Assembly: GCA_032622095.1 (NCBI GenBank)
Contig: CP136065.1
Coordinates: 244,527,474-244,591,473 of the forward strand
Length of the DNA stretch: 64,000 bases
Reading direction: 5' to 3'
From: Siphonodentalium dalli
Taxonomy: Eukaryota; Mollusca; Scaphopoda; Gadilida; Siphonodentaliidae
The notes under the pieces were generated by a model. It searched no databases. It worked only from the letters and a program-made list of their open reading frames with translations, and was not told where the DNA came from. How positions within the stretch are numbered: position 1 is the stretch's first letter; every line of letters begins with the position of its first letter. Both the position numbers and the translations under genes were made by a program. Shown piece by piece: positions 1-64,000 of this stretch.

Positions 1-1548
1 AGCAACTTCAGTTTTTCTGAACAATTCCTATGTTATGTAGGCTTATGAATTAGTTTCATTTTGACCATTTTCGTTGGTTAGCTGACCGAAAACCAGCGAA
101 GACGTCATGACCAGGTCCATGACGTCATTTACGTCAGTTGGTTTTGTGGGCCAGAATCCAGACACATTTGGTCTTTACCGGAAACACCGATTTCACATCA
201 CTAGACTAAACGCAATTATATTTACAAAATGGCCAAAGGACATTTTATATACAATGTGCACACAATAAATATGGGATCCCTCCCTACAAACGTGTTGTTT
301 GTTTGTTTGGTTGTCATTGTTCCTTTTTTGTTTGTTCTTCTTTTAAAACTAGTGAGTGCATATAAGATTATATTCTTCATCATGTTTTCAAATGTCATTT
401 TGACTATCAGTTTGAATTTTTGACCATGCAATGAGCTAATTCAGCTGCCTTCCACAATATATACACTTAAATGTAAATAAGAGACTTCTCTAAAGACCAT
501 TTTCTAGAATACAGACTGGATTCAAACGAGAGATGTTTTCTATTGACAAAAGCTAGCTAGCTAGCGCATGAAACTTTTCGCGCGAAAGATTTCCCCACTG
601 ATATTTTGGGATATAGCGCCCATATAAACATTTATATTTGTCATATATAAACGTGGGAAGTTGCTAGCTTTAGTTTGGCTGAAGGGGTCACTCTCACCAA
701 ACAAGTGCTGAAGGGTACACAGGATTCGCAAAATGTGCTGAAGGGTACACAGGGTTTGTGATCGCCACTAACACCGTTACGTAAACTGTGTTTCTGAAAG
801 TCTGGCGTCCATTAGCAGTTTGTTTTCAGTTCATTTTAATGTTCATTGGAACGTAAACAATTATTATATAAGAGAAATCATGGCAGATACGAAAACTAAA
901 CGTCATTTAGAATGACATTTCAAACCCTGTGTACCCTTCAGCACTTTTTTTTGTGAGAGTGACTCTTCAGCTTTAGTTTGGCATGGATGTGTATGAGTTG
1001 TTTTAACGAGATACGTGGTGGCAGGGTGGCTGTACTGTAGTGTTCCGCTGAATCCGCCCCTCCAACTTTGGTGAAAGTATTCAACATTTTTAAATCCCAT
1101 AACTGACACAGCAACAGTTGGAAACTACGTATATAGATGGAGATTGTTGTGATAGTTTGATGTATTTCTGTGGTTGCTCCACTACGTGTCCCGTGCGATC
1201 ATATTAGCATCTAGTACGGTTATATTCAATACAGTCATACGCGAAGGAATTTTGATGCAGCACCGGAATTTCATGTTAAATCGTAGGAAGTATCAAACAG
1301 TTTCCAAGTACATTTTAGGCACGCGGTGCAGGCGCGGGCACTCGACGCTGCTGTTATATCTGTAGTGGGGACAGTAATCAAGATATTTAGGTTATGGAGA
1401 AAATAACTTTAATAGCTAAATGTGTGACAACCACTAGTTTTACAGTATTATGTGGATCGACAGCTTAAGATTAAATTATATGTGCCTAAGAATATCTTCA
1501 TTATATTGTTGTGATGCCGCGCTGAATGCTCACCACTCTGCTATTCTC

Positions 1549-1930
1549 CTAACACGGTCTGATTTTCATCTCTGTCCACTTCAGTGAGTAGTAATACCCG
1601 CGAAACCACATCCACACACCACCTTGTGCGAAGAGATTCGTTATGCCGTGGAGATACTCTCCGTTGAGGTGGTTTCCGTGGCATGCTGAGAACCACCAAC
1701 CTCCCTTGTAGAACTCTGCACAGTGTTTGTTATCATGGACGTCATTGTCCTGGTCCAGCGTACTAAATGGGTATCCGTTGGTACTGAATGAGATGCCTGG
1801 GAATTAAACAAACGTGAACCGATAAGGGAAGTCTAACATCATGTTCAGCCTGATCCCATGTTGTCAGCGGGTAACCGATGAATGATTCGTCGCCTGTATT
1901 AAGTAGTGTACATACGAGTCCGTTGCGTTG
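1549..1930 (-). pseudogene. Fibrinogen-related (FReD) domain fragment, left arm copy
   Basis: This is the mirror copy of the right-arm fragment, read on the minus strand from about 1930 to the stop at 1549-1551. The last 77 residues, from codon 1782 downward, are open and end FRGYYYSLKWTEMKIRPC. It differs from the right copy in a few residues: GGVWMWFRG here against GVVWRWFRG there. The left version is closer to my memory of the family consensus. The same frame change separates it from the NTGDESFIGYPL part, so the break predates the palindrome or was copied between the arms. No promoter or start codon could be identified. Confidence 0.78.
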
Positions 1931-4900
1931 ATAATGGATTAACGCATACAACGTAGCTATTCTAATTTAAACGCAACGTAAGACGTAACGCATGCTTTAT
2001 ATGGTATTTAAGCGTGTGCGCCATGCTGTTTTATTTCTCAACCGACAAAAGATGGCGGCTGTATTCGAATCGAAGGAAAATCGGCTTATATTGGTGTCAA
2101 ATGAGACTGAGTCTAAGTTGTTTGCATTTAACAGGTTTTACATTATCGTAGAACTAATTTATTCCAGAAAGATTGATTTGCAATATTGCATTTATTACAA
2201 TAGCGAACGCATTAGCTGCAATTATTAATCAGAAGCTCTAATGCGACGTACGCGTCCGTGCGAACGATTTAACGCAGTCAACGGATCGTGTCATCGCAAA
2301 GTATGGACCAACGCAACTGATTCTTGTGAACATTACTTTACGAACAGGCGTACATGTAGACATGACAATGGAGGTCTAACAGAATGTGATGTCGCCACCA
2401 CCCTCACCCACCACCGGATTCTGGGTGGGGTACGCAGGATCCATAGCTCCTGTAGCCTGGACATCGAGCTTCATTATTCATGTTCGATTCAACAGTATTT
2501 AGGTGTCGAGAAAACAGTTTCTCAGCTTTTATAGCACCAACTTGTCCAAATGTTGATAATGGCGACAAAGTTCTACGAAATTCAGTCTCTGTGTATCTTT
2601 ACATTTTAAAGTTTTATACAGTGCATTACTATGTGTAATAACTATATTTTCTTAAAGTCCTTTGCAATGGCGGTTCCAGTCCAGGTATACTCTGTTTTGA
2701 TTATATCATGTTGCGGGGGATCAAATATATAGGGATGAATATGATAATTACTCCTATATGAACGTTATGTATCACAGATAAATTTATTCAAGTCGTAAAA
2801 TTTACAAAAGGCGAGCCCGCATTTTCTTCAGCATGGCGTAATATAGACCCATGTATGGACGTATCATTCACCACTCACTGTGAACGGGTATTCAAGATTC
2901 AGGGGGCAGAAAGTTGCCTAACAATTAATGTCGCTACCCGGGTTTCTTGCGGGTGAGTTCGAACGAAAGTAGCTACAAAAGACACCAATATAGCTACCCC
3001 CAAGTATATCGCATCAGCTCTGCCAACTCCGGCGAAACTTCCCGCCCTGGCCAGTAATCCTTGCTGTTGATGATTATGAACTAAATGTATTGGACCAATT
3101 GAAATTAGTTAGTACTACTTGTCAATTTTGTGATGAGCATGGCTGATAGAAAACGGTTAATATTCCAAACAACTGCGCAATTGCAACCACTACCGCTTCT
3201 ACCACTACTACTATGATTTCATGCGTAGCACATGTAGCCATTATATTTAAAGTCGCCGTCGCGAAAATTCTCAATATATGTTCATTTATTCATATTTGTA
3301 TCAAGTTATGCACACTTATTTAAGAAAACAATCCCCCGCTGTCTGAAAGATACGAGTGTTTACGACTGTGTGTGTCTGGATGATAGCCTGATGCCTCACC
3401 TCATTATCTATTTTGACGGAAACAGTTATTTGCGAGAAAGCGTGTGACGTATTCAAGGACCTTGTGTATTTCCCACTGAATGGCTGACACTGACAGAAAC
3501 ATTTTTGCGATCTGATTGTTCCTCGTCTGATTCGTCAGCAGAAGACACTTTAAATTTGACAACGGGAGCGTACATGCACGAGCCGGAATTACCACAAAAT
3601 TACCATGGTGTGAGACCACCAAACGATCCAGACCTTAGATGGCGAAGAGATGAAAATCGCGTACGAAAATGGTGAGTCACTGAGCGTCTCTTATTAAAAA
3701 TATCGCGGTCACTGGCAAAACATGTGAAAATAAAATTGATGTAAATACTAGCTAAAACCCCGTTTATACGAGCGGACATGTGTAATAATCATTACGCAAC
3801 TCATACATCGAAATGTGAAATATAATTCAAGGAAAAGTTGTGTGTCTGCCGAAATGTTAGTCTAAAAATATACCAGTAGTATTTTTTTTTACTAAAAATG
3901 TCAATTTTTTTATGTATTGAAATTCTGGATTCGACCACTGCCAGTCCATGGCTGCTCACGGATTGACATTGGATTCAGCTATTAGTATCAGTACAATGAC
4001 AATCAGAGACAGTGTTTGCACTGGCTAAAATAATAAATAATAATTTGCCAAAAATTAGCTAACTCTTGATTTGTGACATTGTCCAAGAAAAAAAAAGTGT
4101 CTTGAAAGTTGAATATTCAACATGTTAATTGTTATCTCGACACATCTTGAGATCCTGACATGCGCATCTCAAGCTCTGAACATATTACTAGTATCTCGCG
4201 ATATTATCTTGAGATCCCTGCATATGATTAATCATCTCACTTGGACCACAATGAATCTGTCTTCAAAATGATATACAATGTACCATATACATGTACTGTT
4301 ATAGAAAATATCCACACCAAGATATTATCTCGACTCTCTCGAGATTTCGAGAAAAGAATCTTGAGATATTAACATATTTTCTCAAGATCTCAAGAAAATA
4401 TGCAGAGATCTCAAGATAATATCGCGAGATACTAGTAATATGTTCAGAACTTGAGATGCGCATGTCAGGATCTCAAGATGTGTCGAGATAACAATTAACA
4501 TGTTGAATATTCAACTTTCAAGACACTTTTTTTTTTCTTGGACAATGTCACAAATCAAGAGTTAGCTAATTTTTGGCAAATTATTATTTATTATTTTAGC
4601 CAGTGCAAACACTGTCTCTGATGTCATAGTACTGATACTAATAGCTGAATCCAATGTCAATCCGTGAGCAGCCATGGACTGGCAGTGGTCGAGTCCAGAA
4701 TTTCAATACATCAAAAAATTGACATTTTTAGTAAAAAAAATACTACTGGTATATTTTTAGACTAACATTTCGGCAGACACACAACTTTTCCTTGAATTAT
4801 ATTTCACATTTCGATGTATTGCACATTATTACACATGTCCGCTCGTATAAACGGGGTTTTAGCTAGTATTTACATCAATTTTATTTTCACATGTTTTGCC

Positions 4901-6686
4901 AGTGACCGCGATATTTTTAATAAGAGACGCTCAGTGACTCACCATTTTCGTACGCGATTTTTATCTCTTCGCCATCCAAGGTCTGGATCGTTTGGTGGTC
5001 TCACACCATGGTAATTTTGTGGTAATTCCGGCTCGTGCATGTACGCTCCCGTTGTCAAATTTGAAGTGTCTTCTGCTGACGAATCAGACGAGGAACAATC
5101 AGATCGCAAAAATGTTTCTGTCAGTGTCAGCCATTCAGTGGGAAATACCCAAGGTCCTTGAATACGTCACATGCACGCTTTCTCGCAAATAACTGTTTCC
5201 GTCAAAATAGATAATGAGGTGAGTCATCAGGCTATCATCCAGACACACACAGTCGTAAACACTCGTATCTTTCAGACAGCGGGGGATTGTTTTCTTAAAT
5301 AAGTGTGCATAACTTGATACAAATATGAATAAATGAACATATATTGAGAATTTTCGCGACGGCGACTTTAAATATAATGGCTACATGTGCTACGCATGAA
5401 ATCATAGTAGTAGTGGTAGAAGCGGTAGTGGTTGCAATTGCGCAGTTGTTTGGAATATTAACCGTTTTCTATCAGCCATGCTCATCACAAAATTGACAAG
5501 TAGTACTAACTAATTTCAATTGGTCCAATACATTTAGTTCATAATCATCAACAGCAAGGATTACTGGCCAGGGCGGGAAGTTTCGCCGGAGTTGGCAGAG
5601 CTGATGCGATATACTTGGGGGTAGCTATATTGGTGTCTTTTGTAGCTACTTTCGTTCGAACTCACCCGCAAGAAACCCGGGTAGCGACATTAATTGTTAG
5701 GCAACTTTCTGCCCCCTGAATCTTGAATACCCGTTCACAGTGAGTGGTGAATGATACGTCCATACATGGGTCTATATTACGCCATGCTGAAGAAAATGCG
5801 GGCTCGCCTTTTGTAAATTTTACGACTTGAATAAATTTATCTGTGATACATAACGTTCATATAGGAGTAATTATCATATTCATCCATATATTTTTGATCC
5901 CCCGCAACATGATATAATCAAAACAGAGTATACCTGGACTGGAACCGCCATTGCAAAGGACTTTAAGAAAATATAGTTATTACACATAGTAATGCACTGT
6001 ATTAAACTTTAAAATGTAAAGATACACAGAGACTGAATTTCGTAGAACTTTGTCGCCATTATCAACATTTGGACAAGTTGGTTCTATAAAAGATTAGAAA
6101 CTGTTTTGTCGACACCTAAATACTGTTGAATCGAACATGAATAATGAAGCTCGATGTCCAGGCTACAGGAGCTATGGTTCCTGCGTACCCCACCCAGAAT
6201 CCGGTGGTGGGTGAGGGTGGTGGCGACATCACATTCTGTTAGACCTCCATTATCATGTCTACATGTACGCCTGTTCGTAAAGTAATGTTCACAAGAATCA
6301 GTTGCGTTGGTCCATACTTTGCGATGACACGATCCGTTGACTGCGTTAAATCGTTCGCACGGACGCGTACGTCGCATTAGAGCTTCTGATTAATAATTGA
6401 AGCTAATGCGTTCGCTATTGTAATAAATGCATTATTGCAAATCAATCTTTCTGGAATAAATTAGTTCTACGATAATGTAAAACCTGTTAAATGCAAACAA
6501 CTTAGACTCAGTCTCATTTGACACCAATATAAGCCGATTTTCCTTCGATTCGAATACAGCCGCCATCTGTTGTCGGTTGAGAAATAAAACAGCATGGCGC
6601 ACACGCTTAAATACCATATAAAGCATGCGTTACGTCTTACGTTGCGTTTAAATTAGAATAGCTACGTTGTATGCGTTAATCCATTA

Positions 6687-7070
6687 TCAACGCAACGGAC
6701 TCGTATGTACACTATTTAATACAGGCGACGAATCATTCATCGGTTACACGCTGACAACATGGGATCAGGCTGAACATGATATTAGACTTCCCTTATCGTG
6801 TGCACGTTTGTTTAATTCCCAGGCAACCCATTCAGTACCAACGGATACCCATTTAGTACGCTGGACCAGGACAATGACGTCCATGATAACAAACACTGTG
6901 CAGAGTTCTACAAGGGAGGTTGGTGGTTCTCAGCATGCCACGGAAACCACCTCAACGGAGAGTATCTCCACGGCCTATCGAATCTCTTCGCACAAGGTGT
7001 GGTGTGGAGGTGGTTTCGCGGGTATTACTACTCACTGAAGTGGACAGAGATGAAAATCAGACCGTGTTAG
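6687..7070 (+). pseudogene. Fibrinogen-related (FReD) C-terminal domain fragment, right arm
   Basis: From 6837 to the stop at 7070 the frame reads NGYPFSTLDQDND, then CAEFYKGGWWFSACHGNHLN, then FRGYYYSLKWTEMKIRP. These are the calcium-site loop, the conserved cysteine pair with the WW motif, and the closing strand of fibrinogen C-terminal domains. The stretch before it (about 6687-6836) reads NTGDESFIGYTL in a different frame and matches the preceding VGDE..YTL part of the same domain, so a frame change or lost intron lies near 6830. The N-terminal half of the domain (normally ~210 residues), any signal peptide and any collagen or immunoglobulin region are missing. FReDs are secreted lectin-like recognition proteins, greatly expanded in molluscs and amphioxus. 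Most likely this is a captured exon pair that has decayed. Confidence 0.8.
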
Positions 7071-8402
7071 GAGAATAGCAGAGTGGTGAGCATTCAGCGC
7101 GGCATCACAACAATATAATGAAGATATTCTTAGGCACATATAATTTAATCTTAAGCTGTCGATCCACATAATACTGTAAAACTAGTGGTTGTCACACATT
7201 TAGCTATTAAAGTTATTTTCTCCATAACCTAAATATCTTGATTACTGTCCCCACTACAGATATAACAGCAGCGTCGAGTGACCGCGCCTGCACCGCGTGC
7301 CTAAAATGTACTTGGAAACTGTTTGATACTTCCTACGATTTAACATGAAATTCCGGTGCTGCATCAAAATTCCTTCGCGTATGACTGTATTGAATATAAC
7401 CGTACTAGATGCTAATATGATCGCACGTGACACGTAGTGGAGCAACCACAGAAATACATCAAACTATCACAACAATCTCCATCTATATACGTAGTTTCCA
7501 ACTGTTGCTGTGTCAGTTATGGGATTTCAAAATGTTGAATACTTTCACCAAAGTTGGAGGGGCGGATTCCGCGGAACACTACAGTACAACCACCCTGCCA
7601 CCACGTATCTCGTTAAAACAACTCATACACATCCATGCCAAACTAAAGCTGAAGGGGTCACTCTCACAAAAAAATGTGCTGAAGGGTACACAGGGTTTGA
7701 AATGTCATTCTAAATGACGTTTAGTTTTCGTATCTGCCATGATTTCTCTTATAGAATAATTGTTTACGTTCCAATGAACATTAAAATGAACTGAAAACAA
7801 ACTGCTAATGGACGCCAGACTTTCAGAAACACAGTTTAAGTAACGGTGTTAGTGGCGATCACAAACCCTGTGTACCCTTCAGCACATTTTGCGAATCCTG
7901 TGTACCCTTCAGCACTTGTTTGGTGAGAGTGACCCCTTCAGCCAAACTAAAGCTAGCAACTTCCCACGTTTATATATGACAAATATAAATGTTTATATGG
8001 GCGCTATATCCCAAAATATCAGTGGGGAAATCTTTCGCGCGAACAGTTTCATGAGCTAGCTAGCTAGCTTTTGTCAATAGAAAACATCTCTCGTTTGAAT
8101 CCAGTCTGTATTCTAGAAAATGGTCTTTAGAGAAGTCTCTTAATTACATTTAAATATATTGTGGAAGGCAGCTGAATTAGCTCATTGCATGGTCAAAAAT
8201 TCAAACTGATAGTCAAAATGACATTTGAAAACATGATGAAGAATATAATCTTATATGCACTCACTAGTTTTAAAAGAAGAACAAACAAAAAAGGAACAAT
8301 GAAAACCAAACAAACAAACAACACGTTTGTAGGGAGGGATCCCATATTTATTGTGTGCACATTGTATATAAAATGTCCTTTGGCCATTTTGTATATATAA
8401 TT

Positions 8403-8862
8403 GCGTTTAGTCTAGTGATGTGAAATCGGTGTTTCCGGTAAAGACCAAATGTGTCTGGATTCTGGCCCACAAAACCAACTGACGTAAATGACGTCATGGA
8501 CCTGGTCATGACGTCTTCGCTGGTTTTCGGTCAGCTAACCAACGAAAATGGTCAAAATGAAACTAATTCATAAGCCTACATAACATAGGAATTGTTCAGA
8601 AAAACTGAAGTTGCTAATTTCATAACCATCCCACTTGGTCCACTTCCGATTCCGTGATTTCACAATTTGATATTATTGTTCCCACAAGGCTTGGCAAAAG
8701 CGGAGCGGAAGTCACCCATTTTTCTTGACCGGATTTTCATCGCGTCGAAATTCTGTTTCATGGTATTGTAAAAATTAATGACGTCATTCACGCCTAAACA
8801 TGAAAAGCAACAACGCGCCTATTCAATGTATACTAATATGATCGTACGTGACACGTAACGGG
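8403..8862 (+). repeat. ~450 bp repeat at the edge of palindrome 1 (copy 1)
   Basis: This segment recurs at 10433-10862 with clear but imperfect identity, including the words GACGTCATGGACC and ATTGTTCAGAAAAACT and the closing AAAAGCAACAACGCGCCT. It crosses position 8614, where pairing with the window start stops only because the window begins. The repeat unit therefore probably extends to the left of the window too. The start (8403-8613) is also present inverted at 1-211. Confidence 0.75.
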
Positions 8863-8879
8863 GCAACCACACGCGGTGC

Positions 8880-9660
8880 TTCGTCGGATCTAGTTATGCG
8901 AAATTTGACCAGATTTGACCTTGAATTTACCGTTTTGAATGTCAATGTCAGGTCGGGGTTACGAGTTAAGCCGTCCAAAACACTGCCCGGACAAAAGTAT
9001 CCCTAGCTATCGAATATCGTCAAGATCCGCCACTATTACCCGATTTGATCTTGAATCGACCATTTTGAAGATCAAGCATCACACTTTGACCCGTCCAAAA
9101 CACTTCCCGGACAAACGTACACTTAGGTATCAAGTTTCGTCGAAATCCGTCCGGAAGTTTTCCCGGCCATAGATAACAGACAAAAGTCACAAACTATACA
9201 TTAGGTTTTAGCTGGGTACCTGTCTGACGGGCATGTGGGTGAGACGAAATTTGTTGGCATCCCCATCTACACCAACACCCCAAAAAATGGTGGAAATCGG
9301 CCCAGTGGATACCCAGATACAGTTCAATGTCATTTAAAATCTCAAGTTCACGCCGCACGGGCATCCGGGTGTGACGAAATTGCTCAGCGCCTGAAACTAC
9401 CCCCACATACCAAATTTGGTGAAAATCGGCTCAGCGGAGAACTTGAGTTCAAGGTCATTTGAAGGTCAAGGTCACGCCGCACGGGCAAACGGATACACCC
9501 ATGTTAGTCCTCAGGTCAAACTACATACCCGTACCAAGTTTCGTCAAAATCGGTTAGCCGTTTCCGATTCCATCGCGGAAACACACACACACATACAAAC
9601 ACACACACCCACACGCACAGACCACAAACTTTCCTCAAATATATAATAGATTCTTTATGG
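8880..9660 (+). mobile_element. Non-LTR retrotransposon (RTE-like) 3' tails, truncated
   Basis: The text repeats a phrase of the form 'caaGTTTCGTCaAAATCGGTTAGCCGTTTccg', followed by an ACAC microsatellite (about 9580-9622) and a short ATATATAATAGAT terminus. This is the style of 3' untranslated end seen in invertebrate RTE-type LINEs. A second similar tail closes at about 9160-9200 (GTCCGGAAGTTTTCCCGGCC, then ACAAACTATACATTAG). Weakly repeated ~140 bp units with ACGCCGCACGGGCA lie at 9340-9500. No reverse transcriptase frame is present, consistent with severe 5' truncation. Confidence 0.55.
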
Positions 9661-10432
9661 AGGTCAAGTTTAAATTGATATCGTACTCCCATGTTTCTGT
9701 AGGAGCCTCGATACCGGTATATTTCTAAAGGATAGCTATAAAAGGCCTCTGAATATTGACATGAGCGCGTACATCGCAACACATATCTAGCAAAATGGCC
9801 ATTTAAGTGAGATGTCTTTCAACAGAGGTCAAGGTCGTTTTATGGTGAAGGTCAAGGTCATATAAGCCCCCCACATCAACTTGACAACAAATTTGGTTGA
9901 GGCTTAATTCCAACTTCTCCAACGAAGGCGACCCATGTTATGATGGACATATAATTTGACTTCCTCGCCGCCACCACTGCTCACAAATGATTTTAAATAA
10001 TAAGCGCGTTCCGAATACCTGTGAATACCTGGCAGCCAGCCAATACTATTCGCGCGACATACAACCGTGAAAAAATCCCCCTTGTTAGGGTAGATTGGTT
10101 CAATCATTTATCTCGAAGGAATTGATAAGCCGCTGATATTCCTGTGAGGCCAAATCGTTGCGAGACGGGAACTTATTGAATATGTTGTCCGCCTATTAGG
10201 GGGTTTTTCGCTAATCAATTTGTCCGGAGGAAAATTACACGCAGCTAAGGCGGGATCGTTATTACAAAACACCATAAGTAAACATCGGCGCAACACACGA
10301 TGTCGTGCTATACGTTGTTGGAAAGGGTACATCCTTGGCTATTCAACTGTGGTAATTTGATTCTGAAGCAGGCACGTTTGCTTGTGCTATTTTCGCATAT
10401 ATCTTTTGCGAAAACGGTTATAAATGCAACCA

Positions 10433-10862
10433 AGTCTAGTATACTGATGTGAAATCAGTGTTTCCTGCGGAGACCAATTTTTTCTGGATTCTAGCCCACA
10501 ACACCAAATGACGCAAATGACGTCATGGACCATGTCATGACGTCTTCGCTGATTTTATTCAGCTAACCAACGAAATTGGTCAAACGAAACTAATCTATAG
10601 GCCAAAATCACGTAGGAATTGTTCAGAAAAACTAAAGTTGTTAATTTTATAACCATCCCGTTTGTCCACTTCCGATTCTGTGTCACCGTTTCTTTTTGGG
10701 ATATTATTGTTCCCATGATACTATGCGAAAGCGAAGCGGAAGTCACGTGATTTTTAACCCATTTTTCTTGTCCGCATTTTCATCGCGTCGAAATGCTGTT
10801 TCATGGTATTGTAAAAATTAATGACGTCATTCACGCCTAAACTTGAAAAGCAACAACGCGCC
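10433..10862 (+). repeat. ~430 bp repeat, solo diverged copy
   Basis: This is a diverged solo copy of 8403-8862, ending at the same CAACAACGCGCCT and not followed by shared sequence. A solo copy suggests an independently mobile unit or a solo terminal repeat, but no coding sequence or target duplication was found. The 9660-10432 stretch before it holds nothing I recognise. Confidence 0.7.
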
Positions 10863-11086
10863 TGCGAATTGGATGGATGATTCAACTCATTAAAGGTATT
10901 CAATCCGATAAAACTCCTCTCAATTACTATTATCTGTTGGAATTTTTCAACTAGGCTAAATAAAAAATGCAAATTTAGACTAAAATCAAGCCAGAAATAT
11001 CAAGATTCTACCTGGTTAAAGTCTGAATTTTCCAACTGCATGCTGTTAAATTGGAGGGTTAAATTTTCCAACTATTAGTAGTATTT

Positions 11087-11505
11087 GATCAATGGGGGGG
11101 GGTACAACCACATCCATGTTCATACATGGACATTATATTTATTTCGGTTCAGAACCCCATGCCACTCCACATAAAACCCTAATATAGCATATTTTGGTAC
11201 CAGCTTGAGGGCTAAATTATTTTATCAATTGGGGGGGGGGGGGTACAACCACATCAATGTTCATGCATGGACATTATATTTATATCGGTTCAGAACCCCA
11301 TGCCACTCCACATAAAACCCTAATATAGCATATTTTGGTACCAGCTTGAGGGCTAAATTATTTGATCAATGAGGGGGGGGGGTACAACCACATCCATGTT
11401 AATGCATGGACATTATATGTATTTCGGTTCAAAACACCTTGCCACTGCATATAAAACCCTATTATAGCATATTTTTGGCACCAGCTTGAGGGATAAATTA
11501 AAAGT
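11087..11505. repeat. Minisatellite, three ~140 bp units with G-runs
   Basis: Three units begin with a run of 8-12 G and TACAACCACATC (at about 11103, 11246 and 11384), each followed by GGACATTATAT and CCAGCTTGAGGG. Unit lengths are near 143 and 138 bp. From 11506 to 12221 I see no gene and no clear repeat. Confidence 0.85.
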
Positions 11506-12221
11506 TTTATATGTTGATACAAAGATTGTAGATTACGACCGTAATATGAGTTCAATTATGTCCATATGTGTTTGTTATTGGTGGTTTATAATCTATTTAA
11601 ATACTAGCGACTCAGTTTTAACTCCAATATACAAAAATGTTTCAGTGTAAGGCATTTTACATGGTGTAATCGAATGTTTACCGTGCGTTCAATACAAATA
11701 ATAAAAAAAATACCGTGCGTTCAATGTTTTTTTGTCAAATATTACCGTGCGTTCAATTCTGTTGGAGCACCACGCTTTGAAATCGGGCTCGTATTTCGGG
11801 AAAACACATGAAACGGGGGACAAACGCTAAGCGTGGCTTTCAATGGGATATTAAGGCATCCAAAACATGTCTTTGTTATAAAATAAGACATGGTATAGTT
11901 TGAAAAATGTGCTTTTGATCGCAAACGTGACGTGTTTTTAGCACGAAAATAGGAGGTTTAAACTTGATTTACGAGAGAACTAGACACGGTACTGAAACGA
12001 AATTAGTACGAAAATGTAGCGAAATATACCCCTCATCGAGGCAGGTTGGCATCCGGGCTATGATTGTGACACAATTGGAGGGAAAGACGAAAATATACGT
12101 ACCGTAGTCAAGCTGAGGCGAGCGACTTTTATTTATGTTCGATTACCGCGATACATCGTTCACTTCCGTTCCTACACAGTGTTTTCCACCCTTCTGATTT
12201 TTTTCTGTAGTATAATCGGAT

Positions 12222-12362
12222 AACAAAACAGTTGTTGCCCTTCTTCTCGGGAGTCGGGAGACATTGAGATTTGTCACCCGCTCCTCGGGAGACATTCCAT
12301 TCTCGAGCGGGTGACAAATCTCAATGTCTCCCTCGACAACGGGCGACAACTGTATATTGTTG
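12222..12362. repeat. Hairpin element (short inverted repeat)
   Basis: GGGAGACATTGAGATTTGTC at about 12255 is mirrored by GACAAATCTCAATGTCTCCC ending near 12332. The pairing continues less perfectly outward, with CAGTTGTTGCCC against GGGCGACAACTG. It is likely a small MITE or stem-loop; no target duplication was seen. Confidence 0.7.
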
Positions 12363-12414
12363 ACCCGTAGATGCCCGAATGATCCAATTTCTTTTACCAG
12401 TTGTCTCTGTAAAT

Positions 12415-12575
12415 TGGTGTGTTGGTGCCAGTCCAGGCAGCCGGTTCGGTGTTCGATGTGTATTGGTGTCAGTCCAGGAAGCCGGTTCGGTGTATTGGTG
12501 TCAGTTCAGGAAGCCGGTTCGGTGTTCGGTGTATTGGTGTCAGTCCAGGCAGCCGGTTCGGTGTTCGTGTACCCG
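12415..12575 (+). repeat. Minisatellite, four ~40 bp units
   Basis: The unit TGGTGTCAGTCCAGGCAGCC followed by GGTTCGGTGTTCG is repeated four times with small length changes. Open frames across it are by-products of the repeat. Confidence 0.85.
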
Positions 12576-12578
12576 GTC

Positions 12579-12650
12579 TTAACCCTTTCATGACCGGAGA
12601 CAACCCTGTGCCAATGCATCCTCTTATATATGCGAGTCTCTCATATATAT
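12579..12650 (+). mobile_element. Left part of a piggyBac-like hairpin MITE, interrupted
   Basis: TTAA at 12579-12582 is followed by CCCTTT and then CCCTGTGCCAATGCATCCTC and TTATATATGCGAG. The same words open the complete TTAA-flanked element at 45691-46099. Here the sequence stops at 12650, where the gene-bearing element begins. What looks like the other hairpin arm (AATAAGAGA...GCATTTGCCTAAC) resumes at about 25364-25400. The intact right TTAA end was not found. Confidence 0.5.
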
Positions 12651-13177
12651 AGTGTGGTCGTTGCGGTGATTTTGGAGGGGGAACGTAGAAAAAATTGTTA
12701 TAAAGCCAGTTTTAGTGTCATTTTGACCGGGAATGTTTGGACAACAATATATCCAAAATCCGCTAAAATCCGCTTTGGGGAATTTGTTTTACAGTCATTT
12801 GAATACAGGACGTGTCGTCATTATGCCACAAAATTTCGTAATGCAGATAAATACAAACAGTTTACTTGTGTTAGCTCGCAAACCACTTATGCGTGGAAAG
12901 TTCGCATGGATAATTGTCATATGATGATACGATAACATGACCCACACAGTGTAAGCCATATTTGCCCCCACCAATAAAGAGCGTTGAGTAAAATTCAAAT
13001 GCATGCGTGCGCACCATACATAAAGAGCGTTTTGTGAGCGTTGGAGGAAAACACCAAAAAAGCCATGTGTGCGCTCCAGTGATAAAGAACGTTAGCATAG
13101 AACGACATAACGCACTTCACTGCAGTTGTGCAAACCACAAGTAGCATTGTTCAGTTGTTTCTAATATATCACTTCGA

Positions 13178-15362
13178 ATGGGGATAGTTGCAATATCTGC
13201 ACCCATGAATCAATCAGCACTGAACCTAAAGTCGCGTGTAATCATGAGACAAAAGCGGTTGAGGGTTGATGAGCTCGTGAAGGACAAAGGAACGCCTATC
13301 TCCCAATATGTTGATGTTATTGGCAAAGGAATTTCCAATATCAAACTGAAACCTCTTCTTCATTTGGCCACACCAAATACCCTCCCATATGACCTCAGCA
13401 CAGATATGCTGTGGCACTCAGCATGCTTTTTCAGTAAGAATGAAAAACCGAGCGCGGACTGGTCAGGTTTCATGCAAAGTGCTTACTCGCAGGGCGACAC
13501 TCTGACCGCTGAGAAATCAGATGTTCTGTTCCTTCCCATCATCGATTTGAATCCGTCAGATGACGATTGCATTTATTCTACACTCATTTATGTTGAGGAA
13601 CAGGCACGTAGATTGAACATCCACACGCCATGTATCACTTTCGACCAGCCGTTGTGGTTCAAGGCTGTAAACATAATAAGTTCTAAGTCGATGAACATAG
13701 TGTGTAGACTCGGCGGATTTCACACTGTAATGAGCTTCATGGGGAGTATCGGTTCGAAGATGAAGGGGTCGGGGTTAGAAGAAGCTTTGGAGAAAGTGTA
13801 CGGTCAGAACACAGTGACCCATATGATATCTGGAAAGGCAGTGTCGAGGGCATTGCGTGGTCACTACCTAGTTGAGGCTGCGCTTTTCAATAAGTCGATA
13901 GCTGAAGTTGTCCCAGTTGAAAAGGACGGTAGTTCTGCGGACATCGAATCGGTACGGGAACAAGATGACATAGAAGCCTCACACGTGCAACAGGGTGATG
14001 TACACGTTGTTGGTGAAACACGATGGGCAAAATGCACCAGAATGAAATGGACAGAATACCAAAACTGTGTGAAGAGATTGAAATTGGTGTTGTTCCTATA
14101 TCCGCGGCTGCGGACTCAACTGAACTGTTAAAGCTCGAGCAATGTATCAATTGTTATAAATAACTGCTTGTCAAAGAATCCCTCACAGCAAAATTGTGGG
14201 TGCAGTATATTGATTATGTGCAAACCCTAAAGAACTTCATCCGTGCTGAGCGAACAGGGGATTGGAATCTGCATATTGTAACAGTAGGGCAAATGCTGAA
14301 CCTCTTCGCATCCACTGGTCATATAAATTACGCAAAGAGCTGCAGACTATATCTCCAAATGATGCTAGAATTACCAGTGAAGCATCCTTGGGTACATCAG
14401 TGTTTTGAGGAACATGGCTTCCATGTAGCCCGTAGAAGTAGCAGATTCTGGGCGGGGTTATCAACCGATCTTATTATTGAACAAGTACTGATGAGATCTA
14501 TCAAGAGTCGAGGGGGTTTACTCGAGGTAGAGGACTGACAGAAACGGTACGTTTTCAGTGGATACTCAGTATGCACAGATGTGCAGAGATACACGATGCA
14601 ATGACCGAGTTGACCAAAATGCGACATAGTACCAGTGATCAGCACAATGTAATGGGAGAATCTAGGCGAAAGCGTGATTTCGATGATATGGTTAGTTTGC
14701 AAACCTGGTTTGATGACCACGACCCCTTTGATGCCGATGAGAAGAAACTCCGTTCGTTGTCATCGGGGCTAACGTCCAATGGAACTGATGGCGTGAATTG
14801 TTCCGATTTTGAGAGTGTTGGCCAAACATCCAGAGAAAACTTGACAATGTGAGCATCACTGATGCATCAATTAAAAGAAAAGATCACATAAAGTCTCTGG
14901 ATCATCTGTATCCCGGGATTCGAGTTGATAACGAGCGAGTTCAATATAGTGAATTAATTTCGTTAGTGTGCAATCAAGGCGGGTCACTATAGCCAGTTCT
15001 TCGCTTGGAGAGACAACTGGAATTCATTTATTTAAATATGAATATGGTTGTATGAGTATATAATTATATATGTATACTTCTAGACATATATATGACGGTA
15101 TAATTGAATAACAATGAATAACATATGTATAACAAATAACCAACGAATTGTGAAATCTGATCACCCAGCGCAGTTTTCCACACAAAATGGGGGTTTATCT
15201 CTGGTTGATCGCAGGAGTACTAAATCGGAAAACGCTGGAGATGTGTGTATGAGTTGTGTACATGTTACGTGCATGGTTATGACATGCAATTATCGTAATT
15301 ACAATATACGAATACACTATTTAAATGAGATACTCATATACGGCGATCTGGCAAAACATGTG
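13178..15362 (+). pseudogene. Uncharacterised multi-copy gene, 5' part (split by insertion)
   Basis: An open frame of 317 codons starts at 13178 (MGIVAISAPM) and includes FLPIIDLNPSDDDCIYSTL, FDQPLWFKAV and GGFHTVMSFMGSIGSKMKGS. After a frame change it continues at about 14194-14538 (LWVQYIDYV, INYAKSCRLYLQ, DLIIEQVLMRSIKSRGG), again at 14571-14852, and then to about 15000 (CINQ/SIKRKDHIKSLD region). From memory, these blocks occur in this order in a large family of unnamed, often high-copy invertebrate proteins; I did not check this. Part of the usual middle appears lost around 15000-15150. The gene is broken by roughly four or five frame changes and by the insertion at 15363. No function is established for this half. 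Confidence 0.7.
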
Positions 15363-15368
15363 CAGAAG
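15363..15368 (+). repeat. 6 bp target-site duplication, left
   Basis: CAGAAG directly before the AG terminus of the palindromic element; matched at 23961-23966. The host reading frame is continuous if one copy is counted. Confidence 0.85.
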
Positions 15369-15439
15369 AGAAGAATAGATGTCTCGTTCGCGCCACATCT
15401 AAAAATAGAATCTTTGGGTCTAAAATTGTTTGTACTAAA

Positions 15440-15610
15440 ATATTCCCAAAATATCAAAACCCAAAACAAAATTTCAAAAAATCCAAAATTTATTTTTTCC
15501 AAAAAATTTCAAAACCCTAAAATTAATTTTTTCCACAAAAAATTTCAAAACCCCCAAATTTCAAAAAAAGAAAAAATTTCAAAACCCTCAAAATTATTTC
15601 TCTAAAAAAA
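15440..15610. repeat. AT-rich degenerate tandem repeat in left terminal zone
   Basis: Repeated phrases of the type 'tttcAAAACCCcaaaattt...tttttCc' with a ~30-40 bp period lie ~75 bp inside the element end. They are mirrored at about 23720-23885. Open frames across it (for example the C-terminal part of a 163-codon frame starting at 15114) are low-complexity and not considered genes. Confidence 0.75.
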
Positions 15611-15986
15611 AGTTTAAATAAAAAATTTATAACGAGTTTTTTCGGTTTCTGATAATCTCGATATTAAAAAATATCGAATGTTAAATTATTTGCGCGTAAT
15701 ATCTTTCGTTATTTTTTTGTTCAACCAATGTTTCAATGTATTTATTAATCGATGTTTAGAAATATCTTTATACCAATTATATGTGTATGGACAGTCGCTG
15801 TAATGTTGGACATTGTGACCAACGGTATGAATGCATACATTCCAGTGTTTAACGGACGCAGTTCATATAATTGTCATACCTGAAAATAGACACCATTACT
15901 TTTTACATAAATAATAAAGAGCGTTTATTCTTTACTTATCTCTATATGAAGTTATTGAGTATATGACAGGCGTGTATTTTCGTCAA

Positions 15987-16193
15987 TTATTGGAAGTATT
16001 GAAATGTACTATGTTGAATCCCTAACGGTCGAAAATTGTAAGGCGAAATTACAACCCCCCAGAATGAACTGTCATATTGAATGAATGATGATTTAATCTC
16101 AGCCATTTTTACATGGAACATGAGCGATGTACACGCAATCACACACGCCACATTGGTGTTAACAATGTGTCTTTCACACCTTTGCTTTACCAA
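15987..16193 (-). CDS. Small unrecognised ORF in left arm (68 aa)
   Basis: A 68-codon frame starting MVKQRCERHI is preserved identically in both arms (mirror at 23136-23342) and is read in the same outward direction as the ATPase. I do not recognise it. Identity between arms is expected from the palindrome and is no proof of selection, so it may be a chance frame. Confidence 0.2.
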   Translation of the reverse strand: MVKQRCERHIVNTNVACVIACTSLMFHVKMAEIKSSFIQYDSSFWGVVISPYNFRPLGIQHSTFQYFQ

Positions 16194-16639
16194 ATGAATT
16201 ATATTATTTCCCCGGTCACAGCTATATGGTATTCAGAAAACATATCGATTTGAGCAGAAATAGTTGTTTAACGGGTTAGTATCAATTAAGGTTGATAAAC
16301 TGTGTCATTCACACGATAATTAGTTAGCCAAAAACATGCATACATATTACGTCAGGTCGTGAGACACTCAATTATACAAATTGCTTTGATGGCATTGTTA
16401 TAACAACATTACGTAATAACCCCTTATCACTCCATTCACACTTACGACCATTTTGTATGCCGAAAACTACAGGTAGCACCGATGATGTAACATTATATCA
16501 CTGCTATTGTACCAATGATAAATTCAGACATGTTCCATGTTTAGAAAAATAGATAATCTGCAGGTGTTCACTTGACAAGAGATTTTGTACACTCAATCAC
16601 AGACCAACGTGATAATACCAGCCCACACCCAACCCCCAA

Positions 16640-16691
16640 GTTACCTATAATTCTGCTGTGGTTAAGCCACAACAACAACAACAACAACACC

Positions 16692-16731
<40 letters not shown>

Positions 16732-16862
16732 GTCACCAAGCGACATAACATCCTGTTTTGATGATCCAATGGCCAATGTCCATGAAGATTTTATTTCCGA
16801 TGCAAGTCATATTTCAGACTAACTCCTGAAAAGTTACCTATAATTCTGCTGTGGTTAAGCAG
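16640..16862 (+). repeat. Chimeric duplication of ATPase polyQ block and centre flank (left arm)
   Basis: A CAA run and the following ~70 bp (CACCAAGCGACATAACATCC onward) repeat the ATPase coding region just after its polyQ tract. They are bracketed by two direct copies of TTACCTATAATTCTGCTGTG, a word that also flanks the palindrome centre (near 19455-19475 and 19860-19880). It is a non-coding patchwork of the element's own central sequences. Mirror at 22473-22695. Confidence 0.75.
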
Positions 16863-17052
16863 TCCATTATTTAGGGCATACCTGTATGTAGGCCTACCAG
16901 TGGATGAATAGTCTGCCGGAGAAGTACTGTGTAGACAGGTCTTGTCGGTAAGAAAGTCAGACGAGTAGTGAAGGCTCGGCTATTAAAACATAGTAATGCG
17001 ATAGCGAACATCAAACGAGTCTGCGCACGCATATCTGTCAAAGGATACAAGG

Positions 17053-17135
17053 GCAGTCATTGGTCAATTTATCCCCGGTGTCAGCTCAGTACAATGGCAG
17101 TCATTGGTCAATTTATCCCCAGGTGTCAGCTCAGT
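17053..17135 (+). repeat. Two-unit ~40 bp direct repeat (left arm)
   Basis: GGCAGTCATTGGTCAATTTA and GTGTCAGCTCAGTACA occur twice in tandem. The mirror lies at about 22195-22280. It falls within a basic 65-codon frame (start 16968) that I judge unproven. Confidence 0.75.
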
Positions 17136-17475
17136 ACACAATCGGCACGAAGCCGGAGGTCATAATTACTCTTACGAATGAAGAGCGTTGAACATATACG
17201 AAATTATTACACGAATGAACTGAAATTTATATTTCACATCTTACCAACAACAGATACAGACATAGTCATAGTGTTATATTATCTTACATGTACCCATGCT
17301 ATGACATACTTAAAGGGGGATAATGCACACACGGTGTGTGGAATGTTAAAGTGACACGAGGTAAGGGACGTTATGTAATATTGGTGTGTGAATATTAAAG
17401 GAGCATTCTCGCTATACAAACCCCCCTCCCCACTTATAGATATATAACGAAGACGAGAATAACATGTTGATGAAG

Positions 17476-17481
17476 TTTATT
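17476..17481 (-). terminator. Polyadenylation signal AATAAA, left ATPase gene
   Basis: TTTATT on the plus strand is AATAAA on the minus strand, just after the left ATPase stop. Confidence 0.6.
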
Positions 17482-17486
17482 GAAAT

Positions 17487-19026
17487 TTAATCATTGTCTG
17501 AATCTTCGACCGTTAGATTTACTTCTAAGAGTTTCTTGAATTTTCTCATCGCTTCATCTGCAGCCCATTCATTATTATATCCGCGTTTGGTCAGTTTGAC
17601 CATTTTCTTCATGATCGTGTTATGTATGGGTGATGTTTTCAATCGATACTGGTATTCTATTAATCGTCTATAACTTTTGAGAAACAGAACAAACTCTGTG
17701 TCGATGGTATCCTCTTTTCCCGACATGCTCTCATCTCCCGAAATGCTCTCTTCTTCTTTCACATCAGTGGTGACGCGTTTCATCATACTTTTGAATGTGT
17801 CCATCTCGTTGACACATCGCGCAGCTTTCTTAAGACCGAATACCGTTCTACTACCGACGACATTACCATCTTTTGAATCTGATAGCGTTCCTCGTTCATC
17901 TTCATCTGTATCTTCTCCGAAGAGAGTTGTTTTTGTCTCGGACATAGCTCCGTGTTCATCCGGGTCCTCAGTTAATTTTCGTTTTAACTTATTTTCTTGA
18001 CACCAGTTTTTTACGTGTCTCTGAACATCATAATGATCTGCGAACAAAAGCCCGCATTCATTACAAGGGTACGACATGTCTTCTCGAATGTCTATACGTT
18101 TCTTCTTATTAATTTCATCGAGCTCACCAGGTGGCCGTATGTCGTTAGTATAGTCATTATGTTGACCCTGGGGCACAATATAATTATATGTTATGCCCTT
18201 CTGTTGACCAGGGAGTTCTCTGTCATCGTATTTCATCGCATTCTGTTGACCCAGGGTCTCAGTGTCTTTTGTATGTTTTTTCATCCCATTCTGTTCATCT
18301 GGGTGTTCTCTGTCTTTTTGGAGATTATATTTCATGCCATTCCATTCACCCCTATGTTGGTTCGTGTCCTCTTTTAGTACATTCTGTCGCAGACGTAATG
18401 TGTCCGGTGTTGCGGCTTTTAAATCCACAAGTAGGTAACCGTACGGTTCACTCGTCGCTTCCGAAAACTCTCGAACCATACGCTGAGGACATTCAGGATA
18501 CATCTGTCTTGATAATGTTGAAATTAATCCCTTGTCGATTGGGTTATTGAACAATACCAAATATTGACAATTTCGTCGTTGCGTTGGATCTTTGTTGTAG
18601 TAGAAATTCTGGTTCAAACTTATCAAAGATAAGTTCAAATGGTGACTTCCTTCGGAATGCAAATCATTAACTCTCTGGTCTTTTGATGAAGTTTGCATCA
18701 AGTCATCGAGTATAACTAGATTTTTATACCGGGGGTTGATAAGCGAATCCAAGTTTGCTGGTATTCCTCGTATAAAGTTGACCTGAGGGGTGACGGTATA
18801 CTTTAATTCGTCATATAGGGGCTGCCAATATTTATAAAACCATATTATTCTGTCAGGTGCGGGTGATATTTTTGAGGCAGACTTTTGTAGTAAGGTTTTC
18901 ACGAAGTATGTCTTACCACAAGATGTCGGTCCACTTACACATGCCGTGAATGGATGCTTGAAAATAAAATCTTCATGGACATTGGCCATTGGATCATCAA
19001 AGCAGGATGTTATGTCGCTTGGTGGC

Positions 19027-19078
<52 letters not shown>

Positions 19079-19247
19079 GGGGGTGATGATACTGTTGTTG
19101 TTGTTGTTGTTGTTGTTGTGGCTGATGATACTGTTGTTGTTGCTGTTGTTGTTGTTGTTCGGAAGGCGTGTGTTTAACTTTGATATGACGCTTCAAACTA
19201 TCTTGCCAAGCATAGACACTTAAGCACTCTTCACATTGATACTTCAT
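17487..19247 (-). CDS. Zinc-finger/polyQ packaging-type ATPase, left arm copy (586 aa)
   Basis: The product starts with a C2H2 finger (C5, C8, H21, H26), followed by a Q-rich tract (31-74) broken by YHQP and YHHP. A P-loop ATPase domain follows, with Walker A GPTSCGKT (106-113), Walker B NLVILDDL (176-183) and a conserved SLNQNFYY (210-217). Loose repeats of an NGMKY-type motif occupy 300-355, a second finger lies at C395, C398, H411 and C416, and an acidic, then lysine-rich tail ends the protein. The ATPase core resembles FtsK/HerA-like DNA-packaging ATPases of Polintons and relatives, which pump genomes into capsids; this is family inference. The frame is open. It is transcribed outward from the palindrome centre, with AATAAA (17476-17481 on the minus strand) right after the stop. 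The long frame fixes the start at 19247, since the zinc finger begins there. Confidence 0.82.
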
Positions 19248-19566
19248 TTAACTAGTTCAGGCTGTCGTTCACAACGTCTCTTAGTGTTGTTTGTACTGGA
19301 TACAAATTTATCACATTAGCTACAATACAACCTACCTATCCAAATGTCAATGCAATTATGAGTGATTTCAATATGAACACTCTATTATATAGATATGTGT
19401 AACCTGGTGACTGACATGATGATACAGTTATGCACTAAATAAAGGACTGCTTAACCACAGCAGAATTATAGGTAACTTTTCAGGAGTTAGTCGGAAATAT
19501 GGCTTGTTGCCATTCATCGGAAAGCTCTCGCCGCCGGCGGATGTTTTGGCGGCGGCATTGCGGTGG

Positions 19567-19599
<33 letters not shown>

Positions 19600-19731
19600 G
19601 ACGCCGGCGGCGGCGGCGGCGGCGGCATTGCAGTATTTTACTGAGGGGGTCCGCCGGCGGCGGACCCCGGCGGCGGCGGCGGCACCGCCGCCGCAGTAAA
19701 ATACCGCAATGCCGCCGCCGCCGCCGGCGTC

Positions 19732-19767
<36 letters not shown>

Positions 19768-20087
19768 CCACCGCAATGCCGCCGCCAACAACATCCGCCG
19801 GCGGCGAGAGCTTTCCGATGAATGGCAACAAGCCATATTTCCGACTAACTCCTGAAAAGTTACCTATAATTCTGCTGTGGTTAAGCAGTCCTTTATTTAG
19901 TGCATAACTGTATCATCATGTCAGTCACCAGGTTACACATATCTATATAATAGAGTGTTCATATTGAAATCACTCATAATTGCATTGACATTTGGATAGG
20001 TAGGTTGTATTGTAGCTAATGTGATAAATTTGTATCCAGTACAAACAACACTAAGAGACGTTGTGAACGACAGCCTGAACTAGTTAA
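19248..20087. promoter_or_regulatory. Shared centre of the palindrome: candidate divergent promoter region
   Basis: An 840 bp spacer separates the two outward ATPase start codons. Its middle (about 19530-19800) is made of CGG/GCC and CAA/TTG runs arranged symmetrically around ~19667 and could form a long GC-rich stem. Each side carries the word TTACCTATAATTCTGCTGTG. No TATA box is convincing. That it drives both genes is inferred from position only. Confidence 0.4.
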
Positions 20088-20259
20088 ATGAAGTATCAAT
20101 GTGAAGAGTGCTTAAGTGTCTATGCTTGGCAAGATAGTTTGAAGCGTCATATCAAAGTTAAACACACGCCTTCCGAACAACAACAACAACAGCAACAACA
20201 ACAGTATCATCAGCCACAACAACAACAACAACAACAACAACAACAGTATCATCACCCCC

Positions 20260-20308
<49 letters not shown>

Positions 20309-21848
20309 GCCACCAAGCGACATAACATCCTGCTTTGATGATCCAATGGCCAATGTCCATGAAGATTTTATTTTCAAGCATCCATTCACGGCATGTGTAA
20401 GTGGACCGACATCTTGTGGTAAGACATACTTCGTGAAAACCTTACTACAAAAGTCTGCCTCAAAAATATCACCCGCACCTGACAGAATAATATGGTTTTA
20501 TAAATATTGGCAGCCCCTATATGACGAATTAAAGTATACCGTCACCCCTCAGGTCAACTTTATACGAGGAATACCAGCAAACTTGGATTCGCTTATCAAC
20601 CCCCGGTATAAAAATCTAGTTATACTCGATGACTTGATGCAAACTTCATCAAAAGACCAGAGAGTTAATGATTTGCATTCCGAAGGAAGTCACCATTTGA
20701 ACTTATCTTTGATAAGTTTGAACCAGAATTTCTACTACAACAAAGATCCAACGCAACGACGAAATTGTCAATATTTGGTATTGTTCAATAACCCAATCGA
20801 CAAGGGATTAATTTCAACATTATCAAGACAGATGTATCCTGAATGTCCTCAGCGTATGGTTCGAGAGTTTTCGGAAGCGACGAGTGAACCGTACGGTTAC
20901 CTACTTGTGGATTTAAAAGCCGCAACACCGGACACATTACGTCTGCGACAGAATGTACTAAAAGAGGACACGAACCAACATAGGGGTGAATGGAATGGCA
21001 TGAAATATAATCTCCAAAAAGACAGAGAACACCCAGATGAACAGAATGGGATGAAAAAACATACAAAAGACACTGAGACCCTGGGTCAACAGAATGCGAT
21101 GAAATACGATGACAGAGAACTCCCTGGTCAACAGAAGGGCATAACATATAATTATATTGTGCCCCAGGGTCAACATAATGACTATACTAACGACATACGG
21201 CCACCTGGTGAGCTCGATGAAATTAATAAGAAGAAACGTATAGACATTCGAGAAGACATGTCGTACCCTTGTAATGAATGCGGGCTTTTGTTCGCAGATC
21301 ATTATGATGTTCAGAGACACGTAAAAAACTGGTGTCAAGAAAATAAGTTAAAACGAAAATTAACTGAGGACCCGGATGAACACGGAGCTATGTCCGAGAC
21401 AAAAACAACTCTCTTCGGAGAAGATACAGATGAAGATGAACGAGGAACGCTATCAGATTCAAAAGATGGTAATGTCGTCGGTAGTAGAACGGTATTCGGT
21501 CTTAAGAAAGCTGCGCGATGTGTCAACGAGATGGACACATTCAAAAGTATGATGAAACGCGTCACCACTGATGTGAAAGAAGAAGAGAGCATTTCGGGAG
21601 ATGAGAGCATGTCGGGAAAAGAGGATACCATCGACACAGAGTTTGTTCTGTTTCTCAAAAGTTATAGACGATTAATAGAATACCAGTATCGATTGAAAAC
21701 ATCACCCATACATAACACGATCATGAAGAAAATGGTCAAACTGACCAAACGCGGATATAATAATGAATGGGCTGCAGATGAAGCGATGAGAAAATTCAAG
21801 AAACTCTTAGAAGTAAATCTAACGGTCGAAGATTCAGACAATGATTAA
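20088..21848 (+). CDS. Zinc-finger/polyQ packaging-type ATPase, right arm copy (586 aa)
   Basis: Mirror copy of the left-arm gene, with the same 586-residue length. The only protein differences I see are polyQ run lengths: 9/10/17 glutamines here against 9/9/18 in the left copy. These are the kind of CAA/CAG slippage expected soon after duplication. Domain order is the same: C2H2 finger, Q tract, P-loop ATPase with Walker A near 106 and Walker B near 176, NGMKY-type repeats, second finger near 395, charged tail. AATAAA at 21854-21859 follows the stop by a few bases. Expression would start from the shared 840 bp centre. If an element of this type relied on helpers, the ATPase alone could not make particles; no capsid genes accompany it. 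Confidence 0.82.
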
Positions 21849-21853
21849 ATTTC

Positions 21854-21859
21854 AATAAA
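21854..21859 (+). terminator. Polyadenylation signal AATAAA, right ATPase gene
   Basis: AATAAA begins six bases after the right ATPase stop; the mirrored signal is 17476-17481 on the minus strand. Confidence 0.6.
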
Positions 21860-22472
21860 CTTCATCAACATGTTATTCTCGTCTTCGTTATATATCTATA
21901 AGTGGGGAGGGGGGTTTGTATAGCGAGAATGCTCCTTTAATATTCACACACCAATATTACATAACGTCCCTTACCTCGTGTCACTTTAACATTCCACACA
22001 CCGTGTGTGCATTATCCCCCTTTAAGTATGTCATAGCATGGGTACATGTAAGATAATATAACACTATGACTATGTCTGTATCTGTTGTTGGTAAGATGTG
22101 AAATATAAATTTCAGTTCATTCGTGTAATAATTTCGTATATGTTCAACGCTCTTCATTCGTAAGAGTAATTATGACCTCCGGCTTCGTGCCGATTGTGTA
22201 CTGAGCTGACACCTGGGGATAAATTGACCAATGACTGCCATTGTACTGAGCTGACACCGGGGATAAATTGACCAATGACTGCCCTTGTATCCTTTGACAG
22301 ATATGCGTGCGCAGACTCGTTTGATGTTCGCTATCGCATTACTATGTTTTAATAGCCGAGCCTTCACTACTCGTCTGACTTTCTTACCGACAAGACCTGT
22401 CTACACAGTACTTCTCCGGCAGACTATTCATCCACTGGTAGGCCTACATACAGGTATGCCCTAAATAATGGA

Positions 22473-22603
22473 CTGCTTAACCACAGCAGAATTATAGGTA
22501 ACTTTTCAGGAGTTAGTCTGAAATATGACTTGCATCGGAAATAAAATCTTCATGGACATTGGCCATTGGATCATCAAAACAGGATGTTATGTCGCTTGGT
22601 GAC

Positions 22604-22637
<34 letters not shown>

Positions 22638-22695
22638 GGTGTTGTTGTTGTTGTTGTTGTGGCTTAACCACAGCAGAATTATAGGTAACTTGGGG
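22473..22695 (-). repeat. Chimeric duplication of ATPase polyQ block and centre flank (right arm)
   Basis: Mirror copy of 16640-16862. It contains the reverse complement of the CAA run, the ATPase fragment, and both bracket words. Confidence 0.75.
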
Positions 22696-23135
22696 GTTGG
22701 GTGTGGGCTGGTATTATCACGTTGGTCTGTGATTGAGTGTACAAAATCTCTTGTCAAGTGAACACCTGCAGATTATCTATTTTTCTAAACATGGAACATG
22801 TCTGAATTTATCATTGGTACAATAGCAGTGATATAATGTTACATCATCGGTGCTACCTGTAGTTTTCGGCATACAAAATGGTCGTAAGTGTGAATGGAGT
22901 GATAAGGGGTTATTACGTAATGTTGTTATAACAATGCCATCAAAGCAATTTGTATAATTGAGTGTCTCACGACCTGACGTAATATGTATGCATGTTTTTG
23001 GCTAACTAATTATCGTGTGAATGACACAGTTTATCAACCTTAATTGATACTAACCCGTTAAACAACTATTTCTGCTCAAATCGATATGTTTTCTGAATAC
23101 CATATAGCTGTGACCGGGGAAATAATAGAATTCAT

Positions 23136-23342
23136 TTGGTAAAGCAAAGGTGTGAAAGACACATTGTTAACACCAATGTGGCGTGTGTGATTGCGTGTAC
23201 ATCGCTCATGTTCCATGTAAAAATGGCTGAGATTAAATCATCATTCATTCAATATGACAGTTCATTCTGGGGGGTTGTAATTTCGCCTTACAATTTTCGA
23301 CCGTTAGGGATTCAACATAGTACATTTCAATACTTCCAATAA
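23136..23342 (+). CDS. Small unrecognised ORF in right arm (68 aa)
   Basis: Mirror copy of the 15987-16193 frame, with the same predicted product. It lies between the ATPase 3' end and the terminal zone, on the same strand as the right-arm ATPase. No motif is recognisable. Confidence 0.2.
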   Translation: MVKQRCERHIVNTNVACVIACTSLMFHVKMAEIKSSFIQYDSSFWGVVISPYNFRPLGIQHSTFQYFQ

Positions 23343-23719
23343 TTGACGAAAATACACGCCTGTCATATACTCAATAACTTCATATAGAGATAAGTAAAGA
23401 ATAAACGCTCTTTATTATTTATGTAAAAAGTAATGGTGTCTATTTTCAGGTATGACAATTATATGAACTGCGTCCGTTAAACACTGGAATGTATGCATTC
23501 ATACCGTTGGTCACAATGTCCAACATTACAGCGACTGTCCATACACATATAATTGGTATAAAGATATTTCTAAACATCGATTAATAAATACATTGAAACA
23601 TTGGTTGAACAAAAAAATAACGAAAGATATTACGCGCAAATAATTTAACATTCGATATTTTTTAATATCGAGATTATCAGAAACCGAAAAAACTCGTTAT
23701 AAATTTTTTATTTAAACTT

Positions 23720-23885
23720 TTTTTTAGAGAAATAATTTTGAGGGTTTTGAAATTTTTTCTTTTTTTGAAATTTGGGGGTTTTGAAATTTTTTGTGGAAAA
23801 AATTAATTTTAGGGTTTTGAAATTTTTTGGAAAAAATAAATTTTGGATTTTTTGAAATTTTTTTTTGGGTTTTGATATTTTGGGA
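23720..23885. repeat. AT-rich degenerate tandem repeat in right terminal zone
   Basis: Mirror of 15440-15610, with one- or two-base differences in homopolymer length. Confidence 0.75.
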
Positions 23886-23960
23886 ATATTTTAGTACAAA
23901 CAATTTTAGACCCAAAGATTCTATTTTTAGATGTGGCGCGAACGAGACATCTATTCTTCT

Positions 23961-23966
23961 CAGAAG
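23961..23966 (+). repeat. 6 bp target-site duplication, right
   Basis: CAGAAG directly after the CT terminus of the palindromic element; matches 15363-15368. Confidence 0.85.
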
Positions 23967-24942
23967 TTCGGGTCACTGAAACAACAGCGAGCCACAATAA
24001 CCAGCAAATTTTCCTCTCAAATGAGATAAATACAAGTCAGTTCATCAACTTGATTGGCCGCCTCTTGTCGGGTGATGGGCATGCAGTTCACAACAGCAGT
24101 GGTGATGCAGATACTCTGATAGTTTCATGCCCTAGAGTTTGCATCACATGGAAGAAACATCAGAGTTATCGCGGACGACACATATGTGATTATTCTTTTT
24201 ATCCATCACTGGAAATCCAACATGGCCGACATATTTTTCCAATCTGGCAAAGGCAGTGCTGCCATATGGCGAATCGGTGACATCGTGCGCAAGGCTGGAC
24301 AGCTCACAACTTCCCATATCCTGTTTGCACATGCATGGGGAGGCTGTGACACCACCTCTGCAATATTCGGACATGGGAAAACAAGTATCGTCAGAAAGAT
24401 AAACGAGTCTGCTGAAGTTCGCAAAATATCATCACTCATGCAGGAATCTAGAGCTAATCAGAAAGACATTGGAGATGCCGGAATGAGGCTCTTCGTTGTA
24501 GTGTGTAGTGGTAAGAAAGAAGATTCTCTAAATACACTTCGGTATGCGAAGTTTATGGATATGGTATCTTCTAGCAAGACTGCATTAGAGCCCCAAAAAC
24601 TCCCACCAACTGAACGAGCGGCATACTATCACAGTCTCAGAGTTCATCTCCAGGTGATGATTTGGAGAACACTGAATAACGACGTATTGAATGCTGAGAG
24701 ATGGGGTTGGGGACGACGTGGTGCGGATCTTTCCCCAGTCAAGACTGGCCAGAATGCAGCCCAGACGAATTGCTCAAGTTTGTACGGTGCAAGTGTAAGA
24801 TGTCATCAAAAAACCACGTGACACCAATGTGTGTACATGTCGCAAACATGGTCTGAAATGTGTTATCGCTTGTGGAGATTGTCGTGGAGAGGGCTGCATG
24901 AATTCAGAAGAGGTTCTGATAGATGACGAGGATGAGGTCTGA
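23961..24942 (+). pseudogene. Same multi-copy gene, 3' part: PIN/FEN1-like core and Cys-rich tail
   Basis: Directly after the insertion the frame resumes with EVRVTETT, then FLSNEINTSQFINLI and GDADTLIVS. After a frame change come RVIADDTYVIILF, LFAHAWGGCDTTSAIFGHGK, RLFVVVCSGKKEDSLNTLRY and LPPTERAAYYHSLRVHLQVM. A short C-terminal cysteine-rich stretch (CTCRKHGLKCVIACGDCRGE) ends at the stop 24940-24942. The spaced acidic motifs (GDAD, ADD, GCD) resemble the metal-binding core of PIN/FEN1-like nucleases; this is inference from motif layout. Left and right flanks can be read in one frame through a single CAGAAG, indicating that the insertion split a once continuous exon. There are at least two frame changes in this half. 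The 24943-25240 stretch behind it is non-coding. Confidence 0.72.
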
Positions 24943-25510
24943 GTATATTGATATACAAGTGTCGAAATGATGAAGTATTTCTCATGCTGGTCATCACTGG
25001 CTCATTTCGATCAACAAAATAAACAAAAAATAATTGTCATTTTGGCGGCCATTTTGGTGGCCATCTTTTGACTCTGTGACTGATATTTGATCAGTGTGAC
25101 TCCCGTAGAATCCTTTGTCAAACGTGATGACATTTGTATGCGACCAAACTCATTACCCCATACCTCACAACGTACTAATGCTGATTGGGTAATATTTCTA
25201 ATCGTTGGTCGCCACATTGGACGCCATCTTGTATCCTGAATTTTCCCCAAGGCGGATTTTAGCGGATTTTGGATATGTTATTCCTGATACTTTTGCGCGT
25301 AAAATGAGACCAAAACCAGCTTTATAAAAAAAAATCCAGGTTCAACCTCCCGACGACCACACTAATAAGAGACTACACACGCATTTGCCTAACAATATTT
25401 CATCGACACTGTAAGCCAGTGGAATCTCTTATATATGCGATGCACCATATGGGAGACTCGCATACAAAGGCCTCTGGGGAAAAATGCGAGATATACCTGT
25501 ATTTAGTGTG

Positions 25511-25670
25511 CCTGTCATTTGCAGAATGAGATTCCCATTCTGGGAACCTCATTCTGCTAAGGCATAAGCAGAATGAGGTCCACAGAGGGTGAATTTGGTG
25601 ATGCTAGCCCGCTGTGTGAGATAGCATCACTAAATTCACCCTCTGGGGACCTCATTCTGCAAATGACAGG
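25511..25670. mobile_element. Hairpin MITE, family A, copy 1
   Basis: CCTGTCATTTGCAGAATGAG is mirrored by CTCATTCTGCAAATGACAGG. Inside, AGGGTGAATTTGGTGATGCT pairs with AGCATCACTAAATTCACCCT. Related copies are at 42676-42795 and 42955-43062. Confidence 0.85.
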
Positions 25671-25771
25671 CTCACTATTTCAGGGCTTGGTTATCAGACC
25701 CGACACCCCTTTGTCATAATGGCATAACACATAAAACAAATTAGGCGAAAAGCATTTAATGTATGAGAAGA

Positions 25772-25907
25772 ATCACACCATTCGAACGCCCGCGCCTCTG
25801 AGGTAATCACACCATTCGAACGCCCGCGCCTCTGACGTAATCACACCATTCGAATGCGCACGCCTCTGACGTAATCACTATTGTCGAACGCCTGCGCCTC
25901 TGGAGTA
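25772..25907. repeat. 34 bp minisatellite, four units
   Basis: The unit ATCACACCATTCGAACGCCC GCGCCTCTGACGTA is repeated four times, and the last is more diverged. It overlaps the 3' end of the secreted-protein coding frame: the final residues and stop are read from repeat sequence. Confidence 0.9.
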
Positions 25908-28558
25908 TTTCGTTTTCCATATTACGTCCCAGCCGTTAGCACACAACCTTAGATGGAGATCGGAGTATCCCGCCGGACAGTCACCGACGCAGATTGGACC
26001 AATGCCACTATAAGAGGCTTTGCATAGTGTATAGCAGAGTCCCATACTAAACTCCTTCCCGGATGGGCACACTGAGGACACCAGGGCAGCTGTAAATTAT
26101 TCAAATACAACTTTAACCCTTCATATACTGAATGGATTATCCCACTCAGTCATAAAAGTAAACATTAGAATGATCTATTATTCATCTGGATGGTGTGTTC
26201 ATGAAAAATAAGCAGATGACACGGGGGGTGGTCAGGAAAACAATTACGGATACAAGGTGGAAATTTTGTGTTTTTCAGTTTTGGGGACCCACCACCCCGG
26301 GAGCGTAAGTTTTTTCCACCCAGGTCTAGGACACCCACCCCCAAAATTGATGAAAATCTTGTAAATTCTACTAAATAATGTGTTGTTGGCAGGGTAAGGG
26401 TCTCTCATTGTGTCTGCACCGGAACTGAGAGAATGCTGACCAAGTACACCCACAAAACAATAAACAAAGCATATGGTTGAAAAATATGCCAACAAAACCA
26501 GTGACAAAACCTTTAAAAACCCAAATATTTAGCGTTATAAAGGTAAAATACCCACTTTAACAGGATAGTTGTGTCCCTTATTAGCAATAGGTTAAAATAT
26601 GTGCATGTGTAAAGTAAAAACACCATCCAGGAATGAGGGAACCATGAACTTTTAAGAAATATGAATTTCTATGTTAGTTACAATTTATGTATTTTGTTGT
26701 ATTTATGTTACATTATTTATGTTGTATGCATTTGTATACAGTTTTATATGTTATATCTCACTGTGACCACTCATGAGATGCTTCGGTATTCACTCAAAAC
26801 ACGCAGGTATCCTCTATGTATAATAAGTTTTAAAAAAGCCATGATAAACTATGAGAAAATATGAAAATGGATTTTGTTTTCATTGCAATTTTGTTCCTCG
26901 ACCAAAACCGGACCCACCCCATGGTTTCAACTGTTAAAGGGAGAAATTGTGGAGAAAAAAATAAAATATATAGGCCCCCTCACTTGCATAAGGCTATAGC
27001 GTGCACTACTATATGAATCTGATTGTTTCAATTCATTTTGAAGCTGTAATTGTCTTAGAAATTATTTTGGAACAATTGCATGACATCAGAAAAAATCTGC
27101 ATTCCGGGCTCGGGGACACCCACCCACCTTGTATCCTGTAATTTTTGTCCGACCCCCCCCCCCCCCCCCCCCCCCCCCGTATGACAGATATAATACAAGT
27201 GCAGATGGATACGTATTTATTTGAGGGAAATGTTCCGATAATATGTTCAACAACGTTTGTTGAACATATTATTTGAACATTTCCAAAGGGAAAACTACTC
27301 ATCTGTGAGTATTTAGCATAGAAAGAGTTCAAATTAAATTCTTTGTACGATTACCTGTACAACCCTGCAAATCAATACTAGACCATTCCGATGTACACTT
27401 TTTGTTAATGGTATGGAATAAATCAGAGGAGCAAGTATGCATGTACATTAACATATATATACCGTGAGTAGCATCGTGTGTAGGGAATTTAAATTGTATT
27501 GTTTTTTTCCAATATTTTATTGGCAACATTATACACAATACCGCTTTAATAAGTTACACCCTGGTCACTTCTCTGTTCTGATACAAGATGAATAACTCTA
27601 TTCGCCATGCTTAATCTCAGTATAAAATAGTTGTATTTCTTTTCACGCCCTCTTCGTCATCTTGGTTCAGTTTTAAGATAGAATTTGTTTAATACATGCA
27701 CTTCTGCATTATATCCTATCCAATTTAAAGTCGGTATGCATGTTTCCAAGATCCAAAATACGAAAGTTCTCAATATGAACTGGTGCTTAGTTCCAGCCTA
27801 TTTGTCCCACATGCTAGGTCTCTTAAAGTGGCCCATCGTATCAAAAAGCATACTATAATTGAGAACATTGGATCTGCAGCTTGATGGCCAACATAATAGT
27901 GGAGTCTCCCATCTCCCATATGGAGACAACATAATAATGGAGTCCCCAATCTCCCATAGGGAGCCAACATAATAATGGGGTCTCCATCTCCCAAAGTGAG
28001 CCTCACATAATCATGGACGCTATTTACAAGAGACGACTTTCTGTTTTTGAAAGTCGATATCTGCGGATCCCGGGATGTGACAAGTGAACTCTTCTTTATA
28101 TCTCGAAATAATATTGCGTTACATCGATATAATATTTCGTTATAACGAAATAATATTATAGAAACCGTACATATTGTGGCATTATCAAATAGGACAGTTG
28201 ATATTTAAACATCCACTGAGAGGGAGGTATACAGTGCGTAAAATATGGGAGGAAGGATACAAATTTGCCGATAAAACGCACATTGTCGATTATACAACCT
28301 GAACATGCCACAGAGTGACTATAAATATAATGCGGAACATGCCACGAAGTGGATATAAATAGGACGCGGACCATACCACCGACTGCATGGCTATAAATTG
28401 AATACGGAACATACCAGAGTGGCTATAAATAAAACGCGGAACATACAACCGGTTGGCTGTAAATAGAATGGGAAACAGCACAGAGTGGCTATAAATAAAG
28501 TGAGGAACATACCACTGAGTGCCAGTACCAACAACGTGAAGTAGACTTTGCTCATCAT
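25878..28558 (-). CDS. Small secreted cysteine-rich protein, two exons (about 85 aa)
   Basis: Exon 1 (28558-28513) reads MMSKVYFTLLVLALS, a typical signal peptide, and ends AGTG before a GTATGT donor. Exon 2 (26089-25878) follows a TTTACAG acceptor and joins in frame (phase 1) to give AALVSSVCPSGKEFSMGLCY, then CKASYSGIGPICVGDCPAGY, CANGWDVIWK, and KYSRGAG near the end. The spacing of CPSG..GLCY..C...GPIC...CP.GY and the closing YSRGAG resemble repeated cysteine-rich modules I recall in invertebrate secreted proteins, but I know no function. The ~2.4 kb intron contains segment A copy 1 and a TATAAAT-rich tandem repeat. The stop lies in a 34 bp minisatellite, so the original C-terminus may have been altered. 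A second start codon at 28555 is equally possible. Confidence 0.6.
26334..27911. repeat. Segmental duplication A, copy 1
   Basis: This segment recurs in the same orientation at 55012-57147 with very high identity. It includes a poly-C run (about 27148-27178) and a near-perfect 35 bp palindrome around AACAACGTTTGTT (27236-27271). No convincing gene lies inside; the 87-codon minus frame starting MSLVLLAYFS (26507) is hydrophobic at its N-terminus but unsupported. Confidence 0.9.
27880..28010. repeat. Tandem repeat, ~36 bp units
   Basis: Units of the type 'CAACATAATAATGGAGTCtCCcATCTCCCA' are repeated three to four times. Only the first is retained in the second copy of segment A. Confidence 0.75.
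28290..28525. repeat. Degenerate tandem repeat, TATAAAT-rich
   Basis: About six units of 35-50 bp contain GGAACATACCA, AGAGTGGC and TATAAATA. They lie just inside the intron next to exon 1 of the secreted-protein gene. Confidence 0.75.
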
Positions 28559-28639
28559 TATCACGTGACCTGCAATACAATATAAATTGTATTATAAAAC
28601 ATTTTTCGTCCACGAATAGCAACAGACCGATCACACAGC

Positions 28640-31600
28640 AGTATCAGAATGTATGGGGGCGCAGTGGATCAGTCAGCTTCAACGCGCATTTGGTCACCAA
28701 GATCCCCATATATATGGATATGGTTACACTCTTAGTGAATTGTTGCACACAGCAGGAGCGTAACCTGATTCCCCATGACTGTATTTCTTACAAGTATTCC
28801 AAAATCGAAGATTTTACCATGATTTATATGTAAATACTGGCGTTGAGAATGCATGAACACATGTCAATATAATTGTCTGTATCCATGCAGTCCAACCGTC
28901 TGTGGTGTATGTATCTCAATAATGTAGCTGATTCTCCCTGTGATTTGGAATAAACTCAGGAGTCGAACTATTTTTGGGTCAGTTTTAAAGACATATTATG
29001 AACTTTTTCGTGTGCATGAAACTGACAAGTTAGTACTCAGGCGTTGTGCAAATCTGGGGAAAATACATGTAGCATTCTACTAACATCAGCGAAAATTTCA
29101 AAGAAATCGACCATACAACTCCATAGAAAACATCGTCGGAACTACGCTCAATTGTAAATATTTACATCTGGATTCGGGACGCAACTATCAGCGAGAAACG
29201 AACTTAAATGATTTCGCCATCGAGAGTCATTGCATTTAATTAATATATCAGAATGACGGTGTGTGTGTTGTCAGTTTGGATCAATATCGTAAAAAATAAC
29301 TACCGTGAGCAAGATTATTCTCCATTTCTATTGTATCACCCACTGTAGTGTTTCACATCACGATCGGTGCCTAAAAATAGTACTGCGCGAAGTTAAGTAC
29401 GAGTAAAGTGTAAGACTTCGATATTGGCATATTATTGGGCAGTGAGATCCCTTTGCATATAATTTTAATATGCATCTCACTGTCCAATGAGAATGCATGC
29501 CTCCCGGATAAAGGAATAGCGGTGAGACTCCTTTGATCGGAATAAAAAAGAGTTCCTTTCCAACTGCCGAACTCTGATCACGTGATGTGCCTGTCTGTTG
29601 TAATTATTTTCTTTGTTGTGTATATAAAAGTCTTGTAATTTCAACTTCGTGGATAAATATGTTATTCTCAGACTATAACGCTCGGGCATGCATGGACCAG
29701 ATTATATATGGTATGCATATACATGCGTGAACGCGAGGAATGCCATACCTATATATAGATATAAATTGACAATTATAGATATTCCTCATTGTGATTAAAT
29801 CTTCATCAATAAACATTAACCTGTTGACCTGGATCGAGGGTTTAATAAACATTAACCTGTTGACCTGGATCGAGGGTTTCGATAAAACAACACGCTTACT
29901 GATATCTAGCATGCAACGTGCATGGAGACGTGTAAACAATAGTCGAACGTGTAAACAATCTGCGACAAAGTCACTCCACGAGACGCTAATATGATTCAAT
30001 CAAAATATGCTCTTTCCGCTCAGCCAGACCACATTGTCATACTTCACACATAAAGTTGTTATAAATTTATAAACGGCCCGGGTTGACCCTGTACGTGTAT
30101 CGGAATGGTCACGTGAGTCGGGGACTTCCGTTGGTAATGGTAATTCCTTTTTGCTACAAGTTTCCAATGGGTTTTAAACATATTTATTGGAATACAAGTT
30201 AAAAGGGATTGGGGCGCAATTTATGTCAACTGGATGAGGCCCATCTCACAACAATTTATACACATATTTTTAAGCAAGTTAACAGGAATAAGAGAGATAA
30301 TGTACATGTAATAAGAATGTTGATGATGACATGTAGAGGCATCTGCATGCAAACATGTTCTCATAATGGAATTTCTCCCGTGGAGTTGTATGATCTTGAA
30401 ATTATGTTTATGCCCCTCCAGATGAGTGTGTAAACCACGGGCGATCACGTGGCGAAACAAGCGAAAGAACATAAATAATCAAACGAAATGTAGTTTGATA
30501 AATTCGGTTTCATCGCTTCCTTCGCTTTGATTTTTGTGCACCCCCCCCCCCCCCCCCCCCTCATGATCTTATCTGGGCGACAAAACAGAATATTGGTCGT
30601 GGAAACGGGTTTATGGGTCAATGCATAACATTGTATATGCATACAACAATGCGAGACATTTCGCTTCTATCGGTTACGCAGATTGCAAAAATTCAAGTCA
30701 AAAGAAATAAAGTGAAACATCCGAAAACAGCAAACGAAATTTCGTTTGGTTATTTCGGTTCCATTGCTTTCTTCGATTATTTCGCCTGGCAGCTTACGTG
30801 TGAGTTTGAATAAATTTCGCTTTCGGCGGTTACTTCGAAATGAAACATATGATTTGATATGAGGAACTTTTGTATAATTTCTATTCCTTCGCTTGTTTCG
30901 GGTTCAGATTTACACACGCGTTCGACATTTAACTTTTTCATCGCTCGTTTCTCCAGGTGATCTTCATTGGTTTACGCACGTAGCCGGAGTGGATTAAACA
31001 TGATTCCATAATGGTCAGTTAGTCGCGTTCGCGCGTCCGTCAATATTAACTTCTAATTGTTTCCAACTACAAACATGCACATGCACAAAACATTCACGCA
31101 CAAACGGTCGTGGGCAGAGGCTCTCCGTCGGTGATAGTCCCAGTGATTACGAAGCTACTGTACTTTCCACATGACGTCTCCCCCACGAATAATTATGGGA
31201 GGGATTATTGTTTTTTTCGATGCCATGTTTTCCTGATTTGTAAGGGTAGTGTGACGTTTGTAGTATGAAGAAATACTTTGACAATAGCTTGTGGGCACAT
31301 TTTCGTGTGTCTAAAAAGACGTTCTTTAACAGTTAATTTCTGGGCTATCGGCTTCAGTATTCTTGGCAGACAGTTGAATATTAGATTGGAAATGTATTTA
31401 GATGTCATGTGTATGTATATAAAAACAGTTTTCTTATAATATTACACTCTGTATTATATATTTATGGTAGCATATGCCGAACCATCTTTCTCGACATACG
31501 GTCCATTAATAATTTGTTTTAATATCGATATTATGATCGGTGTGAACAAGAGCCTATACCATTTGTCACTGAGTTATATGCTCCAATTATGTTTACTAAA

Positions 31601-32140
31601 TTTATCATTTTCAAACCAAAAGCGGACCACGACAGCGCAAATGTCAGTAAATAAACTTCTTTTACACGGTATAACCTTGGATAGAAGTGAGAAATATTTG
31701 AGATAGAAAAAAGTTACTGCAGCAATTTCAAAATATTGTCTTGCAAGCGCAGATGACAAAATTCATGGTAGAGAAATCTTGCTTTGATGCCACAATAACA
31801 TTTTTCAGACGTCCCACAAGCTGCGAAATTGTGTATATAGATCTAAATGAACTGTACTTACCTAGTCCGATGTGGTGGTAGATTTAAATTCAACTATGTG
31901 TAGAACGGGCTATATATGGTTCCAGTGAGATAAAAATGTACCACTAAATTTGTGCCACGCTCAACAAGTAAAGTGTCCACGGACAGATACCAGATGCTTC
32001 AAGATGAAAGAAAGATATGATTGATGTGTGCTTCCAGAGGATGAATTAATTGAACAGGATATTCATCGTGTCCATTGTGGACGGCCACTGAACTTTAACA
32101 CGTGGGTAACACGATCAGCACAAACACCATATGTTCCGAG
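28640..32140. other. Gene-poor stretch
   Basis: No gene was recognised. It contains a 36 bp tandem pair (29808-29879, AACCTGTTGACCTGGATCGA), a short inverted repeat (29432-29488, GGGCAGTGAGAT), a poly-C run (30541-30560) and repeated 'AAACGAAATTTCGTTTG' words at 30480-30900. Short open frames look random. Confidence 0.6.
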
Positions 32141-32144
32141 ACGG

Positions 32145-32887
32145 GGTGTCAGGTTTGACATTTCCAACTCTATGAATGATTGAGGCTAGTCTATAGGATT
32201 TTGCGATTTTCTTGTTCAGATTTCAAAATTTTCGCATACGGGCCGAACCATGGTCGGCCCGGTGTGTCCTGGTCCCTCCCTGTAGCCAATAAAAAACTTC
32301 TAATGAGTTTAAGAATAAAAAATATTATTACATTTGGTTAAAATTGTTGACTGAAATGGTCATCGGTCGGAAAATTTCCAAACTAAGGGAGTGTGTGAGG
32401 TTTGGAATTTCCAACACTAGGAATAGCTTGAGGTCAGTCTAGATGCTGGGATTTGGCGATTTTCTTGTTTAGTTTTCAAAATTTTCTCACACCGGGCCGA
32501 ACAACCATGGTCGGCCCGGTGTGTCCTGGTCTATTACCCGGAGTCGTGTGTATTTGTCTGGAGTTAGACCACTAGATGTTAGGATTTGTGCAATTTTAAG
32601 GTTCAAAATATATTAATATTATCATACCGGGTAGGTAGAACGATGTATTATAAATAGGCTATTAGGCCTGTAAATACTTAGAGTGCAAGGAGGGAATGAA
32701 ATAATGCAAAACCTTTGGTCTGATTCAAGGGGTGTTTTGGTTTGATTCAAGGGGGGGGGGGGGGGTGTGCAAATGGAATTATGAAAAACCTTGTCTCTGG
32801 TGTGATTCAAGGGCGGGGGTGCAGTTGGAATTATCAAGGTGGACACCCCCCCCCCCCCCAACATATACCCTCTAGCCACGTCCCTGA
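32145..32887 (-). mobile_element. hAT-like non-autonomous element, truncated inverted copy
   Basis: It ends with ACCCTCTAGCCACGTCCCTG (to 32887), the terminal repeat of the complete element at 34297-35421, in opposite orientation. Its interior shares the palindromic word CGGGCCGA(A)CCATGGTCGGCCCG and the phrases CAAGAAAATCGCAAATCC and GTTGGAAATTTC. The other end was not found. From 32888 to 33218 nothing was recognised. Confidence 0.65.
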
Positions 32888-33218
32888 TAGCAGCTGACCT
32901 TCTGAAAATTGGATCAATAGCTATTTTGGTGAGCACACATCTATAGCTGAAAGATAAATTAACAGCAGGCCAAATTTAAGAAATTAGTAGGTATAACAGC
33001 AGGAATAATAGGACTCACAATTTGGCTGTGTTTTAGCGAAATTCTGTTCAAATCATCATGTTATATATATGCACACATGATCATATGATTCTCAACACAG
33101 TGTTAATCCCTCATGTCGTTCAGATTGAGTTTTAGTAAACTTCAAAGCCAATAAATTATAGTATACAACACATACGTGTTCAATGATTTGATCTATTTCA
33201 CAACAATATTAGCGAGAT

Positions 33219-33463
33219 CACTGAGTCGCGGCCATATTGGGTTCACCCATCTCCGTTCCGTGGTTTCATAGATTAATCCAGCCCCGGTTCCGTGGTTTTA
33301 GTGCCACAGGTCAAAGTTCTGGAGTAGCATTTCCAATTTTCCATATATGGAGCTTTTTATTATTCATGACTTCCATATATGGAAATGCTACTCCAGAACT
33401 TTGACCTGTAGCGCTAAAGCAACGAACTGGACCTGGTAGATCCAATATGGACGCGAGTTAGTG
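33219..33463. mobile_element. Hairpin MITE, family B, copy 1
   Basis: The outer ends pair as CACTGAGTCGCGGCCATATTGG against CCAATATGGACGCGAGTTAGTG. Inside, AGGTCAAAGTTCTGGAGTAG pairs with CTACTCCAGAACTTTGACCT. The second copy (34082-35450) has the hAT element inserted in it. 33464-34081 holds nothing recognised. Confidence 0.8.
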
Positions 33464-34081
33464 ACATGGCGTATAGCGTCGAAGCACACTATATGTCGTG
33501 ATAATAGAGTCGGAACAGCGAATAATGAGTGTCGGAACCCGCGTTTTATAATTCAGGCAGAATTATCTCTCATCGCTCCGCTAAGATACCACTGCCACAC
33601 GAAAGGACAGTTGGTAAGGATTTCTGACATGATCTTAGTTCTTATGTTTTAGGATTAAAATTGTCGATGTCTGGCTCAGTTCATATTGTTCTTATCAATA
33701 CCGAAAGAATCAGCAGTATTGCATGCACACTTTTTGTGGTCAAAATAAGACAATAAGTGACTAAATATAGTTCCAACAATCTTTAAAAATATATGTATCG
33801 GTCCGCAAAGTGCCATCCTTCCGGCAGTGATAACGGAGAGGGAGCTGCATTGAGTTTGAATTCTATATTTAGCTGGAGTATACTATTATGTTCACCAATT
33901 GTGGGAACTAATAATTTATCTTATTTCATGCCATAATACGGAAATCGTCTTTCAGTGACTAGCCAACGTCGTTCAAATAGAAGTTTTAAAAATTTAGGAA
34001 CAAATTGCAACTGATCAACGCGTCATATTGATATAATGTCCATATACATATTGTCATACGCAATGTATATATAAGCGAGCT

Positions 34082-35450
34082 CACTAAGTCACAGCCTATT
34101 GAATTCATCCAGTCCCTGTTCCGCGGTTTATATATGAGATCGACCCAGCCTCGGTTCCGTGGTTTTAGTGCTACAGGTCAAAGTTCTGAAGTAGCATTTC
34201 CATATATTGAGCTTTTGAATATGCATGACTTCCATATATCGAAATGCTACTCCGGAACTTTGACATGTAACACTAAAACCACGGGCCTGGTGGATCCAGG
34301 GATGTGGCTAGAGGGTCTCCGCTGGGGGGGGGTGTCCACCTTGGGAATTTCCAACTGCACCCCCCCCCCTTAAGTCGGAATCACACCAGCACAACTTTTT
34401 GCATAATTCCATTTTTGCACCCCCCCCCCCCTTGTACCTCATGATCAGGCCTAATTTCCTATATATTCACATAAGCCATGCTTCTATTTTCCCAGTATGA
34501 TAACATTAAGATATTTTAACCTCAAAATTTCCCCCAAAAAAACAACTAGTGATCTAATTCCAGACAAATGCACACAGCTACCGACAACAGACCAGGAAAC
34601 ACCGGGCCGACCATGGTTGTTCGGCCCGGTGTGAGAAAATTTTGAAAACTATACAAGAAAATCGCAAATCCTAGCATCTAGACTGGCCTCAATTGAAGCT
34701 TTCCTAGTGTTGGAAATTTCAAACCTCATGCTCCTCCCTCAGGTTGGAAATTCTTCAACTGATGACCATTTATGTATACAAGTTTGACCAAATGTAGTAA
34801 AATATTGTTTTGCTAAACTAATTAGCAGTTTTGTATTGGCCATGTGGATGGGGCAATGACACACCGGGCCGACCATGGTTCGGCCCGGTGTGCGAAATGT
34901 TTTGAAATCTGAACAAGAAAATCGCAAAATCCTAACATCTAGACTAGCCTCAAGCCTTCCTACTGTTGGAAATTTCAAACCCTACACCCCCACTTAGGTT
35001 GGAAAATTTCCAACTGATGACAATTCCAATGACAATGTTGACCAATTGTATGACAATATTGTTTTCTTAAATTAACTAGAAGTTTTTGACTGGCCACGTG
35101 GGAGGGACCAGGACACAAGCTTTCCAAGTGTTGGAAATTTCCAACCTGTCACCCCCCTAAGGTTGGAAAATTTCCAACTGATGACCATTTCTGTCAAAAT
35201 GTTTGACCAAAAATAGGAACATATGCAAATATTGGTCGAAAAACAATAAATTCCCCCCAATAAATTGTTTTATAATCAAACTACAAGAACATTTTCAACC
35301 TATTGTTGGTGTGAAATTTCGTTGTGGCAGGTATGAAATTTCCAACTATTGAAAATATAGCTCTCTGCTGGGGGGTGAGACACCCCCCCCCCCACACCCC
35401 CCCCCTCTAGCCACATCCCTGGGTGGATCCAATATGGCCGCGAGTTAGTG
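34082..35450. mobile_element. Hairpin MITE, family B, copy 2, split by a hAT element
   Basis: The left part 34082-34296 and right part 35422-35450 together match the 33219-33463 copy. The interruption is exactly the hAT-type element plus one 8 bp duplication. Confidence 0.8.
34297..35421 (+). mobile_element. hAT-type non-autonomous transposon, 1,125 bp
   Basis: The ends are CAGGGATGTGGCTAGAGGG and CCCTCTAGCCACATCCCTG. The flanking 8 bp direct repeats GGTGGATC lie at 34289-34296 and 35422-35429. CAGGG ends with 8 bp duplications are diagnostic of hAT elements. The interior is about three ~260 bp units, two of which carry a CACCGGGCCGACCATGG palindrome, and no transposase is present. Confidence 0.88.
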
Positions 35451-35594
35451 ACAGGGCGTATAATATCGCAAACGGCGCGCTTATAATCGTTTCCTTTGTA
35501 TTATTATTGCGATATTGTGACTTGTATACTGCACGATGACATCACAGTTCGTGACTGAGATATATCTGGGACTCGATCTGCTCGTTTGGTATAA

Positions 35595-38112
35595 TCTATA
35601 TCTATATTTGCGAATGTCTGTCTGTCTGTCTGTCTGTATGTGTTCTATAGAAATTCACAGGGGCCATCTAGATGATGCAAAAGGGGTCTACTAGCAGTAG
35701 CTTTTTACGAGAAAGATAATGGTCGGGGTTATAATTTTCTAAAGTGACGCCGTTGTTGTCAGGGGCAGAAAAGGGGGAGGGGCAGAAAACAAATTTGTCG
35801 AAGATTGCCACAAAACTTATATATAATCATCCCCATAATATGAGGAATCTAATGGCGTGGTTTAAATATGTCAAACGTGGCCTCGTTTGAGTCAGGGATC
35901 AACGGAAGGGGAGAGGGGCACCAAAATTGATAAAACTAATTTTAGCGCCGATTTCCACCAAATTGATATATATTCTTCCTCATGATACAAGGAATCTAAT
36001 TGTGCAATTTAACAACGCCAAATTGTTGTTTTTGGGTGAGAGATTGGGGGGGGCAATAAATTTGATAATAAGTCGCCGATTGCCACCACACTTATACAAA
36101 ATCATCCCCATGGTATGAGGAGTCTAATGGTGTGGCTTTTATCTGTCAAATGTGGCCTCATTCGAGTCAGGGTTGCATTGAAAGGGACAGGGGCACCAAA
36201 ATTGATGCACAATATTTTTAGCGCCAATTTCCACCAAATTGATACACGTTCTTATGCCATAGTGGTGATGTTTGGTGAGATATGGAGAGGGCAGGGATTG
36301 GCACAAGATTTGATAAAAAAAATTGTTTAGTTGATGTTTATCACCAAACTTATAAACAATCATCTCCATGATATCAGGAGTGTAATCGTGTGGTTTAAGG
36401 ATGTCACAGGTGGGCCATTCGAGTCAGTGGTGTATAGAGATGAGAGGGAAACAAAAATTTATCTATATGTTTAGTGCCGATTTCCACCAGATTGATACAT
36501 ATTCTTCTCCGTGATACGAGGAATCTTATCGTGTGGTTTAGATACACCAAATTTGTGCCCTATGGGTGAGAGATATGGGGACCTTAAATTTGATACGAAT
36601 TTGTATACTCGCCAATTTTTACCAATTTCATATATATGCATCTCTAATCTCTAATGAGTCTTAGTGTGTGCAGCTTGAGACCGAAATAGGGACGGGAGGG
36701 TCACCAAAACTGATACAAAATATGTTTAGTACCAATTACCATCAAATTCAGACACGTTCTTCTCAAATGATACAAGAAATGAAATCGTGCTGTCTGTCTT
36801 TTTGTCTGTCTGTGTGCGTTCTATATATAACTTCACGCGGTACAATCGAGATGGCACAAAGGCGTTGTAAAAGGGGTAACTTTTGACGCTGTTGGTGGGA
36901 GGGGAAATTTAAAAAATATGGTGAAATAGTTTTGTCGCTGATTTCCACCAAACGAATACATAATCACCTTCGCAACATGGCGTTGTTCGAGTCAGCGTTG
37001 CATCAACAATTGATTTAATAAACCAAATTCCACCAAATTCATACACGTTTTTCTCTAATAATATACCATGAATTAAATAACATTTGGTGTCGTTTGCGTC
37101 ACGGATGGCGAGCGGATATGCCCTCATTGATAAGATTGCTATTCGCCGATATCAACATATAAGTTATATACAGTCACCAGGCCATCTCCATATCATTTTA
37201 AGTAGTTGGGCGTTCACATTTCACAATCCCGACATATGGTGACCCACATAAATCACTTGAACAATTATATCTTCTTAACAGTCATATTTATATGGGAATG
37301 GCAAACTGGCAAACTGAGAGACCTCGAACCGTCAGAGGATTGCATATATATAATAACAAAATTTAGTCTGTTCCATTCAATACAGTTTCCACAAAAAGTT
37401 ACAATTTGTCAGGAGATATGGAAGGCCTGTTCAAAAATAGTGGTCACAGTGTGCAGTCAAATATAGTTTCTTCTGATATACAAGAAAATGCAGTTAGTAG
37501 CACAATACTTTTCAGGATCCTACCAATACTGACATCTGACAAGGGTTTTAGAACAGACCCATCGACTGACATAAACAACTCAAAATCTCGCTCTGTGCCT
37601 GGCACATGTAGCTGATATATGTGCGCAGCAACATTTCGTTTAAACTAAAAATAATTAGCCAATATATAGCACCATGAACAAAGGAGCACCTGGAAATTTC
37701 TTTGAAACATCTGTATCTTCATGGAGATATGCTAGCCAGGTGTCCTCGAGATCTTAGTCCAACCCACTAGATTGATTGATACATCTCAACATGTAAAACC
37801 AAATTATCATCTTTTATCGAACTAATGTGTTTATAATGTTCATGTATCATATTATAACGTCTAATGTATACGCAGTTGTAAATAAATAAATACTTCATTA
37901 TTGGTCGAACGGATTAATCGCGATAAACAGAATGACAATTGACAAGGTGAGCCACTACTTATATTCCACGACTGTAATAATCATGTTTTGTGATGCTATT
38001 TGAATATACAATTTATGAGAAAACGTATAACACTTTAAGCAAGAGCATTCTCTATTCCCAACAAATATCCACAGCATACATTAACCTGGGCAACGCCGGG
38101 TAACCCTGCTAG
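35595..38112 (+). mobile_element. Helitron-type element, non-autonomous, ~2.5 kb
   Basis: The 5' end is A|TCTATATCTATATTTGCG followed by TCTG repeats. The 3' end has a short hairpin (ACCTGG-GCAACG-CCGGGT, 38084-38101), seven bases, then CTAG|T at 38109-38112. TC start, hairpin, CTRR end and insertion between A and T are Helitron hallmarks. The interior is made of degenerate ~140-280 bp units (phrases GATTTCCACCAAATTGATAC and GAGGAATCTAAT), and the TCTG-led block restarts near 36793. No Rep/helicase frame is visible. Confidence 0.65.
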
Positions 38113-38224
38113 TATACTATAATTTCACACTCACCATTTTCGTGACCTGTCAATAATGGCGTCTAACAAAATACTCAAACATGCTGTAAAAAATCATCTG
38201 AAATGTGGATAGAGTCGGAACGGA

Positions 38225-38325
38225 AATGGCAATAGAATCGATTCAATACAACTGTTTATAGCCCCATCGCCACTAGAGCATAATGCGCCAGGCACCTCAC
38301 CAACTGAGCCACGTGGTGCCATTTC
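38225..38325 (-). repeat. Possible tRNA-derived SINE relic
   Basis: On the minus strand GTGGCTCAGTTGGTGAGG (38312-38295) resembles an RNA polymerase III A box. A GAATCGATTC word ~70 bases downstream is a poor B box. Weak evidence. Confidence 0.25.
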
Positions 38326-39339
38326 GACGTCTGAAGATTACGTGTTGCTTTAATGAGACGAACAGGTGACTCACAGCAGGTACACATTTTATAGGGGGCG
38401 CAGACAACAGTAATTCAAATATCGTGATCTCCCACCGGGACGTGAGTACTGTATTACTACGCCGTCAGAGTGATTAACTCAAATTAGTCCACTCATTTCC
38501 AAGAGGGTCCTTAAGCGGAGACGAATCTATTATACAAACCCCCAGCCTACCCCATTCATCATGGCACCGTGGCTGGAGACCTGCCAGGTGTGTCGGGTCT
38601 ATCGGGGCTGTGGTTAACGCAGTGGGGTGTTACTAATTATACAGGCGAATCTATTATTCAAACCCTCAGACTATATCATTACGTCCTCCGTGTGTATACT
38701 CAGCTACTGTTTCTTGGTATTCAATGGGTGCGTGGATGTCTTATTTATATAAATGGGGATGTTTGGGACACATTAAAAGTTGTAGTGCGACCCCGAGGCC
38801 GAGTCCGGTAAACGGTCTATATATAGTTTGGGAATTGAATTTCGTTTATTGTCGTTTACATTATTATTTCATGCTGCGGGCGTCTCTCGCGACATGTTTG
38901 ATTGACCCATGGTTTGTTATTCGCATGCCAAAAAGTGTAAGCCGATTAATTCTAACGGGAATTCGCGCGTTAACCATTAGCGCGCTGTGCGTTATGTGTT
39001 TCTAGTGTTCTTTAACCTTCTTTGTTGCACTGTTATTTGAACATCGTTCGTTTATTTCCACGTGACATAAATCGGAATGCTATCTACTATTATACTGCAC
39101 GGGGATTTGACGATTGTATAAGAAATTTAATTCTAACATGAATCCTACGAGGTGTTTGTTTATATCGGGGTTAAACATGTTATTTAGTATCGTTTAGTGA
39201 ACTTTTTCATTTAGTTATACGCGACAAATATCGGCATGTTATATTCTAAATGAATTTGGATGGTAATTATTAACCAATTCCCACGTTACTTCTTCGTGCT
39301 GTTTGTAAATATTGACTTTTGGGACCGTAGTTTAATCAA

Positions 39340-40120
39340 CACTGATGAGACCATATTCTAATTTTAATTAACCCTCATAATGTGACCATATATTTATTCT
39401 TTAATTAAGTCACGTTACCATAGTTTAATCGACCTTAATGGGACCATATTTCAATTACCCCCATGGGTCCATATTTTAATTAACCCTCACGGGACTATAT
39501 TTTAACTAACCATCAAGGTACAATTTAACTAACCATCATGTGACCATACACTCTTAGAACAAATGTGTATAAAAACTACACAATATGTGTTACATTTGAT
39601 CTTAAACAAAATTGTGTAGAAATGCAACATGACATAATGTGTCGGTGGAATTTTCTCAACATTGAATATGAGTGAATATGTGAGTATATTATATTTAATA
39701 GATGAGATATGTTCTATTTGAGACATAAACCTCGTAAAAGCTGCCATAATAAAAAATTGGCAGCTGCTTTTAAACTTTGTGCTACACAATTATGTGTTAT
39801 TCAGTTTTTACACAAACATAGTGTATAACAAAGTTTAAAGCTGCTGCCAATTGTTTGTTCTGTTGTAGTCTTTACGAGTTTTGTGTCTCCAATAGAACAC
39901 ATTTCATCTAATAACTATGATACACTCACATATTCAATCATATTCAACGTTGATGATATTCCACCGACACATTTAATAATTATATGTCATGTGTCATTTC
40001 TACACAATTTTGTTTAAGATCAAATGTAACACATTTTGTGTAGTATTTATACACATTTGTTCTAAGAGTGTATTTTAATTTACCTTCATAGAACCATTAC
40101 ATGTATTTGAATTAATCCGT
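39340..40120. repeat. Degenerate ~35 bp tandem array, interrupted by a MITE
   Basis: Units like 'GGGACCATATTTTAATTAACCCTCAT' repeat about seven times up to 39546 and resume after 40071. Confidence 0.6.
39549..40070. mobile_element. TA-flanked palindromic MITE, 522 bp
   Basis: It starts CACTCTTAGAACAAATGTG and ends with the reverse complement, flanked by TA (39547-39548, 40071-40072). Nearly the whole element is self-complementary. TA duplication suggests mobilisation by a Tc1/mariner-type transposase. Confidence 0.85.
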
Positions 40121-40241
40121 ATGAGAGGTCAAATCAGGAGTGCATTACCTGAGACCATTCTTAGATCAGCATTTACGCCTTCCTAGGGGGTATATTGGCA
40201 AGTATATCTGACCCTGTCGCAAGAGGTGGTGGACCAAATTA

Positions 40242-40320
40242 AGGTTCAAGTACGCAAACACCGATCACGTTTCTAATCACATTTAGTATATAACGTGCTC
40301 GGTGTTTGCGTACTTGAACC
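40242..40320. repeat. Short hairpin, ~28 bp stem
   Basis: GGTTCAAGTACGCAAACACC pairs with GGTGTTTGCGTACTTGAACC, extending to CACGTT/AACGTG, with a loop of about 20 bases. Confidence 0.8.
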
Positions 40321-41063
40321 ATGTTACGAAGATCGCAAATTTGTGCCCGATTTTAGTGTGCATGCTATTTCATGCGCTATTCAGACAACTATTTCAAATG
40401 AAATTATAAAAAAAATATCACATAAACAACTACATAGTTGTTACCTATATACAGATTTTTCACAATTACCACATTAAAGTGATATGTCTATATATATATA
40501 TGGCTACTAATATGATCTTGAGGGCGTTACCATTTCTGACTATGGTTTTCTTGTTCCTCCTGGCGCCGTGGCTGTAGACCTCATCAGGTGTGGCGGGTCT
40601 ATCGGGAGGCGGTTAACGAGGGGGCGCTGGTGTTGTGGGGGGGGGGGGGGTGTCACTACATATACAGGCGAATGTATCAGCCAAACCCCTGAGGCTACCT
40701 TATTAAACATGGCATTCTGTCAGGCTCGTGTCGGGTCTAACAGGGCGGCGGTTAACGCGAAAGGGGGTGTCACTACACATACATGCGAATATATTATCCA
40801 AACCGGGCCCCTTATAATCACCCAATCATGATAACACCGTGACAGGGAGACTGTCAGATTTCCTCATCTGTCATGACACGGTGACTGGAGACCTGCCAAG
40901 TGTGACAGGATACGGCCGATTATAACATCCACACACTTTTGCTTTCCCCATCCAACACGCCGCCAAACCTTCGCGCACCTGGGGTGTTGGCATTATTCGG
41001 GACAGCGACGTGGCTATAGAGGGTGATTTTGGATGTGTCAATATAAAAACCTCAAGCTTTCTT

Positions 41064-42428
41064 AGGCCCGTTCCAAACGACGGATTTTTGTCGACTCGAA
41101 TCTAATTGTATTAAATCCGTTGGTGATGCGTCTGCGGTCAATTTTGTTACAGACGGACGCATCTTTGTCGCGTCGAATCTAATACATCGGTAGATTTATT
41201 TAAAGGTGGATTCCCGGTTACCGTCAAAAATGGTCACGCGTAGATATAGAGGCCTATATATACCGGTATATGTTATACATATATATACTAAAATACAGTA
41301 TAAATTATGTATATATATATATATATATATATGTCATATATGCGCGACTGCAGCGCGAATATATGTGCTCATGTATATGATAATGTATATATAGTACATA
41401 CATATATATAATATACTATAATAGGCGCTACAAATAAATGTTATATCGTGCAACAAATTGCCATATATGTGTATACCATGCATGTGAATACCGGCATACA
41501 AGAATTATTATAAATCATAGGCTACCACCCTATATCCTTTATAATAAGGAATACCGGTATATATGAATTATTATAAATCATAGGCTACTATCCCTACCCC
41601 TCATAATAAGTAATACGGTTTATATGAATTATTATAAATCTGAGGCTACCACTCTGCCCCTTATAATAAGGAATACCGGAATATATGAATTATTATAAAT
41701 AAGAGGTTACCACCCATATACCCCGCATAACAAGTAATGCCAGTATATATGAATTATTATAAATCAGTGGTACCACCCATAACCCTTATAATAAGTAATA
41801 CCGGTATATATTAATTATTATACATCAGAGACTACCACCCCTATCCCTTACAATACGGAATATCAGTCTATATGAATTATTATAAATCAGTTGCTACAAC
41901 CCATATCCCTTATACCGGTATATATGAATTATTATAAATAATTGATACTATATTCATTATAAGATGTGAGTCAGTGACATGCCATGTTCGTTGAGAAATC
42001 AAACTACCATAATAATTACAATGTTCACAATGTTACCTAAGCAATTCTTATAGATATATCTTTCTTTATAACAAAGAGAGCGTGCGACAAATGACGTCAT
42101 GTGGGTATTTCCGCAGATAAGGGGAACTCTCTCATTATTATACCATTATCATATCATTATCATATCATTTGCATTCGTTATTCGGCAACTTTCGGCTCTT
42201 CTCGTCACATGTATTAGATTCGAGTCGACAAAAATCCGTCGTTTGAAACCAAGACGGATTTCAGACGCATCACCGACGAAGATTCGTCTGAATTGGACGG
42301 AGATTCGTCTGTGATGCGTCTGACACGGATCTAATTGTTTCAAACGTCGCATTCTAGACGCATTTAATACAATTGTGGGTCTGGTATTAGATTCGAGTCG
42401 ACAAAAATCCGTCGTTTGGAACGGGCCT
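41064..42428. mobile_element. TIR element with AGGCCCGTTCCAAACGACGG ends, ~1.37 kb
   Basis: AGGCCCGTTCCAAACGACGG and the following GATTTTTGTCGACTCG at the left are mirrored at 42385-42428. An extra right-end copy lies at 42212-42250, and GACGCATC-type subterminal repeats are present. The interior holds a (TA)n tract (41300-41335) and a 61-62 bp tandem array (41500-41945). No target duplication could be decided and no transposase is present. Confidence 0.75.
41500..41945. repeat. 61-62 bp tandem array, about seven units
   Basis: Each unit contains ATGAATTATTATAAATCA, GGCTACCACCC and CCTTATAATAAGGAATACCG. It is located inside the TIR element. Confidence 0.85.
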
Positions 42429-42675
42429 CACGGGTTCGAAATTTCCAACCTGACTCCCCCTATGTATGGTTAGAAAACTTCCAACTGATGGGACTTGATT
42501 GTACCCGTGTATCAATAAGTCCATGAGAACAAACACCTGTTGTTAAGAGGAAGCGGAAGTGGCTCTCATAACGTTGTAAACGCATGCGTCACACCTGTCT
42601 GGGAACTCAATCAGTTTCATAACCAGCATCCAGGTGGTACCCCATTAACTGTGTCAGACTGAAAGTCTGAGTTTC

Positions 42676-42795
42676 GTGTGCCTTTCATTTGCAGAATGAG
42701 GTCCCCCAGAAGGTGAATTTAGTGACGCTATCTCGCATTGCGGGTTAGCATAACTAAATTCACCCTCTGTGGACCTCATTCTGCTTAGGCCTCAT
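42676..42795. mobile_element. Hairpin MITE, family A, copy 2
   Basis: CATTTGCAGAATGAGGTCC...AGGTGAATTTAGTGACGCTA pairs with TAACTAAATTCACCCTCTGT GGACCTCATTCTGC; same family as 25511-25670. Confidence 0.75.
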
Positions 42796-42954
42796 CTTCT
42801 CACGAAAGTTTCTTTAGTATCAAATTTCCATAGAAACTTCTTCACTTAGATTCTATTTCTTGGCAGACGACACACTGTATAATCGAGGTTCCCATTGGGT
42901 GTACATCACAATATTCACCATTTGGGAACTTCAATCTGAGTCTATATCTCCCAT

Positions 42955-43062
42955 AGCAGATGAGGCCATGCAAATTGAGGTTCACAGAGGGTGAATTTAG
43001 TAATGCTAGACCGCTATGCAGGATAGCCTCACTAAATTCACCATCTGGGGACCTCATAGGAA
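42955..43062. mobile_element. Hairpin MITE, family A, copy 3 (degenerate)
   Basis: AGAGGGTGAATTTAGTAATG pairs with CCTCACTAAATTCACCATCT, followed by GGGGACCTCAT. The outer ends are more diverged than in the other two copies. Confidence 0.7.
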
Positions 43063-43394
43063 ATGTTCAGATAATAACATTAACAAACGACCTCATTATC
43101 TGAACACGAATCATTCAGCTTTTGTGTTATCCTATTTTTTTCAGTCTGTCGTCTGCTTTTATTACGTGAACACCCCTTAATTAATAATAGACTGTTCCAA
43201 TGATACTTTTATAACTGGATAATCAATATAGGGTTTAAGTTATCGCTCTGTGGTTGTTTTGACCTGCTGACTGTCTTATGATGTTGATGGGGCATAATGA
43301 TGTCGTTAAAATGCGCGGTAGTTCCTTCAGCCATATCAAGGAAAAAATCAGATACGATCTAGCGGCTGACACGACGAAAAACATCAAAAAAACA

Positions 43395-44565
43395 AACAAT
43401 CAAAACTACACCCCCATGTTACCATGACAACAGCTAGTTACTACACGTCGAACCTCAATAAAATAAAAAATCCAGCGTATACCCTATGTTACCATGATAA
43501 CAGCTAGTTACTTCACGTCGATCCTCAATAAAACAAACAATCCATAGTACACCCCATGTTACCATGACAACAGCTAGATACTTCACGTCGATCCTCAATA
43601 AAAACAAACAATCAAATGTATACCCCATGTTACCATGACAACAGCTAGTTACTACGCGTCGATCCTCAATAAAACAAACAATCAAAAGTATACCCCATGT
43701 TACCATGATAACAGCTAGTTAATACACGTCGAACCTCAATACATCAAACAATCAAAAGTATACCCCACGTTACCATGACAACAGCTAGTTATTACACGTC
43801 GAACCTTAATAAAACAAACAAAAGTATACCCATGTTACCATGACAACAGGTAGTAGTACACGTCGAACATCAATAAAACAAACAATCAAAAGTATACCCC
43901 CATGTTACCATGGCAACAGCTAGTTACTTCACGTCGAACCTCAATACATCAAACAATCAAAAGTATAGACCATGTTGCCATGGCAACAGCTAGTTACTAC
44001 ACGTCGAACATCAATAAAACGAACAGTCAAAAGTATTCCATGGTACCATGACAACAGCTAAATACTTCACGTCGATCTTCAATAAAACAAACAATCAAAA
44101 GTACACCCCATGTTACCATGGCAACAGCTAGTTACTACACGTCGAACACCAATAAAACAAACAATCAGAGTTATACACCATGTTACCATGACAACAGCTA
44201 GTTACTACACGTCGAACATCAATAAAACAAACAATCAAAAGTATACCACATGTTACCATGGCAACAGCTAGTTACTACACGTCGAACCTCAATAAAACAA
44301 ACAATCAGAGTTATACATCATGTTACCATGACAACAGCTAGTTACTACACGTCGAACCTGAATAAAACAGAAAATCAAAAGTATACCCCTTGTTACCATG
44401 ACAACAGCTAGATACTTCACGTCGATCCTTAACAAAACAAACAATCAAAAGTATACCCCATGTTACCATGGTAGCAGCTAGTTACTATACGTCGATCTCA
44501 AATAAAACAATCAAAAATATACCCCCATGTTGCCAATACCAACAGCTAGTTACTAAACGTCGATT
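43395..44565. repeat. ~70 bp minisatellite, about 17 units
   Basis: The unit contains CATGTTACCATGACAACAGC, TAGTTACTACACGTCGAACC, and TCAATAAAACAAACAATC. Units vary by point changes and small indels. Open frames on the minus strand are repeat artefacts. Confidence 0.92.
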
Positions 44566-45104
44566 CTATCCACAAGCAGTAGTGGGCGTTGAACACTGTA
44601 AGTTCTTGTTCAAACTGTTAACTTCAAGTTGTAAATTTGGCATAAACGTCAATAAGTTCGGGGTTCAACTCGCAGTTCGCGTTCAATAGATATATGTATA
44701 CATGTAGCTGCGATCGGAACACGGAGACAAATGAGTTACGATAAAACATGCCTTATATGTTTCAAGGAAATAGCTCTGCTATGTCTTTCATGGTATACAA
44801 CACCGGTATCTGCGCCACGTGTTTGGTGTGCAAAAACTAAACAAAAACAAAAACAAAGCAATTTCGATTTTCAATACATTTTCATTGAGCTTGTGGTGAT
44901 CACCTCACACAAAACATCATACAAAATAACAGTCATGTCTTAGGACGCGATATACGTTAAAGAGTATCTGTGTTCAATTTGTATTTGTAAGACCCACACC
45001 AGTTCGATATTTTCCAACATGCTTATATTTTATAAAGTGGCAGTTGGGATATAACAGCTACCAGTTTGAAACATATCGTCAAGTTAATACGAACGGCAAC
45101 ATTG

Positions 45105-46268
45105 AAAACAAAGGTTAGTCAACAGTTTGTCCACAGGGTGACCAACTTAGCTTAGTCATCACGACTAAGACAGCCAATTAGGTCACAATATATAGGATGA
45201 TGTTAGTGATAACGACTAAGAAATGGTTAGTCAAAGCGACTAATTAGGCCATTAGAATACAATTGTGTTAGTCAAAATTACCAGAATTGAGTCATAATGA
45301 CTAAATTATCTGAGTCACTGGGAATTTTAAATTGTAATATGAAGGAAATTGTGAGCAAATAATTTTCAATACTCAGCCAGATTATATATTATCCAGAAAA
45401 GAGACCGAATTGAAAGCGGGAGAAACTTTGAATCCAGTCTCTAAACACAGATTTCAATACTAATCTGTTGAGGGGTATAACAATAGTTTGTGGTATAGCT
45501 CATTTATCCGAGATGTCTGTGGTGTCACAAATAAGAATCGTTTATCCATATAGTGTAGCCTTTGATGTGGGAGTGCATTTCTGATATATATGCCATTATA
45601 CCCTACCATCATATTCGTTCAATTATAAATCCAATAGAACGGCGAACTTGGAAATTGAATATTTAGCAATGGATACTAATCATAAGTTAACCCTTTACCC
45701 AACAGAACGGCCCTGTGCCAATGCATTCTCTTATATATGCGAGTCGACCACAGGTCGCCTCGCATATATAAGAGAATGCATTGGCTTAACACATATTAAA
45801 CATGATAAAATTGTCAAAGTATGTAGAAAAATATTATAAAAATTGTTAAAAAATGTAAGAAAAAATTGTAAAAAGTGTTAAAAAAAGATTTGTTTAGGCC
45901 AATGCATTCTCTTATATATGCGAGACGACCTATTGTCGACTGAGAATGCTTTGGCACAGGGCATAACTGTAACCATCACAATGTGGTCAGTGGTTCCAAT
46001 GATATCCATATTTGTATGGTGTTATTGAGACAGACCCAAGATATTTTCGGCTGTTGAAGCTTTATTTGGCCGTTTTTGGCCGTTTTGTTGGGTAAAGGGT
46101 TAAGGCAGTGTTGCAATGAGAGTTATTCTTTGTGTAACTTATTCACTGTGACTAACACCAGAGTTAGTCGTAGTGACTCACTGAAATGTGTGGGTTTGTC
46201 AAAGTCACTCCAAATGCTTGTGACTAACCCAAAGTTAGTCATATTGACCCGACTTTTTTCTCAGTGAA
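45105..46268. repeat. TTAGTCA-rich region, possible older element
   Basis: Words such as GGTTAGTCA, ACGACTAA and TTAGTCATATTGACCC are scattered at 45105-45320 and 46135-46268, in both orientations, on either side of the piggyBac-like MITE. This may be one older element split by it. 44566-45104 and 45321-45686 show nothing recognised. Confidence 0.4.
45691..46099. mobile_element. piggyBac-like MITE, 409 bp, TTAA-flanked
   Basis: It starts CCCTTTACCCAACAGAACGG and ends CCGTTTTGTTGGGTAAAGGG, with TTAA at 45687-45690 and 46100-46103. TTAA duplication with CCC..GGG ends is diagnostic of piggyBac. Inside is a strong hairpin (45717-45786, CCAATGCATTCTCTTATATA) and a degenerate second hairpin arm. 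Confidence 0.85.
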
Positions 46269-46562
46269 GGCGACTCTTCTCTCGATACAAAAATACACAC
46301 AAAATACAGTGGCATCTGTCATTCTCTAGCGAAATCTCTTCAGAAGAAATTGGAAAAGTTGCTGTGTTCGATAATCAACAAATAGTGCACAAAATTACTT
46401 AGTAAGTACAGTGGCATGGCGAGTGTCGTGAGATACAATGGTATTCATTCCAAATCACTCGATATAGAAAAGGGACTATACAAGGATATATCATGTCACC
46501 TTTTCTATAATGACGATCTTCTCCAAAGCAGCCGAAGGTCTAAACATCGATACTGTCTATTA

Positions 46563-46856
46563 TAGTTGCCCTACCACCGCCGGTGATATATGCTTGTTAT
46601 CTTATTCCGAAAGGAGCATGGAATGATGAAGAACATGCTAAATATATGTCACAACTACAGTATAACTTGGAAATTCGAGTACTCTTTTTCCAAAATCGAG
46701 GCAGTTGACTTCGGGCCAAATACATTCCGCTCAGGGAAAGCACGAGACATCTCGAGGTGGAAACTCGGCGAAAGAAGTGGAAAGCGTGGTACATCTTTGG
46801 ATACCCCAAAAACAGAAGTCCGATCGTCAACCAAATGTTTACAGAGCATGTGAATT
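46563..46856 (+). pseudogene. Unrecognised decayed coding fragment
   Basis: Two neighbouring frames give protein-like text: LLSYSERSME, then HAKYMSQLQYNLEIRV, and EVETRRKKWKAWYIFGYPKN followed by RSPIVNQMFTEHVN and a stop. The composition looks like real protein but I do not know the family, and there are at least two interruptions. It may be a chance mosaic. Confidence 0.25.
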
Positions 46857-47019
46857 AATGCGTAAAACCGTTTTCAGTGTGTGTAGGTCGGCCAACACAC
46901 AATAGCTATCGCCTTTCTCTCAGCTTTTCGTAATAAAGCATGTGTTGTTCTCTCCCAAAAGCTTTATATGGCTGTGAGATGCGGTATCAGCTATCAGGCG
47001 CAAATTTCCTGCAACTCGA

Positions 47020-47115
47020 AGATAGATTTAGATAGATTTTATTTGTACAATAACATAGCATCATACAGTTAAACTAAAGGTACAAAATTAATGATATTGT
47101 ACAGGGACGGCATGG
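47020..47115 (-). mobile_element. Possible LINE 3' end (ATCT-type tail)
   Basis: On the minus strand GTACAAATAAAATCTATCTAA ends in an ATCT-like microsatellite, the style of CR1/L2-like 3' tails. No coding part is seen. The rest of 46270-48496 holds no recognised gene; a 116-codon frame at 47610-47960 is unsupported. Confidence 0.3.
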
Positions 47116-48496
47116 CCAATACTGACCGTCTTCATGCACTCCCTTAAATAAATAACAAATTGTCCACTACCTGGCGGTAATTGTCAAATAATAAGTAAAT
47201 ATATATAATATATGTAATATAATATAATGTAATATAATATAATATCCGCAGACCAGATTCAATTGTACATGTAGGCATCGAATGTCAACTATAGAGATTG
47301 TATGTAAATAAGGACAGAAAGACAGTGAACGTTAATATTAGTCATACTATAGTAATGGGCTATGTTCAATGCATGGGTGTCACTATAGTAGCTGGTCACA
47401 TCGAGTTCATTACGTTATATTTAAATGATCTCATCGCATGTGTATCAAAACAATACAATGTTTACCGACAAGGACGAGTACGGAAATGGTCCTTTTGGGT
47501 ATCAAGTTATCAACCCATTTGAGAAGAGGAAACTCTTTTAATGGGTACCCTGATAAATTTATCATGCATCCATTGAGAAGCTCTTCAAATTGTTTTCTAT
47601 CCAATCTTCATGGATTCTGGGTATATTATCCACATTAGGCGGAACCACAACTTGTATGAGTACATGGCCACGTTTGCAGAAATGGGCTTCTTCCCCAAAC
47701 CAAGCACAATTGAAGGCTATGCAGTGAAACAATATATGACTGCCACATCCGAAATTACATCTCAAGTGGAAATTGTAGCCGCTCTCGATTTCTTTCGGAA
47801 TATGAAGCCTAGTCGTACGTCCTCCTGGCCATGGAGAAGATGGGGATTAGGTTGGGCCAACGTTAAGTATATCACCATATCAGTTCGAATGGCTAACATC
47901 CACAACATGGCAACAATTATGTTTGTAAACTTTGTGGGAAATTGTACCACAATCAAGTAGATCATAATTATGTTCTTGCACTGCTTCTATCCACATACCA
48001 CTGATTTCAAAAACCAGTTCTGGAACCGAAAAATTAACATCTTCGATTTATCGACGATCCTAATTATGGACCGCCTATCACCACTAGATTTTTGATGTAT
48101 TCATTTGGCTGCCAGTCGCTGATTGGGATGGATTCCAAAACCATAAACAACGAGGGTGCACTTTTTGTAGAATGTTTTTCGTTCATATGCATTTTGTGCA
48201 CCATTTAGTCCATGTGTGTGTACCATCACACAGGTGCATCGGGAAACAGAATTGTTGTTATTGGTGGAACAGACATGTATAACGTCATGTTATCGTGAAC
48301 GGCACATTATCGTATTATCTTTATTATTTAGATGTATATCGTGTTGTTTATAACGTCTCTCTTGTGTGGAGAAATAAAAAATCTCTTTCTGAATCGACTT
48401 TGAGATACTGGATGACTTTTTGCATGTTTATGAGACCCTGTGTGACTTTTTGAATGAAAGCATGCGACAACTAAAAATTCAGCCATAATCCATGTA

Positions 48497-48563
48497 AAAC
48501 CACAGGTCCCCAGATTCAGTATTATTGGAGGTGGCGTCAATCTTAGTTATGGGGACCTGTGGT
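48497..48563. repeat. Short inverted repeat (mini-MITE), 67 bp
   Basis: ACCACAGGTCCCCAG is mirrored by GGGGACCTGTGGT. Confidence 0.6.
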
Positions 48564-49499
48564 ATAAACGTGACGGGCGAGTGCATGTCCGTTTCCGCTG
48601 TATGTTAGATCTTTATCTATACAATATGTCTTGACACGACCTACACGAATCTCTTATACAGGATGGGTTACTGTAAAATTCAACGATAACTGTACTCTGA
48701 CAGAAGAAGCTCCCAAGCCCAACACACCTTCTGGTGTATCATTTATCATTTAGTGATTCCGGTAGTTGCCGGTGTGCAAACAGAGCATATAACATGTACA
48801 TCCCCGATGCCCGTGCAGCATGAACTAGACGAACTTTTATATTGTGCTTTACGTATATATGAACTAAACTGACTATAAATATGAATTGATCTAGGCTACC
48901 GTTATAAATATGCATATGAACTAGACTACCGTTATAAATATGTATATGAACTAGACTATCTTTATAAATATGTATATGTACTTATTTAGACTATCTTTTA
49001 TAATCGATCCCAAATCATACACGAAGTATCAACCAGAATATTTAGCAAAATATGTCCTAGTGTTTAGTACAAAGACCACAACAATGTATGTGTATGTGTA
49101 CGTCTACACGAAGCAGGAGTATTTACCCGCTGTCAGTCAGTTCTCCCAGATCAAACGATTTAATAATTTTTTTGCGAATGTTTTCAAAAGTGTTTTTGCT
49201 TTTGCTCACTAAATATTTTCAAGCAGAAACGGTCAAAATGCGAAGTATATCATACGCATCTTTGACATCCCAAATACGGTTTGGCGACATTTCATCGCAG
49301 GATCGATCCGCGGCTTTGACACCCGAAATTATGCTGGGTAGCCACACTTGATCGCGGATAGTATTTTTGCGAACCGCTCTGTAGGCTAGACCTTTTCGAA
49401 GGGTGTAGGGAAGCATCACGTTATCAATTTATGATAAAATCGGAAATGAGCCGGAATTTCCATTAAATTTATCGGGGTGAGAGCAAACTATGCTCGCTA

Positions 49500-49772
49500 T
49501 CCCATTGAGGGAACATTTCGCTTTACGAAATTAGGTTTTGGATGTCACCATTCAATTGGGAGATATATAGATTCATCTGAGGGAAGATATGTTCATATAT
49601 CAAAACGTGGCCTGGTTTGACGATACCTTCCGGGTTGGTGAGACCACGTACACGGGGGTGAACATCCGCCAGGGTACCCCAAGTCAAATTTGATTGAAAT
49701 CGGTCCAGGGATCTGGGAGAAATATCCAGACAGACGGATCCTACTCTGTTGTTATATATAAAGATGACAAGC
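49500..49772 (+). mobile_element. LINE (RTE-like) 3' end
   Basis: CAAATTTGATTGAAATCGGTCC, then CCAGACAGACGG and TATATATAAAGAT, is a typical RTE-like 3' terminus. In copy 2 (to 60352) the last part is missing. Confidence 0.55.
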
Positions 49773-51737
49773 AGTCACCATGCCAGATTTGTATTCTTTA
49801 GTTGTTGTAAGAGTGACAGATAATCTGAGTTAATAGACATGCAAATAATTCACTGATTGGCATGATGCACTGATGAAAGTTTTTTCTAGGCATTGGTAGT
49901 CACATTAATGCTTGAGCCAATTACTCACCCATTTCCATGCACGCACTGATCTAGGCTTAAAGGTTTAGTTACATCAGGACAAGTTTATTTATTTCATTTT
50001 ACATTTCTCGAAGCTTCTTTCCGAAGGGTGTAGGGAAGGAAGTTGTTCATCTCAGCGTCCCATGTACAACATGTCTTAGCTTAATGTCAATTCCACTAAG
50101 GCCCATATGAGGTCCCAGTAACATACATATGTTTTTGTTATAATATGTTTTAAACTGTTACAAATGTCATATATGTGCACACAATGTCTTTAGTAAAACA
50201 TTTGCATGGCAAAAAATGTTTTTTTGACACTCAGACCACCCAGCCACCACGACATACCTTCCTGCTAATTTTGTATTACCCCTCCCCCGATGTGATGATA
50301 TGATTCTTGCTCGCTACAGTTTCGATCAAAATTTAACACTGAACCCTATGGAGAATTTCTTATTTTTCAAGAACGTTGACAGTACTATCACTTAATGGCG
50401 ATCGGGTGCCGTTATATACGACGATACACACTCACGTTTGACACATTGTAACTATCAGTAATATAATAGCTGCAATAGACGATATAGTTATGTCTAAAAA
50501 ACAGCAATTGGCAAAAGTATGTGTCGATTGGTTTTGTAATGTCACCTATAATATGCAGCCCGTTGAATCAAACGAACAAATTCTTAACAAGACTGAAGTT
50601 TCCCGATGCGACTACATATTATATTATTGTTATATTGATAATTATTGTCAAACGACTAGTGCTTGAAACGACATTGTAAATCATAATGAACTGTAACATC
50701 ACAAATACACAGGTAGATGTTAGTCGTTCATATATAGCTATTGACTCCTTCATTGTCGTTGGAGCCTATCCCATGCACAAACACTGGGAGGTTATGTGTT
50801 TTCGCAGGACTTGTGCTACTGACAAAGGGACCTTTCGGTGCAGCTGAGACATTTACTGTAGCATTATGGGCTTTGGTCCCACACTTACCATGCCAGTTGC
50901 ATTTGGCGAGCTTGAGTACAGCTACCGAAACTCAACATTCACCATTCAAATTTCAACCACAATTAATATCCCGTTTCATGTATAGCTGTGACAATCAAGT
51001 AAATTCAAGTAAAGTCGGAGAGCTGCTCATGAGAACTGAAGGAGTATAACTTTCACCAGAAAAAAACGAAGGGTACGCAACTTAAGCTGAAAGGGTATTT
51101 ACATAATTATAGGATTGGATTTCGCGCTCAAATTAATCCCGGCTGTGCGTGGGATCAGCGTTAGATTGGAACATGCGTTGTGAACCTCATAGACAAGTTA
51201 TCGGATTGACGTGAACTGTCATTAGCTCGACAAAGGTCGCAGGAGCGGCAGAATGATTGGAAAATTAAAGTAACCAAGCCTGCAACCTCTGCATCGCCGT
51301 AGACGGCACTGCCATCTTAATGTAGTCTAATATTAATATTTAAAATATCATTGCGATTATGAGAGTCAAGCAAACAGTTGAAATAGAGAAAGTTAAATTT
51401 CTAGCAAATTATACCAGTCCCAACGAAAACTCTGTGCATTAAGTCACATTCTATGAGCCTGTGTATACTTATTCCCCTCTTTTGAAAGGTTGATCCGTGT
51501 TGTGGTGCTTTCACGAATACCACATATTCAGCCTGTTCTCCCAAAAAAACTAGCACATTATCTGCTTATAATCGAACTTGTTTCAGGTTGATACTCTGCT
51601 TAGAATAGCCTCATTTTGAGTCGATAATCTGCTGTAAAGAAATATCAATGTAATTTCTCCTTGTTTGTTATAGAACTGTTTTTCGTCGGTTAATGGACAC
51701 GTTACTGGACATTAACCCTGACTTAACGCGAAAAAAA

Positions 51738-54514
51738 GTGGCCGTGTAGACACTAGACAAGATGGCGTCCATCATGGCCGCCGTTTTTTTATGACTAGAC
51801 ACTAAGTCAGTTTGATGCAAATTATACCGGGAACATCCTCTCAAATATATACAAGATGGCTGCCAAATGGCCACCGGAAGTGGAAATATGTCGTGTTTTC
51901 ACTAATAGCTTCTAGATCAGTTTCTGCAGAATTGAACTGGTTGAGAATTGTGACTTTAGTTTGTATTTTTTTATGTTAACTGATCATTTGAGCAAGGAAA
52001 TATGGGGTCCTAGTCGCTACCTAGTCGCTACCTATCCCTCACATATTCTATTTTATAGAACGCGGTATAAAATTTCACCAAAAACATAATAATCACAATT
52101 TGGAATCTAGTCATATTTCAACAAGAAATGAGCAGAAATTTGTAATGTAAGTGAGGCATACCATTACCCATGAATATTCCAACTCACCGGAACAGAAATT
52201 GTTTCTTCAAAATGGCTGCCAAAATGGCCGCCAAATTATGGAAATGGTATTTATTGCCTCAGCGTGCCATGAAATCGCTTACAAGTTGTGGATGATAGAT
52301 ACAATTCCATATCCTGCCTGCTATATATTGTATACTAACATGTCTGATGCACCGTGATTAATTGTTACTATTGTCACCACTGGCATTACCAGAAATATTA
52401 GATTTTTCTCTCTCAATCTTGACTTAAATATCGGCAAAATTTCACTTGTCAGGTTTGGACCATTTTTTTGTTTAATATGTAATTACCTTTGGTATGAAAG
52501 GTGTTTAGTGTGCTGATCTATCTTAATGTGTCACAGTGCGTATTTATAGACCAATTTACTCAATTTCCATAATGACAACCAAATTTGGTGAAAAGTTTAT
52601 TTTTTATATGTATCCCGAACATTATTCTCCGCTGTTCCGAAAATTGCTATATGACTATGGGTGTGGCGAATATGTATACAGGAAGTGACTGTATGGCTAA
52701 TTGTGAGGTGAATAGGTATAGAAGGATTGACTTATGACCATGAACGTGGTGATTATGTATAATGGAGTGACTAATAAAAGATAATAAAAAATGTATAGAA
52801 GGAGTGAATGTATGAACATGAATGTGGAGGGTATACATAAGTGTGATCATATATGGTCATGGGTGTGCGCTATGTATATATATCGAGAGGCTATGTTGTC
52901 ATTGGTGATGTGCATAGGTATACATGGAGTGACTATATGGTCATGGTCGGGGCGTATATGTATATATTGAATGACTATTTTGCCATGGGTGTGGCGAATA
53001 TGTATACATTGAGTGACCGTATGGCCAATTGTGAGGTGAATATGTATACAGAGATTGACTTATGATCATGAACGTGGTGATTATGTATAATGGAGTGACT
53101 ATAAGGTCATGGGTCATGTGTGGGAGTGTACCAGGTGTGCATGTAAAGCCACTAATGGCTATATGGTCATTGTGGTATGATCGGGTATAACCAAGTGTGG
53201 CTGTATGGTCATGGGTCAGGTGTATGTGTACAAAATGATCGACTATATTGTCATTTGTTTGCTTATGTATATATGACTGGCACCTACCTGGTGGGCTGTA
53301 CATGTGTATATTCGGTATCTATAGTTTTCCGCAATAACTCAAAGATATATTAATCGATAGAGAGGTCATGTTAGAGAGTTCTCCATCTTGATGGCATTTA
53401 TGCACAATGGAGGAAACGTTAAACGATTTTACGGACAATAGTTGTAATTGGACAAAGTTGCCACATATCATGGTCCATTTCAGTTCCGTTTAAAAATTAT
53501 GCCATTTCCCTTTCAAAAACACGGTCAGAATCCCAAAGAAGTTTTTAGCACAATTCCACACTGTATACTTTAAAATGAACTGTACATGCCTCATAAGGTA
53601 CTGGGACAACCAGAATAGCATATTTAATTATCAGTTGATTAACATGTATGTTTAATAACCAAGTGAGTGAAACTTTGCGACATTTTCTGAACAGCAGAAA
53701 ATTTTTGATATTTTAAGATAGATCAAAACAATGAACACCTTTAGTACCAAAGATAGTTACATTTTACTTGAAAATAAAAAGATCCAAACCTGTGAAATGA
53801 TTTTTTGTCGATATTTATATCGGTTGTGAGAGAAAAATCTAATATTTCTTGTAATGTCAGTGGTGACAGTAGTAACAATTAACCAAGGTGCATCAGACAT
53901 GTTAGTGTTATATGCATAAAAGGCAGAATAGCGAATTGTATACATCAACCACAACTTGTAAGCGATTGCAAGGCACGGTGGAGAATATCTACAATTTCGC
54001 TTATTAAGGCTTATTTTGACGGGCATTTTTGTAGCCATTTTGAGCCAAAGTAAATTTTGGTTCCAATGAGTTGGAATATTCATGGGTAATGGCTATGTCG
54101 CACATTCACTACACAGTTCTGCTCATTTCTTGTTGAAATATGACTATGATCCCAATTGTGATTCTATGTGAGAAATTTTATACCGCATTCTGTAAAATCG
54201 AATTTTTGAGGGATCGGAAGGGGCTAGGACCCCGATAATTGCATATTTCATTGCTCCAATGATCAGGTTAGAAGATAAAATGCAAAATAAATCACATTTC
54301 TCAACCAGTTCCAAAACAAAATTCCATTTCCCGTGGTCATTTTGGCGGAGATCTTGGATAGGGTGTTTCAATTTTATAAGAAGGTGGCATTATGCCTTAG
54401 CTTCACAAGAATACATACATTTGTTGTCATGTGTGCATCAAATTTAATTTGTTCCTAGTCTGAAAAACGGTGGTCATGATGGACACCATCTTGCCTGGTG
54501 TCTACACGGCCACA
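51738..54514. mobile_element. Long-TIR element, ~2.8 kb, with minisatellite core
   Basis: GTGGCCGTGTAGACAC at 51738 is mirrored by GTGTCTACACGGCCAC ending at 54514. Pairing continues for roughly 700-800 bp on each side with moderate divergence (AAGATGGCGTCCATCATGGC against its complement). The core (52640-53300) is a ~45-50 bp repeat with GTGACTATATGGTCATGGGT. No transposase is present. Confidence 0.7.
52640..53300. repeat. ~45-50 bp degenerate minisatellite (copy in segment B1)
   Basis: Repeats of 'GAGTGACTATATGGTCATGGGTGTGGCGAATATGTATACA' with variation; same array at about 62860-63480. Confidence 0.8.
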
Positions 54515-55011
54515 TGCCAACATCGCTTAAAAGTTGAAGGACATAATAAGGAAGAACAGGAGTGGGGTGAAGTTAAATCCGGGAGGGGTGCAGGGGCACC
54601 TTATCAGCTCCCGGGCTATATCACTGAGTCATGCGTCTCAACCACATTTTTTGTCAATTAATGTACCTGGTGGCTTAAATATATCGCGTGTTGATATTAT
54701 AAAATCACATATAATCACAGTAGCTTACAGATAAGAACAATTTTCTTAGTAACGTCGCATATATGATAGCTATTAAGTGACAACACGGTAAGCATTGAGC
54801 AAATCACCAACATCAGTATCCACAGGCTACAATGTTATTTTTGATCGCAAATGTACCCTACAATTCTTATCTGACGACAACAACATCCTCAAACATACAT
54901 TAGTAATACAGAGTAATACTTAATATGTGTGCCAAACGCTCTTTTTAATTCTTAAACCGTACAAAAAACTTGGTTCCGCTACAAATTCAGGCTGGAAACA
55001 GGTAGATTGTG

Positions 55012-57147
55012 AACACCCACCCCCAAAATTGATGAAAATCTTGTAAATTCTAAATAATGTGTTGTTGGCAGGGTAAAGGTCTCTCATTGTGTCTGCACCG
55101 GAACTGAGAGAATGCTGACCAAGTACACCCACAAAACAATAAACAAAGCATATGGTTGAAAAATATGCCAACAAAACCAGTGACAAAACCTTTAAAAACC
55201 CAAATATTTAGCGTTATAAAGGTAAAATACCCACTTTAACAGGATGTTGTGTCCCTTATTAGCAATAGGTTAAAATATGTGCATGTGTAAAGTAAAAACA
55301 CCATCAATGTGATTAAATAAACACAGTTCCAGGAATGAGGGAACCATGAACTTTTAAGAAATATGAATTTCTATGTTAGTTACAATGTATGTATTTTGTT
55401 GTATTTATGTTACATTATTTATGTTGTATGCAGTTGTATACAGTTTTATATGTTATATCTCACTGTGACCACTCATGAGATACTTCGGTATTCACTCAAA
55501 ACACGCAGGTATCCTCTATGTATAATAAGTTAAAAAAGCCATGATAAACTATGAGAAAATATGAGAATGGATTTTTTTTCATTGCAATTTTGTTCCTCGA
55601 CCAAAACCGGACCCACCCCATGGTTTCAACTGTTAAAGGGAGAAATTGTGGAAAACAATTAAAATATATAGGCCCCCTCACTTGCATAAGGCTATAGTAT
55701 GTAATCCTATTAGGGCCACTTCCTAATGGCGCTTTCGGCGCACTTTTTGTCGTTTTCGGCGCGCGCCGAAACATACCCTAATGGCGCACTTTTTGTCGCT
55801 TCCGGCGCGCGCCATTAGGGAGTGGACCTAATAGTATGCCTAATGGCGCTTTCGGCGCGCGCCGAAAGCGACAAAAAGTGCGCCATTAGTAACGCGCCGA
55901 AAGCGACAAAATGTGCGCCGTTACGGCGCACATTGTGTCGCTTTCGGCGCGCCGAAACATGCGCTAATATCGCACATTTTGTCGCTTTCGGCGCGCGCGC
56001 CGAAAACGCCGAAAGCGACAAAAAGTGCGCCGAAAGCGACAAATAGTGCGCCGTACCGGCGTATATTTTGGCGCTTTCGGCGCTTTCGGCGCTTTCGGCG
56101 CTTTCGGCGCGTTACTAATGGCGCACTTTTTGTCGATTTCGGCGCTTTCGGCGCATCGCGCCGAAAGCGCCGAAAGCGCCGAAAGCGCCATTAGCAAGTG
56201 GCCCTAATAGGATTCCATATTATAGCGTGCACTACTATGTCACTACTATATGAATCTGATTGTTTCAATTCATTTTGAAGCTGTAATTGTCTTAGAAATT
56301 ATTTTTGAAAAATTGCATGACATCAGAAAAAATCTGCATTCCGGGCTCGGGGACACCCACCCACCTTGTATCCCGTAATTTTTGTCCGACCCCTCCCCCC
56401 CCCCCCCCCCGGATGACAGATATAATACAAGTGCAGATGGATACGTATTTATTTGAGGGAAATGTTCCGATAATATGTTCAACAACGTTTGTTGAACATA
56501 TTATTTGAACATTTCCAAAGGGAAAACTACTCATCTGTGAGTATTTAGCATAGAAAGAGTTCAAATTAAATTCTTTGTACGATCACCTGTACATCCCTGC
56601 AAATCAATACTAGACCATTCCGATGTACACTTTTTGTTAATGGTATGGAATAAATCAGAGGAGCAAGTATGCATGTACATTAACATATATATATACAGTG
56701 AGTAGCATCGTGTGTAGGGAATTTAAATTGTATTGTTTTTCCAATATTTTATTGGCAACATTATACACAATACCGCTTTAATAAGTTACTCCCTGGTCAC
56801 TTCTCTGTTCTGATACAAGATGAATAACTCTATTCGCCATGCTTAATCTCAGTATACAAAAAATGTATTTCTTTTCACGCCCTCTTCGTCATCTTGGTTC
56901 AGTTTTAAGATAGGATTTGTTTAATACATACACTTCTGCATTATATCCTGTCCAATTTAAAGTCGGTATGCATGTTTCCAAGATCCAAAATACGAAAGTT
57001 CTCAATATGAACTGGTGCTTAGTTCCAGCCTATTTGTCCCACATGCTATGTCTCTTAAAGTGGCCCATCGTATCAAAAAGCATACTATAATTGAGAAAAT
57101 TGGATCTTCCGCTTGATGGCCAACATAATAGTGGAGTCTCCCATCTT
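55012..57147. repeat. Segmental duplication A, copy 2
   Basis: Direct second copy of 26334-27911. It is longer because of a 523 bp MITE (55698-56220) and ~27 bp at 55306-55332. 54515-55011 before it holds nothing recognised. Confidence 0.9.
55698..56220. mobile_element. GC-rich palindromic MITE, 523 bp, TATAG-flanked
   Basis: The ends are TATGTAATCCTATTAGGGCC and GGCCCTAATAGGATTCCATAT. Direct repeats TATAG lie at 55693-55697 and 56221-56225. The empty site is preserved in segment A copy 1 (near 27000). The interior is built of GGCGCTTTCGGCGC and GCGCCATTAG words, a period of nine bases and many nested palindromes. Confidence 0.88.
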
Positions 57148-57949
57148 CCCACTTCGGCAGGCTACTTTCGTAATACAATGGCTTAAAAGGAACGCATGCC
57201 AAAATAAGGCAACCAGAATATCAGCGATATGGTTGTTGTTTATTGTTACGGTCGACCACGCGTAAATAATACTATGGATCCAAGTCGAGACTAGCTCTAT
57301 ATTGTCCAAATAAGGGATAACTCGTTTTGTTGATTGTATTCTGAAGCAGTGAATGCAATCGGATTATATGTCCAGCCAATCCAAGTTGACCGCAGATGAT
57401 TGAAGCTACTCCAGCGCGTAATCGGTTGTAACGTATCAAAACATTGCGTTTGCAATTAAGGTGGTAGTTACTCATCAAGTCATCATCTGATAAATTATAT
57501 ACATAGCAATATAATGTGATATTTTCCCAGACACAAACCTGTAACATATATACATGATACAAAAGACATTTTCAAGGTTCCAGACAACCAATAACAGGTG
57601 TGTTTTGAAAAATAAAATAAAAATCGGGGTCACTATTATGTCATTAGTGAATATTGATTAAATCATGTCGATACTTGTATATGGGTCTAAAATTATTTGT
57701 CGAAAGAAGAAGGGGTTAATGCGGTGGTATTCCTCCTTCCAATAACAAGAAAAAGTGCTGACACTCTAAATCTCTGTATTTCAAATCAATTCACATGTAG
57801 TTGTTGGGAACCTTGAGGACGTCTTAAAATAATTTGCGTTGTATGCCCAGTCTTATTTGCCTGGAAGAACTTTCATCAGGCTCAGTCCAAGACAGGCTCA
57901 GATACCTGAAACAACACGGGGTTAACATCCCCGGAATCACATTAGGGAG
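57148..57949 (-). other. Non-coding stretch downstream of LINE ORF1
   Basis: Between the end of segment A copy 2 and the ORF1 stop there is no long frame. On the minus strand a GAGCCTGATGAAAGTTCTTC-containing block just after ORF1 may be LINE 3' sequence; a 96-codon frame at 57272-57562 is unsupported. Confidence 0.4.
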
Positions 57950-59020
57950 TTACGTATGTAGTTTCCAGACGAATGGAACACTGTCGATTCCGAGCTTAGC
58001 TTCCAGTTTTTGAAGATCCTGTTGTGTGGTTAGGCGGATTACTTCACCTCCCATAAATTTGGCAAACACAACCCCGTCGTAATTCCAGGAGCTGTCTATC
58101 AGTCCCGCTTTTGCATGTTTACGACACCTACTGGCCATAAAGGATCTGAACTTGGTTAAATGTTCGTTGACAAACACTCCATTGTACTGTGATTTGTTTT
58201 TCAATCCGGTACGTCCCTTATAAAATCTTTTTCGTACCCTGTATGATGCAAATTTCACCAAGATAGTACGGTCCTTATTTGGTGCTCTGTCGTCAACCTT
58301 TCCAACATCTCCGGATCGATGAGATCTCTGTATCTCCTCCTCGGAAAGAGGCACCCCCATACCACGAGCTATACCAAGAATAATGTCGTCAGTATCCTCA
58401 TTACCTTTTTCATTTATACCGGAAATGCGAAGTGAGTCCCTCATAGTGTACGATCTCAGATCATCATTTTCGTTACGTAAGCTAGTTATCTCTCGCTGTT
58501 GATTTTCGACGATAGCTTCCAGCCGAGAAATTCTACTATCCAGGTCGTCTGCGGCCTCCTTAACAGCTTTAGTCGCTGCATGTTTCACAATATCCTCAAA
58601 CACAGATCTCAAGGTTTCTTTGACCAGAGGATTTTGAAATGCCTCAATCATTCCAGTGACAAAGTGGCTGCCTGATGTAGGTTCAGCAAACTGTCTGTTA
58701 AGGCTTAAATAGTTTGGATGGAGTGGGTTGAGTGATCCCTGAGGATATGCTGTTCCAGGTTGGGAATGTGGCAATCGCATCGTGCTATTGGCGTAAGGGT
58801 CCCCAAACACCGACGAGGAATACATGAGGGATTCATCTCTTGTTTTTTTGGAATCCATGCCAGCCAGAATGCTGTCATCAGGACCTCTATCCCGTTTCGG
58901 AGTACTACTCATCACAATTTTAGGTGCCGTCTCGTCGCTGTGATGGCTTCCGTGGCCATGTGACAGATCAATAGGATTAAGAGTATTGTCAGCGGACTGA
59001 GGATTACCTTTGTCCGACAT
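57950..59020 (-). CDS. Non-LTR retrotransposon ORF1 protein (356 aa)
   Basis: The product has a low-complexity N-terminus (1-115), then a helical coiled coil at about 155-192 (DSRISRLEAIVENQQREITS). An RRM-like domain follows at about 195-275 (LRISGINEKGNEDT..., RTILVKFASYRVRKRFY). A basic C-terminal domain at about 280-335 includes GVFVNEHLTKFRSFMASR. This layout is that of ORF1 RNA-binding chaperone proteins of many invertebrate LINEs, which coat the element RNA. The frame is fully open. ORF2 (endonuclease and reverse transcriptase) should follow on the minus strand below 57950, but the 57148-57949 stretch contains no such frame. The unit is therefore ORF1-only here, through deletion or as a HAL1-like non-autonomous form. 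Confidence 0.75.
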   Translation of the reverse strand: MSDKGNPQSADNTLNPIDLSHGHGSHHSDETAPKIVMSSTPKRDRGPDDSILAGMDSKKTRDESLMYSSSVFGDPYANSTMRLPHSQPGTAYPQGSLNPLHPNYLSLNRQFAEPTSGSHFVTGMIEAFQNPLVKETLRSVFEDIVKHAATKAVKEAADDLDSRISRLEAIVENQQREITSLRNENDDLRSYTMRDSLRISGINEKGNEDTDDIILGIARGMGVPLSEEEIQRSHRSGDVGKVDDRAPNKDRTILVKFASYRVRKRFYKGRTGLKNKSQYNGVFVNEHLTKFRSFMASRCRKHAKAGLIDSSWNYDGVVFAKFMGGEVIRLTTQQDLQKLEAKLGIDSVPFVWKLHT

Positions 59021-59391
59021 GATTGGTTGTACTTCCCCGGTCGCACAGTGTCGCGGATTGTTGATTAGCTGGTCACGGTGTCCGATCGTGCGTGAGACTC
59101 TAGATTAGTCGGTGACCACCATAGTTCAAAGGTCAACCAAGTTTTCATTGAACAATTCTCTTCAAAATACTCCTTCTGTGCCAAAAAAAACAGAGTAAAC
59201 TTATCCACAAGAGTGTTTTGAACAGGGGTCGGTACGTGTTTGATGCATAAAGTAATGGTCCGTATATATAAATTAATCCCGTTTGTTAGTCCATTATCCT
59301 GACAGAAAGAACATAACACTTCTTGTATATTTCTCCATTTGTAGACCGTTTACCGGCAGCGGGCTGTTTTCCATAAACCGGATGTTGATTG
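59021..59391 (-). other. Presumed 5' untranslated region of the LINE ORF1 unit
   Basis: This is the sequence between the ORF1 start and the left edge of segment B copy 2. It has no repeat match in the window. Its role as a 5' leader is inferred from position. Confidence 0.35.
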
Positions 59392-62300
59392 TTTTGCCGG
59401 TTGGCAAACAGAGCATATAACATGTACATCCCCGATGCCCGTGCAACATGAACTAGACGAACTTTTATATTGTGCTTTACGTATATATGAACTAAACTGA
59501 CTATAAATATGCATATGAACTAGACTATCTTTATAAATATGTATATGAACTAGACTATCTTTATAAATATGTATATGTACTTATTTAGACTATCTTTTAT
59601 AATCGATCCCAAATTATACACGAAGTCTCAACCAGAATAATTAGCCACATCTGTCCTAGTGTTTAGTACAAAGACCACAACAATGTATGTGTATGTGGAC
59701 GTCCACACGAAGCAGGAGTATTTAACCGCTGTCAGTCAGTTCTCCCAGATCAAACGATTTAATAATATTTTGCGAATGTTTTCAAAAGTGTTTTTGCTTT
59801 TGCTCACTAAATATTTTCAAGCAGAAACGGTCAAAATGCGAAGTATATCATACGCATCTTTGACATCCCAAATACGGTTTGGCGACATTTCATCGCAGGA
59901 TCGATCCGCGGCTTTGACACCCGAAATTATGCTGGGTAGCCACACTTGATCGCGGATAGTATTTTTGCGAACCGCTCTGTAGGCTAGACCTTTTCGAAGG
60001 GTGTAGGGAAGCATCACGTTATCAATTTATGATAAAATCGGAAATGAGCCGGAATTTCCATTAAATTTATCAGGGTTAGAGCAAACTATGCTCGCTATCC
60101 CATTAAGGGAACATTTCGCTTTACGAAATTAGGTTTTGGATGTCACCATTCAACTCGGAGATATATAGATTCATCTGAGGGAAGATATGTTCATATATCA
60201 AAACAGCGTGGTCTGGTTTGACGATACCTTCCGGGTTGGTGAGACCACGTACACGGGGGTGAACATCCGCCAGGGTACCCCCAAGTCAAATTTGATTGAA
60301 ATCGGTCCAGGGATCTGGGAGAAATATCCAGACAGACTGATCCTACTCTAAGGCCCATATGAGGTCCCAGTAACATACATATGTTTTTGTTATAATATGT
60401 TTTAAACTGTTACAAATGTCATATATGTGCATACAATGTCTTTAGTAAAACATTTGCATAGCAAAAAAATTACACTCAGACCACCCAGCCACCACGACAT
60501 ACCTTCCTGCTAATTTTGTATTACCGCTCCCCCGAAGTGATGATATGATTCTTGCTCGCTACAGTTTCGATCAAAATTTAACACTGAACCCTATGGAGAA
60601 TTTCTTATTTTTCAAGAACGTTGACAGTACTATCACTTAATGGCGATCGGGTGCCGTTATATATGACGATACACACTCACGTTTGACACATTGTAACTAT
60701 CAGTAATATAATAGCTGCAATAGACGATATAGTTATGTCTAAAAAACAGCAATTGGCAAAAGTATGTGTCGATTGGTTTTGTAATGTCACCGATAATATG
60801 CAGCCCGTTGAATCAAACGAACAAATTCTTAACAAGACTGAAGTTTCCCGATGCGACTACATATTATATTATTGTTATATTGATAATTATTGTCAAACGA
60901 CTAGTGCTTGAAACGACATTGTAAATCATAATGAACTGTAATATCACAAATACACAGGTAGATGTTAGTCTTTCATATATAACCATTGCATTATGGGCTT
61001 TGGTCCCACACTTACCATGCCAGTTACATTTGGCGAACTTGAGTAGAGCTAGCGAAACTCAACATTCACCATTCAAATTTCAACCACAATTAATATCCCG
61101 TTTCGTGTATAGCTGTGACAATCAAGTAAATTCAAGTAAATTCGGAGAGCTGCTCAGGAGAGCTGAAGGAGTATAACTTTCACCAGACAAAAAACGAAGG
61201 GTACGCAACTTAAGCTAAAATGGTATTGACATAATTATAGGATTGGATTTCGCGCTCAAATTAATCCCGGCTGTGCGTGGGATCAGCGTTAGATTGGAAC
61301 ATGCGTTGTGAACCTCATAGACAAGTTATCGGATTGACGTGAACTGTCATTAGCTCGACAAAGGTCGCAGGAGCGGCAGAACGATCGGAAAATTAAAGTA
61401 ACCAAGCCTTCAACCCCTACATCGCCGTAGACGGCACTGCCATATTAATGTAGTTGTCTAATATTAATATTTAAAATATTTCATGCGATTATGAGAGTCA
61501 AGCAAACAGTTGAAATAGAGAAAGTAAAATTTCTAGCAAATTATACCAGTCCCAACGGAAACTGTGCATTAAGTCACATTCTATGAGCCTGTGTATACTT
61601 ATTCCCCACTTTGGAAAGGGTGATCCGTGTTGTGGTGCTTTCACGAATACCACATATTCAGCCTGTTCTCCCAAAAAAACTATCACATTATCTGCTTATA
61701 ATCGAACTTGTTTCAGGTTGATACTCTGCTTAGAATCGCCTCATTTTGAGTCGATAATCTGCTGAAAAGAAATATCAATGTAATTTCTCCTTGTTTGTTA
61801 TAGAACTGTTTTACGTCGGTTAATGGACTCGCTACTGGACATTCGTAAACTAAATGGTCTCGGGCTACGCCCTCGACCATCTAGTTTACGAATGTCCAGT
61901 ATACGAGTACATTAAACCTGACTTAACGCGAAAAAACGTGGCCGTGTAGACACTAGACAAGATGGCGTCCATCATGGCCGCCGTTTTTGTTATGACTAGA
62001 CACTAAGTCAGTTTGATGCAAATTATACCGGGAACATCCTGTCAAATATATACAAGATGGCTGCCAAATGGCCACCGGAAGTGGAAATATGTCGTCTTTT
62101 CACTAATAGCTTCTAGATCAGTTTCTGCTGATTTGAACCGGTTGAGAATTGTGAGTTTAGTTTGTATTTTTTTGTGTTTACTGATCATTGGAGCAAGGAA
62201 ATATGGGGTCATATTCGCTACCTAGTCGCTACCTATCCCTCAAATATTCTATTTTATAGAACGCGGTATAAAATTTCACCCAAAAAAAAAAAATCACAAT

Positions 62301-63885
62301 TTGGAATCTAGTCATATTTCAACAAGAAATGAGCAGAAATTTGTAATGTAAGTGAGGCATACCATTACCCATGAATATTCCAACTCACCGGAACAGAAAT
62401 TGTTTCTTCAAAATGGCTGCCAAAATGGCCACCAAATTATGGAAATGGTAGATATTGCCTCAGCGTGCCATTAAATCGCTTACAAGTTGTGGATGATAGA
62501 TACAATTCCATATTCTGCCTTCTATATATTGAATACTAACATGTCTGATGCACCGTGATTAATTGTTACTATTGTCACCACTGTCATTACCATAAATATT
62601 AGATTTTTCTCTCTCAATCTTGACTTAAATATCGGCAAAATTTCACTTGTCAGGTTTGGACCATTTTTTTGTTTAATATGTAATTACCTTTGGTATGAAA
62701 GGTGTTTAGTGTGCTGATCTATCTTAAATGTGTCACAGTGCGGTATTTATAGACCAATTTACTCAATTTCCATAATGACAACCAAATTTGGTGAAAAGTT
62801 TATTTTTTATATGTATCCCGAACATTATTCTCCGCTGTTCCGAAAAATTGCTATATGACTATGGGTGTGGCGAATATGTATACAGGAAGTGACTGTATGG
62901 CCAATTGTGAGATGAATAGGTATAGAAGGATTGACTTATGATCATGAACGTGGTGGTTATGTATAATGGAGTGACTAATAAAAGATAAAAAAAAATGTAT
63001 AGAAGGAGTGAATGTATGAACATGAATGTGGAGGGTATACATAAGTGTGATCATATATGGTCATGGGTGTGCGCTATGTATATATATCGAGAGGCTATGT
63101 TGTCATTGGTGATGTGCATAGGTATACATGGAGTGACTATATGGTCATGGTCGGGGTGTATATGTATATATTGAATGACTATTTGGCCATGGGTGTGGCG
63201 AATAGGTATACATTGAGTGACCGTATGGCCAATTGTGAGGTGAATATGTATACAAAGATTGACTTATGATCATGAACGTGGTGATTATGTATAATGGAGT
63301 GACTATAAGGTCATGGGTAATGTGTGGGAGTGTACCAGGTGTGCCTGTAAAGCCACTAATGGCTATATGGTCATTGTGGTATGATCGGGTATAACCAAGT
63401 GTGGCTGTATGGTCATGGGTCAGGTGTATAAAGTGATTGACTATATTGTCATTTGTTTGCTTATGTATATATGACTGGTACCTGGTGGGCTGTACATGTG
63501 TATATTCGGTATCTATAGTTTTCCGCAATAACTCAAAGCAGAATAGAATATTTAATTATCAGTTGTTGATTAACATGTATGTTTAATAACCAAGTGAGTC
63601 AAACTTTGCGACATTTTCTGAACAGCAGAAAATGTTTGATATTTTAAAATAGATCAAAGCAATGAACACCTTTAGTACCAAAGATAGTTACATTTTACTT
63701 GAAAAAAATGATCCAAACCTGAGAAATGATTTTTTTTCGATATTTATATCGGTTGTGGGAGAAAAATCTAATATTTCTGATAATGTCAGTGGTGACAGTA
63801 GTAACAATTAACCAAGGTGCATCAGACATGTTAGTATTATATGCATAAAAGGCAGAATAGCGAATTGTATACATCAACCACGGCA
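59392..63885. repeat. Segmental duplication B, copy 2
   Basis: Direct second copy of 48762-53953. It ends at ACATCAACCAC, inside the right terminal repeat of the long-TIR element, so that element is cut here (61931-63885). It has a copy-specific hairpin insertion at 61844-61911. 63886-64000 is unmatched sequence. Confidence 0.9.
61821..61914. repeat. Copy-specific snap-back hairpin
   Basis: ACTGGACATTCGTAAACTAA pairs with TTAGTTTACGAATGTCCAGT around the loop CGGGCTACGCCC. The inserted bases 61844-61911 are absent from the sister copy near 51712. Confidence 0.85.
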
Positions 63886-64000
63886 TACTACCGGGACAGC
63901 ACCTATGACCTTTCATGTGTATTCATGCGCACAACACATTTTGAATCGGTAAAAGTGTGTTTTGTAGGTCACGTGACACCAACATGTGGTGTTATTTTAG

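Follow-up and report, generated by a model that had tools for sequence, protein, structure and literature searches.

Structure of the palindromic element

The window, a stretch of 64,000 nucleotides of Siphonodentalium dalli DNA, contains a Polinton-like element that is a palindrome from one end to the other. This raises the question of whether such an element can move in palindromic form, and on whose proteins it would depend. The near-perfect palindrome spans positions 15369-23960 (8,592 bp) and has a copy of CAGAAG on each side, the left and right target site duplications (15363-15368 and 23961-23966; direct reading and script match). It starts with AGAAGAATAG and finishes with CTATTCTTCT. 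The blastn self-comparison gave a single inverted match, 15368-23961, with 99.1% identity over 8,622 columns. This self-match and the direct reading confirm the initial annotation, which had described an 8,592 bp palindrome with AG...CT ends and an exact duplication. Outside the GC-rich centre, the two arms differ by two single-base changes (15467 and 16201), a 6-base indel in a CAA run and a shift in a triplet run near 19077-19092. The mirror symmetry halts at the element ends, and the flanks are unlike each other. A separate inverted duplication is present at the start of the window; it runs past the window edge, and to about 12,000 at lower identity.

Only one gene was recognised in each arm of the element, here called type A. 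It is a 586 aa ORF on the minus strand of the left arm (17487-19247), with an intact mirror copy on the plus strand of the right arm (20088-21848), from which the protein was modelled. ORF and domain analysis revealed a C2H2 finger, a Q-rich linker, an A32/B204-type packaging ATPase, a second C2H2 finger and a helical C-terminal domain. The nearest fold to the model is the packaging NTPase B204 of STIV. No relatives were found in IMG/VR by protein search or alignment search, and sequence comparison with solved structures yielded nothing beyond zinc fingers and one weak match across the Q-rich part. With 3-4 changes behind it, the dN/dS of the ATPase core is uninformative. For the 10 other frames of the arm, no Pfam family scored above the cut-off.

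An autonomous Polinton in the same genome

The same genome holds an autonomous Polinton of 16.4 kb, with ordinary terminal repeats of about 1.2 kb. Its Pfam matches include DNA_pol_B_2 (1e-51), rve (6e-15) together with a chromo domain, and an ATPase with weak A32/AAA matches. A 421 aa ORF of this element was assigned a capsid fold through a relative, P0122, to which it is 54% identical and whose predicted fold matches the capsid chains of mavirus, Sputnik and PBCV-1. Judged from the P0122 model, the predicted product of this ORF is a double jelly-roll major capsid protein. The Pfam scan of 9 ORFs of the autonomous element, in which an adenovirus-like cysteine protease was sought, gave no protease match.

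The palindromic element and the autonomous Polinton share their ends and 6 bp duplications, which upholds the Polinton kinship proposed in the initial annotation. The shared part of the left arm is 15369-16639 (plus strand; numbering the arm from 15366, the match extends to 1274), and by symmetry its mirror in the right arm is 22690-23960 (minus strand). The ATPase-side ends of the autonomous elements match the window arm to position 1274 in all seven cases, whereas the PolB-side ends match only to 1204 (4/4). By this comparison, made for the type A arm of the window, both arms of the window element carry the ATPase-side end. Beyond the shared end, the arm has no nucleotide match in the autonomous-element pieces compared. 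At the protein level, the autonomous ATPase alone matches the left arm, with 31% amino acid identity to the window ATPase; the 8 other proteins, PolB, integrase and capsid included, gave no tblastn match at 1e-3. Since matches to PolB and integrase are absent from the arm, the element is not an autonomous Polinton but a satellite, and the "whole Polinton" of the initial annotation has to be abandoned in favor of a satellite of the 16.4 kb element. The type C arm contains remnants of two adjacent genes of this probable helper, 36 aa of its 153 aa ORF and 20 aa of its capsid ORF, as would be expected if the satellite arose by reduction of a Polinton.

Other palindromic copies

The initial annotation had proposed a search for further copies carrying AGAAGAATAGATG ends. 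Run in part, this search yielded seven more palindromic copies, which were examined at length (L009-L012, L013/14, L021/22 and L025). In L025 the right arm is incomplete, no right end being found within 821 extra bases. The other six are complete, and each has its own 6 bp duplication; in L013/14, the left duplication is separated from the end motif by three additional bases. Both features, a 6 bp duplication and AG...CT ends, were present in every complete element checked, of which 7 are palindromic and 4 autonomous (11/11). The motif AGAAGAATAGATG proved not to be fixed, the bases downstream of AGAAGAATAG differing among copies. Within each of the 11 copies checked these bases are identical at both ends (L021/22 was left out of this comparison, its right-end sequence being too short).

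In the 2.23 Gb genome, a 40-mer from the arm has 599 matches. The first 100 listed include 40 mirror (-/+) pairs within 6 kb, all outward-facing, and no +/- pairs. In contrast, a control 40-mer from the autonomous core (4923-4962 of L015, within the 153 aa ORF) has 183 matches, and inspection by eye of the 100 listed found no mirror pairs within 6 kb. A probe from the ATPase gene gave 13 -/+ pairs with a spacing of 2.8-2.9 kb among 40 scored matches. The window element is one member of a large palindromic family and not a one-off. Inside copies, arm-arm mismatch is 0.05-0.26% (n=7 copies). Type A copies at three loci are 0.2-0.5% divergent, and the type B copies L011 and L012 differ at 53 of 4,287 aligned bases (1.2%) and by rearranged pieces. 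Type A arms look mosaic, with a join at arm position 2588 and the breakpoint mirrored in the other arm.

Twenty of the 100 listed arm matches are unpaired. Among eight that were fetched, six have no mirror symmetry over 2.2 kb; they are fragments, a hybrid of types A and B, or relatives whose sequence continues differently. L075 has a hairpin with arms of only about 45 bp. L070 and L076 were considered as a single-arm parent and rejected, as their outer pieces are without these ends; no parent was established.

The axis of the palindrome

The axis region of the window element (19600-19735) is predicted to fold into a stem with two apical hairpins, a T shape. By sequence and predicted fold, it consists of an A arm (19627-19643, plus strand), a small palindrome C-C' (19645-19668, GGGGGTCCGCCGGCGGCGGACCCC), a second small palindrome B-B' made of GGC/GCC repeats (19669-19692) and an A' arm (19693-19711, plus strand, GCAGTAAAATACCGCAATG). 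The GC-rich axis motif and the predicted AAV-like T fold are found in all eight copies examined at length, which represent four arm types.

In the lineage to which the window element belongs, the T-shaped axis may serve as a hairpin telomere or as a nucleus for snap-back. It is also quite conceivable, although we lean somewhat against it, that the T shape is without function: GC triplet repeats would fold in this way when placed at an axis, and would persist because an asymmetric centre lowers palindrome fragility. In a survey of 40 mirror pairs (the axis may lie outside a few of the pieces fetched), the motif with at most one mismatch is kept in 14 and some trace of it in 21. The axes of other pairs are loops or unrelated sequence. 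The absence of the motif from 26 of the 40 pairs agrees with the lack of a role, and its retention in only 14 means that the T is dispensable for integration and for staying palindromic. Thirteen of the 14 motif-bearing centres (all besides L010) were folded as longer pieces: seven have a T at the apex, two a T within a more branched apex, and the remaining four fold otherwise, which likewise agrees with the lack of a role. On the other hand, types that differ in the arm sequence adjoining the axis have the B and C palindromes and the A stem in common, and the predicted folds are alike in 8/8 copies.

Origin and propagation of the palindromes

We consider it probable that the element is a helper-dependent satellite of the autonomous Polinton, which moves and integrates in palindromic form. 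The mobility of this form is well supported. Replication, we infer, proceeds through a hairpin: the near-identical arms within copies and the shared T-folding axis point to a distinct mode of propagation. The protein-primed PolB of the helper would start at the end shared by helper and satellite. The displaced strand, being self-complementary, would fold onto itself about the axis to give a snap-back hairpin of half length, and copying round this hairpin would restore the duplex palindrome. Mismatch repair within the hairpin would equalise the arms, and the helper integrase would insert the palindromic satellite. Finally, the ATPase of the satellite may compete for helper capsids. Such a hijack of helper packaging is a putative function, and not a general one, since type C has a 192 aa ORF without the ATPase part.

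Alternatively, the palindromes could be recurrent by-products of Polinton replication, formed when aborted strands fold back and copy themselves, without lineages of their own. This would suit the origin of both window arms from one helper end, the capsid-gene scraps kept in type C, and the varied axis sites along single arm sequences (near 1740, 1790 and 2150 in the L034 arm; near 640 and 1230 in the L033 arm). In addition, the arms of L064 meet at AAGTGA/TCACTT, an inverted word of the longer L033 arm. Both fresh snap-back and deletion at the centre of older palindromes can produce differing axes. We find this origin unlikely, given that the window arms past the shared end are unmatched in the autonomous pieces compared (the ATPases being just 31% identical), that four arm types have a single axis motif in common, and that type A copies 0.2-0.5% apart at three loci have the same one. 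These observations indicate that spread took place in palindromic form, at least for the main types.

The initial annotation had left open whether the palindromic form itself integrated or was made by conversion afterwards. The former is upheld by the copies elsewhere with their own duplications and by the mirror pairs. That gene conversion or inverted duplication produced the palindrome at this locus once the element had inserted is a general possibility, but it appears extremely improbable given the seven additional palindromic copies, six of them complete and with duplications of their own, and the contrast in mirror pairs (40 in the 100 listed arm matches; none within 6 kb in the 100 listed core matches). 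Conversion after insertion is not needed to explain the palindrome. Long reads can generate false palindromes, but a read fold-back or assembly artefact is just as implausible, because the mirror symmetry is confined to the element and does not extend into the flanks, complete copies likewise finish exactly at their ends with duplications and unlike flanks, the arms have private differences, and the autonomous core is unmirrored within 6 kb among the matches listed.

Comparison with known systems

Like Polintons/Mavericks, the window element has AG...CT ends, 6 bp duplications, inverted repeats and a packaging ATPase, and a relative in the same genome that encodes PolB, integrase and a capsid-fold protein has the same ends. 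Unlike them, it shows no matches to PolB, integrase or capsid genes, and its inverted repeat is the entire element, with no unique core. For intact vertebrate Mavericks, terminal repeats of 46-1,447 bp (mean 402) are given in PMC8097293.

The terminal repeat of AAV is described as having the plan A-BB'-CC'-A', folding into a double hairpin (PMC11575299). The satellite resembles AAV at the level of this plan, with a predicted T fold in 8/8 copies, and probably in helper dependence. However, its hairpin is at the axis and not at the termini, and the satellite frames scanned have no Pfam match to Rep or parvoviral capsid genes. The satellite is not a member of the AAV/parvovirus group and at most works alike. 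With the bidnaviruses, which combine a parvovirus-type ssDNA genome and a protein-primed PolB (PMC4061559), there is a parallel of design only, with no shared gene shown.

Symmetric defective genomes of adenovirus are palindromes of one genome end, formed by fold-back. The window element is similarly a palindrome from one genome end, but it belongs to lineages that have a gene of their own and are integrated many times over. Phage satellites and virophages redirect the packaging of their helpers, and they too are small elements with a packaging gene that depend on a capsid-making helper; they differ from the present case, where the genome is palindromic with the helper's own ends and the hijack is putative. 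No equivalent of palindromic Polinton satellites was found in the literature searched.

Conclusions

More tentatively, the satellites may be mobile genomes of a new class, each one a self-complementary replicon with one origin, whose open end is a Polinton terminus and whose closed end is a parvovirus-like T hairpin telomere. The integrated form would be a head-to-head dimer. As a parasite, such a genome would draw on a polintovirus for its copying, its insertion and its capsids; its recombination would involve half-genomes, so that every change would be mirrored. To our knowledge, the replication mode of Polintons has never been directly seen. If Polintons do support satellites with self-complementary genomes, this mode would become testable, the predicted form being a hairpin extrachromosomal DNA with one protein-bound end. 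A natural combination of a Polinton end and an AAV-like hairpin would also bear on how bidnaviruses could arise. Giant palindromes are usually unstable. Here, despite this, they are the form in which an abundant element has spread, and the series of palindromes offers material for studying palindrome tolerance in an animal genome.

The palindromic element and its gene

The initial annotation described the element at positions 15369-23960 of the window as one giant palindrome, and this was borne out: an inverted self-match spans all 8,592 bp at 99.1% identity, between CAGAAG duplications read from the sequence at 15363-15368 and 23961-23966. Outside the centre, the arms differ by two single bases, one indel in a CAA run and one shift in a triplet run. 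Each arm contains one long ORF of 586 aa directed from the axis outward (17487-19247, minus strand, in the left arm; 20088-21848, plus strand, in the right arm). Its product matches Pox_A32 in Pfam (1.2e-5, over its cut-off) and carries C2H2 fingers; ten further left-arm frames yielded no family over cut-off. The AlphaFold2 model (mean pLDDT 71, high in the ATPase and finger parts) is nearest to the genome-packaging NTPase B204 of Sulfolobus turreted icosahedral virus. There are 188 homologs, and many of the named ones among the best 120 are from bivalves (Pecten, Mizuhopecten, Pinctada, Mytilus, Mya, Ruditapes and Solemya). Self-comparison also detected, inside each arm, a ~118 bp inverted copy of part of that arm's ATPase gene, the coding stretch at the Q-run and SDITSCFDDPMANVHEDF (16679-16796 and 18962-19079; mirror, 20259-20373 and 22539-22656).

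A second, larger inverted duplication occupies positions 1-4225 and 4398-8615 (172 bp centre, 98.3% identity). It continues left into the genomic piece L030 and right to ~12000, its identity dropping to ~93% outward, and the only ORF listed for positions 1-12000 at a 120 aa minimum encodes 123 aa. This duplication appears to be genomic rather than part of the palindromic satellite family. The window also contains a direct duplication in several blocks (48766-53952 versus 59394-63881, 94-97%) and a tandem array at 43380-44563 (70 bp unit, 17 copies).

Autonomous and palindromic elements in the genome

A 433 bp stretch of the element end served as query against the host assembly (G000; 2.23 Gb, 9 contigs), in which the window lies at C5:244527474-244591473; of the 2,165 first-look candidates, 40 were scored. 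The pairing of ends among the scored matches distinguishes two kinds of element, autonomous and palindromic. The autonomous element, referred to as the helper, is a 16.4 kb Polinton with ~1.2 kb inverted repeats around a unique core; both ends are present in L015/16, L017/18, L019/20 and L023/24, and a single end in L026, L027 and L028. Its nine scanned ORFs include DNA_pol_B_2 (1e-51), an rve integrase with a chromodomain, an ATPase with weak matches, TBP and PC4, while four are without a clear family and no protease was recognised among the nine. The 421 aa ORF has 165 homologs, and the model of P0122, a relative of its product (pLDDT 88.5), matches capsid chains of mavirus, Sputnik, PBCV-1 and iridovirus. 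Except for the protease, these genes agree with the Polinton set as outlined in passages of PMC4028283. A run of GGGCGGGC-type repeats, over 90% G+C, lies in the middle of the helper (L016, L018, L019, L023, L026-L028).

The palindromic satellites include type A (the window element, L009 and L010; 8.6 kb), type B (L011, 9.05 kb; L012, 9.1 kb), type C (L013/14, 11.2 kb; L021/22, 10.6 kb) and type D (L025, its right arm incomplete in the piece). All 11 complete elements examined, 7 palindromic and 4 autonomous, have 6 bp duplications and AG...CT ends, and all eleven duplications differ from one another; L013/14 has three additional bases just inside the left one. A short stretch following AGAAGAATAG at the element ends varies among copies (ATGT, ATGC, GGGG, CCGC, CCGT and others) and is identical at both ends of each of the 11 copies examined, autonomous and palindromic alike; it may be a record of priming or end-copying errors.

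Palindromes with helper ends, their own duplications and near-identical arms are present at many places. An arm 40-mer lying immediately upstream of the ATPase start has, with up to two mismatches allowed, 305 + 294 matches in the genome, and its backward control has none. Among the 100 matches listed, on contigs C1 and C2, 80 form 40 -/+ pairs less than 6 kb apart, there are no +/- neighbours, and the remaining close neighbours are a single group of four (--++). In that group, at G000:C2:154299308-154303821, a palindrome seems to be nested in, or extended by, another. A helper-core 40-mer (L015:4923-4962) has 96 + 87 matches; the 100 listed include no mirror pair within 6 kb, judged by eye. 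They do include a triplet on one strand and a -/+ pair separated by 12 kb that represents two adjacent elements, L023/24 and the next one. An ATPase-gene probe gave 2,280 candidates, of which 40 were scored, every one displayed at 100% identity; 26 of these sit in 13 mirror pairs, and the remaining 14 may have mates among the unscored candidates.

Eight of the 20 unpaired matches among the 100 listed for the arm 40-mer were examined 2.2 kb inward, and no single-arm parent was found among them. L073 is mirrored, its mate being mutated, and L074 has a mirrored centre with one arm partly lost. L072 is a hybrid, a type A arm joined to type B sequence. L071 and L075 pass into other sequence, L075 having a short hairpin. 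Beyond the point where L033 has its axis, L070 and L076 continue into sequence common to both; L077 departs from the arm earlier. The family's element ends are absent from the pieces examined outside L070 and L076.

Palindromic Polintons were not encountered in titles and abstract openings of the literature searched, with subscription papers and Repbase reports outside this coverage. In passages of PMC8097293, intact vertebrate Mavericks have repeats of 46-1,447 bp and palindromes are unmentioned.

Structure of the axis

The sequence GGGTCCGCCGNCGGCGGACCC at the axis is common to types A-D (8/8 copies, with one changed base in L011) and is absent from all 11 autonomous pieces. The usual order is an A stem, a GGC/GCC small palindrome, a GGGGTCC small palindrome and an A' stem. 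In the window element and L013 the two small palindromes are reversed, which is merely the other orientation because the element is palindromic. DNA folding predicts a stem with two apical hairpins in 8/8 copies, a plan matching the AAV terminal repeat (A, B-B', C-C', A') as described in passages of PMC11575299. Fold energy z-scores reflect palindromy and on their own are no proof; the weight lies on the recurrence of the predicted double hairpin beside differing arm sequences.

On C1 and C2, 14 of the 40 mirror pairs have the motif with at most one mismatch, and 21 show some trace of it. Longer pieces were folded for 13 of those 14, all outside the first eight copies: the same predicted structure forms the apex in seven (L035, L041, L042, L056, L057, L061, L069), lies within a more branched apex in two (L038, L044) and is replaced by other folds in four (L039, L040, L058, L066). 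An unrelated axis, likewise folding with two hairpins, is common to L034, L050 and L067, and some other copies have plain loops. Among 35 further centres, 27 form a single main stem of 140 or more nested pairs; the stem is shorter in the other 8, partly because the pieces are off-centre.

Axes also occur at varying places on the same longer arm, near 1740, 1790 and 2150 on the L034 arm and near 640 and 1230 on the L033 arm. In L064, the arms join over a 71-base loop at the inverted word AAGTGA/TCACTT, which is found in the longer arm. Fold-back copying predicts such a join, and a central deletion via short homology would leave an identical scar. Longer satellite arms code for an A32-like ATPase fragment of another kind (90 codons; L034 1059-1980 and mirror) and contain a 225-codon ORF without an assigned family.

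Origin of the arms

The match to the window arm, numbered from 15366, reaches position 1274 in 7/7 ATPase-side ends of autonomous copies and ends at 1204 in 4/4 PolB-side ends. Both arms of the window element therefore have the ATPase-side end of the helper. Past the shared end, nothing in the arm matches the autonomous pieces at nucleotide level; the two ATPases are 31% identical over 206 aa, and the 8 other helper proteins have no match in the arm. The type C arm in L013 contains a 20 aa piece of the start of the helper capsid ORF (80%; 4755-4814) and a 36 aa piece of the end of the 153 aa ORF (67%; 5120-5221). The two ORFs adjoin in the helper, and their pieces share one strand in L013; therefore type C appears to be the reduced form of a Polinton of the helper's kind. 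A decayed copy of the sub-terminal repeat (76-86%) adjoins the axis in types C and D (centres of L013, L021 and L025; in L013, 5702-5878 and 6029-6205), as if an older mini-element had left its remains there.

Proposed propagation, packaging and recombination

The protein-primed polymerase of the helper may start copying at the shared end. The displaced strand, being self-complementary, would snap back as a hairpin of 4.3 kb; synthesis around its loop would restore the duplex palindrome, and the helper integrase could then insert it. Competition for the helper's capsids is suggested for satellites of types A and B by their packaging-type ATPase and its zinc fingers. As a general trait, such competition is opposed by type C, which is without the ATPase core.

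With the axis left out, arm-arm mismatch is 0.24% in the window element (mostly the triplet-run shift), 0.05% in L009, 0.12% in L010, 0.05% in L011 and 0.07% in L012; in inner parts it is 0.14% in L013 and 0.26% in L021. In contrast, type A copies differ from each other by 0.49% (window-L009), 0.39% (window-L010) and 0.20% (L009-L010), and between L011 and L012 the difference is 1.2% (53 of 4,287 aligned bases), with some pieces rearranged as well. In the first 1,150 bp, arms differ at 0-2 positions in 6 palindromes versus 2-18 in 4 autonomous copies. Therefore, copies diverge from one another, but the two arms of each are held alike or were made alike just prior to integration.

Type A arm positions 1879-2588 match type C (88%) and 2588-3778 match type B (95%), so that type A looks like a mosaic with the join at 2588, which occurs in both arms because the arms are alike. 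Types A and B have the ATPase core in common and differ in the linker and C-terminal domain, and type C keeps a finger and the A-like C-terminal domain. The alike arms, the mosaic type A, the gene differences among types A, B and C and the L072 hybrid suggest that these satellites may pass through a half-genome stage, at which recombination would take place before the result is duplicated in the two arms.
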